Source of the DNA: Sphingomonadales bacterium Ga0077559
GTDB taxonomy: Bacteria; Pseudomonadota; Alphaproteobacteria; Sphingomonadales; Sphingomonadaceae
Direction: 5' to 3'
Assembly (NCBI GenBank): GCA_001464315.1
Contig: LNFK01000053.1
Coordinates: forward strand, 62,001-126,000
Length of the DNA stretch: 64,000 nt
Each line of letters starts with the position of its first letter. Position 1 is the first letter of the stretch. The notes beneath the pieces were generated by a model. It did not search any database, was not told the DNA's origin, and saw only the letters and a list, made by a program, of their open reading frames with translations. Shown piece after piece: positions 1-64,000 of this stretch. The position numbers were made by a program, and so were the translations under genes.

Positions 1-5
1 ACCTG

Positions 6-1022
6 ATGGCGCGTGGCGGTTCTATTGCATTACTTGCTTTATGGAGCTGGTTGCTCATCCGCGATCACCGCCCAGTCCTTGCGGCCAGAGTAGCGGTGCT
101 AATGAATATCGCGATTATTTGCTATTTGCTGACTACTGCCGATTGGATGGACCGGCATTTTAGTGTTCTTGGCCTTACCATTGCTTTGGGCGCAGGTTCG
201 GCACCGGGGTTGTTTTGGCTTTTTTCCAAAGCTTGGTTCAACGACGAAAAGCAGATCGGCTTGAGCAGCATTTACCTAGTGCTGTTTTCGATTCTCAATA
301 TGCTGATAATGCAACTTAGCTTTATTGAAGGCGGCGCCGTCAATCAAATTACCGGGGCTATTTTTCGTCTCGGCATGTTGGCGTTTGCTGGTGCAGGACT
401 GTGGGAAGCATGGCGCGGACGAAATGGCGATCTTGTCGAGGGACGCAGGAGATTGCGGCCGCGGATCGTTGCGGCAGTCGGCGGCTATGTCATCATTATT
501 GCGTTTACCGAAATCGCTGTCTTCAACGCCGCTGCCCCGCGTTGGATTATTGGGATTGTCGGCAGTAGCATCGTTCTGATTACATTCCTGTTTTGCGCGG
601 CGATGTTCGGAATGCGGCAGGCGGATTTGTTCGGCCCAGTAAATGGCGGAAAGCCGATAACTGCCAGAACTGTTGCCGACGACCCGCTTGCAGAAAAACT
701 GTGCAACCATATGGAGCGCGAATTGGCATGGCGTGACGAAGGTTTATCGATCGCCGCACTTGCAGCCCAGTTGGGCGAGCAGGAATACCGGTTGCGCCGT
801 GTTATCAATGGACAGCTTGGCCATCGGAACTTTGCCGCGTTTCTGAACGGGTATCGGCTCACCGAAGTAAAGGCAGCACTTGCCGATCCTAGCCAAAAAG
901 AAGTGCCAATTATCACCATCGCGCTAGATGCAGGTTTTGGTTCGCTCGGTCCGTTCAACCGCGCATTTCGTGAAGCCGAGGGGATGACGCCCAGCGCGTT
1001 TAGAGCACAAGCCGCTGGCTGA
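6..1022 (+). CDS. Membrane-anchored AraC-family transcriptional regulator (N-terminus possibly cut by window edge)
   Basis: The N-terminal half (about residues 1-205) is a series of hydrophobic segments resembling a multi-pass membrane sensor. The C-terminal 100 residues are an AraC/XylS-type double helix-turn-helix, with LSIAALAAQLG as first recognition unit and ITIALDAGFGSLGPFNRAFR as the second, followed by the typical GMTPSAFR ending. This architecture is known for sphingomonad membrane-bound AraC regulators; the ligand is unknown. The reading frame stays open to the left edge, so the ATG at 6 may be internal and a few N-terminal residues could be missing. It ends just before a 12-base palindrome and a sterol desaturase gene whose expression it might influence (inference only). 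Confidence 0.8.
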   Translation: MARGGSIALLALWSWLLIRDHRPVLAARVAVLMNIAIICYLLTTADWMDRHFSVLGLTIALGAGSAPGLFWLFSKAWFNDEKQIGLSSIYLVLFSILNMLIMQLSFIEGGAVNQITGAIFRLGMLAFAGAGLWEAWRGRNGDLVEGRRRLRPRIVAAVGGYVIIIAFTEIAVFNAAAPRWIIGIVGSSIVLITFLFCAAMFGMRQADLFGPVNGGKPITARTVADDPLAEKLCNHMERELAWRDEGLSIAALAAQLGEQEYRLRRVINGQLGHRNFAAFLNGYRLTEVKAALADPSQKEVPIITIALDAGFGSLGPFNRAFREAEGMTPSAFRAQAAG

Positions 1023-1042
1023 TTTCGAAATCGGCTAGCCAG
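1015..1042 (+). terminator. Weak hairpin after the AraC-type gene
   Basis: CTGGCT (1015-1020) pairs with AGCCAG (1037-1042) and encloses the perfect 12-base palindrome GATTTCGAAATC (1021-1032). The hairpin overlaps the stop codon of the AraC-type gene. Only TTT follows, so as a rho-independent terminator it is weak; it may equally be an operator for the gene at 1114. Confidence 0.3.
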
Positions 1043-1113
1043 TTTCGGAATGATGCGAGTAAACTGCGCGTTAGGCAGGCAGGTGAATTGTATTTACTGC
1101 CAAGGACCACACT

Positions 1114-1929
1114 ATGACCACTGGATTTCCTCCCCTCGACATTCTGCTCAACCATGGGCTGGATATTGTCAGCTTCGATATGGGGCGATACCTGATCGCT
1201 GCATCGCTTACCTTTGCAGTCGTCTGGATGTTACGCCGCACCGCGCTTAAAACCCGTAAGATACAGACACGCGAAGCAACTTCAGCCGACATGCGGCGCG
1301 AATTTTTGCAATCGCTTCAATCAGTGTTTGTTTACACAATTGGTGTGTGCTTCCTGATCTGGGGCCGCGAGGTTGGCCTGTTTTACAGCATTCTTGGCGA
1401 AGGGATCGGGATTTGGACCGACCTGTTCATTCTCGCTGCAATAATCATTGCGCACGACGCCTATTTCTATTGGGCGCACCGTTTCATGCACCATCCGAAA
1501 CTGTTCAAGACATTCCACCGCGCGCATCACCGTTCGATCACGCCGACACCTTGGGCCGCGTATAGTTTCGCCATGCCCGAGGCTGTGGTCATGTTCATGT
1601 TTGTGCCCATCTGGCAGTTCTTCGTTCCGACACCGGGCTGGGTGATGTTCACCTGGCTCAATTTCCAGATCATCCGCAATGCCATGGGCCATGCCGGCTT
1701 CGAATTTATGCCACGCTGGTGGCTGGCGACGCCGCTGACCAGCTGGATCAACACAACGACGCACCATGACTTGCACCATAATGGCGGCTTCAACACAAAT
1801 TACGGCCTATATTTCACGTGGTGGGACAAATGGATGGGAACCGAACATCCCAAATATCATGCGAAATTTGCCGAGGTCGTCGGACGCGGCAAAGAGCAGA
1901 TCGGAGTGCCGGAAACCGCGCTCGCTTAG
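1114..1929 (+). CDS. Sterol desaturase / fatty acid hydroxylase family membrane di-iron enzyme
   Basis: A 271-residue integral membrane protein with the three histidine clusters of the fatty-acid-hydroxylase superfamily: HDAYFYWAHRFMHH (from residue 114), HRAHH (135-139) and HHDLHH (217-222). These bind a di-iron centre that activates oxygen to hydroxylate or desaturate a lipid. Hydrophobic segments lie around residues 24-40, 70-84, 102-118 and 156-190. The substrate cannot be read from the sequence; sterols, fatty acids, carotenoids or hopanoid-like lipids are all possible in this family. Its TAG stop overlaps by four bases the stop of the convergent SH3 gene. Confidence 0.85.
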   Translation: MTTGFPPLDILLNHGLDIVSFDMGRYLIAASLTFAVVWMLRRTALKTRKIQTREATSADMRREFLQSLQSVFVYTIGVCFLIWGREVGLFYSILGEGIGIWTDLFILAAIIIAHDAYFYWAHRFMHHPKLFKTFHRAHHRSITPTPWAAYSFAMPEAVVMFMFVPIWQFFVPTPGWVMFTWLNFQIIRNAMGHAGFEFMPRWWLATPLTSWINTTTHHDLHHNGGFNTNYGLYFTWWDKWMGTEHPKYHAKFAEVVGRGKEQIGVPETALA

Positions 1930-2411
1930 GGCGCTTCTTCACCCCATAGACGTTCGTCTTCGATATAGCCAAAGCGGCCGGCATTTTCAAAACGGCACCA
2001 GCCCTTTTGGCATTCCTCTATGCGGCCAACAACGCCCGGCTCAACGCGCCAGGCAATGCGCGCGGTTTCTTGCGGGGTTTCGCGCAATGACCCTACCCCG
2101 CTGCCGATAACAACCGCGGTGCGTTTCGGACTTAAAAGCCGGACGTGCATCCAGCCTTGGTCACCATCAGGATCTTCAACTTTACGCCAGACGCTGTGAA
2201 CGGCCACAACTTTGACCGGCAAATTCTGCCTTTTATACACCCATTTCACCGGAAATTCGGTGCTCGGGCCAGTGCGCATCCGCGCTTCTGGCTCTTCGAT
2301 TGAGGCCCAATACGGCGTTTTTTGCTGCGATTGCGCGACTGCTGCGCAGGTACCGAACAAAGCCGCGCAAATCGAAACAGACTGCCAAATGATTTTTGCG
2401 TGATTTGCCAT
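1926..2411 (-). CDS. Exported SH3-domain protein
   Basis: The product is about 161 residues when started at the ATG at 2409-2411. The open frame reaches 2462, but the inner ATG begins a good signal peptide (MANHAKIIWQ, hydrophobic core SICAALFGTCAA, cleavage near AQS). The mature part contains two bacterial SH3-like folds: RMRTGPSTEFPVKWVYKRQN with the following GDQGWMHV, and SLRETPQETARIAWRVEPG with GWCRFENAGRFGYI. Such proteins usually bind peptidoglycan or cell-wall peptides in the periplasm. No catalytic domain is visible. It is divergent from the dehydrogenase at 2507 and convergent with the desaturase. Confidence 0.8.
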   Translation of the reverse strand: MANHAKIIWQSVSICAALFGTCAAVAQSQQKTPYWASIEEPEARMRTGPSTEFPVKWVYKRQNLPVKVVAVHSVWRKVEDPDGDQGWMHVRLLSPKRTAVVIGSGVGSLRETPQETARIAWRVEPGVVGRIEECQKGWCRFENAGRFGYIEDERLWGEEAP

Positions 2412-2506
2412 GATCTTACCCCACCACCGCCGCTTATAGTGTAAGGTCTGCCGACAGTGCAACCATCCTGTCTTGACGTCATGTAAAAATCGGCTTTAGT
2501 CCGCCC

Positions 2507-3505
2507 ATGCCTGAACTTACCCGCATCGAACGACCGCGAGTCCATGTGACGCGGAAACTATTGCCCGCTGTCGAGGCCCGGATGGCCGAACTGTTCGATG
2601 CCGGTTTCAACACCGACGATAGACCGAAGAGTAACGACGAATTAATGGTCGCGATGTCGGACTGTGATGTCCTTGTACCAACCGTCACCGACAGCATCAA
2701 TGGCGACCTGATCGGCCGCGCGCCCCCGCGCCTCAAACTCATTGCCAACTATGGCGCCGGGGTGAACCACATCGACCTTGCGGCGGCCAAAGCAAAAGGC
2801 ATCATGGTCACGAATACGCCCGGCGTGTTCACTGACGATACCGCTGATCTGACGATGGCGCTGATCCTTAATGTCCCGCGCCGTTTGGGTGAGGGGCACA
2901 GGGCAATGCGCGCTGGCGAATGGGATGGCTGGCGTCCGACTGGTATGCTCGGCCATCGTATCGGCGGCAAAACGCTGGGCATTATCGGCTTTGGTCGGAT
3001 TGGCGAGGCCGTTGCGCTACGTGCCAAAGCCTTTGGCCTGAATATCATCTATAACAAGCGCCAGCGCCTGCCAGCCAGCGTCGAAGAGGAGCTTGGGGTC
3101 ACATTCGAACCCGATCTTGACCGCCTCGTGGCGCGCGCCGATATCATAACCCTTCACTGCCCGCTGACAGCGGAAACCGATAAAATTATCAACGCGCAGC
3201 GTATCGCCATGATGAAGCCCGACGCTTATATCATCAACAGTTCGCGCGGGGAATTGATCGACGAGGACGCTTTGATCTCCGCACTCGAAACCGGCGGCAT
3301 CGCTGGCGCAGGGCTTGATGTTTATACGCACGAGCCGGCGGTCGATCCGCGCCTCTTTGCCATTCCCAACGTCGTCTTGCTACCGCATTTGGGCAGCGCG
3401 ACATTCGAGGGCCGCGAGGCATCGGGCGAGCGCGTCATCGCCAATATCCGGATGTGGGCCGACGCCCACCGCCCGCCCGATCAGGTGCTGGAAGGCTGGA
3501 GCTAA
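2507..3505 (+). CDS. D-2-hydroxyacid dehydrogenase (glyoxylate/hydroxypyruvate reductase, D-glycerate dehydrogenase type)
   Basis: A 332-residue NAD(P)-dependent D-2-hydroxyacid dehydrogenase. The dinucleotide-binding motif GFGRIG is at 161-166 and the catalytic triad is visible as Arg247 (SSRGE), Glu276 (HEP) and His294 (LPHLGSAT). Substrate-side motif NYGAGVNHID is at 81-90. The overall pattern best fits the GRHPR / glyoxylate reductase branch, which reduces glyoxylate or hydroxypyruvate to glycolate or D-glycerate in the cytoplasm. It stands alone without other serine-cycle or glyoxylate genes, so the physiological substrate is inferred from family only. Confidence 0.88.
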   Translation: MPELTRIERPRVHVTRKLLPAVEARMAELFDAGFNTDDRPKSNDELMVAMSDCDVLVPTVTDSINGDLIGRAPPRLKLIANYGAGVNHIDLAAAKAKGIMVTNTPGVFTDDTADLTMALILNVPRRLGEGHRAMRAGEWDGWRPTGMLGHRIGGKTLGIIGFGRIGEAVALRAKAFGLNIIYNKRQRLPASVEEELGVTFEPDLDRLVARADIITLHCPLTAETDKIINAQRIAMMKPDAYIINSSRGELIDEDALISALETGGIAGAGLDVYTHEPAVDPRLFAIPNVVLLPHLGSATFEGREASGERVIANIRMWADAHRPPDQVLEGWS

Positions 3506-3612
3506 GCGCAATATTGTGTCGGAAAACGGGCATTAACCGTAATTTTTTGCTTTCAACTGGGGCTGTTACTGGATTAGGACCCCGCAAAAGTAATTTGGGG
3601 CGGAAGCGGGAT

Positions 3613-4923
3613 ATGATCCAAAACTTGTTCAGATTGGCATTGATGCTCAGCGCATTTGTCGCAGTACCGGCTATCGCACAGGATACAATGATCACCTTGC
3701 CTGAAGTAAATAGCGGCGACAGCGCATGGATCTTGACCGCCTCGGCGCTGGTACTGATGATGACATTACCGGGCCTTGCGCTTTTTTATGGCGGATTGGT
3801 CCGTGCTAAGAATTTCCTGTCCGTGCTGGTGCAATGCGGCGCGATTGCTGCGGTGGCATCGGTTATCTGGATTGGTGTCGGTTACAGCCTCGCCTTCTCG
3901 GTGAACGGCAACGCCTACATCGGTTCGGCAGAGAATTTCATGTTTGGCGGATTGCTGGATTCGGTTCGGGAAGACCAGACGATTGGCGAACTCGCCTTTG
4001 CTCTGTTCCAGATGACATTCGCCATCATCACCCCCGCGCTGATCGTTGGCGCGTGGGTCGAACGCGCCCGTTTCGGGTGGGTTGTGGCATTTAGCGCATT
4101 GTGGTCGCTGTTGGTCTATGTCCCCGTGACCCGCTGGGTATGGGGCGGAGGTTTCCTCGCTGAGCAGGGCGTCATCGATTTTGCGGGCGGTATTGTCGTG
4201 CACACCACAGCGGGGATTTCCGCCCTGGTTGTGGCGTTGATGCTGGGCAAACGCATCGGCTTTCCCAAGACGCTGATGCTGCCGCACAGCCCGGCGCTGA
4301 CTGTGGCAGGCGCTGGCTTGCTTTGGGTAGGCTGGTTCGGTTTTAATGGCGGTTCGGCGCTGGCGGCAAACGACGCGGCGGCAAGCGCGATTATCAACAC
4401 GCATGTTGCGGCCTCGGTCGCGGCCTTGGTATGGTTGCTGATCGAGCGCATCAAAGTAGGAAAATCAACCGCCGTCGGTTTTGCCACCGGTGCGGTCGCT
4501 GGCCTGGCCACGGTCACCCCTGCGGCGGGAACCGTTGGCCCCGGCGGCGCGATCATTATTGGGTTGCTCGCAGGGATGGTCTGTTTCTGGTTCGTTGGCC
4601 TGATCAAGGGCATGTTGAAAATCGACGACTCGCTCGACGTATTCGCTGTCCACGGCATCGGCGGAATGATGGGGTCGCTGCTCCTCGCGGTGTTCGCTAG
4701 TGAGAGCCTTGGCGGTGTTGGCTATGCCGAAGGCGCAGGCATGGCGTCGCAGCTTTGGGTGCAATTGAAAGGCGTCGCGATTGTCGCCGTCTACTCGGCG
4801 GTGGTGACGCTCATCATCGGCTATATGGTCTCAATGGTCCTACCGATGCGGGTCAGCGAAGACCAAGAACGCGACGGCCTCGACATTGCCAGCCATGGCG
4901 AGCGGGCTTGGGATCTGGATTGA
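3613..4923 (+). CDS. amtB: Ammonium transporter (Amt/MEP/Rh family)
   Basis: A 436-residue channel protein that conducts ammonium or ammonia across the inner membrane. I place the start at the ATG at 3613: it follows the purine-rich GGGGCGGAAGCGGG and begins a signal peptide (about residues 1-22, cleaved near AIAQD), as in other Amt proteins. About eleven transmembrane segments follow. The Amt signature LALFYGGLVRAKNFLSVL and the two pore histidines, in GIVVHTTAG and FAVHGIGGMMG, are present. Amt genes are usually preceded by the PII gene glnK; none is adjacent here, and instead an unknown gene overlaps the 3' end. Confidence 0.93.
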   Translation: MIQNLFRLALMLSAFVAVPAIAQDTMITLPEVNSGDSAWILTASALVLMMTLPGLALFYGGLVRAKNFLSVLVQCGAIAAVASVIWIGVGYSLAFSVNGNAYIGSAENFMFGGLLDSVREDQTIGELAFALFQMTFAIITPALIVGAWVERARFGWVVAFSALWSLLVYVPVTRWVWGGGFLAEQGVIDFAGGIVVHTTAGISALVVALMLGKRIGFPKTLMLPHSPALTVAGAGLLWVGWFGFNGGSALAANDAAASAIINTHVAASVAALVWLLIERIKVGKSTAVGFATGAVAGLATVTPAAGTVGPGGAIIIGLLAGMVCFWFVGLIKGMLKIDDSLDVFAVHGIGGMMGSLLLAVFASESLGGVGYAEGAGMASQLWVQLKGVAIVAVYSAVVTLIIGYMVSMVLPMRVSEDQERDGLDIASHGERAWDLD

Positions 4924-5387
4924 GGCTCGGCAGCTTCTTTGCGGAATTAGCCCTGCTGACATCGGCGGGTGCTTTCGGCGAGGAGGCCGCTATAAAACCT
5001 GAAGAAGTGTTGACTGCTGAAGATGAAGCAATTGCCACGAAAATCTGGCAGACACATGTCCCGCAATCCGGGCAGTCGCTGACAGTTGAAGGCGAACTAA
5101 TCCGCGCGGTGGAGAAACTGCGCGATGAGGCTCAGCGCAATGGAAATGGCAATCGCGACAAAGAGCATGTCATTCTTGTGGACTACCTAGCCGATACATT
5201 GGCCAAAGACGCCGTTTTCACTGAGCTCCAACAAACACGTATCTGTAACATCACTCACCAATTGCGGCAGAATGATTTGGTTGAGCTTGATGACGAACCC
5301 TACGACTATCTAATGAGCCGTATTGTGGAATATTACAAAAAATACGGATCGCAGCCGCGTGAGATCAATCCGGACCTTTGGCGCTGA
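4920..5387 (+). CDS. Unknown protein translationally coupled to amtB
   Basis: About 155 residues if translation starts at the TTG at 4920, which overlaps the amtB stop (TTGA). The same frame is also open upstream inside amtB, and a GTG at 5007 is an alternative start, so the N-terminus is uncertain. The convincing part begins at about TAEDEAIATKIWQTHVP and is an acidic, helical, soluble protein ending EYYKKYGSQPREINPDLWR. I do not recognise a family. It is not a PII protein: there is no T-loop or PII signature. Coupling to amtB suggests a linked function or simply shared transcription. The downstream gene is convergent, 3 bases away. Confidence 0.55.
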   Translation: MRLGSFFAELALLTSAGAFGEEAAIKPEEVLTAEDEAIATKIWQTHVPQSGQSLTVEGELIRAVEKLRDEAQRNGNGNRDKEHVILVDYLADTLAKDAVFTELQQTRICNITHQLRQNDLVELDDEPYDYLMSRIVEYYKKYGSQPREINPDLWR

Positions 5388-5390
5388 AAG

Positions 5391-6551
5391 CTACCGCCGC
5401 TGGTCAAACCGCCGCCCGACCATGGCGCTCGCAATGTTGACTTTCTGGATATCAATCGACCCGCCAGCAATGCCCCAGCCCCATGCGTCCCGCATCCGGC
5501 GTTCCATCGGGTAGGCGGTGGAATAGCCATAGCCACCCATCATCTGCACCGCATTGCCTGTCACATTTCGCGCAATCTGGTTGGCGAAGCATTTGGCGGT
5601 GCTGCTGTCGAGAATTGACGGCAGCCCTTTGTCGGCATTCACCGCGGCTCGCCAGATGAGCAGCCGCGCCGCCTCCACCTCCATTTGCATTTCCGCAAGT
5701 TTCATCTGCACCGCCTGAAAATCGGCGAGCGGTTTGCCGAACTGTTGGCGTTCCTGCACATAGGCGAGAACATCCTCGAGCGCGCCAGACGCCTGCGCCA
5801 ACGCCATTGTCGCATTGCCGCAGCGTTCTAGGTCGAATGCCTCCATCAGCTTAGCAAATCCGCCTGCCGGAACCACGATATTGCCTATCGGCACCTTCAC
5901 ATTGTCGAGGTAGATGTCAGCCGACGGCACCCCACGAAAGCCCATAAGCAGTTCAGGCTCGCCAAAGGTCAGCCCTTCCATGCCCTTCTCGACCAGCACC
6001 GCACCGATGCCTTTTGCACCGGGCGCATCGGACAGGCGGGTGTAAACGAGATACGCATCGCTACGCCCGCCGCCCGAGCACCAGCGTTTGGTGCCGTTGA
6101 TCGTCACTTTGTCGCCATCAACCACCCCGCGCGTTGTCAAGTCGGTCAGCGCGGTTCCGGCACCGGGCTCCGACATCGACACCGCGACGATCATTTCGCC
6201 GCGACATACCGCAGGCACGAAACGCTGCTTCAACGCTTCCGGCGCGAAATGGCGGATGGCTTGGACTGGCCCCACATTAGCTTCAAAACAGGGAAAGGCG
6301 ACCGCACTTGAGACCTTCGCCAGTTCTTCGAGTACAATTAGCGCGTCGAGATTGGAAAGGTTCAGGCCACCCAGTTCTTCGGGTATATTGATGCCCAAAA
6401 ACCCCATCTCGGCCATTCGTTTGACCATATCATGCGGCAGGGGTTCGTTATTCGCCTCAAGGCTCGAAGCCAGCGGAGCGAGCTCTTTTTGCGCAAAGGC
6501 ACGCGCGGTTTCTTTCAGTGCCTGCTGTTCTTCGGTAAAACTGAAATCCAT
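5391..6551 (-). CDS. Acyl-CoA dehydrogenase
   Basis: A 386-residue flavoenzyme of the acyl-CoA dehydrogenase family, expected to oxidise an acyl-CoA to the 2-enoyl-CoA using FAD and pass electrons to ETF. I use the ATG at 6551 (MDFSFTEEQQ), which has GAGGAG about 9 bases upstream. FAD/substrate signatures are seen: VAVSMSEPGAGT and WCSGGGRSDAY, plus GKPLADFQAVQ and GGYGYSTAYPMERRMRDAWG. The C-terminal position that carries catalytic Glu in medium-chain enzymes reads GIAGGSIDIQ, with no Glu. An alternative Glu in FDLERCGN (Glu242) matches the isovaleryl-CoA/long-chain type. A perfect 20-base palindrome lies just upstream of the start. Confidence 0.88.
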   Translation of the reverse strand: MDFSFTEEQQALKETARAFAQKELAPLASSLEANNEPLPHDMVKRMAEMGFLGINIPEELGGLNLSNLDALIVLEELAKVSSAVAFPCFEANVGPVQAIRHFAPEALKQRFVPAVCRGEMIVAVSMSEPGAGTALTDLTTRGVVDGDKVTINGTKRWCSGGGRSDAYLVYTRLSDAPGAKGIGAVLVEKGMEGLTFGEPELLMGFRGVPSADIYLDNVKVPIGNIVVPAGGFAKLMEAFDLERCGNATMALAQASGALEDVLAYVQERQQFGKPLADFQAVQMKLAEMQMEVEAARLLIWRAAVNADKGLPSILDSSTAKCFANQIARNVTGNAVQMMGGYGYSTAYPMERRMRDAWGWGIAGGSIDIQKVNIASAMVGRRFDQRR

Positions 6552-6565
6552 CGCCGCGCTCCTCA

Positions 6566-6585
6566 ATTTAATCGAACGATTAAAT
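6566..6585. promoter_or_regulatory. Perfect palindromic operator candidate upstream of the acyl-CoA dehydrogenase
   Basis: ATTTAATCG-AA-CGATTAAAT is a perfect inverted repeat with 9-base arms, located 14 bases upstream of the minus-strand start codon at 6551. Its size and symmetry are typical of a TetR-family dimer site, and fatty-acid catabolism genes are commonly controlled by TetR repressors. No TetR gene is adjacent. The site itself is observed; the regulator is inferred. Confidence 0.6.
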
Positions 6586-6608
6586 CAGTAGCGAACACAG
6601 CAATTCGG

Positions 6609-6947
6609 TCAACCGCCGTTTAAGGTCAGTTGCCTGAACAGGGCGCGGTCGAGCATTTCGTCGAACTTGCAACCGAGTCTGTCGCCTTCGGCCCAAACGG
6701 CGGTTGCGCTGATCGGGTTGCTGCCTGCAAGCCGCAGCCACAAGCGGTCGCCAACCTCGATGCTGCTGTCGATCAAAACTCGGCATCCGTAAATCGATAG
6801 ATCGACAAGGCGGGCTTCAATCGGATGCTTGGCATGGCGCCGGACTGTAGCTTTAGCGAGCAGCACAGGATGGCGCATTGCCTCGCGTTGTTCCAGCCGG
6901 GCAGGTTCAACTCTCCGATATTGCGACGTCATATAACCCATCAACAT
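6609..6947 (-). CDS. PilZ-domain protein (predicted c-di-GMP binding)
   Basis: A 112-residue single-domain PilZ protein. Both halves of the c-di-GMP binding signature are intact: RxxxR at residues 21-25 (REAMR) and D/NxSxxG at 49-54 (DLSIYG). Such proteins act as cytoplasmic receptors for cyclic di-GMP, influencing motility, exopolysaccharide or biofilm formation. No effector domain is attached, so the partner is unknown. A second in-frame ATG (residue 3) and third (residue 6) are alternative starts. It is flanked by metabolic genes and not by motility genes. Confidence 0.85.
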   Translation of the reverse strand: MLMGYMTSQYRRVEPARLEQREAMRHPVLLAKATVRRHAKHPIEARLVDLSIYGCRVLIDSSIEVGDRLWLRLAGSNPISATAVWAEGDRLGCKFDEMLDRALFRQLTLNGG

Positions 6948-7003
6948 CCCCTGACAAAAGGACTAGCGGGATAAGGTCAATATTCGGTAAATGTGAAATT
7001 CCG

Positions 7004-8407
7004 TCAATCGCCGGTCAATATCCGGTCCACCAGTTGCTGTACCGTGGGTACGAAGCCGTTCGAATAAAACGGATCCTTGCCAAACAGATAAGCGCTGTGC
7101 CCAGCAAACATCAGGTTTTCGTCGATTGGCGCACCGTGAGCGATATTCTGCAACGCCTTTTGGATACAGAAACTGCGCGGGTCAGCGAGCCGTCCGGTCG
7201 AGTTATTGTCATGGTCTTTCCATGAAGAGAATCCGCAATGTGACAGGCAGCCCATGCAATCCTTCTGGTCCTTACGGATGACCTCGCCCGATCCCGGCGT
7301 GACAAACACCAGCGTATTGTCCGGTGTCTTCAGCGCAACGGTGAAACCGCGTGCGTGCCATTCGCGGGCCTTCATCAAACTGGCAGTGGTCACCCAGAAA
7401 TTCTTGCCCTTTACGCCAACATCAAGCTGAGCGGTATGTTCAAGGTCGGCGGCCTGTACATAGGCAATCTGTCGGTCGGAGCGCGCCTGCAATTCGTTCA
7501 AAAATGGATTGATCACGGCGCTCGAATAAAATCCGGTTGGCGAGAACTGGTGCAGCAATACGCCGTCTTCCGGAATCTTGGTTAGCGCGTCTTTCCAGCC
7601 GTCTGGAATGGGGCTTTCTTGGGTCAACAATGGCCGCGTGCCAAGCTGAAAGGCTATTTGCCCAAGCTCGGGATTGTCGATCCAGTTTTCCCATTCACGA
7701 AGGAACCAGACGCCGCCTGCCATCACAATCGGCAGCTCGTCGGATATGCCTTCAGCCCGCATTACATCACGCAACGCTTTTACGCGCGGATACGGATCTT
7801 CGGGGCTACGCGGGTCTTCTGCATTGGAAAGGCCATTATGTCCGCCCGCAAGCCAAGGGTCTTCATATACCACGGCGCCCAGCCATTCAGGCACTTTATG
7901 ATAAGCGCGTTTCCACAACGCGCGAAAGGCCCGTGCGGAGCTGACAATCGGCAGATAATAGACGCCATATTGCGCGGCAATTTCAGAAAGCTTGTAAGGC
8001 ATTCCGGCACCGCACGTTACACCCGTGACCATGCCTTTGGTTGCTTCTAAAATTCCGTGAAGGATGCGCTGCGACCCGCCCATTTCCCACAGCACGTTGA
8101 TGTTGATTGCACCCCTGCCGTTTGCGATTTCATGTGCAAGCCGGACTTGGGCTATTCCGCCCTTGATGCCATATTCGACAAGCTCTTCATGCCGCTCTGC
8201 ACGGGTTTTGCCGTGAAAAACCTGCGGGATCATGTCACCATTTTCGTCATAGCTATCAGCATTAACTGCCGAAACGGTGCCAATTCCGCCGGCCGCGGCC
8301 CATGCTCCGGAACTTGCATGATTGGTTGCGGCAACACCTTTGCCGCCCTCGACCAGCGGCCACACTTCGCGACCACCGTACATTATGGGTTTCAGACCCT
8401 TGAACAC
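7004..8407 (-). CDS. Nitronate monooxygenase family protein with C-terminal cysteine cluster
   Basis: A 467-residue TIM-barrel flavoprotein of the nitronate monooxygenase / 2-nitropropane dioxygenase family. Family features include an N-terminal segment with ATNHASSGAWAAAGGIGTVS, ATKGMVTGVTCGAGMP in the middle, and the phosphate-binding GGVWFL and GQIAFQLGTRPL regions. It is longer than typical members (about 320-380 residues), and near the C-terminus it carries Cys-x2-Cys-x3-Cys (DCMGCLSHCGFSSW), suggesting a metal or Fe-S site not needed by simple nitronate monooxygenases. The true substrate is therefore uncertain. It stands alone on the minus strand between PilZ and glycosyltransferase genes. 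Confidence 0.75.
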   Translation of the reverse strand: MFKGLKPIMYGGREVWPLVEGGKGVAATNHASSGAWAAAGGIGTVSAVNADSYDENGDMIPQVFHGKTRAERHEELVEYGIKGGIAQVRLAHEIANGRGAININVLWEMGGSQRILHGILEATKGMVTGVTCGAGMPYKLSEIAAQYGVYYLPIVSSARAFRALWKRAYHKVPEWLGAVVYEDPWLAGGHNGLSNAEDPRSPEDPYPRVKALRDVMRAEGISDELPIVMAGGVWFLREWENWIDNPELGQIAFQLGTRPLLTQESPIPDGWKDALTKIPEDGVLLHQFSPTGFYSSAVINPFLNELQARSDRQIAYVQAADLEHTAQLDVGVKGKNFWVTTASLMKAREWHARGFTVALKTPDNTLVFVTPGSGEVIRKDQKDCMGCLSHCGFSSWKDHDNNSTGRLADPRSFCIQKALQNIAHGAPIDENLMFAGHSAYLFGKDPFYSNGFVPTVQQLVDRILTGD

Positions 8408-8478
8408 AATTTCGACCCCTATAGCCTAAAAAGGCGCGTAATAGCGCGCTCTGCATCACTTTGCGCTATCGCAAACAT

Positions 8479-9627
8479 TCAGCTTTGTCGCGCAAAATCG
8501 GCGCGTTTCATCGCAGAACCATAGAGCTGGCGATAACGGGCAAACATCGTTGCTTCGTCATATTGCGAGCAGGCAACGAGCCGGTTTGCCTCTCCAACGC
8601 TCGCGCGCAAACTGGCATCTTCTGCGAGTTTTCGGATCGCCTCGGCCAATGCATCTTCGTCCTGACGTGCCACGATATAAGGCAGATTTTCGCGCGCAAC
8701 GATGTTGCGGACATCACCAACATCGGTCGAAACTGCGGGCAGCGCGCTAGTCATCGCCTCAACCAGCGAGATTGGATATTGCTCGCTGTCCGAAGACAAA
8801 GCAAAGATGTCAAACAGCCGAATATACCGCGCAGGATCTCGCAAAAAGCCAGGCATCATGACGCGGTCAGCTATGCCGAGCCGATCCGCCTCGGCCATGA
8901 TGGCGCCGCGTTCGGGTCCTTCACCGGCAATCGCCAGCCGGACATTCGGCCCGGCCGCAGCAACAGCGCGAACCAGACGCGGCAGGTTTTTGACTGTGCG
9001 AAGGCCAGCAATCGTGCCTACGACGATTTCGCCGTAGCGTTTCTGAAAACCTGGAAACGACCCACGTTGCGGGCGACGGTTGAAATGTTCGGTATCGATC
9101 GCGTTGGGAAACCGGCAGATTTTGTCGGGCGGCTGGTGCCAAGCATTGCGCGCAATCTGCTCAAGCGTTTTGGATGGCACCACCAGCGCATGGGAGCGTT
9201 GCAACGCGATCATCCGAAACCAGTTGCGGCGGGCTTTCAGCCGGTCGATTTCGTCATGGTTGAAACCGTCTTCATGGTGGATCAGCGGCGGCAGGCCCAT
9301 ACTTTGTCCAAGCAATGTGCGCGCCATCACGCCGTCCATCGACCCCCAATTATAGCTGAGTACAAGATGGAATTTCTTCATATATTTGGCGAGCCTGCGA
9401 TAGCGGCCCATGCCCGGCATTCCGGCGAGCGAAGGCGCGGCATCTTTAGGAAAGCTGACCTTGATCCGCTTATCGATCGCGTCCGCCGCGCCGAAAGCAT
9501 CGGGAACCGCCGACAATACCGTGTGCTCGGCCTGATCGCCAAAATGGTTCATCAACCGGACGGTACGCGATTCCTGACCGCCCAAATTGAAGCTGCTATG
9601 CAAATGGAGGATGCGTACCGCCGCCAT
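8479..9627 (-). CDS. Glycosyltransferase family 4 (GT-B fold)
   Basis: A 382-residue cytoplasmic GT-B glycosyltransferase. The N-terminal acceptor domain contains the glycine loop NLGGQES (14-20). The C-terminal nucleotide-sugar domain has IAGLRTVKNLPRLV and the family EX7E motif, Glu282 to Glu290 (SEQYPISLVEA). Family 4 enzymes transfer a sugar from a nucleotide donor with retention of configuration, usually in lipopolysaccharide or exopolysaccharide synthesis. No other polysaccharide genes are nearby, so donor and acceptor are unknown. It is divergent from selO with only 28 bases between start codons. Confidence 0.85.
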   Translation of the reverse strand: MAAVRILHLHSSFNLGGQESRTVRLMNHFGDQAEHTVLSAVPDAFGAADAIDKRIKVSFPKDAAPSLAGMPGMGRYRRLAKYMKKFHLVLSYNWGSMDGVMARTLLGQSMGLPPLIHHEDGFNHDEIDRLKARRNWFRMIALQRSHALVVPSKTLEQIARNAWHQPPDKICRFPNAIDTEHFNRRPQRGSFPGFQKRYGEIVVGTIAGLRTVKNLPRLVRAVAAAGPNVRLAIAGEGPERGAIMAEADRLGIADRVMMPGFLRDPARYIRLFDIFALSSDSEQYPISLVEAMTSALPAVSTDVGDVRNIVARENLPYIVARQDEDALAEAIRKLAEDASLRASVGEANRLVACSQYDEATMFARYRQLYGSAMKRADFARQS

Positions 9628-9655
9628 GCTTGTGTTTCCCTAATGCACCCCCCAG

Positions 9656-11053
9656 ATGGGTTTAATGCAAATCAAAGTCATGCCGTCCCCCTACCGCCCC
9701 GATCCGAAAATCACCAGTCTTGGTGAAAAAATCGGTGATGCGGTTCAGGCCGCGGATTTTCCGAAAACCATTTTGCGCTTTCGAAACGACCGCTGGGCGG
9801 CAACGGTAGGACTCGAATCTTTGAGAGATGACGAATGGCTTCAACATTTCGGACGTTTTGAACCACTTCTCGGAAATATGTCCGAACCGCTAGCGTTGCG
9901 CTATCACGGACACCAATTTCGCGTATATAATCCGGATATTGGCGATGGACGGGGATTTCTCTTTGCCCAGTTGCGCGACGGATATGACCGGTTGCTAGAT
10001 TTGGGTACCAAAGGGTCGGGAACGACGCCTTATAGCCGCCGGGGTGACGGTCGCCTGACGCTCAAAGGCGGGGTTCGCGAGATATTGGCCACCGAAATGC
10101 TCGAGGCATTGGGCGTCAACACCTCCAAAACCTTCTCGCTCATTGAAACCGGCGAGCAATTGATGCGCGGGGATGAACCTTCGCCGACGCGGTCTGCCAT
10201 GATGGTGCGGCTCAGCCATAGCCATATCCGAATCGGCACATTCCAGCGTATCGCCGCAGAGGGCGATGTCGAAATGATGGAACGGCTGGTCGAATATACT
10301 TTGACGAATTTATACAACGAAACGCCAACAGAAAATCCGGCAGCGCAGTTGCTCAACCTTGCGGTCGAGCGTATCGCCGATCTCGCAGCTTCCTATATGG
10401 TCGCAGGCTTTGTCCACGGCGTACTCAACACCGACAATATCAACATCACCGGCGAAAGTTTCGATTACGGCCCTTGGCGATTTACCGAATTTTGGGACCC
10501 GCGTTTCACCGCCGCCTATTTCGATGAGAGCGGATTATATGCGTTCGGCAGACAAGCCGAGGCGATTCACTGGAATCTGGGCCAACTCGCGGTTTCACTT
10601 CGGTTAATTTGCGAGGCACCACCCTTAATTGAAGCGTTGGAGCGGTTTCCGGGCCTTTTCCAGAATGCGATTGTTCGCCGTTTCCTGTGGCGGCTTGGCG
10701 TGGAACCGCGGGGCGAAGAAAGGGACAGGCTGCTGGTTGAAGCGGGTGAACGAGCCATGGTCCGCGAACAGATTCCGATTGACCGCCTTTTCTTTGAGCA
10801 TCGCGCCGGGCGCTCGGACGATCCCTCGAGATATGGCGAAATGCGCAGGGCCTTTGCCAAAATGCTAAGCGATTACCGCAATCCTGGTACCGCCGGACAT
10901 TCGTACTGGGCGAAAGCGGACCCCTGCTCAATGCTGATCGACGAAGTCGAGAGCATCTGGAGCGCAATTGCCGACAGGGACGATTGGGCCCTTTTAAATC
11001 GAAAGATATCTGCCATCCGGATTATGGGTGAAGCCCATGCGAAAGACCGCTGA
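9656..11053 (+). CDS. selO: Protein adenylyltransferase SelO (YdiU/UPF0061)
   Basis: A 465-residue pseudokinase-fold protein. In characterised homologues it transfers AMP from ATP to Ser, Thr or Tyr of proteins involved in redox homeostasis. Family motifs are clear: GHQFRVYNPDIGDGRGFLFA, GTKGSGTTPYSRRGDGRLTL around 117-136, and NTDNINITGE with the metal-binding Asp/Asn followed by DYGPWRF. ATGs at 9656, 9665 and 9680 are all in frame and none has a clear ribosome binding site, so the first few residues are uncertain. The bacterial form here has no selenocysteine signal that I can see. Confidence 0.9.
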   Translation: MGLMQIKVMPSPYRPDPKITSLGEKIGDAVQAADFPKTILRFRNDRWAATVGLESLRDDEWLQHFGRFEPLLGNMSEPLALRYHGHQFRVYNPDIGDGRGFLFAQLRDGYDRLLDLGTKGSGTTPYSRRGDGRLTLKGGVREILATEMLEALGVNTSKTFSLIETGEQLMRGDEPSPTRSAMMVRLSHSHIRIGTFQRIAAEGDVEMMERLVEYTLTNLYNETPTENPAAQLLNLAVERIADLAASYMVAGFVHGVLNTDNINITGESFDYGPWRFTEFWDPRFTAAYFDESGLYAFGRQAEAIHWNLGQLAVSLRLICEAPPLIEALERFPGLFQNAIVRRFLWRLGVEPRGEERDRLLVEAGERAMVREQIPIDRLFFEHRAGRSDDPSRYGEMRRAFAKMLSDYRNPGTAGHSYWAKADPCSMLIDEVESIWSAIADRDDWALLNRKISAIRIMGEAHAKDR

Positions 11054-11076
11054 AACCGGCATTTCTACAAATATAA

Positions 11077-11092
11077 TTTACTTGATGGTAAA
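11077..11092. promoter_or_regulatory. Inverted repeat in the leader of the AstD-type gene
   Basis: TTTAC-TTGATG-GTAAA is an inverted repeat in the AT-rich 94-base gap before the TTG start at 11148. A second GTAAAC copy lies at 11111-11116 next to TATAGT (11107-11112), which could be a -10 element with TTGATG (11082-11087) as a poor -35 at 19-base spacing. Operator or promoter function is conjectural. Confidence 0.25.
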
Positions 11093-11147
11093 CACTTGCA
11101 CGGCATTATAGTAAACTTCGATTAACCGCGTTGGCAGAGAGCATGCC

Positions 11148-12593
11148 TTGCCTGAACTGATTTCATTTGAACCCGCAACTGGTGCCGAGCTTTGGCGCGG
11201 ACCGGAGAGCGATGTCGACCAAGAGGTCGCGGCTGCGCGTGCTGCATGGCCACAATGGGCGGCGGCGCCTTTATCGCACCGCATCGAACGAGTCCGCAAT
11301 TTCGGCAACCGGGTGCGCGCCAATCTTGAAAGCTTCGCCGATGTCATCGCACGCGAAACCGGAAAGCCCCTGTGGGAAGCGCGCAACGAGGTTGAATCGG
11401 TCGTCGGCAAAGTCGACATTTCGATCAGGGCTTACGCTGATCGGACTTCGCAACGCAGGCTGGAGGGCAAAGTCGGTACGCGAAGCGCGCTGCGCCATAA
11501 GCCACATGGCGTGCTGGCGGTGCTGGGGCCTTATAATTTCCCCGCACATTTGCCGAACGGGCATATTATCCCAGCGTTGATTGCAGGAAACGCGATTGTC
11601 TTTAAACCATCCGAAAAGACCCCTGCTGTCGGCCACATGCTCGTCGATTACTATCAGAAATCGGGCATTCCCGAAGGCGTGGTGCGTATCGCGCAAGGTG
11701 GCGCAGAAACCGGCAAGGCGCTATCGCATCATCCCGATATTGACGGGCTGCTGTTTACCGGTTCGGCGCAAACCGGGATAGCTTTGAACCGTCAGTTCGC
11801 GCATCGCCCCGACAAGATTCTCGCGCTGGAAATGGGCGGGAATAATCCGATCATTGTGTGGGACACCCGCGACATTCACAGCGCCGCAGTGCTTGTCGTG
11901 CAGTCCGCATTTCTGAGTGCCGGCCAACGCTGCACTGCCGCACGCCGGTTGATTGTGAAAGATGAGCTTTATGATCAGGTTGTCGGCGAGGTGAGGAAAA
12001 TCGCCGACCGGCTGGTCATCGGCGAACCGCACGGCGAACCGCCACCCTTCATGGGACCAGTTATCGACAATGAACTGTGCGACAATTTGGTCGAGAGCTT
12101 TCTTGCTCTGATGAGCCGTGGCGGACGGCCGATCAAGCATATGGCGGTGCCTATTCAGGGACGGCCGTTTCTCACTCCCGGAATCATCGACGTAACGGAC
12201 ATGAAGGACCGCCCCGACATCGAATTATTTGGCCCCCTATTGCAAGTCATCCGTGTGCCAGATTTTACTGCAGCGATTATCGAGGCTAACAACACGCGAT
12301 TTGGTCTTTCTGCAGCATTGATTGGCGGCACGGCTGCCCAATATGACGAATTTTGGGCCAATAGCCGTGCAGGTATCGTAAACTGGAACGCGCCGACCAA
12401 TGGCGCTTCATCGGCGGCACCATTTGGTGGCATCGGCCTATCGGGCAACCATCGGCCAAGCGCTTATTACGCCGCCGATTATTGCGCTTATCCCGTTGTT
12501 TCTTCCGAAAATGACCAACCCAAGGCGATGATCGGCATAGGTCTGAAGGACGAAGACAGCGCGCCGGTTTTCGAACCCAAAGCCGCCCTCTAA
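11148..12593 (+). CDS. astD: Aldehyde dehydrogenase, N-succinylglutamate 5-semialdehyde dehydrogenase type
   Basis: A 481-residue NAD-dependent aldehyde dehydrogenase. Catalytic features are present: Asn130 (GPYNFP), general base Glu228 (LALEMGGNNP) and nucleophile Cys262 (SAGQRCTAARR). The GPYNFPAHLPNGHIIPAL segment and overall pattern match AstD, which oxidises N-succinylglutamate semialdehyde in arginine catabolism. No other ast genes are in the window, so the substrate assignment rests on similarity alone and another semialdehyde is possible. The start is a TTG at 11148 preceded by AGAGA; no in-frame ATG lies nearby upstream. Confidence 0.82.
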   Translation: MPELISFEPATGAELWRGPESDVDQEVAAARAAWPQWAAAPLSHRIERVRNFGNRVRANLESFADVIARETGKPLWEARNEVESVVGKVDISIRAYADRTSQRRLEGKVGTRSALRHKPHGVLAVLGPYNFPAHLPNGHIIPALIAGNAIVFKPSEKTPAVGHMLVDYYQKSGIPEGVVRIAQGGAETGKALSHHPDIDGLLFTGSAQTGIALNRQFAHRPDKILALEMGGNNPIIVWDTRDIHSAAVLVVQSAFLSAGQRCTAARRLIVKDELYDQVVGEVRKIADRLVIGEPHGEPPPFMGPVIDNELCDNLVESFLALMSRGGRPIKHMAVPIQGRPFLTPGIIDVTDMKDRPDIELFGPLLQVIRVPDFTAAIIEANNTRFGLSAALIGGTAAQYDEFWANSRAGIVNWNAPTNGASSAAPFGGIGLSGNHRPSAYYAADYCAYPVVSSENDQPKAMIGIGLKDEDSAPVFEPKAAL

Positions 12594-12661
12594 AGTTCTG
12601 CTACCCGCTGCGCAATATATCCTGATTTGAAGCTGTCACACCGCGTTGGCATGTTTGACTG

Positions 12662-13429
12662 ATGGAAAAAGCACGAGTCTATCTGGTCGGCGCAGGCCCC
12701 GGTGATCCCGAATTATTGACATTGAAAGCGGCGCGACTGATCGCGACAGCCGATGTCATTGTCCATGACGGGCTCGTCGACGATGCGATCATGGATATGG
12801 TGAACCCGGCGGCCAGACTTATTTCGGTCGCCAAACAGCGCAGCCGGCATTCCGTGCCGCAAGAAGGGATAAACGAAATTCTCGTCCGCGAGGCACAGGC
12901 AGGTCGCCTTGTCGTTCGCCTGAAAGGCGGCGATCCGTTTGTGTTCGGGCGCGGCGGCGAAGAGGCCGAGGCATGCCGTGATGCAGGTATCGACGTTGAA
13001 GTTGTCCCCGGCATATCGGCAGCGATGGGTGGCGCTGCAGAAGCCATGCTTCCCCTCACCCACCGCGATGCGTCAAGCGCGGTCAGCTTCGTTGCTGGCC
13101 AGTGCAAGGGCCTGACCGACCAGAATTGGGCGGGACTCGCTGGCAAGGGCCGCACGCTGGTTATCTATATGGGCGTTGCCACCGCAGCCGATATTACCGA
13201 AAAGCTGATTGCCGACGGCGTATCGCCAGACATGCCGGTAGCGGTGCTCGAACGCGTAACGCGCAAGGGGTCGCGCGCCATTCGCACTTTACTGACTGAC
13301 CTCGGCGATATGATCGGCCGCGAGGGCGTGGCATCGCCAGCGATCATCATCGTCGGCGAAGTCGTCCTCAAATCGGATGCGCAGGACAAGATCCGCGCAT
13401 TTGCCAAACAAGCGGAGCAACTCGTGTGA
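12662..13429 (+). CDS. cobA: Uroporphyrinogen-III C-methyltransferase (SUMT)
   Basis: A 255-residue SAM-dependent methyltransferase that converts uroporphyrinogen III to precorrin-2, the entry to siroheme and cobalamin. Family motifs: VYLVGAGPGDPELLTLKA at the N-terminus, VRLKGGDPFVFGRGGEE near residue 80-97, and VVPGISAAMGG at about 117. It lacks the CysG dehydrogenase/ferrochelatase half, so the rest of siroheme synthesis must be encoded elsewhere. It opens the sulfur operon, whose sulfite reductase needs siroheme, and its TGA overlaps the GTG of the next gene (GTGA). Confidence 0.92.
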   Translation: MEKARVYLVGAGPGDPELLTLKAARLIATADVIVHDGLVDDAIMDMVNPAARLISVAKQRSRHSVPQEGINEILVREAQAGRLVVRLKGGDPFVFGRGGEEAEACRDAGIDVEVVPGISAAMGGAAEAMLPLTHRDASSAVSFVAGQCKGLTDQNWAGLAGKGRTLVIYMGVATAADITEKLIADGVSPDMPVAVLERVTRKGSRAIRTLLTDLGDMIGREGVASPAIIIVGEVVLKSDAQDKIRAFAKQAEQLV

Positions 13430-13722
13430 AAATACTGACTGGTAATGATTTGGCTTCAGGGGCCGTCACCTGGTGGACTGGCCAAGGTTGGTCGATCCAT
13501 GTTGAAGACGCAGCCGATGTCGGCGAGCAAGGTGAAGCCATATTGCACGCCGAGGAAGGCGCTCGCCGGGTTAACGCGCCCTATATCATCGATGCAATCG
13601 CAACGCCCGAAGGCCCTCGTCCAGCGCACATCAAGGATCGGGTTCGAGCACTTGGGCCAACCGTTCGTCCCGACCTGACATTGAAACCGGCCGATCCCAC
13701 TGCTGGCGAATGGGTGATTTGA
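13426..13722 (+). CDS. DUF2849 protein of the sulfite-reduction operon
   Basis: A 98-residue soluble protein starting at a GTG that overlaps the cobA stop by four bases. The sequence (DLASGAVTWWTGQGW near the N-terminus; APYIIDAIATPEGPRPAHIKDRVRALGPT in two parts further on) matches DUF2849, a small family found almost only between cobA/cysG and cysI in alphaproteobacteria. The biochemical role is unknown; its fixed position suggests assembly or assistance of the siroheme sulfite reductase. No catalytic motif or cysteine is evident. Only one base separates it from cysI. Confidence 0.8.
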   Translation: MKILTGNDLASGAVTWWTGQGWSIHVEDAADVGEQGEAILHAEEGARRVNAPYIIDAIATPEGPRPAHIKDRVRALGPTVRPDLTLKPADPTAGEWVI

Positions 13723-13723
13723 A

Positions 13724-15352
13724 ATGTATCAATATGACACTTACGACCAAGCTATTGTTGACGCCCGCGTCGAGGAATTTCGCGATCAGGTAAGGCGCCG
13801 TCTGTCGGGCGAGATGACCGAGGACCAGTTCAAACCGCTGCGGCTGATGAACGGCCTGTACCTGCAACTTCACGCCTATATGCTTCGGGTCGCCATTCCT
13901 TACGGTACGCTCGACAGCCGCCAGATGCATCTATTGGGTCATATCGCGCGCAAATATGACCGCGGTTACGGCCACTTCACTACGCGGCAGAATATCCAGT
14001 ATAACTGGATCAAGCTTGAGGAATGCGCCGATCTGCTCGCCGAACTGGCGCAGGTCGAGATGCATGCGATTCAGACCAGCGGCAACTGTATCCGCAATAT
14101 TTCGTCGGACCAATATGCAGGTGCTGCCGCCGACGAAGTCGCCGACCCGCGTCCCTGGGCAGAGCTACTTCGCCAATGGTCGACCTTCCATCCCGAATTC
14201 AGCTATCTACCGCGCAAGTTCAAAATTGCGGTGATTGCATCGCCTGAAGATCGTGCAGCGATGCGGCTGCATGACATCGGTATCGAGCTGGTAAAGCAGG
14301 ACGGCGTTCTGGGTGGCCGCGTGTTTGTCGGTGGCGGCATGGGCCGCACGCCGATGACCGCGCCCGAAATCAACCCGTTCGTTCGCGCCGAAGATTTGCT
14401 GAGCTATGTCGAGGCCTGCCTTCGCGTCTACAACCGCTATGGTCGCCGCGACAATATCTACAAGGCGCGGATCAAGATCCTCGTCCATGAAATCGGTGCC
14501 GACGAATATCGCCGCCAAGTCACGCAAGAGTTCGCGCATGTGAAGACGTTGGGCATCGACCCGCCTTTGGCGGAATTCGACCGGATCAGCGCGTTCTTTG
14601 CACCGCCTGCATTCGAGACAGTGAGCGATGACATCGACCGGAGCGACCCTGATTTCGCAGTCTGGCTCGACCAAAACGTAAAGCCGCACAAGCAGGCAGG
14701 CTACGCCATCGTCAACATCAGTCTGAAGCCAATAGGCGGAATTCCGGGCGACGCCAGCGCTGACCAGATCGACGTCATGGCCGACCTTGCCAAACAATAT
14801 AGTTTTGACGAACTCCGAGTGACTCACGCGCAGAACATCGTGCTGCCGCATGTCGCCAAGCGCGATCTTTACGCGGTGTGGCAGCGGCTGAATGTCGCCG
14901 AACTGGCCGATGCCAATCTCGACCTGATCAGCGATATCATCGCCTGCCCCGGCCTTGATTATTGCAGCCTCGCAAATGCGCGCTCGATTCCGGTCGCGCA
15001 GAAAATCGCGACCCGCTTTGCCGATATGGAACGGCAGCGCGATCTGGGCGAGTTGAAGCTTAAAATATCTGGCTGCATCAACGCCTGCGGACATCATCAT
15101 GCCGGACATATCGGAATATTGGGTGTCGATAGGAAGGGTGTCGAAAATTACCAGCTGACCTTTGGCGGCTCGGGCGCAGAAGATGTCAGTATCGGCAAAA
15201 TCATTGGACCCGGCTTCAGCGAGGACGGCGTTGTCGATGCGGTCGAAAAGGCAACCGAAGTCTACAAGAGTTTGCGCGAAGGCGATGAGCGTTTCCTCGA
15301 CACATACCGCCGTGTCGGTCTCGAACCTTTCAAGGAGGCTATTTATGGTTGA
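13724..15352 (+). CDS. cysI: Assimilatory sulfite reductase hemoprotein (siroheme/[4Fe-4S])
   Basis: A 542-residue nitrite/sulfite reductase with two ferredoxin-like halves. The cluster and siroheme ligands are visible as Cys408-x5-Cys414 (CPGLDYC) and Cys451-x3-Cys455 (CINACGHHH). Upstream are anion-binding segments such as FTTRQNIQYNWI (85-96) and TSGNCIRNIS. It reduces sulfite to sulfide with six electrons in the cytoplasm. Nitrite reductases share the fold, but flanking cobA, DUF934 and cysH make sulfite the likely substrate. No flavoprotein partner (CysJ) is adjacent, so electrons may come from ferredoxin or another reductase. Confidence 0.92.
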   Translation: MYQYDTYDQAIVDARVEEFRDQVRRRLSGEMTEDQFKPLRLMNGLYLQLHAYMLRVAIPYGTLDSRQMHLLGHIARKYDRGYGHFTTRQNIQYNWIKLEECADLLAELAQVEMHAIQTSGNCIRNISSDQYAGAAADEVADPRPWAELLRQWSTFHPEFSYLPRKFKIAVIASPEDRAAMRLHDIGIELVKQDGVLGGRVFVGGGMGRTPMTAPEINPFVRAEDLLSYVEACLRVYNRYGRRDNIYKARIKILVHEIGADEYRRQVTQEFAHVKTLGIDPPLAEFDRISAFFAPPAFETVSDDIDRSDPDFAVWLDQNVKPHKQAGYAIVNISLKPIGGIPGDASADQIDVMADLAKQYSFDELRVTHAQNIVLPHVAKRDLYAVWQRLNVAELADANLDLISDIIACPGLDYCSLANARSIPVAQKIATRFADMERQRDLGELKLKISGCINACGHHHAGHIGILGVDRKGVENYQLTFGGSGAEDVSIGKIIGPGFSEDGVVDAVEKATEVYKSLREGDERFLDTYRRVGLEPFKEAIYG

Positions 15353-15767
15353 GTTTCGTTACCGCACTGACGAGGTCAACGAACAGCCTTCGGTTACGCT
15401 CGATTCGTTTCTGGACCAGTCGAATTCAACTGCTGTCCGTCTGGAACCCGACGACGACGCGCGCGCCTTGTTGCCGTTTCTCGACCGACTGGCATTGATC
15501 GAAATCGCCTTTCCCAAATATCGCGACGGTCGGGGCTATAGCTCGGCGCGCATATTGCGCGAGGCTGGATACAAAGGCGAATTGCGCGCGCAAGGCGACG
15601 TTCTGGTCGACCAGATCGCGTTCATGCGTCGTTGCGGTTTTGACAGCTTCGCCCCTGAAGGTTCGTTGAACCCGGCAGACGTCGATGCTGCGTTTGCGCG
15701 CTACGACCATGTTTATCAGGGTGCTGCCGATGCCGCCGTGCCCGTGTGGAAGCTGCGCCATGGGTGA
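15345..15767 (+). CDS. DUF934 protein of the sulfite-reduction operon
   Basis: A 140-residue protein. I choose the ATG at 15345 (MVEFRYRTDE), which has AGGAGG at 15333-15338 and overlaps the cysI stop by eight bases. Motifs DDDARALLPFLDRLALIEIAFP and DGRGYSSARILRE fit DUF934, a family consistently beside cysI and cysH in proteobacteria. Its function is not established; it is sometimes called an oxidoreductase in annotations, but no cofactor site is obvious to me. Its own stop overlaps the cysH start by eight bases, so the four genes are translated as a tightly coupled unit. Confidence 0.85.
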   Translation: MVEFRYRTDEVNEQPSVTLDSFLDQSNSTAVRLEPDDDARALLPFLDRLALIEIAFPKYRDGRGYSSARILREAGYKGELRAQGDVLVDQIAFMRRCGFDSFAPEGSLNPADVDAAFARYDHVYQGAADAAVPVWKLRHG

Positions 15768-16533
15768 ACAGGTCCGCATCATCGACCGGATCGACACCGC
15801 GCCGCGTTATTCGGAAAGCGACGCCGTTCGCCTGAATAACATGTTCCGCGGTCGCGATACGGTCGAGATGCTGACCGTATTGCTCAAAGAAAATATGCTG
15901 GGCGACGCCGCCATAGTCTCAAGCTTTGGCGCGGAAAGCGCTGTGTTGTTGCACCTGATCGCCAGCATAGATCCAACGGTTCCGGTGCTGTTTCTCGAAA
16001 CTGGCAAGCATTTCCCCGAGACGATTACCTATCGCGAGGAGTTGCGCGAGGGGCTGGGGTTGACCGATTTGCGCAATCTGACCCCCGATCCCGAGTTACT
16101 GGCGCAAAAGGACGGGACTGGCCTCCGCTGGTCCTATGACCCCGATGGCTGCTGCGAAATTCGCAAGGTATTGCCGTTGAAGGCAGCACTTGCACTCTTC
16201 GATGCGCAGTTTACGGGTCGCAAGGCGTTTCAGTCATCGACCCGCTCGGCATTGCCGCGTTTTGAAATCGAAGAAGGCCGGTTGAAGGTCAATCCGCTCG
16301 CCGACTGGGACCGAGCGCGGCTCGACGCCTATATGACCGAGCACAAGCTGCCAGCGCATCCACTGGTCGAACTTGGTTATCCCTCGATCGGTTGCTCGCC
16401 TTGCACAACAAAGGTTGGCCTCGGCGAAGACCCGCGGTCGGGCCGTTGGAAGGGCTGGGACAAGGTTGAGTGCGGTATCCACACCGAAGTCTCGCCATTG
16501 GACGACGACGGCGCAAACGATCCGATTTTCTGA
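15760..16533 (+). CDS. cysH: Adenylylsulfate (APS) reductase, thioredoxin-dependent
   Basis: A 257-residue member of the PAPS/APS reductase family, started at ATG 15760, which overlaps the DUF934 stop. The P-loop-like SSFGAESAVLLHL is at 54-66. The [4Fe-4S] cysteine pairs that mark APS-type enzymes are present: Cys131-Cys132 (DGCCEIRK) and Cys212-x2-Cys215 (GCSPC). The redox-active Cys238 is in ECGIH. The substrate-side motif TGRKAFQSSTRS is also seen. It therefore reduces APS directly to sulfite, without needing PAPS. It ends the operon and is followed by a large palindromic repeat. Confidence 0.93.
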   Translation: MGEQVRIIDRIDTAPRYSESDAVRLNNMFRGRDTVEMLTVLLKENMLGDAAIVSSFGAESAVLLHLIASIDPTVPVLFLETGKHFPETITYREELREGLGLTDLRNLTPDPELLAQKDGTGLRWSYDPDGCCEIRKVLPLKAALALFDAQFTGRKAFQSSTRSALPRFEIEEGRLKVNPLADWDRARLDAYMTEHKLPAHPLVELGYPSIGCSPCTTKVGLGEDPRSGRWKGWDKVECGIHTEVSPLDDDGANDPIF

Positions 16534-16556
16534 TTAGGCACCCGAATGCCAAAACG

Positions 16557-16630
16557 GTCATCCTGAACTCGTTTCAAGATCTTAATTATCTGACGGCGAA
16601 GGTAAGATGCTGAAACAAGTTCAGTATGAC
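16557..16630. repeat. REP-like palindromic repeat between cysH and the thioesterase gene
   Basis: Arm 16557-16583 (GTCATCCTGAACTCGTTTCA and seven more bases) is complementary to arm 16604-16630 with four mismatches over 27 bases, enclosing a 20-base loop. The CATCCTGAACTnGTTTCA core is a dispersed intergenic element I know from sphingomonad genomes. It lies between two convergent 3' ends, so the long hairpin may also act as a bidirectional terminator. I found only this copy in the window. Confidence 0.75.
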
Positions 16631-16670
16631 GGTTAAGTTTAGATGAGCTGTATCTGCAGCTAGGCCAACT

Positions 16671-17072
16671 TTAATCCTTCGGGAAAAAATATTCTTGAAT
16701 CTCGGCTGCGATTCTGGCCGGACGCAAAGTCTCAGCATCAATACAGCACCAGCTTGATTTAACCTCGGCCAGAACTTCCTCGCCGCGTTTGATGACCGTG
16801 TCATAGAATGACCGCGCGCCATGAACCTTTTCCAACACTACCGAAGCGATGACATCGTCATTCAGGAACGCCGGTTTGCGGTAGGTGATTTCGTGTTTCA
16901 GCGCGACCCACAGATATTTCGCAGCGGTTTCAGGTGGCGCAAGTTTGTTCCAGTGATCAAGCACCGCGTCCTGCACCCAGTTCAGATAGCGCGCGTTGTT
17001 CACGTGCCCCATGAAATCAATGTCGGCAGGCAACACACCGATACGGTGAATATGAGGAAGGGCGGTGGTCAT
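16671..17072 (-). CDS. Acyl-CoA thioesterase, 4HBT/YbgC-type hotdog fold
   Basis: A 133-residue single hotdog-domain thioesterase. The active-site segment DIDFMGHVNNARYLNWVQ (residues 18-35) holds the conserved Asp and the HVNN motif of the 4-hydroxybenzoyl-CoA thioesterase / YbgC group. It likely hydrolyses a short- or medium-chain acyl-CoA in the cytoplasm. No Tol-Pal genes are adjacent, unlike the classical ybgC context, so the physiological substrate is unknown. It is divergent from the PGPGW gene across a 172-base AT-rich gap containing a perfect palindrome. Confidence 0.87.
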   Translation of the reverse strand: MTTALPHIHRIGVLPADIDFMGHVNNARYLNWVQDAVLDHWNKLAPPETAAKYLWVALKHEITYRKPAFLNDDVIASVVLEKVHGARSFYDTVIKRGEEVLAEVKSSWCCIDAETLRPARIAAEIQEYFFPKD

Positions 17073-17191
17073 GATCTAATTGATAAAGCCATAAGTGATT
17101 TGAGTTTAAAAGACATTACAGCAAATAGATGAACATCAGCCGTCTGTTATTAACAATGCTGTAAATTTATCGGCGCATTGCCGCAATAGCC

Positions 17192-17206
17192 GATGTCAGT
17201 GACATC
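17192..17206. promoter_or_regulatory. Perfect 15-base palindrome in a divergent promoter region
   Basis: GATGTCA-G-TGACATC is a perfect inverted repeat with 7-base arms. It lies about 39 bases upstream of the PGPGW gene start at 17245 and about 120 bases upstream of the thioesterase start at 17072. Size and symmetry suit a dimeric transcription factor; the regulator is unknown. Confidence 0.45.
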
Positions 17207-17244
17207 AACTTGCAACATCAGGCCTGCTATCCCACATCGTGATT

Positions 17245-17586
17245 ATGCCCAAAGCCAAATCGACAAATTGGACCGACACGAGTTTCTACAGGTGGTCAAT
17301 GGTCGTTCTCGGATGGCTACTAATCGTTGCTGCTCCGATTGCCAGTCCGTTACCCGGACCTGGCGGCATTGCATTGTTTGTCATCGGGCTCGGCGTTATC
17401 CTCAAACATTCGCTGTGGGCAAAGAAACGCTATTCGCGGCTTTCGAGGCACCATCCCGAATATGCCCGTTGGGCAAATTGGGCTTTGCGACGCAACAAGG
17501 TCAAAGGCACGCCGCCATTTCCCGATATAAAACGCGACATCTTGCACCTGTTCCGGCGTGATGATCTTGACGCAAAACTGCCATAA
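17245..17586 (+). CDS. PGPGW-type small membrane protein
   Basis: About 113 residues; a GTG two codons earlier (17239) is an alternative start. A hydrophobic N-terminal region (MVVLGWLLIVAAPIASPLPGPGGIALFVIGLGVIL in two helices) carries the PLPGPGG turn that defines the PGPGW membrane-protein family, followed by a basic cytoplasmic tail (RRNKVKG, LHLFRR). Function is unknown in the family. It lies immediately upstream of rpmH. Confidence 0.72.
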   Translation: MPKAKSTNWTDTSFYRWSMVVLGWLLIVAAPIASPLPGPGGIALFVIGLGVILKHSLWAKKRYSRLSRHHPEYARWANWALRRNKVKGTPPFPDIKRDILHLFRRDDLDAKLP

Positions 17587-17592
17587 GCCGTG

Positions 17593-17621
17593 TTGACTTT
17601 TACGTCCCCTGTCCGTATCGG
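17593..17621 (+). promoter_or_regulatory. Possible promoter of the rpmH-rnpA-yidD-yidC operon
   Basis: TTGACT (17593-17598), a 17-base spacer and TATCGG (17616-17621) resemble a sigma-70 promoter about 80 bases upstream of rpmH. The -35 is good and the -10 poor. TTGAC and a downstream GTCAA could also form a leader stem. Position suits the operon promoter, but this is a sequence guess. Confidence 0.35.
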
Positions 17622-17701
17622 CCACGTCAACAAAGGCGGTCGCTGGACAGATTCGGCGGCCCTTTTATTTTCAAGATGCAAAAAATTTAAGGATTACAGT
17701 C

Positions 17702-17836
17702 ATGAAGCGCACTTTTCAGCCGAGCAATCTCGTGCGTGCCCGCCGCCACGGTTTCCGTCTGCGTATGTCGACCGCTGCTGGCCGCAACATCCTGAACTCG
17801 CGCCGTGCACGTGGCCGCAAGAAGCTGTCGGCTTAA
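17702..17836 (+). CDS. rpmH: 50S ribosomal protein L34
   Basis: A 44-residue highly basic protein, [18 protein letters not shown] at the N-terminus and [11 protein letters not shown] at the C-terminus, unmistakably L34 of the large ribosomal subunit. AAGGATTACAGTC before the ATG provides a ribosome binding site. It begins the conserved rpmH-rnpA-yidD-yidC order that links translation to RNase P and membrane insertion. The length equals the family norm. Confidence 0.97.
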
Positions 17837-17859
17837 CACCCGAAACGGCGGACCGCGAC

Positions 17860-18195
17860 ATGCGCGGTTACAATATCATCAAAAAGCGATCAGACTTTCT
17901 GGCCGCCAACCGGGGGAAGCGATATGCTACTCCCGGTTTTGTTTTGCTGGTGAAAGACCGGCAAGATGATGACCCCGCAATCCGGCTCGGTATTACCATT
18001 ACCAAGAAAGTCGGTAACGCAGTTGTCCGCAACCGGATGCGGCGCAGATTCCGCGAAATGGCGCGTGAGATGCTGGGTGACAAAGGTAAAGCTGGTGCCG
18101 ACCATGTGCTAATCGGCCGCGATGGCGGGATCGATCAAGATTTCGCCGAATTACGCACCGACATGGCGCGTGCTTTGGATAAACTTGGCAAGTGA
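17860..18195 (+). CDS. rnpA: Ribonuclease P protein component
   Basis: A 111-residue basic protein that assists the RNase P RNA in removing 5' leaders from pre-tRNA. I start it at ATG 17860 (MRGYNIIKKRSDFLAANRGK), 23 bases after the rpmH stop; the open frame extends back through rpmH but that part is not RnpA. The RNR-type signature RLGITITKKVGNAVVRNRMR, followed by RRFREMARE, is intact. Its TGA overlaps the GTG start of yidD (GTGA). Confidence 0.94.
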   Translation: MRGYNIIKKRSDFLAANRGKRYATPGFVLLVKDRQDDDPAIRLGITITKKVGNAVVRNRMRRRFREMAREMLGDKGKAGADHVLIGRDGGIDQDFAELRTDMARALDKLGK

Positions 18196-18434
18196 TCGCA
18201 AAGCTTCTTATCCTGATTGCGCGCGGGTGGCAAATAGGTCCGTCGCGCATCTTGCCGCCAACTTGCCGCTATAGCCCGAGCTGCTCGGCCTATGCGATAA
18301 CGGCACTGCAGAGATATGGCGCAATTAAGGGTGGCTGGCTCGCCGCCAAAAGGCTATTGCGCTGCCAACCTTGGGGCGGGCACGGATATGATCCGGTGCC
18401 GCAACCGCCTAGTATATTGAATAATGGGGAATAA
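18192..18434 (+). CDS. yidD: Membrane protein insertion efficiency factor YidD
   Basis: An 80-residue member of the YidD family (formerly UPF0161), which helps YidC insert membrane proteins. The diagnostic motif PPTCRYSPSCSAYA and the tail KRLLRCQPWGGHGYDPVP are present with the three family cysteines. The start is a GTG overlapping the rnpA stop. It is followed after five bases by yidC, the usual arrangement. Confidence 0.93.
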   Translation: MIAKLLILIARGWQIGPSRILPPTCRYSPSCSAYAITALQRYGAIKGGWLAAKRLLRCQPWGGHGYDPVPQPPSILNNGE

Positions 18435-18439
18435 AACAC

Positions 18440-20194
18440 GTGGACGACAAGCGTAACCTGATCTTTGCAGTTTTGCTGACGGGCCTTATCCTGTTCGGCT
18501 GGCCCTATGTGGCCAGCATGTTTTTCCCTACTCCAACCGTGGTCGAGGCACCCGCCAAGACCGAAGCAGTTGCCGCAGGCACGGCGACGACAGGTGCTGC
18601 CATCACCTCGGCAGCGGCGCCAAAAAATGTGCCGCTCGGTGATGCACTGAAAGGTTCCGCCCGTATCCTCGTTGAAACGCCTAAGCTTAAAGGCTCGGTC
18701 AATCTCGAAGGTGCGCGGATCGATGATCTTCTGTTGCTAGCGCATCGTACGGAACTCGCGAAGGAGTCGCCCCCTGTCCGCCTGTTTGCGCCGTCTGGAA
18801 CAGCAAAAGCCCATTTCGCACGTTTTGGCTGGGTCGGCAGCGGCGTCACTTTACCCGATGATAAAACCGTCTGGACGCCAAGCGCGAACAAACTGACACC
18901 CGAAACGCCGGTCACGCTAAGCTGGACCAACGCTGAAAACCAGAAGTTCGATATCATCCTTTCCGTCGACAAAGACTACCTGATCAGTGCCGAACAGCGC
19001 TTCACCAATGGCGCCGCGATCGAAGCGCAGGTCGCTCCCTTCGGCCTTCTCAGCCGGAACGGGCAATCGCCTGATCCTGACAGCTGGAACATACACGTCG
19101 GACCGATGGGTGTGTTCGATGGCAAGATCGTCAACGTCAATTATGACGATGTGATCGAAGCGCCCAAAGGCGAAGTCGACTACACGACCACCGGCGGCTG
19201 GCTTGGCGAGACCGAGAAATATTGGCTGGCGGCGCTGGTTCCGGATCAGAAAGTCAAAACCAACGCGTCATTCAAGACCGCTGATGGCTATTATTGGTCG
19301 CAAATGGTCAATGCCACGCAAAGCAAGGTCGCGCCTGGAGAAAGCATCACGCAAACTTCGCGCCTGTTTGCAGGCGCAAAGGAAGTCGAAACACTCGACA
19401 TGTATGCCAACAAGCAAGGTATTCCTCTACTCGACTATTCAATCGACTGGGGCTGGTTCTGGTTCATCGCCATACCCTTTTTCTGGATCCTGCATTGGCT
19501 GTTTGGCGTTTTCGGTAATTTCGGTGTCGCAATCATCGGCCTGACGATCATCGTCCGTCTGTTTATGTTCCCTGTTGCGCAAAAGCAGTTTGCCTCGATG
19601 GCGCAAATGCGCGTTGTGCAGCCGAAAATGAAGGCCGTGCAGGAGCGCTGGAAAGACGACAAGCCGCGCATGCAGCAGGAAATGATGAAACTGTACAAGG
19701 ATGAAAAGGTCAATCCGCTTGCCGGATGCCTGCCCATCGTACTGCAAATTCCGATCTTCTTCGCGCTCTACAAAATTCTGATGCTATCGATCGAAATGCG
19801 CCACCAGCCGTTCGCATTGTGGCTGAAAGACCTTTCTGTTCCCGACCCTTCGGCGCATTTGTTGTTCGACATGCTTGGCACAGGTATTACGCTCCCTGCG
19901 TTCTTGGCAATCGGCGTTCTGCCCATTCTACTTGGCGTAACTATGTGGCTGATGCAGAAATTGAACCCGCAGCCGATGGATGAAGTCCAGAAGCAAGTGT
20001 TCGCCATCATGCCGTGGTTCCTGATGTTTATCATGGCGCCATTTGCAGCAGGGCTTCAATTGTACTGGGTGATGTCCAACCTGGTATCGATAGCGCAGCA
20101 GAAATGGCTATATTCGCGGCACCCGATTCTGAAACAGCAAGCCGCCAAGGATGCTGAGGAAAAGGCGGCGACGAAAGCCAAGGCAGGAACGTGA
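18440..20194 (+). CDS. yidC: Membrane protein insertase YidC (Oxa1 family)
   Basis: A 584-residue inner-membrane insertase, starting at GTG 18440. There is an N-terminal transmembrane anchor (residues 7-30), a large periplasmic beta domain to about residue 335, then the conserved Oxa1 core with five helices; the cytoplasmic hairpin carries MAQMRVVQPKMKAVQERWKD, and GCLPIVLQIPIFFALYKIL is the hydrophilic-groove helix region. It inserts respiratory and ATP-synthase subunits alone or with SecYEG. The C-terminal tail is Lys/Ala rich (AAKDAEEKAATKAKAGT). Its stop overlaps the next gene's GTG. Confidence 0.96.
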   Translation: MDDKRNLIFAVLLTGLILFGWPYVASMFFPTPTVVEAPAKTEAVAAGTATTGAAITSAAAPKNVPLGDALKGSARILVETPKLKGSVNLEGARIDDLLLLAHRTELAKESPPVRLFAPSGTAKAHFARFGWVGSGVTLPDDKTVWTPSANKLTPETPVTLSWTNAENQKFDIILSVDKDYLISAEQRFTNGAAIEAQVAPFGLLSRNGQSPDPDSWNIHVGPMGVFDGKIVNVNYDDVIEAPKGEVDYTTTGGWLGETEKYWLAALVPDQKVKTNASFKTADGYYWSQMVNATQSKVAPGESITQTSRLFAGAKEVETLDMYANKQGIPLLDYSIDWGWFWFIAIPFFWILHWLFGVFGNFGVAIIGLTIIVRLFMFPVAQKQFASMAQMRVVQPKMKAVQERWKDDKPRMQQEMMKLYKDEKVNPLAGCLPIVLQIPIFFALYKILMLSIEMRHQPFALWLKDLSVPDPSAHLLFDMLGTGITLPAFLAIGVLPILLGVTMWLMQKLNPQPMDEVQKQVFAIMPWFLMFIMAPFAAGLQLYWVMSNLVSIAQQKWLYSRHPILKQQAAKDAEEKAATKAKAGT

Positions 20195-20832
20195 GCGCGG
20201 ATGTCATTGCAGGAATAGCCGAACCCAACCGAATTTTTTCCGGTCCGGTCAGCTTCCTGAAATCGGCGCCAAAGCTTGAGTTCTTACCCGAACCGACGGT
20301 GCCGGAAATCGCCTTTGCTGGCCGCTCGAACGTCGGCAAGTCGAGCCTGATCAACGCGCTCGTCAACCGCAACAATTTGGCGCGTGCGTCGAACACGCCG
20401 GGGCGAACACAAGAGCTGAACTTCTTTGATGTCGGCGACCCTGCGCTGTTTCGCATCGTCGATATGCCCGGTTACGGCTATGCCAAGGCACCCATAAAAA
20501 CGGTCCAGCAATGGCGTTATCTGATCAACGATTACTTGCGCGGGCGCGCAGTGCTCAAACGCGTGTTTGTTCTCATCGACAGCCGCCACGGCATTAAGGA
20601 GGTCGATCATGACATCATGGGAATGCTCGATTCCGCCGCGATCAGCTACCGGATTGTCCTGACCAAGACCGACAAGATCAAGGCGACCGAGCGCGAAGCG
20701 GTCGAGGCGGACACAATGACCAAACTACGCAAGCATGTCGCTGCCTATCCCGACCTTTCGGTAACATCGGCCGAAAAAAAGGGCGGGATTGATGAGTTGC
20801 GATTAGCGGTGCTAGAAGCTGTCGCTTCATGA
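20191..20832 (+). CDS. yihA: Ribosome biogenesis GTP-binding protein YihA/YsxC (EngB)
   Basis: A 213-residue GTPase required for assembly of the large ribosomal subunit. G-motifs are visible: G1 GRSNVGKSSLINAL, G2/G3 region TPGRTQELNFFDV and DMPGYGYAKAP, G4 TKTDK, and G5 VTSAEKKGG. The GTG start overlaps the yidC stop, so it is part of the same operon, an order known from other alphaproteobacteria. Its stop overlaps the ATG of the following GST gene (ATGA). Confidence 0.94.
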   Translation: MSADVIAGIAEPNRIFSGPVSFLKSAPKLEFLPEPTVPEIAFAGRSNVGKSSLINALVNRNNLARASNTPGRTQELNFFDVGDPALFRIVDMPGYGYAKAPIKTVQQWRYLINDYLRGRAVLKRVFVLIDSRHGIKEVDHDIMGMLDSAAISYRIVLTKTDKIKATEREAVEADTMTKLRKHVAAYPDLSVTSAEKKGGIDELRLAVLEAVAS

Positions 20833-21497
20833 GCATCAAACTCATCATTGGCAACAAGGTCTATTCGAGCTGGAGCTTGCGCGGCTGGCTGGCCGTCAAG
20901 CAGTCGGGGCTGCATTTTGATGAAATGACCGTCCCACTATTTGGCGACGACTGGGCAGAACGCAAACGTGAGGTCGACCTCGCGCCGTCTTCGGGGAAAG
21001 TACCGATCTTGTGGGACGGCGACGCGGTGGTCTGGGATAGTCTCGCGATCATCGACTATCTCGCCGACAAGGTGGGGCGCGACCGTTACTGGCCAAAGGA
21101 CGATGTTGCACGCGGCATGGCACGGTCAATGGCGGCGGAAATGCACTCGGGCTACACTGCGCTACGCCGCGAATGCCCGATGAATACGCGCAAAACCGTG
21201 ACGGGCGTAAAAGTGTCCGAAGACACCCGCGCAGATGCAATCCGGATATTGCAGACATGGGCCGAGGCACGCTCGCGCTTCGGGCGCGAAGGGCCATATT
21301 TGTTCGGCACGTTCAGCGCAGCGGATATCATGCTCGCACCCGTCGTTTCACGCTTTGTTACCTATGGCTTCACCTTGCCGGGATTTGCCCAAAGCTATGT
21401 CGAGGCGATGATGGTGCATCCGTGGATGGAAGATTGGTATGCGGCGGCAGCATTAGAGCCTTGGACGATCAAGCGGATCGAGGACGCGGCTACCTAA
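20829..21497 (+). CDS. Glutathione S-transferase family protein
   Basis: A 222-residue two-domain GST. The thioredoxin-like N-terminal domain starts LIIGNKVYSSWSLRGWLAV, with the catalytic Ser/Tyr region, and has the cis-Pro segment GKVPILWDGD and DSLAIIDYLAD for glutathione binding. The helical C-terminal domain follows with GTFSAADIMLAPVVSRF. It may detoxify electrophiles or act as an isomerase; the substrate is not predictable. It is coupled by ATGA to yihA and converges with the cupin gene, overlapping by eight bases. Confidence 0.85.
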   Translation: MSIKLIIGNKVYSSWSLRGWLAVKQSGLHFDEMTVPLFGDDWAERKREVDLAPSSGKVPILWDGDAVVWDSLAIIDYLADKVGRDRYWPKDDVARGMARSMAAEMHSGYTALRRECPMNTRKTVTGVKVSEDTRADAIRILQTWAEARSRFGREGPYLFGTFSAADIMLAPVVSRFVTYGFTLPGFAQSYVEAMMVHPWMEDWYAAAALEPWTIKRIEDAAT

Positions 21498-21954
21498 TCC
21501 TGGCGGACGGATAGGGCGTGCCGTCTTTATGGGAATAACCATTGGCTTGGAACGTCATGTCGATGTCGGAATACGCCCCGCCGCCATCTTTGTTGCCGGC
21601 CCCAATGGCGATAAAAGCGCAATTTTCACTTGAGCGATTGATCAGATGGTGACCGTTGTGAACGCCAGCAGGCCAGGCCGCAACATCGCCCGCCCGCAGG
21701 ATCGTTTCCCCGTCATTCTCCACTAATACAGCCACACCCGACAGTATGATGACCAGTTCATCCTCTTCTTCATGCCAGTGCCGCTGCGATGACCACGCGC
21801 CCGGTTGCAGCACGACATGGCTCGCGCCCATTTTTGTAAGACCGGTTGCAGGAGCGAGCCTGCGCCACCAGCGGCCTTCGACAGCTTCATCGAACGGTGC
21901 TGGGTAACCGGTGGCGTTTGTTTGCGGGATTGCTTCGATATCGATTTTTGGCAT
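21490..21954 (-). CDS. Cupin-domain protein
   Basis: A 154-residue single cupin. The metal-binding motifs are RHWHEEEDELVIILSG (first cupin motif: two His, one Glu) and AWPAGVHNGHHLINRS (second motif His). Such small cupins may be sugar isomerases, dioxygenases or binding proteins. The sequence gives no substrate. It lies nine bases downstream of aroC on the same strand and so probably shares its transcript. Confidence 0.75.
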   Translation of the reverse strand: MPKIDIEAIPQTNATGYPAPFDEAVEGRWWRRLAPATGLTKMGASHVVLQPGAWSSQRHWHEEEDELVIILSGVAVLVENDGETILRAGDVAAWPAGVHNGHHLINRSSENCAFIAIGAGNKDGGGAYSDIDMTFQANGYSHKDGTPYPSARIR

Positions 21955-21963
21955 CGCAAGCTC

Positions 21964-23040
21964 CTATCCGCATTGCGCGCGGTGCAATAGCTTTTGGTCA
22001 GCGAGCACCAGCGCCATCATCGCTTCGACAACCGGCGTACCGCGAATGCCAACGCATGGATCATGGCGGCCTTTTGTGACGATATCCGTCGCCTCTCCGG
22101 CTTGATTGATCGTTTCAACGGGCGTGAGTATCGATGACGTCGGTTTAAACGCGACTCGCACCACAACCGGCTGCCCCGTTGAAATTCCGCCCGCGATGCC
22201 GCCGCTGTTGTTCGCCAAAAATTCTGGATGGTTCGACCCCTCGGCCGAAGGCCGCATCCGGTCGGCATTTTCCTCGCCGCGCAGACGGGCCGCACCAAAG
22301 CCAGCGCCGATTTCGACGCCCTTGACGGCGTTGATGCTCATCATTGCCGACGCAAGTTCGCTGTCAAGCTTGGCATATAAAGGCGCCCCCCAACCCGGAG
22401 GCACGCCAGTTGCTACGCACTCGATGACCGCACCGAGTGACGAGCCCGCCTTACGCGCCTCATCCACCAGTTTCTCCCAACGGCCTGCAGCAACCTCGTC
22501 GGGACACCAAAATGGATTCTTTCCGATTTGTGTCGCTTCAAAATTATCGCGGTCGATAGCATCGCCGCCGATTTCGGCGACATAGGCCAGAATTGCGATA
22601 TCGGGCATCACCGCCCGCGCCACGGCACCCGCTGCGACCCGCGCAGCTGTCTCTCGCGCGCTCGACCGCCCACCGCCGCGATAATCGCGAAAACCATATT
22701 TAGCGTCATAGCTGTAATCGGCATGGCCGGGGCGATAGGCCTTGGCGACGTCCGAATAATCCTTCGAGCGCTGGTCGATATTTTCGATCATCAACGAAAT
22801 CGGCGTTCCGGTTGTGCGGCCCTCAAAAACACCTGACAAGATTTTCACCACATCGGGTTCCTGCCGCTGAGTGGTAAAGCGCGAAGTTCCTGGGCGCCGT
22901 TTATCCAAGAAGGGCTGAATGTCAGCTTCGCTTAGCGCAATCCCGGGAGGACAGCCATCGACCACCGCACCGAGCGCTGGCCCGTGGCTTTCGCCCCAAG
23001 TGGTAAAGCGAAAAACGCGGCCGAAGGTGTTGAAGCTCAT
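21964..23040 (-). CDS. aroC: Chorismate synthase
   Basis: A 358-residue FMN-dependent enzyme converting EPSP to chorismate, the last step of the shikimate pathway in the cytoplasm. Family signatures are complete: [18 protein letters not shown] (N-terminus), [20 protein letters not shown] in the middle, and [19 protein letters not shown]; near the C-terminus are [19 protein letters not shown] and [15 protein letters not shown]. The length matches the family. It is downstream of fabI with an 87-base gap containing an inverted repeat, and upstream of the cupin gene. Confidence 0.96.
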
Positions 23041-23062
23041 CTCATTCCTCGCCCGTTAGGTT

Positions 23063-23089
23063 GTGCGGTACAGATTTACTGTAACGCAC
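23063..23089. promoter_or_regulatory. Inverted repeat between fabI and aroC
   Basis: GTGCG-g-TACAG-ATTTA-CTGTA-a-CGCAC forms two 5-base-pair stems separated by one mismatch, with a 5-base loop. It sits 23 bases upstream of the aroC start codon in the minus-strand direction. No T-run follows on either side, so an operator or leader hairpin is more likely than a terminator. Confidence 0.45.
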
Positions 23090-23127
23090 GTCTGCGCCGC
23101 TCTAAACCAAAATATGACCGGCTGTCA

Positions 23128-23955
23128 TCAGGCCAGGCCAATATCAGGAGCATCTTCCTGCTTCATCCCGACGGTGTGATAACCCGCATCGACATGATGT
23201 GTTTCGCCTGTGACGCCTGCCGAAAGATCGGACAACAAATATAGCGCTGACGCGCCAACATCATCGATGGTGACATTACGGCGCAGAGGCGAATTCAGTT
23301 CATTCCACTTCATAATATAGCGGAAATCACCGATGCCCGATGCCGCAAGAGTTTTAATTGGCCCTGCAGAGATCGCATTCACCCGGATGCCTTGGGGGCC
23401 TACGTCGTTAGCCAGATATTTAACCGACGCCTCAAGCGCCGCTTTGGCTATGCCCATAACATTGTAATGCGGAACAACCTTCTCCGCGCCGTAATAGCTG
23501 AGCGTCAACATCGAACCGCCGCCGTCGCCCGTTTCCGGATCAAGCGGCGTCATCATTGCCGCCGCGCGTTTGGCAACTGCCGTGAAGCTGTAAACGCTGA
23601 TGTTCATTGTCATCAAAAAGTCTTCGAGGCCAACGTCGAAATATTTGCCGCGTAACGCCTCCTTGTTCGTATAGCCGATCGCGTGGACGACGAAATCGAT
23701 TGTCGGCCATTTGTCCGCAAGCGTCGCAAAGGCGCGATCGAGATTGGCCATGTCGGCCACATCGCAATCGATCAGAACATCGCATCCCAGTTGTTCGGCA
23801 AGCGGACGCACGCGCTTTTGCATGACTTCGCCCTGATAACTGAACGCCAGTTCCGCGCCTTCGGCATTCAAACGCTTGGCAATACCCCAAGCCAGCGACT
23901 TGTCATTGGCAAGGCCCATAATCAGCCCGCGTTTGCCAGCCATCAATCCGCTCAT
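23128..23955 (-). CDS. fabI: Enoyl-[acyl-carrier-protein] reductase (NADH)
   Basis: A 275-residue short-chain dehydrogenase/reductase catalysing the last reduction of fatty-acid elongation. FabI-type motifs are clear: GLANDKSLAWGIAKRLN (nucleotide binding, residues 14-30), HAIGYTNKEALRGKYFD, and the Tyr-x6-Lys active site in YNVMGIAKAALEASVKYL. It ends near the family length (about 265-275). An alternative start at Met5 is possible. It lies seven bases downstream of the YihY gene and is the target type for triclosan-like inhibitors. Confidence 0.94.
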   Translation of the reverse strand: MSGLMAGKRGLIMGLANDKSLAWGIAKRLNAEGAELAFSYQGEVMQKRVRPLAEQLGCDVLIDCDVADMANLDRAFATLADKWPTIDFVVHAIGYTNKEALRGKYFDVGLEDFLMTMNISVYSFTAVAKRAAAMMTPLDPETGDGGGSMLTLSYYGAEKVVPHYNVMGIAKAALEASVKYLANDVGPQGIRVNAISAGPIKTLAASGIGDFRYIMKWNELNSPLRRNVTIDDVGASALYLLSDLSAGVTGETHHVDAGYHTVGMKQEDAPDIGLA

Positions 23956-23962
23956 AAATCCC

Positions 23963-24925
23963 TCAATCTTCCTCTAAATACAGTTGGTTCGCCTTTAATC
24001 CATTTTCATGCTTGTTGGCCAGTGCCGCGTTCAATTGCGCGCCTGCCACCATGCCTAAGCCAACGAGGTAAAAGAAAATCAGTGCGACCATCACTCCGGC
24101 AAGGCTGCCATAAGCGAGATCGTAATTTCCGACGCTCGACAAAAAGAGTGGAAGCATAGCGGTTAGCCCCAACCACCAAAGGCTGACTAACGCTGCACCA
24201 GGCCATTTCGGGTAAATTTTCCCGCGATATTTGGTCGGGGTTAAACCCTTGAATATAACGTAAATCGCAACAAAAAGAATAACGAAAGGGATGATCCGCC
24301 CCCACGCGAAATATCCCGAAACAGTCTGGGCTGCGGGGATATATAAATAAACCAGCTCCTGTATCGCGGTGACCAGCACTTGGGCTGAAAAAGCGACCAT
24401 CGCCAGCACCACCGAAAAGATAATCGCAGCGAGCGAGCCAAGCCGGTAATGCCAGAACGCACGGCTGGGAGTGGCACCGTAAGACCGGTACAAAACGTCA
24501 CGGAACGTTTCGATCAGGCTAGCTGCGGTCCACAGGCTGACCACGGCACTGAGCCACAGCAGTGGCCCCGACCGCGCTGTCATTGCGGCTTCGATTGGTT
24601 CCTTTAGCGTGCTGGCAACCCCGGGAGGTACCGTCGCGAAGAATGCGCCAATTAGCGCGAGGCCTGACTCGGTTTGTCCAAACGCACCAGCAATCGCCGC
24701 GGCAACGACGCAAAAGGCAAATAGCGACACCAACGATAGATAAGCGAAGTTGCCCGCATGAATAAAGCCGTCACTATACACGCCAACAGCTACCCGCTTG
24801 ATAACCTCAATCGTTTGACCAGTTACACCGAGCCGAGCGAACCATTTGGCTTCACTCTCGTTGGCGTGGACGGTTGCGGGCAAATGAGCGCGCGCTTCCG
24901 GCGAGAGGGGTGAAATCTCAGACAC
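23963..24925 (-). CDS. YihY/BrkB-family inner-membrane protein
   Basis: About 320 residues with six hydrophobic segments, of the YihY (formerly RNase BN/virulence factor BrkB) family. Conserved pieces include VYSDGFIHAGNFAYLSLVSL, SLWTAASLIETFRDVLYRSY and WPGAALVSLWWLGLTA. Function is unproven; it is not RNase BN. I prefer the GTG at 24925, which overlaps the upstream DnaJ stop by eight bases in the style of this genome, but an ATG at 24958 gives 11 more residues. The gene forms a minus-strand cluster with dnaJ-like, fabI and aroC. Confidence 0.82.
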   Translation of the reverse strand: MSEISPLSPEARAHLPATVHANESEAKWFARLGVTGQTIEVIKRVAVGVYSDGFIHAGNFAYLSLVSLFAFCVVAAAIAGAFGQTESGLALIGAFFATVPPGVASTLKEPIEAAMTARSGPLLWLSAVVSLWTAASLIETFRDVLYRSYGATPSRAFWHYRLGSLAAIIFSVVLAMVAFSAQVLVTAIQELVYLYIPAAQTVSGYFAWGRIIPFVILFVAIYVIFKGLTPTKYRGKIYPKWPGAALVSLWWLGLTAMLPLFLSSVGNYDLAYGSLAGVMVALIFFYLVGLGMVAGAQLNAALANKHENGLKANQLYLEED

Positions 24926-25838
24926 CCAGGGCCGCGCGTACCATCTCGTCATTGCCAAGGGCTTCGGCCAATTTCTTCAATTCCTCAGGATCTTTGGGCA
25001 GGTGGATCATCAAACTCACCAACTGGTCGCCGCGTTCCCCGTCCTTGCGGGTAAATCCGCGGCCCTTGATCCGAAGCGTTGCGCCCGAATCCGTTCTGGG
25101 GGGCACAGTCAACATGACATTGCCGTCGACGGTTGGAACCTTCACCTTGCCGCCCTCGACCGCTTCTTTCAGCGAAATCGGCAGGTCGATGCGAATATTG
25201 TCGCCGTCGCGGACCAGATGGGGGTGCTTACCAATGGTCAGCGTTACCATAGCGTCGCCGCTGCCGCCGGGGCCGGACTGGCCTTTGCCAGGGATCCGAA
25301 TTTGCTGACCGGCGACGACGCCCTTGGGCAGTTTGAACTCAACCGTCTTGCCGTCACCCAAAGTGATCCGCTGCGGCGCCAAGGTCGCGGCGTCGGTAAA
25401 CGATACCAGATGGGAATAGGCAATATTGGCGCCCTTTGGCGGCGGCGCTTGTTGCGGACGCGGTCCAGGGCGCTGTTGCGCACCGCCACCGCCACCGCCG
25501 AACAGGCCGTCGAATATATCGCTAAGATCGATTCCGCCGGGGCCGCCAAAATCGAAACTCGCGCCACCCGGGCCGCCCTGCGCACCGCCGAAACCGCCGC
25601 CAGCAAAGCCCCTTGGCTGGCCGTTTTCATCAATTTCGCCACGATCAAATTGTCCGCGTTTCTTGGCATCGGACAACAGGTCATAGGCCCGCGTTACATT
25701 GCTGAATTTATCCGCGGCCTTGGGATCGTCGGGATGCTTGTCGGGATGCAGTTCCTTGGCGAGCTTGCGATAAGCGCTCTTAATCGTCTTCTCGTCCGCG
25801 CCCTTGGAAACGCCCAATATGGAATATGGATCAGCCAT
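24918..25838 (-). CDS. CbpA-like DnaJ (J-domain plus DnaJ C-terminal domains, no zinc finger)
   Basis: A 306-residue co-chaperone. The J-domain occupies residues 3-67 with the HPD motif in KELHPDKHPDD. A Gly/Phe- and Gly/Gln/Pro-rich linker (about 73-135) follows, then two C-terminal substrate-binding beta domains. There are no zinc-binding CxxCxGxG repeats, so it is a type-II/CbpA-like partner and not housekeeping DnaJ. It would stimulate DnaK ATPase activity. The linker includes GGGGGG and runs of Pro, giving local low-complexity DNA. Confidence 0.9.
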   Translation of the reverse strand: MADPYSILGVSKGADEKTIKSAYRKLAKELHPDKHPDDPKAADKFSNVTRAYDLLSDAKKRGQFDRGEIDENGQPRGFAGGGFGGAQGGPGGASFDFGGPGGIDLSDIFDGLFGGGGGGAQQRPGPRPQQAPPPKGANIAYSHLVSFTDAATLAPQRITLGDGKTVEFKLPKGVVAGQQIRIPGKGQSGPGGSGDAMVTLTIGKHPHLVRDGDNIRIDLPISLKEAVEGGKVKVPTVDGNVMLTVPPRTDSGATLRIKGRGFTRKDGERGDQLVSLMIHLPKDPEELKKLAEALGNDEMVRAALGV

Positions 25839-25867
25839 TTCGGTCCCTGTGTTACGTCTCTATTACT

Positions 25868-25896
25868 CTAAATCGGTATTACGCCCGTTATGTCAA
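25868..25896 (-). promoter_or_regulatory. Possible sigma-70 promoter of the dnaJ-like operon
   Basis: On the minus strand, a perfect -35 hexamer TTGACA (25896-25891) is followed after 18 bases by TTTAGA (25872-25867 approx.). It lies 30-58 bases upstream of the J-protein start and overlaps the stop codon of the DUF4281 gene. The -10 is weak. Confidence 0.4.
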
Positions 25897-26360
25897 CTCG
25901 GGACCAATGAATTTTCAGGCTTGGTGCCGACAAACTGCCGCAAAATCAGATAAAGGACTAATCCTAGCGGTCCCGCCATGAGGATAAAGAACAATATCGG
26001 CACCTGAATGATCCGGTTGATACCGCGCCGGTCTGCATTTCGTGCAGCCCATATGCCTACAAACAGATCAAAAGCGAGATAGTGGATCCAGCCGATGCTC
26101 GCACCCCCCGGCGTATCGAATATCGCCATAATGCCTACCAACGTGGTGAAATCAGCGCTCGGCCCGCCCCGCGCGCCGCCGTCGCTAATAAAACCCGCCA
26201 TTAGCGAAACGATAAGGACGGCATAAGTCAAGGCCAACACGCCGCAACCTGCGTAGAACAGATAAGGTACAATCTGCTCGCGCTTCGGCGAGAACGCCAG
26301 AACCGACCAGCAGAGCATCGCATAAAGGTTGGCATAGCCAAAAATTGCATCCCACGGCAT
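25893..26360 (-). CDS. DUF4281 (ABA4-like) membrane protein
   Basis: A 155-residue membrane protein with four predicted helices (about residues 10-25, 32-55, 88-105, 120-143). The pattern FDTPGGASIGWIHYLAFDLFVG is characteristic of the ABA4-like/DUF4281 family. Plant ABA4 is implicated in neoxanthin synthesis; the bacterial role is unknown, though pigmented sphingomonads make xanthophylls. It is divergent from pdxH with a 51-base gap. Confidence 0.75.
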   Translation of the reverse strand: MPWDAIFGYANLYAMLCWSVLAFSPKREQIVPYLFYAGCGVLALTYAVLIVSLMAGFISDGGARGGPSADFTTLVGIMAIFDTPGGASIGWIHYLAFDLFVGIWAARNADRRGINRIIQVPILFFILMAGPLGLVLYLILRQFVGTKPENSLVPS

Positions 26361-26411
26361 AAACTATCCTTCCCCCTTTTATCGTGCCGCAGTCTAGCCT
26401 ATCGCCGCGAT

Positions 26412-26999
26412 ATGGAAAGACCCGATCCCTTTGACCTGTTTGATGAATGGTATGCCGAAGCACGGACTAGCGAGATCAACGACTCCAACGCGATGGCTTT
26501 GGCCACAACCGGCGCCGACGGCCAACCCTCGGTGCGGATGGTATTGCTCAAGGGCCATGGCCGCGATGTAGGCGGGTTCATTTTCTACACCAATTTCGAA
26601 AGCCGTAAGGCAATGCAGCTAAACGATAACCTTAATGTCGCTCTGCTTTTCCATTGGAAGTCGCTTCGCCGCCAGATCCGTATCGAGGGAGAGGCTAATC
26701 CGGTCGATGATGCCACCGCCGATGCCTATTTTGCCACGCGCTCGCGCAATTCGCAGCTTGGGGCATGGGCGTCCGACCAGTCGCGCCCGCTTGCAGACCG
26801 TGCAACCTTCGAAGCGCGTTTTGCTGAGGTCGAAGCACGCTTTGCAGATCAGGATGTTCCCCGCCCACCGCATTGGTCGGGCTGGCTAGTGACCCCGAAC
26901 CGCATCGAATTTTGGCAGGACCGCGAATTCCGCCTGCACGAGCGCTGGTTATATGAACGCGACGGCGACGACTGGACGACCGGGATGCTCTATCCGTGA
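26412..26999 (+). CDS. pdxH: Pyridoxamine 5'-phosphate oxidase
   Basis: A 195-residue FMN enzyme that oxidises pyridoxine or pyridoxamine 5'-phosphate to pyridoxal 5'-phosphate. Hallmarks: RMVLLKGHGRDVGGFIFYTN (FMN site), SRKAMQLNDN, ALLFHWKSLRRQIRIEG, and the C-terminal WSGWLVTPNRIEFWQDREFR with the RLHDR-like WLYERDGDDW ending. The length matches E. coli PdxH less its N-terminal arm. Its stop overlaps the GTG start of the next gene. Confidence 0.94.
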   Translation: MERPDPFDLFDEWYAEARTSEINDSNAMALATTGADGQPSVRMVLLKGHGRDVGGFIFYTNFESRKAMQLNDNLNVALLFHWKSLRRQIRIEGEANPVDDATADAYFATRSRNSQLGAWASDQSRPLADRATFEARFAEVEARFADQDVPRPPHWSGWLVTPNRIEFWQDREFRLHERWLYERDGDDWTTGMLYP

Positions 27000-27955
27000 G
27001 TCTGGCCCACAACCATCATCATGAAGCGCACGGCAACCTGACCGCGCGCGCGGCGATTGCCAGCGTCACCATGGCGTTGTTCCTACTGGCGCTCAAAGTC
27101 TATGCTGCGGCAGAGACAGGTTCGGTTGCGCTATTGGGATCTCTTGCCGACACCGGGTTTGATGTGCTCGCATCGTTGCTTACTCTGTTCAGCGTCCGCT
27201 ATGCCGCGATGCCCGCCGATGACGACCACCGGTTTGGGCATGGCAAGGCGGAGGCGCTGTCTGCGTTGATGCAGGTGGTGCTGATAACGGTGTCGGCGAT
27301 TTTCATCGGTTGGCGCGCCGTTGAACGGCTCGGCAGCGGCGAGAGCACGGCGCATCCCGAATATGGGATCGGTGTATCGGTGATCGCCATCGTCGCCACG
27401 TTGGCGCTGCTCGCGTACCAACGCCACGTGGTCAAACAAACCGGCTCGGTTGCGATCCACGCCGACCATGTCCATTATCAAAGCGACCTTTTGCTCAACG
27501 GCGCGGTTATCATCGCGATTGTTCTGGACACGATGCTGCGGGTCAAGGGCGCAGATCCGGTATTTGGAATCGGTATAGCTTTGTGGTTACTTTGGGGCGC
27601 GTCAAAAGCAGCGCGTATGGCGCTCGACCAATTGCTCGACCGCGAATGGCCTGAAGAAAAGCGACAACGCTTTTTGGAAGTTGCAATGCGCCATCCCGAG
27701 TTAAAGGGAATTCATGATATGCGCACGCGGTCGAGCGGCGTGCATGATTTCTGCCAGTTTCACGTCTGGGTAAACCCAGCGATGACCGTTCTCGAAGCGC
27801 ATAAAATTATGGACGAAGTCGAAGAGGAACTGATGCGCGAATTTCCCGGCGTCGAAGTCCTAATTCATACCGATCCCGAGGGCCATAAGGACGAGAAGGG
27901 CTATATCCCGTCAGAAACGATCGAACATCACGACGACGGACACGCGCATGACTGA
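26996..27955 (+). CDS. Cation diffusion facilitator family transporter (FieF/ZitB type)
   Basis: A 319-residue CDF transporter exporting divalent metals (Zn, Fe, Cd or Co) in exchange for protons. Six transmembrane helices are expected; the metal sites are ADTGFDVLASL in helix 2 and HADHVHYQSDLLLNG in helix 5, with HRFGHGKAEAL in between. The C-terminal cytoplasmic metallochaperone-like domain starts near residue 215. Both ends are His-rich (AHNHHHEAHG and HHDDGHAHD), consistent with metal capture. It starts with GTG coupled to pdxH and overlaps phzF by eight bases. Confidence 0.92.
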   Translation: MSLAHNHHHEAHGNLTARAAIASVTMALFLLALKVYAAAETGSVALLGSLADTGFDVLASLLTLFSVRYAAMPADDDHRFGHGKAEALSALMQVVLITVSAIFIGWRAVERLGSGESTAHPEYGIGVSVIAIVATLALLAYQRHVVKQTGSVAIHADHVHYQSDLLLNGAVIIAIVLDTMLRVKGADPVFGIGIALWLLWGASKAARMALDQLLDREWPEEKRQRFLEVAMRHPELKGIHDMRTRSSGVHDFCQFHVWVNPAMTVLEAHKIMDEVEEELMREFPGVEVLIHTDPEGHKDEKGYIPSETIEHHDDGHAHD

Positions 27956-28745
27956 CTTTCCCTATTTCCATGTCGATGCATTTGCTGATCGGCCTTTCAC
28001 TGGCAATCAAGCGGCTGTGATGCCGTTGGACGCATGGCTTGACGATGCCGTGCTGCAGGCGATTGGGGAAGAGAATAACTTCGCCGAAACGGCCTTTTAC
28101 ATTCCCGATGCCAGCGGTGAGGCCGATTACGAGCTGCGCTGGTTCACGCCTGCGGTCGAAATCAGGCTTTGTGGCCATGCGACGCTGGCGAGCGGGCATA
28201 TCGTCCTCACCCAGAACCCAAACATGGACCGAGTCACTTTCCGCACGCGACTGGCGGGTGTATTGGAAGTGCGGCGGGAGGTCGATGGCTATGCCGTTGC
28301 CCTGCCAGCGATAGCCACCGACCCTGCCGATGTTAGGGAAATGTCAGCAGCCATGGGCGGCAAGCCGCTATCGATGCGCCGCAACCCTGATCATTATAAT
28401 CTGTTCCGATACGCCACCGCCGATGAAGTGCTGGCCCTCAAACCAGATATGAAGGCGCTCGCGGCCTTTGGCGACGACAGCTTCACCGCAACAGCGCCCG
28501 GCACCGATACCGACATCGTCAGCCGCGTTTTCGTTCCCGGCGCCGGCGTCGACGAAGACAGCGTAACCGGCAGTGCGCATGCTGTTCTAACGCCCTATTG
28601 GGCTGCCGAACTAAGCCGCGATAGCTTCACAGCTTATCAGGCATCGGCGCGCGGCGGCTATCTGGGATGCCGTCTCGAAGGCGACCGCGCATGGCTATCG
28701 GGCAAATGCGTCACGGTGGTAAAGGGCACGTTCAGTTTGCGGTGA
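27948..28745 (+). CDS. PhzF-family isomerase/epimerase
   Basis: A 265-residue member of the PhzF family (diaminopimelate-epimerase fold). Typical segments: FHVDAFADRPFTGNQAAV at the N-terminus, NNFAETAFY with the catalytic Glu, RWFTPAVEIRLCGHATLA, and GVDEDSVTGSAHAVLTPYW. Most homologues are not involved in phenazine synthesis and no other phz genes are present, so the reaction is unknown; a small-molecule isomerase is the best description. Confidence 0.85.
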   Translation: MTDFPYFHVDAFADRPFTGNQAAVMPLDAWLDDAVLQAIGEENNFAETAFYIPDASGEADYELRWFTPAVEIRLCGHATLASGHIVLTQNPNMDRVTFRTRLAGVLEVRREVDGYAVALPAIATDPADVREMSAAMGGKPLSMRRNPDHYNLFRYATADEVLALKPDMKALAAFGDDSFTATAPGTDTDIVSRVFVPGAGVDEDSVTGSAHAVLTPYWAAELSRDSFTAYQASARGGYLGCRLEGDRAWLSGKCVTVVKGTFSLR

Positions 28746-28780
28746 GCAAACCCCATTTTCAATTAGATGAAGGACCACGC

Positions 28781-29089
28781 ATGAAGAAATCACTCGCAAT
28801 ATTGGTAGCTGTAACGTTGGCATCGGCTGTCACCGCACAACAGGATTCGCCACCGCCAATGGCACCCGGCGGCGGGATGCCCAACCCTGAACAAATCTTT
28901 GCATTCATGGATGCAAACAAGGACGGATTTATTGCCAAGGATGAAGCCAAAGGCCCGTTGGCGCAGAACTTCGACTATGTCGATGGCGACAAGGACGGCA
29001 AAATTTCGTCCGACGAATTGAAGACAGTCATGGCTGCAATGCGTCCGCCCGAGCCACCGCCCGCTGGGCCTGGAAAGCCAGCCCAATAA
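28781..29089 (+). CDS. Exported EF-hand calcium-binding protein
   Basis: About 102 residues from the ATG at 28781, which begins a signal peptide (MKKSLAILVAVTLASAVTA). The mature protein has a Pro/Gly-rich start, then two EF-hand loops, DANKDGFIAKDE and DGDKDGKISSDE, with all five side-chain ligands in place, and a Pro-rich tail. It is probably a periplasmic calcium-binding protein. Upstream GAAGGACCACGC supplies a ribosome binding site. A strong terminator follows directly. Confidence 0.82.
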   Translation: MKKSLAILVAVTLASAVTAQQDSPPPMAPGGGMPNPEQIFAFMDANKDGFIAKDEAKGPLAQNFDYVDGDKDGKISSDELKTVMAAMRPPEPPPAGPGKPAQ

Positions 29090-29097
29090 ATAAATAA

Positions 29098-29127
29098 GGC
29101 GGCTGGTTATTCCCCAGCCGCCTTTTT
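29098..29127 (+). terminator. Rho-independent terminator after the EF-hand gene
   Basis: GGCGGCTGG (29098-29106) pairs perfectly with CCAGCCGCC (29114-29122) around a 7-base loop and is followed by TTTTT. The stem lies 9 bases after the EF-hand stop codon and stops transcription before the convergent cyclophilin gene. Confidence 0.92.
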
Positions 29128-29133
29128 AATCAG

Positions 29134-29583
29134 TTAGGCGACCGTCGCCTTGTTGATTTTGCCTGGGTTCGCAGGCGGCTCGCCCTTTGGCAGCGCATCG
29201 ACATGTTCCATCCCGCTGATCACATTGCCCCATGCGGTATACTGATTGTCGAGAAATGTGGCATCGTCGAAGCAGATGAAGAACTGGCTGTTTGCGCTGT
29301 TCGGGCTCGATGAACGCGCCATCGAGCATGTGCCGCGGACATGCGGTTCGCCGTTGAATTCCTGCGCAAGATCGGGCTTTTTCGATCCGCCCATGCCGGT
29401 ACCAGTCGGGCAACCGCCCTGCGCCATGAAGCCGGGGATCACGCGGTGGAAAGTGATTCCGTCATAAAAGCCTTCGCTCGCCAGTTCCTTGATCCGCGCA
29501 ACATGGTTTGGCGCGAGGTCGGAGCGAAGCTTGATAACAACGTCGCCGCTGTCGAGGGATAATGTCAGTGTTTCGTCGGCCAT
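29134..29583 (-). CDS. Peptidyl-prolyl cis-trans isomerase, cyclophilin type
   Basis: A 149-residue single-domain cyclophilin without a signal peptide, so cytoplasmic. The active-site segments are FYDGITFHRVIPGFMAQGG (with catalytic Arg), the SANSQFFICFDDA motif and LDNQYTAWGNVISGM. It is shorter than classical PpiB (about 164) by loss of a few loop residues but retains all core motifs. It accelerates proline isomerisation in protein folding. It is divergent from mgtE. Confidence 0.92.
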   Translation of the reverse strand: MADETLTLSLDSGDVVIKLRSDLAPNHVARIKELASEGFYDGITFHRVIPGFMAQGGCPTGTGMGGSKKPDLAQEFNGEPHVRGTCSMARSSSPNSANSQFFICFDDATFLDNQYTAWGNVISGMEHVDALPKGEPPANPGKINKATVA

Positions 29584-29671
29584 ATTTCTGTCCTTTGGCT
29601 ACCGGGTGATGTTGGGCGCTGCACTAGGCCAAGCGGCAAATATAGGAAAGCCAAAATCATTGCTTTTTGAT

Positions 29672-29710
29672 GTGGCCCGCCTAGGAGGGGCGACGATCAC
29701 CTCCAGCCAC
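29672..29710 (+). promoter_or_regulatory. Possible leader stem-loop upstream of mgtE
   Basis: GTGGC (29672-29676) pairs with GCCAC (29706-29710), and inside it GGAGG (29684-29688) pairs with CCTCC (29700-29704). The structure ends 14 bases before the mgtE ATG at 29725. It could influence mgtE translation. I do not recognise a known riboswitch. Confidence 0.3.
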
Positions 29711-29724
29711 GGGAAAGGCCGCAC

Positions 29725-31134
29725 ATGACCAGCGAAATCGCCGATCCCGACATCCTTTCAGACGAAATCGTAGAAACACTCGACGAGGACAACCGTCTGA
29801 CACGCGACTTTGTCGACCGCGTTTTGGATGCGGTTGAAGAGGGCGATCTGGTAGAGGCCCACCGGCTGGTCGAGCCGCTGCACGAAGCCGACATCGCCGA
29901 TCTGTTTGAGCTGACCCCGCGCGACCGACGCGGCGAACTGGCGATTGCGCTTGGCGACCTGATGAGTGCTGAAGTGCTGGCGGAGGTCAATGATTATGTC
30001 CGCGAGGATATTATTGACGCCCTGCCTGCCGCTTTGGTCGCTGACCTTGCTGGCCAGCTCGATACCGATGACGCGGTCGCAATTATCGAGGACATGGAGG
30101 AGGAGGACCAGCAGGCCGTCCTCGCCGAACTCGACCCCGAAGACCGCGCCGCTATTGAAGATGCTCTGTCCTATCCCGACGAATCCGCTGGCCGTATCAT
30201 GCAGCGCGATCTGGTTGCGGTGCCCGAGCATATGACGGTCGGGCAGTTGATCGACTATTTGCGCGACCATCATGATCTGACTACAGATTTCTGGGAAATC
30301 TTCGTCGTCGATCCGCAACACAAGCCAGTGGGCACGTGCAAGCTCAGCTGGATCATGCGCAGCCAGCGCAATGTGCAGGTCAATGAATTGATGCAGCGCG
30401 AGCAGACCTTGATCCCGGTCGATATGGATCAGGAAGAGGTTGCGCTCCGATTTCAGAAATACGCGTTGATTTCGGCTGCAGTCGTCGACGACGTCGGCCG
30501 TCTCGTCGGGGTTATTACGGCCGATGACATCGTCCACATCATTCAGGAGGAAGCCGACGAAGATTTCCTGCAGCTATCAGGTGCCGGCGAAGGTGACATC
30601 AACGAACCAATTGCCGACAGCTACAAATCCCGTGTCCGCTGGCTGATCGCCAATCTCGGCACCGCAATGATCGCCTCGTTTATAATCGCCCAATTCGGCG
30701 CGGCCATTGAGACGATGGTGGCTCTAGCGATATTGATGCCGATCGTGGCCTCGATTGGCGGTAATGCAGGCACGCAAACTCTGGCGGTTACTGTACGAGC
30801 GCTCGCGACAAACCAACTAACTCAGTCAAACACCGTCCGCGCGATCTGGCGCGAAGTCAGGGTGGCTTTGCTAATCGGCGCGACGGTTGCGATCATCGCC
30901 GGACTGGGCGCGGGCGTCATCTTCAGCAATTGGATGCTCGGCGGCGTGATCGGCGTTGCGATTTTGTGCAATATTACACTCGCCGGATTGTCAGGCGTCG
31001 CGATTCCAGTGCTTTTCGACAGGCTTGATCAGGACCCAGCAGTATCGAGTTCGATTTTCGTCACCATGATTACCGATTCGATGGGCTTTCTGATATTTTT
31101 GGGACTTGCCGTAGCTAGCGGTCTTGTAGCTTAA
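29725..31134 (+). CDS. mgtE: Magnesium transporter MgtE
   Basis: A 469-residue magnesium channel. The order is an N-terminal superhelical MgtE domain (about 40-140), two CBS domains (about 150-270; PDESAGRIMQRDLVAVPEHM and LVGVITADDIVHI) and five transmembrane helices in the last 180 residues, including RVRWLIANLGTAMIASFII-type helix 1 and the pore segment VASIGGNAGTQTLAVTVRAL. The cytosolic part is very acidic and senses Mg2+ to gate the pore. A stem-loop lies in the leader. Confidence 0.94.
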   Translation: MTSEIADPDILSDEIVETLDEDNRLTRDFVDRVLDAVEEGDLVEAHRLVEPLHEADIADLFELTPRDRRGELAIALGDLMSAEVLAEVNDYVREDIIDALPAALVADLAGQLDTDDAVAIIEDMEEEDQQAVLAELDPEDRAAIEDALSYPDESAGRIMQRDLVAVPEHMTVGQLIDYLRDHHDLTTDFWEIFVVDPQHKPVGTCKLSWIMRSQRNVQVNELMQREQTLIPVDMDQEEVALRFQKYALISAAVVDDVGRLVGVITADDIVHIIQEEADEDFLQLSGAGEGDINEPIADSYKSRVRWLIANLGTAMIASFIIAQFGAAIETMVALAILMPIVASIGGNAGTQTLAVTVRALATNQLTQSNTVRAIWREVRVALLIGATVAIIAGLGAGVIFSNWMLGGVIGVAILCNITLAGLSGVAIPVLFDRLDQDPAVSSSIFVTMITDSMGFLIFLGLAVASGLVA

Positions 31135-31158
31135 GCCCAAGCTTCCCAAATTCCGAAC

Positions 31159-31563
31159 ATGCCACTTAACATGACCAAAATCGCATTCGGCGCGGAGAAC
31201 GCCGCTGACCTTCGGCGCAGGCTCGAAGCTCATCGCAGTGTTGGCGAGGCGCGGTTAACGACCCGCTATTTACCCAAACGGATTGCCGAAATGACGGGTG
31301 GTTCGCTTTACTGGATTCATACCCATGCGATAATCGGTCGAAGCCCCATTATCGGCTTCATGGAGAATGGCGCAGGACGACACTGGATACGAATCGAACC
31401 GCGGCTGATCCCCGTTCGCTCAATCCCGAAACGCGCGCATCAAGGTTGGCGCTATTTGGAAGAGGCAAACGCGCCGCCCGATCTGGACAGCGTCGAAGCC
31501 GATGGGCGCGACGAAATGTCACCCAAAATGCTTGGGGAGTTGATGAAGATGGGGCTGGTTTAA
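31159..31563 (+). CDS. DUF1489 family protein
   Basis: A 134-residue cytoplasmic protein fitting DUF1489, an alphaproteobacterial family. Conserved parts are TRYLPKRIAEMTGGSLYWI, IIGRSPIIGF and RIEPRLIPVRSIPKRAHQGW. The function is unknown; the pattern of Arg, Trp and aromatic residues suggests nucleic-acid or ligand binding but this is speculation. Its stop overlaps by four bases the stop of the convergent DsbA-like gene. Confidence 0.75.
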   Translation: MPLNMTKIAFGAENAADLRRRLEAHRSVGEARLTTRYLPKRIAEMTGGSLYWIHTHAIIGRSPIIGFMENGAGRHWIRIEPRLIPVRSIPKRAHQGWRYLEEANAPPDLDSVEADGRDEMSPKMLGELMKMGLV

Positions 31564-32231
31564 GCGGCTGTCCGCTTGGCCAGAACTTTGTCGATGACAC
31601 CGGCGAAGGTGTCGGCGCTTTGCGCGCCGGGAACCATGAATTTCTGATCAAAAATGATCGCGGGCACCCCGGTGATATTCTGGTCGAGCCAATAGGCCTG
31701 TTCAGCACGGACGGTTTGGGAGAGCGCTTCGTCGGCGAGCCATGCCGTGCAGGCATCGCTAGCCAATCCAACCGATTGCGCAACGTCGAGTAAAACCACT
31801 TCATCGCTGACATCGCGATTGTGCTGGAAATAGGCTTCGAACAACGCGAGCTTCAACTGTGTTTGCTTGCGCCAGCCTTGCTCATGGCCTGCGATATGCA
31901 GCAGCTTGTGTGCCTTGAACGTATTGTAAATCCGCCGGTCGTGATGATCGCCGAATTTAAAACCAAGGCTCGCGCCAATTTCGCCCAGCCGCTGCCGGTT
32001 GGCTTTGCCCTGCTCAGGCGTGCTGCCATATTTTTGTTGGATATGCTCGGCCACATCCTGCCCCTCAGGCGGCATGTTCGTGTTGAGCTCAAAGGGATGC
32101 CACCAATATTCAGCGTCGACTGGCGTACCCACCATTTTCAGCGCCTGTTCGACCTGCTTGAAGCCGATGATGCACCAAGGGCAGACCACGTCAGACACAA
32201 TATCGATGCGCAGCGGTAAGGCTTCGGCCAT
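31560..32231 (-). CDS. FrnE-like DsbA-family oxidoreductase
   Basis: About 223 residues from the ATG at 32231, which overlaps the nudC stop (TAATG). It is a cytoplasmic DsbA-fold protein with no signal peptide. The redox motif CPWC is in DIVSDVVCPWCIIG, and the C-terminal GVPAIIFDQKFMVPGAQSADTF carries the cis-Pro. It belongs with FrnE/2-hydroxychromene-carboxylate isomerase relatives, linked to oxidative-stress defence in some bacteria. Its coupling to nudC suggests shared expression. Confidence 0.87.
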   Translation of the reverse strand: MAEALPLRIDIVSDVVCPWCIIGFKQVEQALKMVGTPVDAEYWWHPFELNTNMPPEGQDVAEHIQQKYGSTPEQGKANRQRLGEIGASLGFKFGDHHDRRIYNTFKAHKLLHIAGHEQGWRKQTQLKLALFEAYFQHNRDVSDEVVLLDVAQSVGLASDACTAWLADEALSQTVRAEQAYWLDQNITGVPAIIFDQKFMVPGAQSADTFAGVIDKVLAKRTAA

Positions 32232-33100
32232 TAGTCTGTCACCCAATGCCGCAGCAGGCTATGCGCGATGGCAAACGGCGGTGGGGCGTTAAAGCGCCGA
32301 TCTTCGACGCCTTCAAGCGCGGCTCGCGCCTCGTCCTTGGTCACCCACATCGCGTCTTCGATTTCGGTGACGTCGAGTGTCAGTTCATCGCCTTCTGCAT
32401 CCGCCACGCACGCAATCATCAGTTGCGATCCGCCAAAGGGCCAAGGCTGGCTTGTAATGTAGCGCACCGCTCCGCAGGTCACGCCTGCTTCCTCATGAAT
32501 TTCGCGACGCACTGCTTCTTCTACGCTTTCGCCGGGTTCCAGGAACCCAGCCAGTGCCGAATAATTCCCCGGCGGAAAGCGCGACTGGCGACCGACCAAC
32601 GCTTTGCCCTCATATTCGGCAAGCATGATGACGACAGGGTCGGTGCGTGGGAAATGTTCTTTCTGGCAATTTCCGCATTTCCGGCCCCAGCCCGCGCGGA
32701 ACAGTTCTGTTGGATGGCCGCAACGCCCGCAAAACCGGTGCGCGTTATGCCATTCAATGAGGCTTCGCGCGGTGCCATATATCGCAGCGTCTTCGGCCGA
32801 TAACATCGAAAGAGCGCGCCAAATGGCAGGTGATCGAAAGGCGTCACCTGTTGCTTCAACCAGCGAGACAAAATGTGGTTTGCCATCGGCAAGCCCAAGC
32901 AAGATCAGTTCTTCCGAACCCTCCAGTTCGGCAATCGAATGCCAATGCAGTCCGCCTTCGGCCCCGACGACCGGGTCAAGCCCGTCCAGCCCCAATATCC
33001 GCGCGCGCCAGTCGACAAGCAGAGCGCCATAGGCCTCCAAATCGTTGCGGACTCGATCGGCGCGGTCGAGCGGGGAACCTGTAAAGCCGGGACGGATCAT
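32231..33100 (-). CDS. nudC: NAD+ diphosphatase / RNA decapping Nudix hydrolase
   Basis: A 289-residue NudC. There is a zinc ribbon (Cys124, Cys127, Cys142, Cys145 in CGRCG and KCGNC) followed by the Nudix box at 185-207 (GFLEPGESVEEAVRRE and then IHEEAGV), and the NudC SQPWPFGGSQLMI signature just after. It hydrolyses NADH or NAD+ and removes NAD caps from RNA 5' ends. The N-terminal domain (1-115) is the NudC-specific dimerisation part. It is four bases downstream of the serine hydrolase gene on the same strand. Confidence 0.93.
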   Translation of the reverse strand: MIRPGFTGSPLDRADRVRNDLEAYGALLVDWRARILGLDGLDPVVGAEGGLHWHSIAELEGSEELILLGLADGKPHFVSLVEATGDAFRSPAIWRALSMLSAEDAAIYGTARSLIEWHNAHRFCGRCGHPTELFRAGWGRKCGNCQKEHFPRTDPVVIMLAEYEGKALVGRQSRFPPGNYSALAGFLEPGESVEEAVRREIHEEAGVTCGAVRYITSQPWPFGGSQLMIACVADAEGDELTLDVTEIEDAMWVTKDEARAALEGVEDRRFNAPPPFAIAHSLLRHWVTD

Positions 33101-33104
33101 CGAG

Positions 33105-34406
33105 TCAGGCCGGAATGCCTAGATCCTTCAACACCCATTGCGCAAAATTCTCGTGGAATGGATAGACATTGCTCGGCACATATTGTGCCATACACACCGC
33201 GCGTAATTTGCGTTTAGTGTCGACGAATGCGACCGTACCAGCCGCACCGCCCCAGCCGAACGTGCCTTCAAACGCACCCAAGCCGACCCGCCCGCCAGCG
33301 CCGTTGCCAGCACCGGCGATAAATGTACCTTCGGTCTTAGTTCCTGCAGGAAGCAGGTTGGACGTCGCCAGTGCCACGGTTTCGGCCGACATGATCCGCG
33401 CGCCGTCAAGCTCGCCGCCATTTTGCAGCATATGCAGGAAACGGTCGTAATCGCGCGCAGAACATACCAGTCCTGCCCCGCCAAAGGCAAAGGCTGGCTT
33501 GTCGAGATAGATGCTGGTCGGCGCTGGATCGACGGGGAACAATATTCCGTTCATTGGCGCATAGTTGGTGACAAAGCGCTGGGTTTCCGATGCCGGAACC
33601 TGGAAATAGCTGCTGGTCATCTTCAGGGGGTCGAATAGACGGGTTTTGAGGAACACCTCAAAATCCATGCCGCTGGCGACTTCAATGACGCGTCCGAGCA
33701 AATCGAGCGAAATCGAATAGCTCCATTTGGTGCCGGGTTCGGCAATCAAGGGAAGCTTGGCAACGCGTTCGGCGAAGGTTTTCAAGTCGGGTGTCGGCGC
33801 AGGCACCGCCTGTCCTGGGATCGGGAAGCGGCTGAATACGGCGGGATTGATGCCCTGATCATTATACAGCTTCAGCAACGGGCCTTTGGTGATGATGCCG
33901 TAACCAAGCCCCGCCGTGTGGGTCAGCAAATGACGCAGGGTGATCTGGCCTTTGGCCGGAACCGACGCCAGGCTGTTATCAGGATCGGTCAGCACCTGCA
34001 TCTGAGCAAATTCAGGAATGAAATCGGCAATCGGCTGATCGAGCTTCATTTTGCCTTCACCGACGAGGATCATCGCCGCAATTCCGGTGATTGGCTTGGT
34101 CATCGAATAAACGCGCCACAAGGTGTCGAGATCGACCAGCGTCTGGTTGCCTTGCGCTATTGTACCGACCGCGATCACATCGGGAAATGCACCGCCGTTG
34201 CCGATGGCAGCGAGCACCCCGGGCAGCTTGCCCGAGGACACATAGGCGTCGAACTCAGCCCTGATGGTCGGAAACTTTTCGATTGCAGTCCGGGCCCAGA
34301 CTGCCGATGGAATATAAGCAGCGGCAGCGCCCGCAGCGGCGAGCCTGCCGCTCAAGCTTAAGAATCCGCGACGCCCTAAGTTCTGACCAACTGCCTGATA
34401 TTCCAT
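33105..34406 (-). CDS. Tat-exported serine hydrolase (class C beta-lactamase family)
   Basis: A 433-residue serine hydrolase begun at ATG 34406, which overlaps the mutY stop (TGATG type). The frame is open far upstream inside mutY but that part is not related. A twin-arginine signal is present: NLGRRGFLSLSGRLAAAGAA. The SxxK active site is SMTKPITG and the second motif is YSISLD (Tyr-x-Ser). Relatives are esterases, D-amino peptidases or penicillin-binding-like enzymes; true beta-lactam hydrolysis is not implied. Confidence 0.87.
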   Translation of the reverse strand: MEYQAVGQNLGRRGFLSLSGRLAAAGAAAAYIPSAVWARTAIEKFPTIRAEFDAYVSSGKLPGVLAAIGNGGAFPDVIAVGTIAQGNQTLVDLDTLWRVYSMTKPITGIAAMILVGEGKMKLDQPIADFIPEFAQMQVLTDPDNSLASVPAKGQITLRHLLTHTAGLGYGIITKGPLLKLYNDQGINPAVFSRFPIPGQAVPAPTPDLKTFAERVAKLPLIAEPGTKWSYSISLDLLGRVIEVASGMDFEVFLKTRLFDPLKMTSSYFQVPASETQRFVTNYAPMNGILFPVDPAPTSIYLDKPAFAFGGAGLVCSARDYDRFLHMLQNGGELDGARIMSAETVALATSNLLPAGTKTEGTFIAGAGNGAGGRVGLGAFEGTFGWGGAAGTVAFVDTKRKLRAVCMAQYVPSNVYPFHENFAQWVLKDLGIPA

Positions 34407-35479
34407 CAACTCTCTCCTCGCGCCATTACGGCCTTCGCTACTTTCGAGAATAAGGTCGGCAACCCCGCCTTGTCGAGCGATTTTAGTGGCCAATACCCGC
34501 CCTCTCCAAGCTCGATATCGGCAGGCACCGTTGCCGTAACGGCAATGTCGAGCGAAAGAGTAAAATGGGTAAAAACATGCGCGACGGAACGCGGCAATAT
34601 TTGCCAGTCGGCTTCGAAGGGTTCCACGCCATCGCCATCCTGTCGAGCGCTCCAGCCATCGTCTGGCAATGCACGCATACCACCGAGCATTCCTTTTCCG
34701 CCCCGAGTTACGAGCCAGACGGCGTCGCCTTGCTGTACCCAATAAGCCGTGCCGGTGCGGTGCGGCTTGGCTTTCTTTGGAGGCTTTAAAGGATATGCCT
34801 CAGCCATTCCCGCCTGCCCTGCCGCGCAATGGACGAGCAAAGGGCAAATCATACAGGAGGGATTGCGGACCGAACATATACCTGCCCCCAGATCCATCAT
34901 AGCCTGCGCAAAATCGCCAGCTGCCACATCGGGTGTTATTGCGTCAGTCGCGGCCCAAATTTCAGCCTTCGCTGCGGGTAAAGGCGTGTCGATCGCATAA
35001 AGCCGCGATACCACCCGCTCGATATTCGCATCGACTACAACCGCGCGCCGATCGAAGGCGATCGCAGAGATTGCCGCTGCGGTGTAAGGCCCGATCCCAG
35101 GTAGTTTGAGCAATTTTGCCTCGGTGTCAGGAAGCTGACCGCCATAATCTGATGTTATGACGCGGGCGCATTTCAAGAGGTTCCGCGCACGGGCATAATA
35201 GCCGAGCCCCGCCCAAGCCGCCATTACGTCTGCCTCGTCCGCTGCGCCTAACGCCGCAAAATCAGGCCAAGTCTGGGCAAATTTGCGGAAATAGGGTCCG
35301 ACGGCAGCAACCGTTGTTTGTTGCAACATGATCTCGGAAAGCCAGACATTATAGGGGTCAGGCAAGCCCTGCCCCGGCAGCTTGCGCCACGGCAAATCGC
35401 GTGCATGAACGTCGTAATGCGCCAACAACAGAGCAGCGATATCCCCAGTTTTCTGGTCGATTTGTTGGACGGCACTCAT
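34406..35479 (-). CDS. mutY: A/G-specific adenine DNA glycosylase
   Basis: A 357-residue base-excision enzyme that removes adenine opposite 8-oxoguanine. Catalytic Glu49 (LSEIMLQQT), the helix-hairpin-helix LPGIGPYTAAAI (126-137) with Asp150 (VVVDANIERV), and the [4Fe-4S] loop Cys202-x6-Cys209-x2-Cys212-x5-Cys218 are intact. The C-terminal Nudix-like domain (from about 245) recognises 8-oxoG. It works with MutM, also in this window (61405). It is divergent from the DUF721 gene with a 10-base gap. Confidence 0.95.
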   Translation of the reverse strand: MSAVQQIDQKTGDIAALLLAHYDVHARDLPWRKLPGQGLPDPYNVWLSEIMLQQTTVAAVGPYFRKFAQTWPDFAALGAADEADVMAAWAGLGYYARARNLLKCARVITSDYGGQLPDTEAKLLKLPGIGPYTAAAISAIAFDRRAVVVDANIERVVSRLYAIDTPLPAAKAEIWAATDAITPDVAAGDFAQAMMDLGAGICSVRNPSCMICPLLVHCAAGQAGMAEAYPLKPPKKAKPHRTGTAYWVQQGDAVWLVTRGGKGMLGGMRALPDDGWSARQDGDGVEPFEADWQILPRSVAHVFTHFTLSLDIAVTATVPADIELGEGGYWPLKSLDKAGLPTLFSKVAKAVMARGES

Positions 35480-35489
35480 CTAAAATGGC

Positions 35490-36038
35490 ATGAATGACCC
35501 GATGGACAAAGGCAAGGCAACATCGAGCGCAGGCAAACCCAAAAAGGTTGCTCCCAAGCCCTATCAACGCCCGCGCGGCGGTGAGGCGCGCGCAGTATCC
35601 GACCTGATGCCCGAAATTGGGCGAGCTGCATTCCGCCGTTTCGGCTTCGTACAAAGCTCAGTAGTCAGCCGATGGGACGAAATAGTCGGCGCGCGGTATG
35701 CTGCGGTATCCGCGCCCGAAGCCATCCGCTTTCCGGTCGGCAAGAAATCCGAAGGTACGCTGGAATTGACCGTAGAAGGCGCGCATGCGACGATGATGCA
35801 GCATGTGCTGCCGGAAATCATCGAGCGGGTGAACCGCTTTTTCGGCTATGGCGCGGTCGCGCGGATCAAGGTGCGGCAGGGCGTCATCGCAAAACCAGCG
35901 GCGCGCCCACCCGCTGCGCCGCCATCGCTCAAGCCCATCCCGATGGAACTGGGTGATAGCTTGCGCGAAATTGGCGACCCCGAATTGTTTGCGGTGCTTG
36001 AAAGCCTTGCTAAAAGCCTTGCCAAAGCGGGCGACTGA
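35490..36038 (+). CDS. DUF721 (DciA-like) protein
   Basis: A 182-residue protein with an N-terminal disordered, Lys/Pro-rich part (to about 45) and a DUF721 domain: FRRFGFVQSSVVSRWDEIVG, SEGTLELTVEGAHATMMQHV. DUF721 includes DciA, a helicase-loading factor that assists DnaB, and this gene could be that function; many alphaproteobacteria have it. It lies divergent from mutY and upstream of two DsbA-like genes and smc, an order I regard as typical of sphingomonads. Confidence 0.82.
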   Translation: MNDPMDKGKATSSAGKPKKVAPKPYQRPRGGEARAVSDLMPEIGRAAFRRFGFVQSSVVSRWDEIVGARYAAVSAPEAIRFPVGKKSEGTLELTVEGAHATMMQHVLPEIIERVNRFFGYGAVARIKVRQGVIAKPAARPPAAPPSLKPIPMELGDSLREIGDPELFAVLESLAKSLAKAGD

Positions 36039-36075
36039 TTCCAAACGCGCACCGCAATACTTATGGACTGAACAC

Positions 36076-36762
36076 ATGATGTCGCGTTTTAAGAAATATC
36101 TCGGGCTCGCCTTTGTTGGTGCTGCTTCAATTGCGGCTGTCTCATCGGCGGCGCCAACTAAGCCCAACTGGCTGACAACAGTCACGCTTACCGATCAGGG
36201 GTCGCATATCGTTGGCAACCCGGCAGCGCCCATTAAGGTTGTTGAATATCTGAGTTACACATGCGGGCATTGCGCCACATTCGAAGCTAAGGATGCACCG
36301 GTTTTGAAAACGCAATATGTCGCGACGGGCAAAGCGAGCCTTGAAATCAGGAACATGGTACTAAATGCCTATGATCTAACTGCTTCGGTGCTGGCGCGCT
36401 GCGGCGGCAAGGACCGGTTTTTTGGCAACCAGAAGCATTTGATGGCAACTCAGGCTGTTTGGATGGGCAAGACCGGCAATATCAGCGCCACTACCAAGGC
36501 GAAGCTACAGGCTGAGGATTACCATGGCTTCATGGCAGGGGCATATACTGAGCTCGGCCTTGGCCCGATTATGCAGCAGCGCGGTGTCACACCGACGCAG
36601 GCAAAGACATGCCTTGCCGACAAGGCGTCGCTGAAGGCCGTGATCGATATGACCGATGCCGGCGCTGCTTTGGGCGTTCAGGGCACGCCAAGCTTTCTGG
36701 TCAACGGAAAATTGCAGGACCATGTGCATAGCTTTGCCGAATTGAAGGCAGTGCTCAAATGA
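36076..36762 (+). CDS. Periplasmic DsbA-family thioredoxin-fold protein
   Basis: About 228 residues from ATG 36076 (the next codon is also ATG). A signal peptide with positive start (MMSRFKKYLGLAFVGAASI) leads into a DsbA domain with redox motif CGHC in SYTCGHCATFE and cis-Pro segment GVQGTPSFLVNG. It should act as a periplasmic thiol oxidase or isomerase, or as a reductase for specific partners. A closely similar second gene follows directly, so the pair may have arisen by duplication. Confidence 0.88.
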   Translation: MMSRFKKYLGLAFVGAASIAAVSSAAPTKPNWLTTVTLTDQGSHIVGNPAAPIKVVEYLSYTCGHCATFEAKDAPVLKTQYVATGKASLEIRNMVLNAYDLTASVLARCGGKDRFFGNQKHLMATQAVWMGKTGNISATTKAKLQAEDYHGFMAGAYTELGLGPIMQQRGVTPTQAKTCLADKASLKAVIDMTDAGAALGVQGTPSFLVNGKLQDHVHSFAELKAVLK

Positions 36763-36791
36763 CACAGATAGATGAAAATAAAGGAACCCAT

Positions 36792-37529
36792 ATGCGTATC
36801 AAAACCCTTCTCGTCGCAGCAACCGCTGCGCTTGCTCTGGCGTCTTGCGGACGTGGCGATACCGCCGGTGCGCCGACTGGCGAACCCATCGCTAAGGTTG
36901 CAGCACCGCAAGGCAAGGCATGGACCGATGTTGTCAGTAAAACTGAAGCGGGCGGCTTTAAAATGGGCAACCCCGATGCCAAGCTTCAGCTGGTCGAATA
37001 TGGCGCAATCACATGCCCTGGCTGCGCGCAGTTTGCAGCGCAATCGACAGAAGAGTTAAACGAAATGGTCAACAGCGGCGCGGTCGCATTTGAATTCCGG
37101 CCGTTTCTTGTCCATGGCGTGCAAGACATTCCCGGATTTTTGCTTGCGCAATGCAGCGGACCAGAAGCTTTCTTCCCGCTAAGCGAGCAACTTTACGCGG
37201 ACCAGCAGACATGGCTCGGCAAGATCAGCACTGTGACCGAGGCTGACCAGCAGGCGATGCAGAAAATGTCGCCGCAGGAAATCTCGACTTTGCTTGCAAC
37301 GCGCATGGGTCTCATCGACTTCGTTAAGTCACGCGGTGTCAGTGAAGATCAGGCGAAAGCTTGCCTGACGGACAAACCGGCAATCGACGGTCTGATCGCG
37401 ACAACCGAAAAAGGCACGAAGGATGATGGTGTCACCGGCACTCCGTTTTTCTTGCTGAATGGCGCAAAGCTGGATGCAAGTTCCTGGGTTCAGGTGAAGG
37501 GCAAGTTGGTCGAGGGCGGCGCGCGCTGA
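36792..37529 (+). CDS. DsbA-family lipoprotein
   Basis: About 245 residues from ATG 36792, preceded by AAAGGAACC; an ATG at 36759 overlapping the previous stop is a weaker alternative. The N-terminus is a lipoprotein signal with lipobox LASC (ALALASCGRG), so the mature protein is probably membrane anchored. The DsbA domain carries CPGC (AITCPGCAQFA) and cis-Pro GVTGTPFFLLNG. It differs from its neighbour both in anchoring and in the redox dipeptide (PG versus GH). Confidence 0.87.
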   Translation: MRIKTLLVAATAALALASCGRGDTAGAPTGEPIAKVAAPQGKAWTDVVSKTEAGGFKMGNPDAKLQLVEYGAITCPGCAQFAAQSTEELNEMVNSGAVAFEFRPFLVHGVQDIPGFLLAQCSGPEAFFPLSEQLYADQQTWLGKISTVTEADQQAMQKMSPQEISTLLATRMGLIDFVKSRGVSEDQAKACLTDKPAIDGLIATTEKGTKDDGVTGTPFFLLNGAKLDASSWVQVKGKLVEGGAR

Positions 37530-37575
37530 ATATGGCTTGGGGGGGCCTTGACGTTGCACTGAAGGGTCTATCCGC

Positions 37576-40500
37576 TTGCGGATAAAGCGGCTGCAACTCG
37601 TCGGCTTTAAAAGCTTTGTCGAGCCCGCCGAGTTGCGCATTGAGTCTGGCCTGACCGGCATCGTCGGTCCCAACGGCTGCGGCAAGTCCAATCTGCTCGA
37701 AGCCATCCGCTGGGTGATGGGCGAGAGCAGCGCCAAGTCGATGCGCGGCGCCGGTATGGAAGACGTAATCTTCGCCGGCACCGCCTCGCGCCCGCCACGC
37801 GATTTTGCCGAAGTCACAATACTGGCTGAGCGCGACACCACCGATGCTGCAAATGACGAAGACAGCGAACTTGAAGTCACCCGCCGAATCGAGCGCGGCG
37901 CGGGATCGGCCTATCGCTCGAATGGCCGTGATGTCCGGGCAAAGGATGTCGCGCTGATCTTCGCTGATGCTGCAACCGGCGCGCATTCGCCTGCGTTGGT
38001 GAGCCAGGGCCGGATCGGCGCGATCATCTCCGCCAAACCGCAGGAGCGGCGGCAGATGCTCGAAGAAGCAGCGGGCATTTCGGGACTTCACGTAAGGCGC
38101 AAGGACGCCGAGCAGAAATTGCGTGCTGCCGAAACCAATCTGGCGCGGTTGGCGACAATCCTTGCCGATATGGATGCACGTGCCGGGCAGTTGCGGCGGC
38201 AGGCAAAGCAGGCCGAACGCTACCGAAAGCTGAGCAAGGACATTTTGCAGGCCGAAGCGCGTCTGATCTTCGTGCGATGGCAAGAGGCAAAGGCCGCGGC
38301 CGATAAGGCGCGGGCTGAGGCCAATGCCGCGACTCAGGCTGTTGAGAAAGCGGTCGAAATCCAACGCGCGCTCACCGACAATCAACAATTGGCGGTGCGC
38401 GAACTGGCAGAGGCGCGCTCGGTCGCGATGGCGGCGCGCGATGCAGCGAGCGATCTGTCGAACCGACTTGTCCAACTAGCCGGCGAACGTGATCGTATTA
38501 TCCAGCGACAAGCGGACCTTTCGGCGCAAGCTGCGCGCATGGCCGACGATGGCGCGCGTGAGGGCAAGCTCACGCACGACGCGGCCGATTCATTGGCGCG
38601 GCTAAAGGCGGAAAGCGTTACGCTTGCCGCAGAAATCAAACGCCAGGAAGAGGAGCGCCCGGCGCTTGTCCGAATGGCTGAGAACGCGGAACAGCAGGCG
38701 CGGGAAAGCGAGGTTGCACTTGCTAAAGCCGCAGCCGAGCAGGCGCGCGCCGACGCCGAACTGCGCGTCGCCGATGCTGCGCTTTCCAACGCGCGTGCCC
38801 GCGTGGAACGGGCTGAGCGCGAAGCGGCGCGTTTGGTACATGAACAGGCATTGCTAGGCGACGAGCGCCAACTGCAATCGGCAAAGGGAGAGGCGGAGCA
38901 AGTTGTTTCCGCGCTACAAACAAAACTGGAGATCGGGGCCGCGGCAATCGAGACGGCGGATCAACGGCGGACCGAGCTGATTGAGCAGCGGGTGACGGCA
39001 CAAACGGCATTCGCCAGCGCCAAGGCCGAACTGGCCGCGTTGCAATCCGAACAAAGCGTGCTCGAGCGCGCCCTGGCAAAAGGTAGTGGCGATAAGGCAA
39101 TCGACAGCATCAAGGTCGAGCCGGGCTACGAACGTGCGTTGGCCGCCGCGTTAGGCGATGATGCCAATGCCGTTATTGGCGGCGACAGCGGCAGGCGCTG
39201 GCTTGGCGGCGTGGCCTCTATTGCGCCACTCGAAGGCATACGTCTCGCCAACCATGTCGAGGCTCCACCCGAATTGCGCGCGCGGCTGTCGATGGTCCGC
39301 GTGGTCGATGCGGACCGTGGCGAAAAGTTGTCGCCGGGCGAGCGGCTAGTAACCCAAGACGGCAAGCTCCGCCGCTGGGACGGCTTTGCCGCGGATGACG
39401 ATGGTGCAACGACTGCCGAGCAGTTGATCCGAGCGAACCGGTTGGCTGAACTTGTGGAGCTTACTCCGCCTGTCGAGACTGCGCTGGCGGCGCAAGCTGC
39501 AGCGCTCGAGCAACTGGCAAGCAATATTGACGCTGCGCAGCAGGAGTTTCGTGCAGCGACCGCAGCTCAGCAATTGACCGAAAGCGAATTGCGGCAGGCA
39601 TTGCGTGCGGCGGATCAAGCAGAGGATGCGCTAACACGGTCTCAATCTGCCCGCGCCGCGCTCGCCGAGCGAATGGTCACTAGCGAACAGGAACTGGTTG
39701 CAGCCAAAGCCGATGTGGCTGCGGCTCAAGCTGCTAAATCGGCGTTGCCGGACGGGTCGCATCACGCTAACCTATTGCAAAAGCTGAACGCCGAAAGCGA
39801 AGCCATAAGGCATTTGCTGGTGCGTGGTCAGGCCGACCTGTCGTCGCTTGACCAGCGCGTCGCCCAGACCCGCGAACGCCGCGCGGTCGCTATGGCCGAA
39901 ATTCGCGGTTGGCAGGACCGCGCGGGCGAAGCCGAGCGCCGAATTGCCGAGATGAACAAGCGCTCTGCTCAAATTGCGGGCGAACTGGGGACGATGGCGG
40001 GCAAGCCAGACATATTGGCCGCCGAGATTGCCGCCGTGCAAACCGACAAGGATCGGTTGGCCGAGAAACTCGTGCAATTGCAGTTTGCGGAGTCTTCGAG
40101 CGAGGCGGCGCTGAAGGCGCTTGAAGCCGAGCTTGCCGCCGCCGCCGAAGCTTTGTCGTCGGCGCGCGAAGCCCGTGCCGGGGCCGAAGCCCGCGCCGAG
40201 AACCAAGAGCTTCGCCGCGTTGAAATGGGCCGTGTGTCCGGCGAGCGCTTCGAATGCCCACCGCCGGTTTTGCCTGATAAACTGGACTTTGACGAAACTT
40301 CTATGGACGACGCGGCCACCGAATCTGCTCGGCTCGATCGCCTGCAGAACGAACGCGAACGTATTGGCCCGGTCAATTTGATCGCAGCCGATGAACTAGC
40401 CGAACTCGAAGAACAGCAATCCGCAGGCATCGCCGAAAGCGAAGAGTTGACCCAAGCGATCAACCGCCTGCGCGGCTCGATCGGCAGCCTGAATCGCGAA

Positions 40501-40989
40501 GGCCGCGCGCGTTTGTTGTTGGCGTTCGAAGCCGTCGATCAGCATTTTCGCCGTCTGTTCAGTACGCTCTTCAACGGTGGTCAGGCGCATCTGGCATTGA
40601 TCGACAGCGACGATCCATTGGAAGCAGGCCTCGAAATCTTCGCGCAGCCGCCGGGCAAGAAGCTGCAATCGCTCACCTTGCTGTCGGGCGGCGAACAGGC
40701 GCTGACCGCTGTCGCGCTGATCTTCGCCTTGTTCCTGACCAACCCCGCACCGATCTGTGTCCTCGACGAAGTCGACGCGCCGCTCGATGACGCCAATATC
40801 GAGCGATTCTGCGATCTGCTTGATGCGATGACGCGCGAGACTGACACGCGCTACCTGATAGTCACGCACAACGCCGTCACCATGAGCCGGATGCACCGGC
40901 TTTTCGGTGTTACGATGGTCGAACAAGGTATTTCGCGTTTGGTATCTGTTGACCTGGGCGGGGCCGAGCAACTACTGGCCGCCGAATGA
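37576..40989 (+). CDS. smc: Chromosome segregation ATPase SMC
   Basis: A 1137-residue structural-maintenance-of-chromosomes protein. The N-terminal head has Walker A GPNGCGKS (31-38) and the Q-loop; long coiled coils flank a hinge at about 500-640 (around GYERALAAALGDDANAVIGG). The C-terminal head has the signature LSGGEQ (1036-1041) and Walker B ICVLDEVD (from 1060). It compacts and segregates the chromosome with ScpA/ScpB. It starts at TTG 37576 preceded by GAAGGG; there is no nearby in-frame ATG. Its stop overlaps the next ATG. Confidence 0.96.
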   Translation: MRIKRLQLVGFKSFVEPAELRIESGLTGIVGPNGCGKSNLLEAIRWVMGESSAKSMRGAGMEDVIFAGTASRPPRDFAEVTILAERDTTDAANDEDSELEVTRRIERGAGSAYRSNGRDVRAKDVALIFADAATGAHSPALVSQGRIGAIISAKPQERRQMLEEAAGISGLHVRRKDAEQKLRAAETNLARLATILADMDARAGQLRRQAKQAERYRKLSKDILQAEARLIFVRWQEAKAAADKARAEANAATQAVEKAVEIQRALTDNQQLAVRELAEARSVAMAARDAASDLSNRLVQLAGERDRIIQRQADLSAQAARMADDGAREGKLTHDAADSLARLKAESVTLAAEIKRQEEERPALVRMAENAEQQARESEVALAKAAAEQARADAELRVADAALSNARARVERAEREAARLVHEQALLGDERQLQSAKGEAEQVVSALQTKLEIGAAAIETADQRRTELIEQRVTAQTAFASAKAELAALQSEQSVLERALAKGSGDKAIDSIKVEPGYERALAAALGDDANAVIGGDSGRRWLGGVASIAPLEGIRLANHVEAPPELRARLSMVRVVDADRGEKLSPGERLVTQDGKLRRWDGFAADDDGATTAEQLIRANRLAELVELTPPVETALAAQAAALEQLASNIDAAQQEFRAATAAQQLTESELRQALRAADQAEDALTRSQSARAALAERMVTSEQELVAAKADVAAAQAAKSALPDGSHHANLLQKLNAESEAIRHLLVRGQADLSSLDQRVAQTRERRAVAMAEIRGWQDRAGEAERRIAEMNKRSAQIAGELGTMAGKPDILAAEIAAVQTDKDRLAEKLVQLQFAESSSEAALKALEAELAAAAEALSSAREARAGAEARAENQELRRVEMGRVSGERFECPPPVLPDKLDFDETSMDDAATESARLDRLQNERERIGPVNLIAADELAELEEQQSAGIAESEELTQAINRLRGSIGSLNREGRARLLLAFEAVDQHFRRLFSTLFNGGQAHLALIDSDDPLEAGLEIFAQPPGKKLQSLTLLSGGEQALTAVALIFALFLTNPAPICVLDEVDAPLDDANIERFCDLLDAMTRETDTRYLIVTHNAVTMSRMHRLFGVTMVEQGISRLVSVDLGGAEQLLAAE

Positions 40990-41855
40990 CTCTTCACGGA
41001 CCTGTTACCAACAGCTTTATCTCTCAACGTTTGCGGCTCAATTATGTTGATTGGGGCAATGCAGACGCGCCGCCTTTGCTGCTCATCCACGGCGGACGCG
41101 ATCACGCGCGCAGCTGGGATTGGGTGGCGGAGGAATTGCGTAATGACTGGCACGTCATCGCGCCTGACCTGCGGGGGCACGGCGACAGTGCGTGGTCGCC
41201 CGATGGTAATTACGAAATGTCGGCGTTTGTCTACGACATCGCGCAGTTGATCCATCAACTGAACCTCGCGCCGGTGACGATTGTATCGCATTCGATGGGC
41301 GGCAATATCGCCATTCGCTACACCGGGCTTTATCCGGAAAATGTACGTAAGTTGGTTGCAATTGAGGGGCTTGGACCGTCGCCCGCGATGATAGCCGAGC
41401 GCGATGCTTTGGGTATCCAGAAACGCTTTCGCCAATGGATCGAGGACAAGCGCAACGCGGCAGGCCGCACGCCGAAGCGCTATCCGAATATCGAGGCCGC
41501 TTATGAACGGATGAAGTCGGAAAATGCCTATCTGACCGACGAACAAGCCCGTCACCTGACCGTCCACGGCATCAGCCGAAATGAGGACGGGACATGGAGC
41601 TGGAAGTTCGACAATTACCTCAATATCTGGGCAATTTTCGATATGCCGCGTGAGGATTTGGAGGCGATCTGGCACAATGTCACCTGCCCGATCCTGATGT
41701 TTTACGGCGAGAAAAGCTGGGCCTCGAACCCGGAAAAAGACGGTCGTATCGCGCATTTTCCGACCGCCAAAGTCATCGAATATAAAAATGCAGGGCACTG
41801 GTTGCATCACGATCAGTTCGACCGGTTTATGGCCGATGTGAAAGCGTTTCTCTAA
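40986..41855 (+). CDS. Alpha/beta hydrolase
   Basis: A 289-residue alpha/beta-hydrolase. The oxyanion segment is LLIHGGRDHARSWDWVAEEL, the nucleophile elbow is SHSMGGN, the acid is likely in CPILMFYGEKSW or nearby, and the catalytic His is in NAGHWLHHDQF. It is probably a soluble esterase or haloalkane/epoxide-type hydrolase; the substrate is not inferable. The ATG overlaps the smc stop (ATGA) and the 3' end overlaps the convergent ligase gene by four bases. Confidence 0.87.
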   Translation: MTLHGPVTNSFISQRLRLNYVDWGNADAPPLLLIHGGRDHARSWDWVAEELRNDWHVIAPDLRGHGDSAWSPDGNYEMSAFVYDIAQLIHQLNLAPVTIVSHSMGGNIAIRYTGLYPENVRKLVAIEGLGPSPAMIAERDALGIQKRFRQWIEDKRNAAGRTPKRYPNIEAAYERMKSENAYLTDEQARHLTVHGISRNEDGTWSWKFDNYLNIWAIFDMPREDLEAIWHNVTCPILMFYGEKSWASNPEKDGRIAHFPTAKVIEYKNAGHWLHHDQFDRFMADVKAFL

Positions 41856-43426
41856 CCGATCATCGACTTCAAAGTTTCGACGCGGTCGGCCTCCTCGGCT
41901 GGCTTGTCGCGGCGCAGACGGGATATGCGGGGGAAACGCATCGCTATTCCCGATTTGTGGCGTTTGGATTCGTGGACGGCGTCGAAGGCGACCTCGAGCA
42001 CCAGTGACTTTTCGACTTCGCGCACCGGGCCGAACCGCGCGATCGTGTTATTGCGCACGAAGCGGTCGAGCCATTTCAGTTCTTCGTCACTGAACCCCGA
42101 ATAGGCTTTGCCCACCGGCAGCAGACTGCCGTCTGCGCCCCAGCAACCAAATGTGTAATCGGAATAATAGGAGGAGCGTTTGCCGCTGCCGCGTTGCGCA
42201 TACATCATCACGCAGTCGGCAACCAAGGGCTCACGTTTCCATTTGTACCAGAGGCCGACTTTGCGGCCCGCCAAATAGGGCGCGTTGCGGCGTTTGAGCA
42301 TCACGCCTTCGATGGCTGCGTCGCGCGATCCGCCACGAATTGCGGCGAGATGGTCAAAATCGCGTGCCTCGATAATAGCCGATAGGTCGAAGCGCGCCGG
42401 GTCTAGCGTCGCAGCAAAAGCCTCCAACCGCGAACGCCGCTGATGCCAGGGCTGCGCTCGCAAATCGTCCGCGCCATCGAACAATATGTCATAGAGCCGG
42501 ACAAAGACCGGATATTCAGCCTGCATCGCAGCTGTCACCGTTTTCCGCCCAAGCCGCTGTTGCAGCGCATTGAAGCTTGCCGCCTCGCCTCCCTGTACTT
42601 CGCCGCGCACCAACAGTTCGCCGTCAACCACGCCGATGCCTTTGAAAGCGGCGGCGATTTCCGGAAAGGCCCCAGAAACTTCGTCGCCGCCGCGACTGAA
42701 CAGCCGAGTCTCGCTGCCGGTCGAAGCAATCTGGATCCTTATGCCGTCCCATTTCCATTCGGCAGCGTAGTCCGCGAGGTCGACTGTGCCGTCATCCAAT
42801 GGATGCGCGAGCATGAAGGGGCGGAAGAATGCGGTCTCGGAAGGATCAGGCCGTTCAGTCTTGCCCTCGCCCCATGCAAACAGTTCTGCATAAGGCGGAC
42901 GAAGCGCGTGCCAGACCTCTTCGACATCATCGACCGAGAGGTTGAAGCCTTGCGCAAAGGCTGTCTTTGCCAACCGCGCCGAAATGCCAACGCGCATCCC
43001 GCCCGATGCCAGTTTCAACAACGCGTAGCGGCCATCGGCGTCGAGTCGGTCCATCAGTTCGGCGAGCAACGATGGTGCCCGAGCGCGGCTGGCGTTGTTG
43101 AGGAGGTCTATGACTTCGCCAAGCGTCGGCGGCGAGGTGCCGGACAGATGCGGCAGCTGATCCCACATCAGCGCTACTGTCTCCGCGGTATCGCCAACAT
43201 AGTCGCGGCTCATTCGGAACAAGGCAGGGTCGAAACGGTCGTCGGCCATCGCCCGGATAGCGGTGCTTTTGACCGTTGCGATGCTGAGTGTTCCGGCAAG
43301 CGCCGCGAGCGCCCAGCCGCGATCGGGGTTGGGCGTGTCGCGTAGATAATCGGCGATCAGCCGAACCTTGGTGTCGCGCGAGCGGGTGTAGACTAGCCCG
43401 TCGATGAGCGAAGCGAAGCGTTCCAT
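41852..43426 (-). CDS. ATP-dependent DNA ligase (ligase-associated repair cluster type)
   Basis: A 524-residue ATP-dependent DNA ligase that is separate from the NAD-dependent housekeeping LigA. The N-terminal DNA-binding domain (1-200), the adenylation motif EWKWDGIRIQ with nucleophile Lys225, and the OB-fold domain with WYKWKREPLVADCVMMYAQR are present. Such ligases are encoded with a metallo-beta-lactamase exonuclease, as here (adjacent, sharing a base at the coding border). It likely seals breaks after exonuclease processing in a DNA-damage response. The DEXH helicase and PdeM genes often in this cluster are absent. Confidence 0.9.
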   Translation of the reverse strand: MERFASLIDGLVYTRSRDTKVRLIADYLRDTPNPDRGWALAALAGTLSIATVKSTAIRAMADDRFDPALFRMSRDYVGDTAETVALMWDQLPHLSGTSPPTLGEVIDLLNNASRARAPSLLAELMDRLDADGRYALLKLASGGMRVGISARLAKTAFAQGFNLSVDDVEEVWHALRPPYAELFAWGEGKTERPDPSETAFFRPFMLAHPLDDGTVDLADYAAEWKWDGIRIQIASTGSETRLFSRGGDEVSGAFPEIAAAFKGIGVVDGELLVRGEVQGGEAASFNALQQRLGRKTVTAAMQAEYPVFVRLYDILFDGADDLRAQPWHQRRSRLEAFAATLDPARFDLSAIIEARDFDHLAAIRGGSRDAAIEGVMLKRRNAPYLAGRKVGLWYKWKREPLVADCVMMYAQRGSGKRSSYYSDYTFGCWGADGSLLPVGKAYSGFSDEELKWLDRFVRNNTIARFGPVREVEKSLVLEVAFDAVHESKRHKSGIAMRFPRISRLRRDKPAEEADRVETLKSMIG

Positions 43427-44433
43427 TAGCCCTCGTCCTCGTCTTCGCGGCCGACCAGGTCCAGCGCGCGCGCCTTAAGTTGATGCAACTCGCACCACCG
43501 CCCAAGGGCATCGGTGCGACCATGCGTAATCCAAGTTTCGGACGGACGCAGTTCGAGCAAAGTTTCGGTCAACTCGTTCCAGTCGGCATGATCGGAAATC
43601 ACCAAAGGTAACTCGACATTCTTCTGCCTCGCGCGTTGCCGGACGCGCATCCAACCCGATGCCATCGCGGTCACTGGATCGGGCAAACGCCGGGCCCACC
43701 GATCATTGAGTGCAGACGGTGGCGCGATAACGATCTTGCCTTTTAACTCGCCCTTCGCGAGGCCGGTAGCCATCACTAGTTCGCCGAGCAGCACTCCGTG
43801 CGCTTCGTATAACTCGCACATTTTCTGCATTGCGCCGTGAATATAGATTGGTTCGTGATAACCAGCGAGGCGTAACTCTGCGATCACCCGCTGCGCCTTG
43901 CCCAACGCATAAGCGCCAACCGCGATACAGCCGTCAGGATTGGCTTCGAGCGCAGCCAGCAACTTCGCAATTTCACCCTCAATCGGCGGATGCGTGAACA
44001 CCGGCAGGCCAAAGGTCGCCTCGGTTATCAGAACATCGCAAGGCACGGGTTCAAACAACGCACAGGTCGGGTCAGCACGGCGTTTATAGTCGCCGGTTAC
44101 CACAACGCGTTCACCGGCATGTTCAAGCAGTATCTGAGCAGACCCCAATACGTGGCCCGCCGGGTGAAAGCTGACTTTTACACCGCGTTCTTCAAATCCG
44201 TCGCCGTAAGCAATTGGCGTTCCCATTTCCGTTCCATAGCGCAGCTCCATAATTGCCAGCGTTTGTGGTGTTGCCCATACCTTGCCATGACCGCTGCGCG
44301 CATGGTCGGCATGGCCATGCGTCACCAGCGCGCGGTCGGCTGGCCGCGACGGATCAATCCACATATCCGCAGGCTTTACATAAATGCCGTGCGCATGCGG
44401 TTCGATCCAATGTTGGGCGGCGGTTCGGGCGAT
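43426..44433 (-). CDS. Ligase-associated DNA exonuclease (metallo-beta-lactamase/beta-CASP)
   Basis: About 335 residues of a metallo-beta-lactamase plus beta-CASP nuclease, the usual partner of the adjacent ligase. The zinc motif is THGHADHAR with further ligands in HPAGHVLGSAQ and the C-terminal DHADW. The start is a problem: no ATG, GTG or TTG occurs where the family begins (ARTAAQHWIEPHAHGIYVKP). The best ribosome binding site, AGGAG (44440-44444), is 6 bases before an ATC at 44433. I use that as a non-standard start; an ATG at 44538 would add 35 unlikely residues. Confidence 0.85.
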   Translation of the reverse strand: MARTAAQHWIEPHAHGIYVKPADMWIDPSRPADRALVTHGHADHARSGHGKVWATPQTLAIMELRYGTEMGTPIAYGDGFEERGVKVSFHPAGHVLGSAQILLEHAGERVVVTGDYKRRADPTCALFEPVPCDVLITEATFGLPVFTHPPIEGEIAKLLAALEANPDGCIAVGAYALGKAQRVIAELRLAGYHEPIYIHGAMQKMCELYEAHGVLLGELVMATGLAKGELKGKIVIAPPSALNDRWARRLPDPVTAMASGWMRVRQRARQKNVELPLVISDHADWNELTETLLELRPSETWITHGRTDALGRWCELHQLKARALDLVGREDEDEG

Positions 44434-44523
44434 GGGAAACTCCTGAAAGCAATATGGGATGAGTTGAATGAAAAACCAGCAACTTATCTGGACGTTCCAC
44501 TCTTTAGAACATATATGGAACGG

Positions 44524-45765
44524 ATGACGCAATTGCAAATCACCGAAAAGCTCGCGATCCTCGCGGACGCCGCCAAATACGACGCCTCATGCGCATCGTC
44601 AGGAACCGTAAAACGGTCGAGCAGCAAAACTGGCGGCATCGGCTCAACCGAAGGCATGGGGATTTGCCATGCCTATGCGCCCGATGGGCGATGCATATCC
44701 CTGCTCAAAATCCTGCTGACCAACAGCTGCATTTTCGACTGCCATTATTGCATCAACCGAAAAAGTTCGAATGTGCGGCGGGCGAAGTTTACCGCGAAAG
44801 AAGTCGTTGATTTGGCGCTGAATTTCTACAAGCGGAATTATATCGAAGGTCTGTTCCTTTCGTCGGGGATCATCAAAAGCTCGAATTACACGATGGAGCA
44901 GATGGTCGAAGTCGCGCGGTCGTTGCGCGAGGATCATGATTTCCGGGGCTATATCCATCTCAAAACCATTCCCGATGCCGATCCTGAATTGCTGGAGGCA
45001 GCGGGACGGCATGCCGACCGGCTGTCGATCAATGTCGAGTTACCCACTCGCGCCGGGCTGGCGGCGCTTGCGCCCGAGAAATCGCAGGACCGGATTGAAG
45101 GCGCAATGGGTGGTCTCAAGACGTCGATACTGGACGGCAAAGACGCCAAGAAAAAATATCGTAGCGCACCGAATTTTGCGCCTGCCGGACAATCAACTCA
45201 GATGATTGTTGGCGCTGATGCCGCAACCGATAGCGACATCGTCCGGCGCGCTAATGGGCTTTACGATCAATTCGGGCTGCGCCGGGTCTATTATTCAGCG
45301 TTCAGCCCGATACCCGATGCAAGTGCGGTGTTACCGATGCAGCGCCCACCGTTGATGCGCGAGCACCGGTTATATCAGTCTGACTGGCTGATGCGTTTTT
45401 ATGGCTTTGCACCTCAAGAGGTGGTTGATGCGGCTGAGCCGAACGGCATGTTACCGCTCGACATCGATCCCAAGCTTGCGTGGGCATTGAAGCATCGCGC
45501 GCAGTTTCCGGTCGACGTCAACAGCGCGCCAAAAGCCATGCTGTGGCGCGTGCCGGGGCTTGGCACAAAGGCGGTGCAATCCATATTGCGCGCGAGGCGC
45601 TGGCGACGGTTGCGGTTGGAGGATGTCGGGCGCCTGACGGTATCTATAACGAAAATTCGCCCGTTTCTAATTGCTGACGGGTGGAGCCCCGGCGGGCTCA
45701 CGGACATGGAGCATTTGCGCGCCATGGTCGCGCCGAAGGTAGAGCAGCTGGAACTGTTCGCATGA
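44524..45765 (+). CDS. Radical-SAM DNA modification/repair protein with helix-hairpin-helix
   Basis: About 413 residues from ATG 44524 (an ATG at 44515 is an alternative; the open frame further upstream overlaps the opposite gene and is unrelated). The radical SAM cluster is Cys69-x3-Cys73-x2-Cys76 (CIFDCHYC). The N-terminal LAILADAAKYDASCASSGT and the C-terminal HhH (FPVDVNSAPKAMLWRVPGLG, then TKAVQSILRARR) match the family known as putative DNA modification/repair radical SAM protein. The reaction is unknown. It is coupled to the UdgX gene by ATGA and is divergent from the ligase/exonuclease pair. Confidence 0.88.
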   Translation: MTQLQITEKLAILADAAKYDASCASSGTVKRSSSKTGGIGSTEGMGICHAYAPDGRCISLLKILLTNSCIFDCHYCINRKSSNVRRAKFTAKEVVDLALNFYKRNYIEGLFLSSGIIKSSNYTMEQMVEVARSLREDHDFRGYIHLKTIPDADPELLEAAGRHADRLSINVELPTRAGLAALAPEKSQDRIEGAMGGLKTSILDGKDAKKKYRSAPNFAPAGQSTQMIVGADAATDSDIVRRANGLYDQFGLRRVYYSAFSPIPDASAVLPMQRPPLMREHRLYQSDWLMRFYGFAPQEVVDAAEPNGMLPLDIDPKLAWALKHRAQFPVDVNSAPKAMLWRVPGLGTKAVQSILRARRWRRLRLEDVGRLTVSITKIRPFLIADGWSPGGLTDMEHLRAMVAPKVEQLELFA

Positions 45766-47168
45766 TAACCGCGCGACTGTCTGCCGAAGATGATTTCGAT
45801 GGCTGGCGCGACCAGTGCCGCGGGCTGCTGCGGATCGGTGCCAAGCCAGAGGATGTAATTTGGCAAGTGGGCGATACTCCCACTGACCTGTTTGCGGCCA
45901 CAGCAAAGCTCTCCGCGCCGATCGGTCCGGCGATTGGCGTCCCGCCCGAATTTGTGAATCTGGCGCGCAGCGTGATTTGTCATACCGACCCGAAGCGCTT
46001 CGGATTGCTGTACGGCCTACTGACCGACATCAAGGCGCGGCGCAGGCGGATGGACGACGCGGCCGACCCTGTTCTGCGCAATCTGCACGATATGGCAAAG
46101 CATGTGCGCCGCGACATTCACAAGATGCGTGCCTTTGTCCGCTTTCGCCGCGTCGAGCAGGACGGAGCGGAACATTATATCGCCTGGTTCGAGCCTGAGC
46201 ATCATATCGTGCGCACCAATGCCGCGTTTTTCGTGCGCCGTTTTGCGGGCATGCAATGGTCGATCCTGACGCCGCAAATCTCGGTGCATTGGGACCGGCA
46301 AACGCTCCACGAAGGCCCCGCAGCGCGTAAGGAAGATGCGCCGAGCGAGGATGTTATCGAGGATCAGTGGAAGACCTATTATGGCTCGATCTTCAATCCG
46401 GCACGGTTGAAGGTGAAAGCGATGCTGAAGGAAATGCCAAAGAAATATTGGCATAATATGCCCGAAACTGCGCTTGTTTCCGAACTCATCAAATCTGCAC
46501 GAGGCCGCGAAGTCAGTATGATCGAAAAGGAAATTGTTCCCATCGCGGCCGACACGCTTGCGTCATTAAAGTCCGAAGCAAACCGGTGCCGCCGCTGTCC
46601 CTTATATGCCCCTGCGTCGCAAATCGTTTTCGGCGAAGGTCCTGAAAATGCACGCATCATGTTCGTCGGGGAACAGCCCGGAGATCAGGAGGATTTGGCC
46701 GGTTTACCGTTTGTCGGACCTGCTGGTCAGTTATTCAACGCAGCGCTTGCCGAGGCAGGCGTCGACCGTGCGCAGGCCTATGTCACCAACGCGGTGAAGC
46801 ATTTCAAATTCAAGCCGCAGGGCAAGCGCCGTATCCATGACAAGCCCAATGTGGGCGAGATTAACCATTGCCGCTGGTGGCTAAAACGCGAGATTGATCT
46901 GGTGCAGCCCGACTTGGTCGTCGCCTTGGGCGCGACGGCAGCGCGAAGCCTGACCGGGCGCAATATTCCGATAACCGCCAATCGCGGGCAGGTTTTCGAA
47001 AGCATTGAGGGCGTGCCAGTACTGGTGACTATTCACCCCAGTTATTTGTTGCGGCTGCCAGATGCGCAGCTCGCGGAGCAAGAGAAGGCAGTTTTTGTTG
47101 AGGATCTAAGGCAAACAAAAGCGATGGTTGAACGCGCATCAGCGCAAGGCGCCCGAACACCGGCTTGA
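45762..47168 (+). CDS. DUF4130-UdgX fusion: uracil-DNA binding/glycosylase family protein
   Basis: A 468-residue fusion. Residues about 1-250 form DUF4130 and 270-460 a UdgX-type uracil-DNA glycosylase domain. Motifs: GEQPG (303-307), KRRIH (355-359) and HPSYLLR (425-431). In UdgX the His of KRRIH forms a covalent bond with the abasic site, so it can trap uracil-containing DNA. Cluster-type cysteines are 276, 279 and 370; the fourth position reads NAVKHFKF (His347). It overlaps the radical SAM stop by four bases, the constant pairing in this family. Confidence 0.88.
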   Translation: MITARLSAEDDFDGWRDQCRGLLRIGAKPEDVIWQVGDTPTDLFAATAKLSAPIGPAIGVPPEFVNLARSVICHTDPKRFGLLYGLLTDIKARRRRMDDAADPVLRNLHDMAKHVRRDIHKMRAFVRFRRVEQDGAEHYIAWFEPEHHIVRTNAAFFVRRFAGMQWSILTPQISVHWDRQTLHEGPAARKEDAPSEDVIEDQWKTYYGSIFNPARLKVKAMLKEMPKKYWHNMPETALVSELIKSARGREVSMIEKEIVPIAADTLASLKSEANRCRRCPLYAPASQIVFGEGPENARIMFVGEQPGDQEDLAGLPFVGPAGQLFNAALAEAGVDRAQAYVTNAVKHFKFKPQGKRRIHDKPNVGEINHCRWWLKREIDLVQPDLVVALGATAARSLTGRNIPITANRGQVFESIEGVPVLVTIHPSYLLRLPDAQLAEQEKAVFVEDLRQTKAMVERASAQGARTPA

Positions 47169-47213
47169 CACCCCCAATCGCTACCGACAGTTAGGGCGAA
47201 AAGGGAGGGTGGG

Positions 47214-48680
47214 TTGAGCAAATATTTGTTGGTTATCGACGAGGGCACAACATCGACCCGTGCCGTTCTGTTCACGCCCGACGGCAAGGCGGCAGGCAGT
47301 TGTCAACGCCCGCTGACCCAGCATTATCCAGCGCCCGGCCTTGTGGAACATGATGCCTGCGAAATCTGGGATCTGACCCTCGCTTGCACGCGTGAAATGG
47401 TTGCAAAGGCGGGCGGCGCAGACAGGATTGCGGCCATCGGCATCACCAACCAGCGCGAAACCGTCATCTTCTGGGACCGACGCACCGGCGAGCCACTTGC
47501 CCCTGCCATAGTTTGGCAGGACCGGCGGACGGCGGACATTTGCGCCGATTTAAAAGAGCGCGGCGAAGAAGCGGTGGTGCAAGCAAAGACCGGCTTGCTG
47601 CTCGACCCGTATTTCTCCGGCTCGAAAATCGGCTGGGCTTTGCAGAGTTGGCCGCAACTCGCCGAAGCTGGTGAGCATCTCGCGGTAGGGACGGTTGAAA
47701 GCTACCTCGTATTCCGCCTGACCGGCGGCCTTCATATCAGCGACGCCAGCAACGCATCACGGACTGCTTTGATGGCTATCGGCAGCGGCGGGTGGGACGA
47801 TGGGCTGACCGACCTGTTCGGCGTTCCGCGCGAAATCTTGCCCGAAATCACCGATTGTGCTGGCAAGCTTGGCACTACATTGCCCGAGTTATTCGGCGGG
47901 GCAATTTCAATATGCGGGATGGCTGGCGACCAGCAAGCTGCAACCATCGGCCAAGGTTGCTTTGAAATAGGCCAGACAAAGGCCACTTTTGGAACCGGCG
48001 CATTTGTGCTAACGCAAACCGGAACGACATTGAGGCAGTCGAAACACCGACTACTGTCGACGGTGCTGTATCAGTTACACGGCGAACGCCATTATGCGCT
48101 TGAAGGCTCGGTCTTCGTTGCGGGCAGCCTTATTCAATGGTTACGCGACGATCTCGGATTGATTGGAAAAGCATCCGATACCGAACCTTTGGCGCGTAGC
48201 GTCCCCGACAATGGCGGAGTCTATCTCGTCCCTGGTTTGTCGGGCCTTGGCGCGCCGCATTGGCAGCCAAATGCCCGCGGAGCAATTAGCGGGCTGAGCT
48301 TCTCGGCCACGAAAGCCCATGTCGCGCGTGCTGCCTTAGAAGCCATGGCACACCAAACGCATGACCTGAAATCAGCATTTGCTGCCGATGGCGCCGATTG
48401 GGCAGAACTCCGAATCGACGGGGGCATGGTGGCCAATGACTGGATGGCGCAGGATTTGGCGGACATGCTGGCAATCGAAGTCGAACGACCTGACTTCATC
48501 GAGACGACCGCGTTGGGTGCCGCAATGCTGGCGGCGGTTGGGTGCGGGATGTATGACTCGTTGCAATCTGTCGCTGTCATGCGCGGCGGTGTGACGCGCT
48601 TTACTCCGGTGCTGGACGAAGACTCGCGGCAGATCCGACTGGCCGGTTGGGCCGATGCGTTATCGCGGGTCCTTCAATAG
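47214..48680 (+). CDS. glpK: Glycerol kinase
   Basis: A 488-residue FGGY-family kinase phosphorylating glycerol to sn-glycerol 3-phosphate. Phosphate motif IDEGTTSTRAVLF is at the N-terminus; ITNQRETVIFWDRRTGEP and VWQDRRT bind glycerol; the C-terminal LRIDGGMVANDWMAQDLADM is the FGGY adenosine motif. The start is TTG 47214 with GGGAGGGT just upstream. There are no glpF, glpD or glpR genes adjacent, so regulation is not visible here. Confidence 0.94.
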   Translation: MSKYLLVIDEGTTSTRAVLFTPDGKAAGSCQRPLTQHYPAPGLVEHDACEIWDLTLACTREMVAKAGGADRIAAIGITNQRETVIFWDRRTGEPLAPAIVWQDRRTADICADLKERGEEAVVQAKTGLLLDPYFSGSKIGWALQSWPQLAEAGEHLAVGTVESYLVFRLTGGLHISDASNASRTALMAIGSGGWDDGLTDLFGVPREILPEITDCAGKLGTTLPELFGGAISICGMAGDQQAATIGQGCFEIGQTKATFGTGAFVLTQTGTTLRQSKHRLLSTVLYQLHGERHYALEGSVFVAGSLIQWLRDDLGLIGKASDTEPLARSVPDNGGVYLVPGLSGLGAPHWQPNARGAISGLSFSATKAHVARAALEAMAHQTHDLKSAFAADGADWAELRIDGGMVANDWMAQDLADMLAIEVERPDFIETTALGAAMLAAVGCGMYDSLQSVAVMRGGVTRFTPVLDEDSRQIRLAGWADALSRVLQ

Positions 48681-48779
48681 CGCCCGCGATCGCCAACCAA
48701 AAGTTTACGTCATCTTAACCATCCTTGGGCAATGTAAAGCGGACTGAGAAGTCGCGACGTACATCGACAGGACCATGAG

Positions 48780-50108
48780 ATGGATAATTTGCGCGGATTT
48801 GAGCCATATGGGCAGGACGTTGACCTGAATGCGCCGAGCTATGCCGCGTTCAACGACGAGGATGCCGCCATCGAAGCGCCGCCCGTTATTTCGGGCGACG
48901 AGCGCCGGATGCAGGTACGTGCCTATAATTTCTGGACCGCGCAGCTTCATGACAAAAATTATCCGTGCATCGAAGAGCTTGACCCGAATTCAGTAGATGA
49001 TTTCCGCGACTTCAGCGTATTGCTCGACTTCACATCGGGAATCGAAAACCCGTCGATCGAATATTTAGGCGAACAATTGCGCGTCGAATGCGGGCTCGAC
49101 GAGGACGTTACTTATCTCGACCAAGTCCCTAGCCGTTCGCTGCTGTCGCGGATCACTGACCATTATCTTCAGATCATCGCCAACCGCGCACCGATCGGGT
49201 TCGAAGCTGAATTCGTCAACGACCGCGACGTCAACATCATGTATCGCGGCATCTTGCTTCCTTATTCATCCGACGATGACACCATCGATTTCATTTATGG
49301 CGTGATCAACTGGAAAGAGGCGGCATCTAATGACATCAGTGCACCATTGCAGCTGGAAGTCGAGCAAGCGCTTGCCGCTGCACCGCCACGTCAGGAGCAT
49401 GTACCGGTGTGGGCGGACGGTCCGATTGCGGGGCATCTTGATGAAATGCCTGATGTCCACGAACTCGAACTGGGCGAGGAATTCGTGATTGAAGAGGCGC
49501 AGCCCGATGAACATTCGTCGCTTGCCGATTGGCTCGATGCCGCACGGCAAAGCGCCGACAGCGCGCGGGATTCGGACCTGCGGACACGCGATGCCTTGTA
49601 CCAGGCCATCGGCCGAGCCCACGATTTTGCTTTGGTCGCCGCCAAAAATTCTTCCGATTATGCTGAATTGCTCAGCGATGCAGGCCTGACTGTTCAGGAA
49701 CGCGCACCGTTCACACCGATTGTGAAGCTGGTTTTTGGTGCAGGTTATGACAAAACCCGGCTGACCGAGTTTTCTACCGCGCTGCAATTTGCAGACCGCA
49801 ACGCCGTGCCGATGGGCGGACTGGCCGAAATTCTTGCTAACTATGACGGCGGACTGAAAGGCATACTCGCCGCCGAACGCCGCGCAAAGAAGGTCGCGTC
49901 AGGCCAGCATGTCGCTGCAAGCGACACCGATCCACGCCCGCGCCTGCGTTCCGCACGCAAGCGCGACCTGAGCGAATTTTCAGGCGTCGGCGACGAATTC
50001 GTCCTGCTGGTCGCGCGGCGAGATGCAGACGGCAACGTCGCAATTGTCGGCGCGGTTGAGGGCGATGCGGCGCTCACAGAAAAGGCATTGCGCAAAACCG
50101 CGGTCTGA
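48780..50108 (+). CDS. PAS-domain protein of unknown role
   Basis: A 442-residue soluble acidic protein. Residues about 45-190 look like a PAS-type fold (MQVRAYNFWTAQLHDKNYP and the later IDFIYGVINWKE). The middle (195-255) is Glu/Asp-rich linker and the C-terminus (265-440) contains predicted helices plus a basic patch RPRLRSARKRDLSEF. No kinase, HTH or cyclase motif is seen, so it is not a standard signal-transduction protein. It may sense a small ligand or support a partner. It lies between glpK and dapE. Confidence 0.6.
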   Translation: MDNLRGFEPYGQDVDLNAPSYAAFNDEDAAIEAPPVISGDERRMQVRAYNFWTAQLHDKNYPCIEELDPNSVDDFRDFSVLLDFTSGIENPSIEYLGEQLRVECGLDEDVTYLDQVPSRSLLSRITDHYLQIIANRAPIGFEAEFVNDRDVNIMYRGILLPYSSDDDTIDFIYGVINWKEAASNDISAPLQLEVEQALAAAPPRQEHVPVWADGPIAGHLDEMPDVHELELGEEFVIEEAQPDEHSSLADWLDAARQSADSARDSDLRTRDALYQAIGRAHDFALVAAKNSSDYAELLSDAGLTVQERAPFTPIVKLVFGAGYDKTRLTEFSTALQFADRNAVPMGGLAEILANYDGGLKGILAAERRAKKVASGQHVAASDTDPRPRLRSARKRDLSEFSGVGDEFVLLVARRDADGNVAIVGAVEGDAALTEKALRKTAV

Positions 50109-50147
50109 CTTGTTTCGTATCGGATAAATCCGTAACGCTGCGGGCTT

Positions 50148-51287
50148 ATGACCCACAGCTTTGCTTTATACTACGCCCAAAAACTGATAGCTTGCGAGAG
50201 CATCACGCCTGCATCCGGCGCGGTGTTTGACGCCTTGGAAGCGATGCTGTTGCCGCTTGGGTTCAAAGTCGAACGTTTCATCGCAGGACAAGGCGATGAC
50301 AATCCCGCACATGGCGCGCCTGTCGAAAATCTGTTTGCGATACGCGAGGGTCCTGGCCGCCATTTTGCATTTGCCGGACATCTCGACGTTGTACCGCCTG
50401 GCGAAGGCTGGCATAGCGATCCCTTCACACCCCAAATCCACGGCGACCTGCTCCACGGGCGCGGCGCGGTCGATATGAAGGGCAGCATTGCGGCGTTTGT
50501 TGCGGCGCTGCACGACATTCCGGCAGATGCAGGCACGATCAGCCTGATCATTACCGGAGACGAAGAGGGTCCTGCGATTTACGGCACGCGCGCGCTAATT
50601 GAGCATATGCAGGCGCGTGGCACGGTCCCCGACACGTGTTTGGTCGGAGAACCGACCAGCGTCGACCGCTTGGGCGACATGATGAAAATCGGTCGACGTG
50701 GCTCAGTAAACATGTGGATTTCAGTCGCCGGGACGCAAGGTCATGTCGCCTATCCGCATCTCGCCGACAACCCGATCACCAAGCTGGTGTCGATCTTAGC
50801 CAAAATTGAGGCAATCCATCTCGACGAAGGCACTGACTGGTTTCAGCCGAGTAATATCGAGGTAACCGACCTCAATGTTGGCAACAAAGCGACCAACGTG
50901 ATTCCCGCCAAGGCCGAAGCCCGGTTGTCGATCCGGTTTAACGATTTGCAAAGCGGCGAAGCGCTGGTGACCCGGATTCGCGACTTGGTCGAACGGGGCA
51001 GCGGAACTCTGACTGCAATGATCTCGGGCGAAGCGTTTCTGACGCCGCCGGGTGAACTGTCAGCTGCGATCGCCGAAGCGGTCGAGACGGTAGTTGGTAT
51101 CAAACCTGAACCTTCGACCACGGGCGGCACTTCGGATGCGCGTTTCCTCACTAAAATCTGCCCAGTGGTGGAATTTGGCCTTTGCAATGCAACAATGCAC
51201 AAACTGGACGAGGCGGTTGCAATTGCTGACCTGGACGCCCTGGCCGAAATATATCGGCGCATTGCGATGAAGATACTATCGGCTTAG
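50148..51287 (+). CDS. dapE: Succinyl-diaminopimelate desuccinylase
   Basis: A 379-residue M20-type metallo-hydrolase making LL-2,6-diaminopimelate for lysine and peptidoglycan. The zinc ligands are in AFAGHLDVVPPG, GRGAVDMKGSIAAFVAAL and TGDEEGPA, with the C-terminal TTGGTSDARF and a His in the last 40 residues. DapE-specific features favour it over other M20 enzymes. A 5-base-arm inverted repeat (CGGAT/ATCCG) is in the leader. It converges with the Smr gene, overlapping by four bases. Confidence 0.92.
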   Translation: MTHSFALYYAQKLIACESITPASGAVFDALEAMLLPLGFKVERFIAGQGDDNPAHGAPVENLFAIREGPGRHFAFAGHLDVVPPGEGWHSDPFTPQIHGDLLHGRGAVDMKGSIAAFVAALHDIPADAGTISLIITGDEEGPAIYGTRALIEHMQARGTVPDTCLVGEPTSVDRLGDMMKIGRRGSVNMWISVAGTQGHVAYPHLADNPITKLVSILAKIEAIHLDEGTDWFQPSNIEVTDLNVGNKATNVIPAKAEARLSIRFNDLQSGEALVTRIRDLVERGSGTLTAMISGEAFLTPPGELSAAIAEAVETVVGIKPEPSTTGGTSDARFLTKICPVVEFGLCNATMHKLDEAVAIADLDALAEIYRRIAMKILSA

Positions 51288-51838
51288 CTTTTTAGCATGA
51301 TGTAGAGAGCGCCCGTACCGCCGTGCCGGGGATGGGCGTTGCGAACTGCGGATATGTGCCGCGAATGGCGGGATGCCGCCAACCAGTCACGCACCAGCGC
51401 GGCAATCGCGCCCCTGCCCTCGCCGCTTGCCCGGTCGTGCGCGCGGGGCTTGCCCGTCACGAGCAGAATGACCTTGAACTTTTGCGTGATAGCCTGCTCG
51501 AGTGCGCCATCCAGCCGAGTATAGGCGCGCGACAAGTTGGCGTCATGCAGGTCGATGCTGACATCGGGCACTATGGCGCCACGGTTGATCCGACGGTCCC
51601 AATGGCCGTCGAGGGCGGTCGCTTCGGCTACAGTTTTCCGTTCGCCTCGAGCGAAGACGAGAGGGCTATCGGTCGTGCGCGCATTTGCGGTGTCTCGTCT
51701 TCGCTCGACACCGACGGGCTTCGGAGGTTCGGTTGCGATTTTTGTCGCAGGCTCTGCTTTTGCTTCATGCAACGGTTTTACCGTCGCCATCACTTTGCCC
51801 CAAAGCGCCTTTTCAAGAGTGTCCAGCCGCCGAGCCAT
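51284..51838 (-). CDS. Smr-domain protein (MutS2-type nuclease domain)
   Basis: A 184-residue protein. The N-terminus (1-75) is variable and probably disordered. The C-terminal Smr domain includes VSIDLHDANLSRAY and HPRHGGTGALYIMLK, the family's LDLH- and HGxG-like motifs. Smr domains nick or bind DNA or RNA. The function here is not known; similar genes lie beside mltA and timA in related bacteria. It lies nine bases downstream of mltA. Confidence 0.85.
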   Translation of the reverse strand: MARRLDTLEKALWGKVMATVKPLHEAKAEPATKIATEPPKPVGVERRRDTANARTTDSPLVFARGERKTVAEATALDGHWDRRINRGAIVPDVSIDLHDANLSRAYTRLDGALEQAITQKFKVILLVTGKPRAHDRASGEGRGAIAALVRDWLAASRHSRHISAVRNAHPRHGGTGALYIMLKS

Positions 51839-51846
51839 TGCACGCT

Positions 51847-53082
51847 TTAAAGGCCAAGCCGCGTAACCGACGCTTTGGGTAGAAAGATCAATGCCGCGCC
51901 GCGTGCCGACATTCCGCCTGCGATTCCCCTAGCCCGGTCGCCAGCGCCCCAGAAGGTATCGACGCGGTTGGCACCCTTGATCGCCCCGCCGGTATCCTGA
52001 GCGATCCAGACGCCGTTGGGCTCGGCGCGGTCCATCGACAGCCATAATGGCGCGCCCAAGGGAATGAATTTGATATCGACCGCTGCACTTGCCTCACCCA
52101 CCACCGGATAGCCCATCGCCCCGAGCGGACCAGCGCCAGTCAGTTCGCGGAAGAACACGAAGCTCTTGTTCTCATGCATGATCTTGCGGCCTTCTTCAGG
52201 GTTGGCGCGCAAATAAGCGACAATGCCCTGCATCGAACCATCGGTAATGAGGCCGCGGTCCTTCATGAGCTTGCCGATACCGGTATAACCTCGACCATTC
52301 TGGCTTTCATAGCCGATCCGCATCACACCGCCATCGGGCAGCCGCAGCCGCCCTGACCCCTGGATTTGCAGGAAGAAGAAATCGACGACATCATTGGCAT
52401 AAGCAATTTCGAGTCCGCGACCGGCAAGCGCGCCGCTCTCAATCGAAGCGCGATCGTCAAATTGCACGAGTTTTGTGCCGCTCACTTTGCCGCGAATGCT
52501 CTTGCCTTTGAGATCATCGGAAAACACGCCGAGATCAACTTCGATCAGGTCGGTCGGTCGTTTATACACGGACACTTCGCAACCGGGCTGTTTGGTCCGG
52601 CAGCCAGCTATCTCTGGCTCGAAATACCCGGTAGCAAAGGCTTTACCATCACCGATCTGTACCGCATCCATATGCGTTGCGAAGAAAGAAATCGCATCGC
52701 TCGTCCAGGTTTTAACGGCGTCGCATGCCGCGGCCCAGTCGCTGCCTTGGGTCAGGCCGCTATTGTCAGTGCGGCGAACCAGTCCCGGACAGCTGGTACG
52801 GAAACTTTCCATCGCCAGCTTTGCCCTGCGGGCATCTACTTTGAGCGAACCGATTTCGGGACCGCGAACTACGCCTAAAGTCGCCGCAGTTGTGCCGTCA
52901 CCCACCTGCGCTGCTGCTGGTAAAGTAGCTTCGGCCGTCGAGGGGATCGGCTTGGTCGCGCGATCAACCTTTGGCGTAGCTGAAGCGGACGGTGTCGATG
53001 GTCCACCATTTGGGATGATCCCGCTCGAACAAGCGGAGAGCATCATCGCAGATAGGGTGAGCGATATTAGGGCGCGTTTCAT
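51847..53082 (-). CDS. mltA: Membrane-bound lytic murein transglycosylase A
   Basis: A 411-residue lipoprotein: the signal peptide ends in lipobox LSAC (MMLSACSSG). It cleaves the beta-1,4 bond of peptidoglycan to make anhydromuropeptides. MltA domain features are ATGYFEPEIAGCRTKQ-type segments and the 3D barrel near the C-terminus (VDTFWGAGDRARGIAGGM), with catalytic Asp. It sits between timA and the Smr gene. Confidence 0.92.
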   Translation of the reverse strand: MKRALISLTLSAMMLSACSSGIIPNGGPSTPSASATPKVDRATKPIPSTAEATLPAAAQVGDGTTAATLGVVRGPEIGSLKVDARRAKLAMESFRTSCPGLVRRTDNSGLTQGSDWAAACDAVKTWTSDAISFFATHMDAVQIGDGKAFATGYFEPEIAGCRTKQPGCEVSVYKRPTDLIEVDLGVFSDDLKGKSIRGKVSGTKLVQFDDRASIESGALAGRGLEIAYANDVVDFFFLQIQGSGRLRLPDGGVMRIGYESQNGRGYTGIGKLMKDRGLITDGSMQGIVAYLRANPEEGRKIMHENKSFVFFRELTGAGPLGAMGYPVVGEASAAVDIKFIPLGAPLWLSMDRAEPNGVWIAQDTGGAIKGANRVDTFWGAGDRARGIAGGMSARGAALIFLPKASVTRLGL

Positions 53083-53094
53083 CGCGCCGGTGAA

Positions 53095-53751
53095 TCAGAC
53101 CGAGTCGGTTTCGTCAAGCTTCCAGTTACGATCGCCTGACTTCACATCGCGCATGAACGTCCAGATATCATGCGTTTCAACCGCATCGGTCATCGAACCG
53201 CCAATAACATTGCCATCGGCATCCTTGACCATCGCCGCGATATCGGCGTCGAAGCGCACCGAGACCCGCGCCATCGGATGGTCGAAGCTTGCGTCAACAA
53301 CGCGAACTTCATCGATGCGAACCAACCGGTTTTCAAGCGTTTCGCCACGCTCGACGCGACCATCGATTTCTTCGGCAAAGCTTTGATACACGTCGTCATC
53401 GCACAAGAAGCGCAAGGCATCCTTGTCGCCGTTCCAATAAGCTTCAAGTACCATTTTATAGGCAGACTTGGACCCTTCAACGAACAGACCGACGTCGAAT
53501 GTCCGATCAGCATTGGCAATTGCGCGCAAACCGCTCTGCGCAGCCATATCAACGTTCGAGATGTCGCCCTGCGGCAACGCTGAGCCAGAATCGCCACCGG
53601 GAAGCGGCTGTCGCATCATTGGCGGCGTGGCATCGAGCGGCTGGCGGGCAACAGGTTCCTGTTCATGGCCTGTGCGTTTTCCAAGCACCGAGTAGAGGCG
53701 AAGCCCCAAGAAAGCTGCAACAAGAGCAAGCAATACAATGGTGAAAGTCAC
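53095..53751 (-). CDS. timA: Tim44/TimA-family adaptor protein
   Basis: A 218-residue protein with one N-terminal transmembrane helix (MTFTIVLLALVAAFLGLRLY) and a C-terminal Tim44-like domain (about 70-215: DALRFLCDDDVYQSFAEEID, ARVSVRFDADIAAMV). In alphaproteobacteria TimA is thought to serve as an adaptor of inner-membrane protein transport, related to mitochondrial Tim44. It is divergent from secB across a 247-base gap, supporting a common link to protein export. Confidence 0.87.
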   Translation of the reverse strand: MTFTIVLLALVAAFLGLRLYSVLGKRTGHEQEPVARQPLDATPPMMRQPLPGGDSGSALPQGDISNVDMAAQSGLRAIANADRTFDVGLFVEGSKSAYKMVLEAYWNGDKDALRFLCDDDVYQSFAEEIDGRVERGETLENRLVRIDEVRVVDASFDHPMARVSVRFDADIAAMVKDADGNVIGGSMTDAVETHDIWTFMRDVKSGDRNWKLDETDSV

Positions 53752-53936
53752 GACGCCTCCATGTGCGAAAAGAATGGACGAATGATTAGCACCAGCCCGG
53801 AAAAATGTCCGTCCAGCTCCGCCCTGACAAGCATATAAGCACTATACGCCATGGTTTCAAAGGGCTTTACCCAAAGAATATTACGCTCTGCCGCAAGTTC
53901 AACAATCATTGCCCTTTTCAAACGCCCCTGCTAGGC

Positions 53937-53956
53937 GCGACCCCAATGAGGGGCGC
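53937..53956 (+). other. Hairpin in the secB leader
   Basis: GCG-A-CCCC-AATGA-GGGG-CGC folds into a seven-pair stem with one bulged A, 42 bases before the secB ATG. Part can alternatively pair with TGGGGTTAGCG (53957-53967). No T-run, so it is not a typical terminator; it may affect secB mRNA. The rest of the 53752-53998 gap shows no gene. Confidence 0.3.
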
Positions 53957-53998
53957 TGGGGTTAGCGACCACCAACCAACAGGAAAGCACGACATCAT

Positions 53999-54508
53999 AT
54001 GGCCGAAGAAGAAGGCATTATCGTTTCTGAAAATGTAAAAGCTAATGGCGAAGACACAGCACCGGCGGTTGGCATGTTGAGCCAGTATATCAAGGACTTG
54101 TCGGTAGAGAATCCCCAGGCGCCGCACAGCTTTCAATGGGAAGGTACGCCGCAGATCGACGTTCAGGTCAATATCCAGGTCAATGCCGTCACCGAAGAAG
54201 TGCATGAAGTTGCGCTCAAGATTGCGGTTAAGGCCGAGAGCGATAATGGCGTCCATTTCTCGGTTGAACTAGATTATGGCACTTTGTTCGGATTGCGCAA
54301 TGTTTCCGATGATCAGGCACATCCCTTCCTATTCGGCGAAGCACCACGCCTGATGTTCCCATTCGCGCGTCGTGTTGTGGCCGATGCCGTGCGCGATGCA
54401 GGTTATCCTCCGCTCGTGCTTGAACCCATCGATTTCAACGCACTTTACGTCCAGCAAATTGCACAAGCACAGGCGCTGGCCGAAGAACAGCCGGCCGGCG
54501 AAGCCTGA
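53999..54508 (+). CDS. secB: Protein-export chaperone SecB
   Basis: A 169-residue SecB that keeps preproteins unfolded and delivers them to SecA. Characteristic pieces: LSQYIKDLSVENPQAP near the N-terminus, IDVQVNIQVNAV, and the C-terminal region PFARRVVADAVRDAGYPPLVL. The C-terminal zinc-binding end of SecA is not seen here and is not required. It has GGAAAGCACG before ATG 53999. It precedes murJ by 23 bases. Confidence 0.95.
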   Translation: MAEEEGIIVSENVKANGEDTAPAVGMLSQYIKDLSVENPQAPHSFQWEGTPQIDVQVNIQVNAVTEEVHEVALKIAVKAESDNGVHFSVELDYGTLFGLRNVSDDQAHPFLFGEAPRLMFPFARRVVADAVRDAGYPPLVLEPIDFNALYVQQIAQAQALAEEQPAGEA

Positions 54509-54531
54509 AACAGGGTCTGCCAGGTACTTAG

Positions 54532-56115
54532 ATGAGCCTGGTCCGAAATAGCATAACAATTGGCGGGCTGACTTTGGTCAGCCGCGTTCTTGGCTTGGTC
54601 CGCGACATGCTAATGGCGCGGTTCGTCGGCGCTGGCCTTGCATCCGACGCTTTCCTGATTGCCTGGCGCCTGCCAAATCTGTTCCGCGCATTATTTGCCG
54701 AAGGTGCATTTGCCGCGGTATTTGTACCGTTATTCAACAAAAAGATGACGGAGGCCGAGAGCGAAAAGGCCGAACAAGGACTCCTCGTCGCACGCCGCTT
54801 CGCCAGCCAGGTTTTGTCTGTGCTGTTTCCGTTTCTCGTGGTTTTCACGGTTCTCATGATGCTGGCGGCAGGACCGATCGTTTGGGCGATGACGGGCGGC
54901 TTCCCTGATGGAGGCCAGCAGAAATTTGCACTGGCCCGCCATCTTACTATCGTCACCTTTCCCTATCTGGCATTGATCTCGCTGGTGTCGTTGCTCGGCG
55001 GTATATTGAATTCGCTTAACCGATACTGGGTCAACGCGGCTGCGCCTATCTTGCTCAATATCTGCATGATTGTCGCTTTGGTGTTTTTCCGCGGCGACAG
55101 CGAAGTTGAGACGGCCGTCACTCAAGCGATCGCGGTGACGGTTTCGGGTGCCATGCAGCTATTGTGGCTAATGTGGGCCTGCCACCGCGCAGGCGCCAGT
55201 CTGAAACTTTCATTCCCGCGTCTCACACCCGATGTGAAAGTCATGTTGGCGCTGATTGCTCCTGCCGCAATTGGCCAAGGTGCCATCCAGTTCAACCTAC
55301 TGATTTCGACCTCGCTCGCGGCGCGATTTTTGCCTGAAGGTTCGGTGTCGTGGCTATATTATGCTGACCGGCTCAACCAGCTTCCGCTCGGGCTGATCGG
55401 CATTGCGATTGGCACAGCCATACTGCCGACACTGTCACGCCAAATCGCAGGTAAGGACGGTGACGCCGCCTCCCATACACAAAATCGCGCGGTCGAACTG
55501 GCGCTGTTCTTCGCATTGCCGGCGATGGTCGCGCTTATTGTCGCGGCCACGCCGATCGTGCGCGGCGTCTTCGAGCATGGCGCGTTCACCCCGAGCGATT
55601 CGGCGGGCACGGCAGCGGTATTGATGGCGTTTTCCGCTGGGGTTCCCGCCTATGTGCTCATCAAGGTGCTGACGCCCGGTTTCTACGCGCGAGGCGATAC
55701 CAAAACGCCGCTTCGGCTCGCTTTATATTCGATGCTGGTCAACCTGATCGGCAATCTTATCCTCATATGGCCGCTGGCGCATGTCGGCGTCGGCGTGGCT
55801 ACCGCCATTGCGGCATGGGTGAATGTCATTTTGCTCTGGATTACCCTGCGGCGTCGCGGACATATCCGGTTCGATGCCCGACTATTGCAAAAAGCATGGC
55901 GCATATTGCTGGCAGCCGCATTGATGGGTGTCGCGCTCTGGTTTGGGAATACTCTGGTTGAGGAAAATCTGGGTGACGGCCTCTGGCGACGGGTGGCCAT
56001 ATTGTCGGCCCTTGTTGGCAGCGGAGGGGTCATTTACGGGGTAGCGATATTGGCTTCTGGCGCGTATCGGCTTGGCGAACTCAAATCGCTCTTACGTCCA
56101 AAGAAAGCAGCTTAA
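54532..56115 (+). CDS. murJ: Lipid II flippase MurJ (MviN family)
   Basis: A 527-residue MOP-family exporter with about 14 transmembrane helices. Its role is flipping undecaprenyl-linked peptidoglycan precursor to the periplasm. Key segments: [40 protein letters not shown] and [20 protein letters not shown] with the family arginines. The stop codon TAA overlaps the trpS ATG by one base (TAATG), indicating coupled translation. Confidence 0.94.
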
Positions 56116-57113
56116 TGCGCGTCGTTTCCGGTATCCAGCCTACAGGCAATCTCCATCTCGGTAATTATCTTGGTGCTATCCGCAACTGGGTAAAAATGCA
56201 GGATGAGATGGAATGTCTGTATTTCCTGGCGGATTTGCACGCCATTTCGATGCCGCATAACCCGGCTGAATTGACAGCGAACACTCGTGAAATGGCAGCG
56301 GCGCTGATTGCGTGTGGACTTGATATCAACAAATCAATCCTGTTCAATCAGGCGCAGGTGCCAGCACATGCCGAGTTGCAATGGCTGCTCTCCGGCACCG
56401 CACGCATGGGCTGGCTGAACCGCATGACTCAGTTCAAGGACAAATCGGGCAAGAACCGAGAAGGTGCCAGCATTGCGCTATTCACTTACCCCGTGCTGCA
56501 GGCTGCCGATGTGCTGCTGTACCAGGCGACCCACGTGCCCGTGGGTGAGGACCAAAAACAGCATCTCGAACTTGCGCGCGACATCGCGCAAAAGTTCAAT
56601 AACGACTTTGGCAACGGCACGGACATTTTCACGCTGCCCGATCCAATCATTCCCAAAGCGACCGCGCGCATCATGAGCTTGCGCGACGGGACGGCCAAAA
56701 TGTCGAAGTCCGACCTGAGCGATATGAGCCGGATCAATCTGGTCGACGATGCCGACACGATTCTGACCAAACTGAAAAAGGCGAAGACCGATGCCGAGCC
56801 CCTGCCATCGGAGGCTGCCGGTCTTGAAGGGCGAGCCGAGGCAACCAACTTGGTAGGAATCTATGCTGCATTCGCAGAAGAGAGCGTCGATGCCACGCTC
56901 ACTCGGTTCGGCGGTCAGGGTTTCGGCGCGTTCAAATCTGCCCTCGCCGAATTGGTCATAGAGAATTTCCGTCCGATCTCCGAGCGGTTCAACGCGCTAA
57001 AAGGCGATCATGAACAGATTGATGCAGCACTCGCCAAAGGTGCAGCGAAAGCACGCGAATTGGGCGCGCCAACTCTTAAGGCGACTTACAACGCTTTGGG
57101 CCTGCTGCGCTAA
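56115..57113 (+). CDS. trpS: Tryptophan-tRNA ligase
   Basis: A 332-residue class I synthetase. The HIGH-like motif is [10 protein letters not shown] (11-20) and the KMSKS motif is [10 protein letters not shown] near residue 195. The C-terminal helical domain follows the usual length. It charges tRNA-Trp in the cytoplasm. It overlaps murJ by one base; the murJ-trpS order is familiar in sphingomonads. Confidence 0.96.
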
Positions 57114-57213
57114 ACTGCACGCTCGCGCCGTTCAACCGAAGTTCAGCGAAACATTATTAAACGCGATACGTTTATGTATAAGACGTCACAGCGCCGTCTC
57201 ATGAGGAACTGAC

Positions 57214-57873
57214 ATGAAAAATAAAGTCGCATCTTTTCTCGCTCCTATCACACTGTTGGCACTCGGCGCATGCGCTACGCCGTTTAAAGCGGAAGTCTCG
57301 CGTTTCCAGCAACTGCCTGCACCCCAGGGCCAGACCTTCACGATCCGTGCCGCAAGTGCGGCCAATGAAGGCGGCATTGAATTTGGCCAATATGCCTCAC
57401 TGATTGCGACAGAATTGCAGGAGATCGGTTACGTCGCTGCACCGTTCGGCGCGCCCGCCGATATGACAGTGACGCTCGATTATGGAGTTGACCAAGGTAA
57501 AGAGCGGACGATCGTTCGTCAGGATCCGTTCTACGACCCTTATTGGGGATATGGCAGTTTCTACCGTCCTTATATCGTGCGTACCCGCCGAGGCGCACGC
57601 TATATTACCGGTTATTACGACCCTTTCCTCTACAGCGGCTTTAACCGGCCTTATGATGTCGACAGCTTTACCGTTTACACGGCGAATATCGACATGAAGA
57701 TCGACCGCAACGCCGACAGCAAGCGTTTGTTCGAGGGCAAGGCAGAAGCCAAGTCACGCTCGAACAAGCTGCCTTATCTGGTCCCCAACCTAGTCGAAGC
57801 GATGTTCACTGGTTTCCCGGGAAATAGCGGCGAGACCGTAAGGATTTCGGTTGCACCAGAGGACAAGCGCTAA
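57214..57873 (+). CDS. DUF4136 lipoprotein
   Basis: A 219-residue exported lipoprotein: the signal peptide ends with lipobox LGAC (LLALGACATPF). The rest fits DUF4136 (SLIATELQEIGYVAAPF and NIDMKIDRNADSKRLFEGKA). It has a Tyr/Arg-rich centre (DPYWGYGSFYRPYIVRTRRG) and no catalytic residues I recognise. The family is common in outer-membrane or periplasmic lipoproteins of unknown function. It converges with the zinc-ribbon gene, 3 bases apart. Confidence 0.82.
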   Translation: MKNKVASFLAPITLLALGACATPFKAEVSRFQQLPAPQGQTFTIRAASAANEGGIEFGQYASLIATELQEIGYVAAPFGAPADMTVTLDYGVDQGKERTIVRQDPFYDPYWGYGSFYRPYIVRTRRGARYITGYYDPFLYSGFNRPYDVDSFTVYTANIDMKIDRNADSKRLFEGKAEAKSRSNKLPYLVPNLVEAMFTGFPGNSGETVRISVAPEDKR

Positions 57874-57876
57874 AGT

Positions 57877-59079
57877 CTAGACCCCGCAGCCGAGCTCGGT
57901 TTTGCCATAAGCGACGGCTTCACCGCGCGTGCCGCTAATGCCAGCATAGAGTTCGGTTGCCAGGAAAGTCCCGTCGTTGCCGATGCGAAAACCATTCTGA
58001 CGGAATACCTCGATCACCTTTGCAGGTGGGTCGGCAAAATACACCGATTGCGATTCATAATGTTGGGCGATGGCAGTCACCGACAGGCCGTCAAATGAGC
58101 GTGCCAGTTTAAGAAAAGTGCTTTTGCCCTCAATAGCAGCATAGGCCGTTTCTCGCGCGTCTTGATCAGCAAATTCACGGGATTCAAGTTCCTGCCATTG
58201 CATCCGCAACTTAGCGCCCATTTTTGAAAATTCCGCGCCAATTTCGCCGCCGAAACTGCATGTTTGCGGATCGAAACTGATCGAGATCGGCTTGCCGCCC
58301 TGACGTGCCAAGATAGCAGCTCCACCTGCCAGATAGCCAACCCCGCCTTTGCGTAACTTGATCTCGATAAAATCATTCGCGGTAAGGCCCGCTAACGTCA
58401 ATTTCGTGCCTTCACCCGCTTGGTCAAGCATTGTACTCGCGGTACTGGCCCGCGACCAAATCTCGACAGCAGCGTCAGTCGTCCAAATTTTGTCGTTCAA
58501 CGATTTGACGATTTCGGGTGGCGCGGCTTCAGCCAGATTCACCATCGCAATAAAGCCGTTACCGTCGGCAAGCTCGAGCCACTCGCTGCTGTCATCGGCT
58601 CCCAGTTTAACAATTCCTGTGACCGCACTGCCGCGCGGCATTTTGCCTAATATAACGCTGCCGACCGTCGTCGGTTTATCTCGGATATTGGCTTCGGTCA
58701 TGGCAAAAAATTGCTTGGCTTCGGCGTTCGGGGCGTCATCTGCCCCCGCACGGTAACTAGTTTCAGTCGAACCGTTCATATCGTCAGCAAGGAACAGCCA
58801 GTAATAAAGTCCCGCGATGAGCAACAGGCTGGCGATAGCGCCGACAAATATCAGCCAGTTACGCTCTGGCCTTCGCTCGTCATGGATGATTGTCGAGGAC
58901 GGTGTTTCAGCAGCGACATCGCCCAAATCGGCGCCTTCAGGCTCTGTGACCAGTTCAGGCGGAACATGTTGAACTGTCGCCGACCCAGCCGGCGACGGCA
59001 CCATAGCACTACCGCATTTTGCGCAATATCGTGCGTCAGGTATATTCCCCGAGCCACATGACGAGCAGAACTTCACCAT
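57877..59079 (-). CDS. Zinc-ribbon, single-pass membrane protein with SH3-like domains
   Basis: A 400-residue protein: zinc ribbon with Cys5, Cys8, Cys19 and Cys22 (CSSCG, CAKCG), an acidic linker, a transmembrane helix at about 75-97, then an SH3-like region (about 128-250) containing IRDKPTTVGSVILGKMPRGS, and a C-terminal unknown domain (270-400). The cytoplasmic ribbon may recruit a partner while SH3-like parts face the periplasm. It is downstream of dnaA on the same strand; any link to replication is unproven. Confidence 0.7.
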   Translation of the reverse strand: MVKFCSSCGSGNIPDARYCAKCGSAMVPSPAGSATVQHVPPELVTEPEGADLGDVAAETPSSTIIHDERRPERNWLIFVGAIASLLLIAGLYYWLFLADDMNGSTETSYRAGADDAPNAEAKQFFAMTEANIRDKPTTVGSVILGKMPRGSAVTGIVKLGADDSSEWLELADGNGFIAMVNLAEAAPPEIVKSLNDKIWTTDAAVEIWSRASTASTMLDQAGEGTKLTLAGLTANDFIEIKLRKGGVGYLAGGAAILARQGGKPISISFDPQTCSFGGEIGAEFSKMGAKLRMQWQELESREFADQDARETAYAAIEGKSTFLKLARSFDGLSVTAIAQHYESQSVYFADPPAKVIEVFRQNGFRIGNDGTFLATELYAGISGTRGEAVAYGKTELGCGV

Positions 59080-59101
59080 ATTTGCCGAATCCTCACGAAC
59101 G

Positions 59102-59121
59102 TGGGGATAAGCTGTGGAAAG
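59102..59121 (-). promoter_or_regulatory. Two near-consensus DnaA boxes downstream of dnaA
   Basis: In the gap between dnaA and the zinc-ribbon gene, the minus strand reads TTATCCCCA (59110-59102) and CTTTCCACA (59121-59113). Each differs by one base from the DnaA box TTWTNCACA, in the same orientation, 2 bases apart. DnaA binding is predicted but not proven. Confidence 0.4.
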
Positions 59122-59154
59122 CCGGTTGAAAAGCGGTGATTAAATGGCGGACAA

Positions 59155-60699
59155 TTACGCTTCGAGTTGGCGGAGCAGCGCGCGGACATCATTGTCCATA
59201 TCGCTGTCCTGCGCGCGCAAGCCTTCGACCAGACGCACAGCGTGGATTACCGTCGAATGGTCACGTCCGCCGAACTTGCGCCCGATTTCTGGGTAACTAC
59301 GCGGCGTCATCACCTTGGCGAGATACATCGCGACCTGCCGCGGCCTCACAACAGCACGGGCGCGGCGCTTCGAAGACATTTCGCTGCGGTCGATGCGGTA
59401 ATATTCACAGACCGCACGCTGGATTTCATCAATAGTGATGCGACGGCGGCAAGCGCTCAGGATATCCTTGAGCTGTTCCTCCGCCAGAACCCGCGTGACC
59501 GGTTTGCCGGTGAGCTGTGCATAGGCGAGCAGCTTGTTGAGCCCGCCTTCAAGTTCGCGGACGTTGCGGCTGATGGTGCGCGCAAGAAATTCGACCACAT
59601 CTTCACCGACTTGCGCCTCGGGCATATTCGCCAGCCGCTGCTCGAGGATAGAACGGCGCAATTCGAGGTCGGCTGGCTGGATATCGGCAACAAGCCCCAT
59701 CGAAAGCCGCGACAAGATGCGCTGGTCGACGCCGTCAAGCGCTTGCGGCGCGCGGTCAGCGGCAACCACCAAGCGCTTTCCTGCTCCAATGATCGCATCG
59801 ATTGTGTGCAGAAACTCTTCCTGCGTTGACACTTTACCGATGATGAACTGGATATCGTCAATCAACAGGACATCGACCGCACGCAGCCGCGCCTTGAACT
59901 CCATGACTTCCTTGCGCCGCATCGCGGTCACGAATTCCATCATGAATTTTTCGGCGGACATATAGATGATCTGCGCGTCAGGATTGACCTCTGCATAAGC
60001 ATGGCCAATCGCGTGCATCAGGTGGGTTTTGCCCTGCCCCGTCGCCGCTTGCAGGTAGAGCGGGTTGAACAAGGGCTTGTCCTTAGATGCAACGCGTTCC
60101 GCAGCGCTCAACGCCAGCACATTCGTCTGACCCTTAACGAAATTGGCAAACGTCATCCGCGGGTCGAGGGCTGAACGCACTGGCAAGGCTTCAGCCATAT
60201 GTTGAGCGGCCGGACGCTCGGTCACTCCCGACGGGCGAAGCATTTCAACGCGCGTGGCGCCGGGACGGGTTCGAATTTTGAGCTGTTTGACCTGGTTGTT
60301 GGTGGCTGACCACGCCAGACGCAGACGGTCGGAATAATGGTCGGACACCCATGACGCCGAAAAATCTGAAGGCAGCAATAATTCCAATGTGCCGGTCAGG
60401 TCGCAAAAATCTCCTAAAGAAATCGAGCGAATCCATTGACCATAAATTTGCGCGCCCAGATCGCGGCGAAGGCCCGATGAAATCGCCTGCCAATCAGAAT
60501 CAAAACGGGCGTTCAACGCAATAGCGGCATCGCGGCCTGCTGGTTGACCGGAATTGTTTTGCGATACGAAATTATTACCAGTCACCCACGCCTGCCCCTC
60601 TTTTCCACCCCATTCCAGCACGTCGCGACCGCTTGCTATATGCCCCGGAAAACTGCCCATAGAGGTCGTTTGCCCATTTGCTGACAAATGGAACGTCAT
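59155..60699 (-). CDS. dnaA: Chromosomal replication initiator DnaA
   Basis: A 514-residue initiator: N-terminal helicase-interaction part, AAA+ domain with Walker A AATGQGKT (218-225) and Walker B VLLIDDIQ (277-284), and domain IV with the DnaA-box recognition motif GRDHSTVIHAVR (from 478). It binds DnaA boxes and melts oriC. The N-terminus is extended; an internal ATG (residue 14, position 60660) is an alternative start. It lies downstream of rpsT, a usual alphaproteobacterial arrangement. Confidence 0.96.
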   Translation of the reverse strand: MTFHLSANGQTTSMGSFPGHIASGRDVLEWGGKEGQAWVTGNNFVSQNNSGQPAGRDAAIALNARFDSDWQAISSGLRRDLGAQIYGQWIRSISLGDFCDLTGTLELLLPSDFSASWVSDHYSDRLRLAWSATNNQVKQLKIRTRPGATRVEMLRPSGVTERPAAQHMAEALPVRSALDPRMTFANFVKGQTNVLALSAAERVASKDKPLFNPLYLQAATGQGKTHLMHAIGHAYAEVNPDAQIIYMSAEKFMMEFVTAMRRKEVMEFKARLRAVDVLLIDDIQFIIGKVSTQEEFLHTIDAIIGAGKRLVVAADRAPQALDGVDQRILSRLSMGLVADIQPADLELRRSILEQRLANMPEAQVGEDVVEFLARTISRNVRELEGGLNKLLAYAQLTGKPVTRVLAEEQLKDILSACRRRITIDEIQRAVCEYYRIDRSEMSSKRRARAVVRPRQVAMYLAKVMTPRSYPEIGRKFGGRDHSTVIHAVRLVEGLRAQDSDMDNDVRALLRQLEA

Positions 60700-60890
60700 C
60701 TAAGTCCAAATCTCGATGTGAGGCACTGCCCGACTGTCGTCGCCCGGTGCTGGAGAGTGTTTACTAGACGCCAAGAAACGAGTCGATCAAGAGCAGCGCT
60801 GCAAAAAAAATGAAATAAATGGCATTGACTCGCCGCAAGCCAAGTAAATGCGTAATATAATTTTTATACTGCTGTTTTGCTTGAATTTTC

Positions 60891-60899
60891 TGTTGATAA
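60891..60899 (-). promoter_or_regulatory. DnaA box in the dnaA leader
   Basis: TGTTGATAA on the plus strand reads TTATCAACA on the minus strand, one base from TTATCCACA and matching the core box. It lies about 190 bases upstream of dnaA, fitting autoregulation by DnaA. A single box alone is not evidence of an origin. Confidence 0.45.
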
Positions 60900-60966
60900 T
60901 TTGCCGCGACATGGTCCGAATCGCCGGAAATCCTTGTCATGCGGTTGTCACAAAAATGCAAAAGAA

Positions 60967-60992
60967 AAACCCGCCGGGATCGCGGCGGGTTT
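60967..60992 (-). terminator. Rho-independent terminator of rpsT
   Basis: AAACCCGCCG (60967-60976) pairs perfectly with CGGCGGGTTT (60983-60992) around a 6-base loop. On the minus strand the stem is followed by TTTCTTTTG, so it ends rpsT transcription, leaving dnaA to its own promoter. Confidence 0.88.
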
Positions 60993-61032
60993 GTCGTGTC
61001 AAAGCCGGCCGAACCGGCCTGCAAATTATGAC

Positions 61033-61296
61033 TTAAGCGAGGCCGCCAACGGCCTTGGTCAAACGACCAAATTTGCGCGATGCGGTGTTCTTGTGCAGAA
61101 CGCCCTTTGATACACCACGTGCGAGTTCGGGCTGGGCAGCAACAAGTGCAGCCACAGCAGCCGATTTGTCGCCCAACTCAATCGCCGACTCTACCTTCTT
61201 AATGAAGGTGCGGATACGGCTGACGCGAGCGCCATTGACTTCGGTGCGACGCGCGTTGCGACGGATACGCTTTTTTGCTTGCGGCGTATTTGCCAT
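61033..61296 (-). CDS. rpsT: 30S ribosomal protein S20
   Basis: An 87-residue basic protein: [20 protein letters not shown] at the N-terminus, then [20 protein letters not shown] and [20 protein letters not shown]. It is a primary 16S rRNA-binding protein. Length matches the family. It is followed by a strong terminator and lies upstream of dnaA, as in many alphaproteobacteria. Confidence 0.97.
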
Positions 61297-61404
61297 TTCA
61301 GTCCTCGAATTTCGATATTTAAGAGAGCGTCCTACGCAGGAGTGCCCGTTGAAGTCGCGGCCCTTAACGCGACCTCATAGATTCGTCAACCTCGAATTGC
61401 CGCG

Positions 61405-62217
61405 TTAACGCTGACATTTTGCGCAGTAAAAGGTGGATCGACCCGAATCAACACGGCGTTTCACCGGCGCGCCGCAGAGACATAGTAGGCCTTCGCGGCC
61501 ATAGACTCGCCAGTCCTTTGCGAAATAGCCAAGCTCGCCATCGGGCGCGGCAAAGTCGCGCAACGTCGATCCCCCCGCTGCGATGGCTGAGATAAGTACC
61601 TCCTTGATTGACCCCACCAGCCGTTCGAGGCGCGGCTTGCTTATCTTCGTCGATATGGTTGTGGGCGATATTCCCGACATATGCAGCGCTTCGCACACAT
61701 AGATATTGCCCAGCCCGGCCACGATATTCTGGTTCAGCAGCATCGCCTTTATCGGCGCAACGCGGCCTTTTAGCGCCTCACGAAGCACATTCGCGTTAAA
61801 ATCGTCTGACAATGGCTCAGGCCCCATCCCGACAAATGGCTTGTACGCGTTAATCTGCGATAAGGGGGTAATATCGAGCGATCCAAATCGCCTCGGGTCA
61901 TTCAGCGCCACCAGCCTGCCGCTATTGGTCTCCAAGACAAAATGGTCATGCTTTTCAAGCTCGCTTGGATCGACTCGCCAACGCCCCGACATGCCGAGAT
62001 GAAAAATCAGTATATCTTCGCGGTCAGTATGGATCATCCCATATTTGGCGCGACGCGACAGCCCGGTGATCCGCGCGCCGGTCAGCCGCTGCCGCAGGTC
62101 AACCGGCATCGGCCAGCGCAAGTCCGCACGATATGCCTCGGCGCGCCTTATCGTCTCGCCATCAAGCACCTTGCGTAGGCCAGCGACGGTTGTTTCTACT
62201 TCGGGCAATTCAGGCAT
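61405..62217 (-). CDS. mutM: Formamidopyrimidine-DNA glycosylase
   Basis: A 270-residue bifunctional glycosylase/AP lyase removing 8-oxoguanine. The N-terminal catalytic Pro-Glu is in PELPEVETTVAGL (Pro2, Glu3), Lys near residue 57 is in the usual place, and the helix-two-turn-helix QNIVAGLGNIYVCEALH is followed by the C-terminal zinc finger (CLCGAPV ... FYCAKCQR). It complements MutY in 8-oxoG repair. It stands between rpsT and a pseudogene. Confidence 0.95.
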   Translation of the reverse strand: MPELPEVETTVAGLRKVLDGETIRRAEAYRADLRWPMPVDLRQRLTGARITGLSRRAKYGMIHTDREDILIFHLGMSGRWRVDPSELEKHDHFVLETNSGRLVALNDPRRFGSLDITPLSQINAYKPFVGMGPEPLSDDFNANVLREALKGRVAPIKAMLLNQNIVAGLGNIYVCEALHMSGISPTTISTKISKPRLERLVGSIKEVLISAIAAGGSTLRDFAAPDGELGYFAKDWRVYGREGLLCLCGAPVKRRVDSGRSTFYCAKCQR

Positions 62218-62249
62218 TGAATTGCGCTACTAAAGCTGGCCTGCCCTGT

Positions 62250-62857
62250 CTATTTCCCAATCGAAAAACGGTACGGAATATAGAAGAAGACCTCAGTATT
62301 GCTTACCTGTTTCCAGGCGATAGCGTCGTCCAGGCCGCTGACTTCCAGATTATAGTCCGCTCCCTAGAAGCTTACCGCATGCTTGGCTCCCTAAGCAATT
62401 CGGCGTTATTTCATCGCGATACTGTCCGGGTCTGATGATGGTCAATGCCAGACCGCCTTTCAGTTCGGTTTGCGACCTGCCGGTAGCGGGCACTACTTTG
62501 GCAAAACTGCTGATTTTCTGTTGCGCTTTACCGACCGAGCCATCGAGGTTGGTTTTGACCTTTAACCGCACTGTGGCGTTGCTACCGTTGTCCTCGAATG
62601 CCGGCTTTGGTGCTGCTAATTTCGCGTTTGCGAGTCTCGGCGTCGCGCGAATCGGAGTTGAAGTCAACCATTGTCACCACCGAATCTGCCCTTCGCCGCA
62701 GCCCCACAACGGGGCGGTCCTGCTGAGCATAAGGCGCGCTGGACCGGCTGGCGGCAACGACAACTTCGCCTAAGCCGGGTGCACTCACCTGTTGGGCGTG
62801 CGCTAGGACGAAGGCGTTAGCACCCACGATCACTGCCAGAAAGTATATCGGTTTCAT
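62250..62857 (-). pseudogene. Decayed exported-protein gene with two frameshifts and an internal deletion
   Basis: Three minus-strand frames are needed to read one protein. Frame 1 (62857 to about 62618) has a signal peptide and GEVVVAASRSSAPYAQQDRP, then VVGLRRRADSVV. Frame 2 (about 62580 to 62370) has ATVRLKVKTNLDGSVG and GGLALTIIRPGQYRDEI. Frame 3 (62363 to 62250) has GADYNLEVSGLDDAIAWKQV and TEVFFYIPYRF to a TAG. This order matches an intact sphingomonad exported protein of unknown function as I recall it, with about 50 residues lost between frames 1 and 2. Function unknown. Confidence 0.72.
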
Positions 62858-62980
62858 CGGCGACCCCTCCGACCAAAAATGTCCGTCATTTTCACAGAAA
62901 AGACATGTGGTAAGCTTCCATCATATTTTGCGCCTAACAGTCTTTGCGGAGCACCATAATCTCGGCTAGGGAACAGCGCC

Positions 62981-63712
62981 ATGAGCAATACCGTATCCTT
63001 TGGCTATGAACAAGTCAGCCCCGAAGAAAAGACCGCGCGCGTCGGCGGTGTCTTTTCCAACGTCGCGCGCAAATATGACATCATGAACGACGCGATGTCG
63101 GGCGGTATGCACCGGCTTTGGAAAGACAAATTCGTCCGCCGCGTCAAACCGCAAGCGGGCGAGGATATTCTCGATATGGCGGGCGGCACCGGCGACATAG
63201 CTTTTCGTATGGAAAAGTCGGGCGCACAGGTGACGGTGTCCGACATAAACGAAGATATGCTCGACGTCGGCATGGACCGGGCGATGAAGCGTGGTATCGA
63301 CAGCTTGATCTGGTCGCCGCAGAACGCCGAAATGCTGACTTTTCCCGACAAGCATTTCGATGCCTACACGATTGCTTTCGGGATCCGGAACGTTACCGAC
63401 ATTCCAGCGGCGCTAAGGGAAGCGCACCGAGTGTTGCGTTATGGCGGGAGGTTTTTCTGTCTCGAATTTTCAACCGTCGAATGGCCTGGGCTGGCGCAGG
63501 TCTATGACGTCTATTCAGATAAGCTCGTGCCCAAACTCGGCAAAGCGATCGCGGGCGATGAGGACAGCTATCGCTATCTGGTCGAGTCGATCCGCTGCTT
63601 TCCTGACATGCAAAATTTCAAACGCATGATTGGCGAGGCTGGTTTTGTACAAACCAAGGTCGAACCAATCATGGGCGGGCTGGTCGCAATCCACAGCGGC
63701 TGGAAGGTTTAA
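62981..63712 (+). CDS. ubiE: Ubiquinone/menaquinone C-methyltransferase UbiE
   Basis: A 243-residue SAM-dependent methyltransferase methylating the ring carbon of the ubiquinone precursor. Motif I is LDMAGGTGDIA and the family signatures VFSNVARKYDIMNDAMSGG and LEFSTVEWP are intact. AGGGAAC precedes the ATG. It is followed by ubiB (12 bases), and the two form the classic ubiEB pair. Confidence 0.96.
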   Translation: MSNTVSFGYEQVSPEEKTARVGGVFSNVARKYDIMNDAMSGGMHRLWKDKFVRRVKPQAGEDILDMAGGTGDIAFRMEKSGAQVTVSDINEDMLDVGMDRAMKRGIDSLIWSPQNAEMLTFPDKHFDAYTIAFGIRNVTDIPAALREAHRVLRYGGRFFCLEFSTVEWPGLAQVYDVYSDKLVPKLGKAIAGDEDSYRYLVESIRCFPDMQNFKRMIGEAGFVQTKVEPIMGGLVAIHSGWKV

Positions 63713-63724
63713 CACCCCCAACCG

Positions 63725-64000
63725 ATGACGCGTCCCGCAACCCATATTCTCCGCTTGCTCAAATGGGGCCGCATATTGGCGCGCCACGGTGCCCTGCGTG
63801 CCATCGAAAACGACCGCAATACCCCGCCACAAGTGAAACGGCTTTGCCGGATCGCGCGGATCGGCGCGCGACAACCTAAAATTCCCGATTATGCTGGCGC
63901 CTTTCGCGATATCGGGCCTGCTGCAATTAAGCTGGGCCAAACGCTGGCGACCCGGCCCGATATCATCGGCGAGCAGCCGGCGCATAATTTGCTGACTCTA
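63725..64000 (+). CDS. ubiB: UbiB (ubiquinone biosynthesis kinase-like), truncated by the window edge
   Basis: The first 92 residues, still open at the right edge. It starts MTRPATHILRLLKWGRILAR and contains the KxGQ motif (KLGQTLATRPD) that marks the UbiB/ADCK atypical kinase family, needed for ubiquinone synthesis. It follows ubiE by 12 bases. The kinase domain proper lies outside the window. Confidence 0.92.
   Translation, partial: MTRPATHILRLLKWGRILARHGALRAIENDRNTPPQVKRLCRIARIGARQPKIPDYAGAFRDIGPAAIKLGQTLATRPDIIGEQPAHNLLTL

Follow-up and report, generated by a model that had tools for sequence, protein, structure and literature searches.

A probable LexA-controlled, clamp-tagged radical-SAM/DUF4130-UdgX operon lies back to back with an Exo-Lig pair

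Four genes in the window (the whole stretch of 64,000 nucleotides analysed) form two overlapping pairs that diverge from a short gap. We read them, with a probability of roughly 0.55, as a clamp-targeted SOS repair operon that has repeatedly been joined to an end-processing module, two repair modules thus lying side by side. The plus-strand pair (module A) encodes a radical-SAM protein and a DUF4130-UdgX fusion, with genes overlapping by 4 nt, and the minus-strand pair (module B) encodes a ligase-associated exonuclease (Exo) and an ATP-dependent ligase (Lig), with a 1-nt overlap at 43426. The region is genuine and the gene names are right. All four genes described in a sequence-only reading of this DNA are present at their coordinates, each above the curated cut-off of its family in profile searches: 756 bits for Lig (TIGR04120), 449 bits for Exo (TIGR04122), 566.8 bits against a cut-off of 343.5 for the radical-SAM protein (TIGR03916, profile positions 1–388 of 415), and 211 and 309 bits (TIGR03915 and TIGR03914) for the second plus-strand gene, which bears out the fusion of UdgX to DUF4130. 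The motifs CX3CX2C, HGHADH, GEQPG, KRRIH and HPSYLLR were all found in the encoded proteins, as was the proposed Lys225 of Lig, within KWDG. The overlaps agree with the coupling proposed for each pair, and the gap, given as 80–90 bases, measures 90 bp between Exo and the radical-SAM ATG at 44524 (81 bp with the ATG at 44515). The proposed C-terminal helix-hairpin-helix (HhH) of the radical-SAM protein stands in part, as an HHH_3 match exists but scores 19.7 bits against the Pfam cut-off of 27. For Exo no ATG start is in reach and two TTG codons lie far upstream; the ATC codon at 44433 is the most likely start.

Coordinates of the four genes and of the sites and domains within them (window positions).
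Feature	Position	Strand	Basis
Lig, ATP-dependent DNA ligase	41852..43426	-	TIGR04120; KWDG nucleotidyl motif with Lys225
Exo, MBL-fold ligase-associated exonuclease, 335 aa	43426..44433	-	TIGR04122; most likely ATC start
Predicted LexA (SOS) operator GAACATATATGGAAC	44507..44521		GAACN7GAAC; 2 nt upstream of the likely start of the radical-SAM gene
Radical-SAM protein, 413 aa	44524..45765	+	TIGR03916 / rSAM_link_UDG
Radical-SAM CX3CX2C (CIFDCHYC)	44728..44751	+	Motif match
Helix-hairpin-helix of the radical-SAM protein	45508..45597	+	Pfam HHH_3, under gathering score
QLELF, predicted beta-clamp-binding pentapeptide, radical-SAM C terminus	45745..45759	+	Consensus in the accessible part of PMC9690074
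DUF4130-UdgX fusion, 468 aa	45762..47168	+	TIGR03915 + TIGR03914
DUF4130 domain	45993..46466	+	PF13566 match, residues 78–235
UdgX domain with KRRIH cross-linking loop	46539..47114	+	TIGR03914 match, residues 260–451

The radical-SAM/DUF4130-UdgX pair is probably switched on by DNA damage, to judge from the motif in front of it. The alphaproteobacterial LexA operator is GTTCN7GTTC/GAACN7GAAC, and LexA is predicted to bind such a box at 44507–44521. With about two matches to GAACN7GAAC (both forms) expected by chance per 64 kb and two contained in the window, a single box is no proof; its recurrence at a conserved place across loci, in contrast, counts as evidence. The box was found upstream of the radical-SAM operon in 78 of 80 GTDB loci, against a background of 0.009 per 250 bp in the rest of those loci, and its last base most often falls 2 nt short of the ATG (48 of 79 box placements, 81 loci covered). 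All 80 loci are alphaproteobacterial by title or likeness; they are related, shrinking to 28 at <80% identity and 9 at <70%, so that locus counts are not independent. Exact LexA boxes also precede recA and lexA of the window's genome; the operon has in common with these two genes the predicted operator of the alphaproteobacterial LexA regulon. The ATG at 44524 is the more likely radical-SAM start, since that at 44515 lies within the box and is not conserved in relatives, for which reason it was rejected. An exact GAACN7GAAC-type box was absent before all 15 radical-SAM genes examined from outside the Alphaproteobacteria (L174, L193, L197, L200 and L201–L211). SOS control of such operons is already known: PMC8565304, in the part available, reports that LexA controls the COG1573-COG4277 operon of Alphaproteobacteria as well as of Bacteroidetes and Verrucomicrobia.

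The shared intergenic region had been taken to mean one response of all four genes. Half of this holds, in the LexA box at the radical-SAM start, but at Exo loci with no radical-SAM neighbour an exact box was absent from 15 of 15 in the window's genus and from 18 of 20 in the class (20 looked at among 62 genomes over the cut-off). LexA control extending to Exo as a general rule is thus unsupported. The two class boxes may or may not exceed chance, with 0.7 expected (P 0.16) from a first background that included conserved boxes and 0.27 expected (P ~0.03) from a cleaner one. A promoter scan of the intergenic gap found nothing.

The radical-SAM protein also probably has a tag that would direct it to the replication machinery. 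It ends in QLELF, a tail predicted to bind the beta clamp by the consensus in the accessible part of PMC9690074, and a clamp motif was recognised by pattern in 78 of the 80 loci, the remaining two having QFELF. Such a motif was present in 79/79 scripted radical-SAM ORFs as against 4/1009 other mechanical ORFs (>=250 aa) of the same loci. Further afield, other phyla included, 37 of 38 additional loci have it: 26 of 27 in a phylum sample, drawn from 53 genomes over the cut-off, and 11 of 11 in phage and plasmid records. The stretch between the HhH and the motif varies in length and sequence, so this is a QL(S/D)LF-type peptide, as in beta-clamp clients, within an otherwise variable tail. No published report of the tail was found in the literature searched, and the portion of PMC8565304 at hand makes no mention of one in the COG1573-COG4277 operon.

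Beside the radical-SAM gene, a DUF4130 partner gene could be delimited in 74 of 81 loci; in five of the other seven the sequence runs out within 1.3 kb of the radical-SAM gene, and in L104 and L128 there was none within 8 kb. A gene between the two, for a hemerythrin-like protein (one of them run against Pfam), occurs in only 10 of the 74 loci and was rejected as a general component. The UdgX part of the fusion has GEQPG, the KRRIH R-loop with the cross-linking histidine, and HPSxLLR, the UdgX motifs given in the available part of PMC10359453. Among 54 aligned fusions (chosen rows, short partners left out) the cross-linking histidine and GEQPG are invariant in all 54, and K355 and R356 nearly so. 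This part is about 50% identical to the solved Mycobacterium smegmatis UdgX structures. A look for the fold of DUF4130 gave profile hits in the UdgX half only, and the full-length model gave uracil-glycosylase-type folds wherever the matches listed were named. The words SOS, radical SAM and operon are absent from PMC10359453 in the form available, and radical, SOS and operon from PMC10776899.

How closely the two modules are linked depends on how strictly linkage is defined. As far as the flanks reach (7.9 kb on both sides in 60 of 80 loci; 2 kb upstream in 76), just two of the 80 GTDB loci show this exact divergent arrangement. Of nine radical-SAM loci from the window's genus seven have it, whereas within ~1.5 kb it was seen in 0 of 11 from other genera in the class sample; it was found only in that genus and in Brevundimonas bullata. 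A conserved island is therefore rejected as worded, but a looser linkage is supported: the modules lie <=10 kb apart in 8 of 114 family genomes holding both, against ~0.7 expected (not corrected for kinship), and in 6 of 112 once the window's genus is left out. Co-occurrence beyond close relatives, which a neighbourhood survey was to reveal, is seen in this looser sense in different arrangements. In B. bullata (L149), MPE, Lhr, Lig and Exo share a strand and diverge from the radical-SAM operon; in L245, of a different genus in the same family, the four genes form one overlapping operon with a single LexA box in front; and in L246, Lhr and Exo lie near the radical-SAM/DUF4130-UdgX module. Across the class the two modules co-occur in 10/12 versus 52/228. 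The earlier interpretation of the island is thus partly supported. The back-to-back placing here and the side-by-side placing in a few other genera suggest that the modules cooperate. This cooperation and the repair role we infer from what can be read directly in the sequences, namely gene identities and orders, the box, the clamp motif and the conservation of both.

The same survey bears on a possible though somewhat unlikely account, in which two independent modules became neighbours by local rearrangement, only module A being damage-inducible and Exo-Lig having its own promoter and its partners in Lhr and MPE. The box-free lone Exo loci fit this account, as does the separation of the modules in 106 of 114 family genomes (different contigs in 64; same contig but >10 kb apart in 42). 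Among the 22 Exo-bearing genomes of the genus, the radical-SAM module is missing from 14, and G015 has that module without Exo; these genus counts exclude G032 (a sub-cut-off radical-SAM fragment of 60 bits) and G030 (Exo in two pieces). Since spacing varies among five Brevundimonas genomes (one adjacent, two ~17 and ~30 kb apart, two on different contigs), the adjacency there could itself stem from local rearrangement. Against independence stand the roughly tenfold excess of proximity, not kinship-corrected, and the close arrangements, which differ among three genera and in one amount to an overlapping four-gene operon.

Two further alternatives concern the chemistry of the radical-SAM protein. 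TIGR03916, found above cut-off in 53 of the 299 genomes in a phylum sample, was the sole NCBIfam model to match it at E 0.001, and no description of the family's reaction was found in the literature searched; in this respect the earlier statement that the system is undefined stands, but the SOS regulation of the operon has been published (PMC8565304, in the part available). Relatives also occur in 2 IMG/VR loci, 158 plasmid records and 10 phage-collection records. Direct reversal of UV lesions by a spore-photoproduct-lyase (SPL)-like enzyme, with UdgX a co-regulated neighbour, would recall a 2013 label of 'SplB-like photolyase', and CX3CX2C with a DNA-binding motif is compatible with a DNA substrate. 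We consider it very improbable, and SplB membership is unsupported, as no SPL model matched at E 0.001 and no photoproduct lyase is among the 50 top-scoring PDB folds listed; these comprise HydE, BioB, HydG, ThiH, LIAS, MiaB, viperin and similar folds at modest scores (TM ~0.3 to 0.4 on the query). The protein has in addition conserved C26, C51, H52 and C60 upstream of CX3CX2C (416-aa numbering), a set that to our knowledge is not an SPL feature. Lipoyl synthase is an enzyme with an auxiliary cluster and a similar N-terminal cysteine layout. This likeness, with LIAS among the fold matches and a TIGR03916 name that keeps 'modification/repair' open, would suit a radical-SAM/DUF4130 pair that modifies DNA or a DNA-bound protein, for example as a mark on nascent DNA under stress, UdgX clearing mis-modified or uracil sites. 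Such a role is improbable, as repair is a better fit to predicted SOS control (PMC8565304, as far as available) and to the company of UdgX, Exo and Lig.

On the preferred reading, a clamp-targeted SOS operon joined to an end-processing module, damage would lift LexA from module A, a repressed two-gene operon, and the clamp would deliver the radical-SAM protein to replicating or gap-filling DNA, its C-terminal peptide docking on the clamp and its HhH contacting DNA. UdgX would excise uracil and then cap the abasic site covalently, radical chemistry and DUF4130 might act on the damaged or capped nucleotide, and module B, as part of the Lhr-MPE-Exo-Lig set, would trim the blocked end and seal the nick. 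That these steps form one replication-coupled pathway, in which DUF4130, radical chemistry and the Lhr-MPE-Exo-Lig set together free the DNA of the cap or damaged sugar before trimming and sealing, is a tentative and, in this full form, unlikely proposal. If true, bacteria would have a pathway devoted to abasic sites capped by protein, built around a radical-SAM enzyme tethered to the clamp. The predicted clamp tail, being removable, makes action of the orphan TIGR03916 enzyme at replicating or gap-filling DNA testable. The recurrent joining with Exo-Lig points to the enzymes that probably act downstream, and L245, with its operon of four genes, offers a compact set for expression and testing.

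Several known systems resemble parts of this arrangement. The COG1573-COG4277 operon (TIGR03914/TIGR03915/TIGR03916) has the same two proteins by family name and a LexA box directly upstream, but here it faces Exo-Lig across 90 bp. Exo and Lig, above cut-off and adjacent with overlapping ends, match the Lhr-Core/MPE/Exo/Lig cluster (TIGR04120-TIGR04123); however, Lhr and MPE of the same genome both lie on another contig (C75, being absent from C53), so that the set is split here and neither shares a gene cluster with Exo-Lig. M. smegmatis UdgX has the three motifs found here, whereas in the window UdgX is fused behind DUF4130 in a gene overlapping that of the radical-SAM protein. Pol IV and ImuB, both clamp-recruited SOS proteins, are under LexA control and have a clamp peptide of the QLxLF type at the C-terminal end or close to it. 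The radical-SAM protein is predicted to have both features, but what the clamp would carry here is a radical-SAM enzyme, not a polymerase or its adaptor.

The four genes were found at the coordinates proposed by the sequence-only reading, and each exceeds the curated NCBIfam cut-off for its family: Lig (TIGR04120, 756 bits), Exo (TIGR04122, 449 bits), the radical-SAM protein (TIGR03916, 567 bits) and DUF4130-UdgX (TIGR03915, 211 bits, with TIGR03914, 309 bits). The motifs cited in that reading are present (K225 in KWDG; CX3CX2C), as are GEQPG, KRRIH and HPSYLLR in UdgX; the helix-hairpin-helix it assigned to the radical-SAM C terminus does have a Pfam match, but with a sub-threshold score. Ordinary genes flank the four, on contig C53 of a 2.86 Mb genome: glycerol kinase at one end, and at the other an alpha/beta hydrolase together with an SMC-like ORF (labelled from its translation).

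The Exo gene of the window has no ATG start in reach. When the Exo genes of the genus were compared by script, 17 of the 18, window included, carried ATC or ATT at the same codon; the pattern failed for locus L085, and L086, with ATG by eye, was left out of the script. Seven of these 17 have an in-frame stop 14 codons upstream of a conserved Trp, and the interval lacks ATG, GTG and TTG in all seven (ATA is present in two); L082 has an ATG two codons ahead of its ATC. Because of the missing ATG, the kept ATC/ATT codon and the upstream in-frame stops, the Exo start was placed at 44433. The start codon thus appears, from the sequences of the window and loci L072-L091, to be non-canonical; ATC/ATT-type starts are very rare, being known from infC and pcnB. 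With the conserved ATG of the radical-SAM gene, this start leaves a gap of 90 bp.

Coordinates of features in the window and in loci of relatives.
Locus	Feature	Coordinates	Strand	Remark
Window	Exo	43426-44433	-	apparent ATC/ATT start
Window	LexA box (presumed)	44507-44521		
Window	radical-SAM start codon	44524	+	ATG
L211	radical-SAM relative	6001-7272		
L245	LexA box	1595-1609		
L245	radical SAM	1628-2878	same as rest	
L245	DUF4130-UdgX	2875-4302	same as rest	
L245	Exo	4302-5315	same as rest	
L245	Lig	match begins at 5312	same as rest	
L094	hemerythrin-like gene	9512-9985		PF01814; also in L095, L096, L097, L100, L101, L103, L109, L127, L136

Within this gap lies GAACATATATGGAAC, an exact match to the LexA box of Alphaproteobacteria. 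In this genome recA and lexA are also preceded by exact boxes of this form. Among 80 alphaproteobacterial radical-SAM loci from GTDB, 78 have a box within 250 bp upstream of the conserved N-terminal anchor, against a background of 0.009 per 250 bp elsewhere in those loci, and the commonest placement (48 of 79, in the 81 loci covered) has the box ending 2 nt ahead of the start codon. None of the 15 non-alphaproteobacterial radical-SAM genes tested has it, and on this sequence evidence the exact form is alphaproteobacterial.

The radical-SAM protein of the window ends in APKVEQLELFA, and its QLELF tail is a predicted clamp-binding motif, the bacterial consensus being QL(S/D)LF in the consulted part of a review (PMC9690074). 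A terminal peptide of QLxLF type was found by pattern in 78/80 GTDB loci, the remaining two having QFELF. Likewise, a loose pattern occurred within the last 30 residues of 79/79 radical-SAM ORFs found by script and of 4/1009 other ORFs in the same loci, these controls being mechanical ORFs of >=250 aa and not all genes. A fitting tail was present in 26 of 27 new loci of the phylum sample (from 53 genomes over the cut-off; the exception, L193, has QGSLF) and in 11/11 loci from phage or plasmid records (Acinetobacter, Caballeronia, Pusillibacter, Parabacteroides, Bacteroides, Acetoanaerobium, Gemmatirosa and four unassigned faecal contigs). One such record, CAKLQH020000003.1, is named as an Acinetobacter phage; its radical-SAM gene is flanked by glyQ, glyS and aidB, and it looks like bacterial chromosome. 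In several of the phylum-sample, phage and plasmid loci the motif stops short of the very end, after a long and dissimilar tail. Furthermore, the motif is retained in the 17/74 loci with more than 60 bp between the radical-SAM gene and the start of its partner, and gene overlap therefore does not explain it.

In an alignment of the window's protein with a selection of 18 divergent members, C26, C51 and C60, together with H52, were kept in 18/19 and may form one metal site, as judged from sequence, with residues 21-47 modelled at pLDDT <50. All four are lost together in L211, a Gemmatirosa relative below the family cut-off (303 vs 343.5 bits). This locus retains the radical-SAM cysteines and a QLSLW tail, and no DUF4130/UdgX neighbour was detected; from its sequence a paralogous family is possible. 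The nearest folds to the barrel (mean pLDDT 84) among the best 50 PDB matches listed by Foldseek were HydE, BioB, HydG, ThiH and LIAS, at modest scores, and the label 'SplB-like', taken from the part of PMC3765255 consulted, is therefore not supported here.

The cross-linking His of UdgX is invariant in 54 aligned rows, chosen among 75 with short partners left out. A profile search with DUF4130 found no relative of known structure. In L146, L155 and L168 the DUF4130 partner has 276-277 aa and lacks UdgX; radical SAM and DUF4130 may be the core pair, with UdgX optional. In 10/74 loci, Sphingomonadales where titled, a hemerythrin-like gene stands between the radical-SAM gene and DUF4130-UdgX, its product perhaps guarding the oxygen-sensitive enzyme.

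Linkage of this operon to Exo-Lig was examined first within the genus: the radical-SAM gene exceeds the cut-off in 9/37 genomes, Exo is present in 22/37, and 8 have both. The layout is divergent in 7 of the 9; G036 has the two pairs on different contigs and G015 lacks Exo. Among the 14 genomes with Exo and no radical-SAM gene, Lig adjoins the hydrolase in 13 (the fourteenth contig stops at Exo) and glpK lies on the other side of Exo in 12. As read from these layouts, genes have been gained or lost between Exo and glpK: in L072-L085, which lack the radical-SAM pair, this stretch measures ~0.3 kb in five loci, 0.65 kb in one and 3.9 kb in six.

In the class sample (240 genomes), none of 11 radical-SAM loci of other genera has Exo or Lig within flanks of ~1.5 kb: in two of these genomes no Exo reaches the cut-off, six have it on other contigs, some too short to exclude closeness, and in three it shares the contig (two at >200 kb or >700 kb, one at >1.5 Mb). 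Exo-Lig lies within 8 kb in 2/80 GTDB loci, 60 of which reach 7.9 kb on both sides: L093, of the window's own genus, and L149, of Brevundimonas bullata. The latter has MPE, Lhr, Lig and Exo on one strand (1.4 kb between Lhr and Lig being unread), then a LexA box and radical SAM-DUF4130-UdgX on the other; four further Brevundimonas genomes have Exo ~17 kb off, ~30 kb off and twice on another contig. Exo was present more often in genomes with the radical-SAM gene than in those without it (class sample, 10/12 vs 52/228, P 3e-5; genus, 8/9 vs 14/28, P 0.04; both uncorrected for kinship and genome size).

The family sample of 199 genomes has radical SAM over the cut-off in 127 and Exo in 159, with both in at least 114 among the 150 Exo genomes listed. 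In these 114, among the matches listed, the two lie within 3, 10 and 25 kb in 3, 8 and 11 genomes, against 0.2, 0.7 and 1.8 expected by uniform placement in an assumed 3.2 Mb; P values from this comparison are too small because the genomes are related. With the window's genus (G000, G764) removed, 6/112 remain within 10 kb among the matches listed. The most telling case is L245, the closest outside the genus among those matches, where the four genes overlap at their ends; the arrangement comes from one genome, and two others of its genus have Exo and no radical-SAM match. In L246, the Lhr helicase (TIGR04121, 1035 bits) lies between Exo and the radical-SAM operon, with no Lig match at the locus.

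The shared promoter region had been taken to suggest one response of both halves. Against this, exact LexA boxes were found within 200 bp upstream in 0/15 genus Exo loci without the neighbour, and in 2 of the 20 class-sample Exo loci looked at (of 62). Since most Exo loci have no box, Exo-Lig is not generally an SOS unit; chance would give 0.7 boxes at those 20 loci with a first background and 0.27 with a cleaner one (P ~0.03), so LexA may control a minority of them. The genus loci without the neighbour share, by eye, a TTTACA...CATAT stretch that looks like Exo's own promoter, and those with it seem to keep something similar. In L245, to judge from gene order, Exo-Lig should be under SOS control by read-through.

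We propose that a fall in LexA would allow the radical-SAM protein and DUF4130-UdgX to be made, and that the QLELF tail would deliver the former to the clamp. UdgX would excise uracil and cap the abasic site, radical chemistry and DUF4130 might act on the lesion or the cap, and Exo and Lig, joined by Lhr and MPE encoded elsewhere in the genome, would complete repair. Gene content, LexA box and predicted clamp motif are the parts of this scheme read from sequence, and we infer the order of events.

Each of the two modules is already known. The open-access literature yielded no published report of the clamp tail or of the union of the radical-SAM operon with Exo-Lig, and no paper retrieved by full text for 'radical SAM' together with 'sliding clamp' concerns this family, as far as titles and abstract openings tell. 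An essay that tabulates reconstructed gene sets of ancestors includes a 'putative DNA modification/repair FeS-containing radical SAM protein', assigning it no function in the part consulted (PMC8307549). The UdgX half shares ~50% identity with the solved M. smegmatis UdgX, for which the consulted parts of two papers describe uracil excision and abasic-site capping (PMC10776899, PMC10359453). The COG1573-COG4277 operon has already been published as SOS-controlled, for Bacteroidetes and, by citation, for Verrucomicrobia and Alphaproteobacteria (PMC8565304, in the portion consulted), and what the LexA result here adds is thus confirmation from a new genus.
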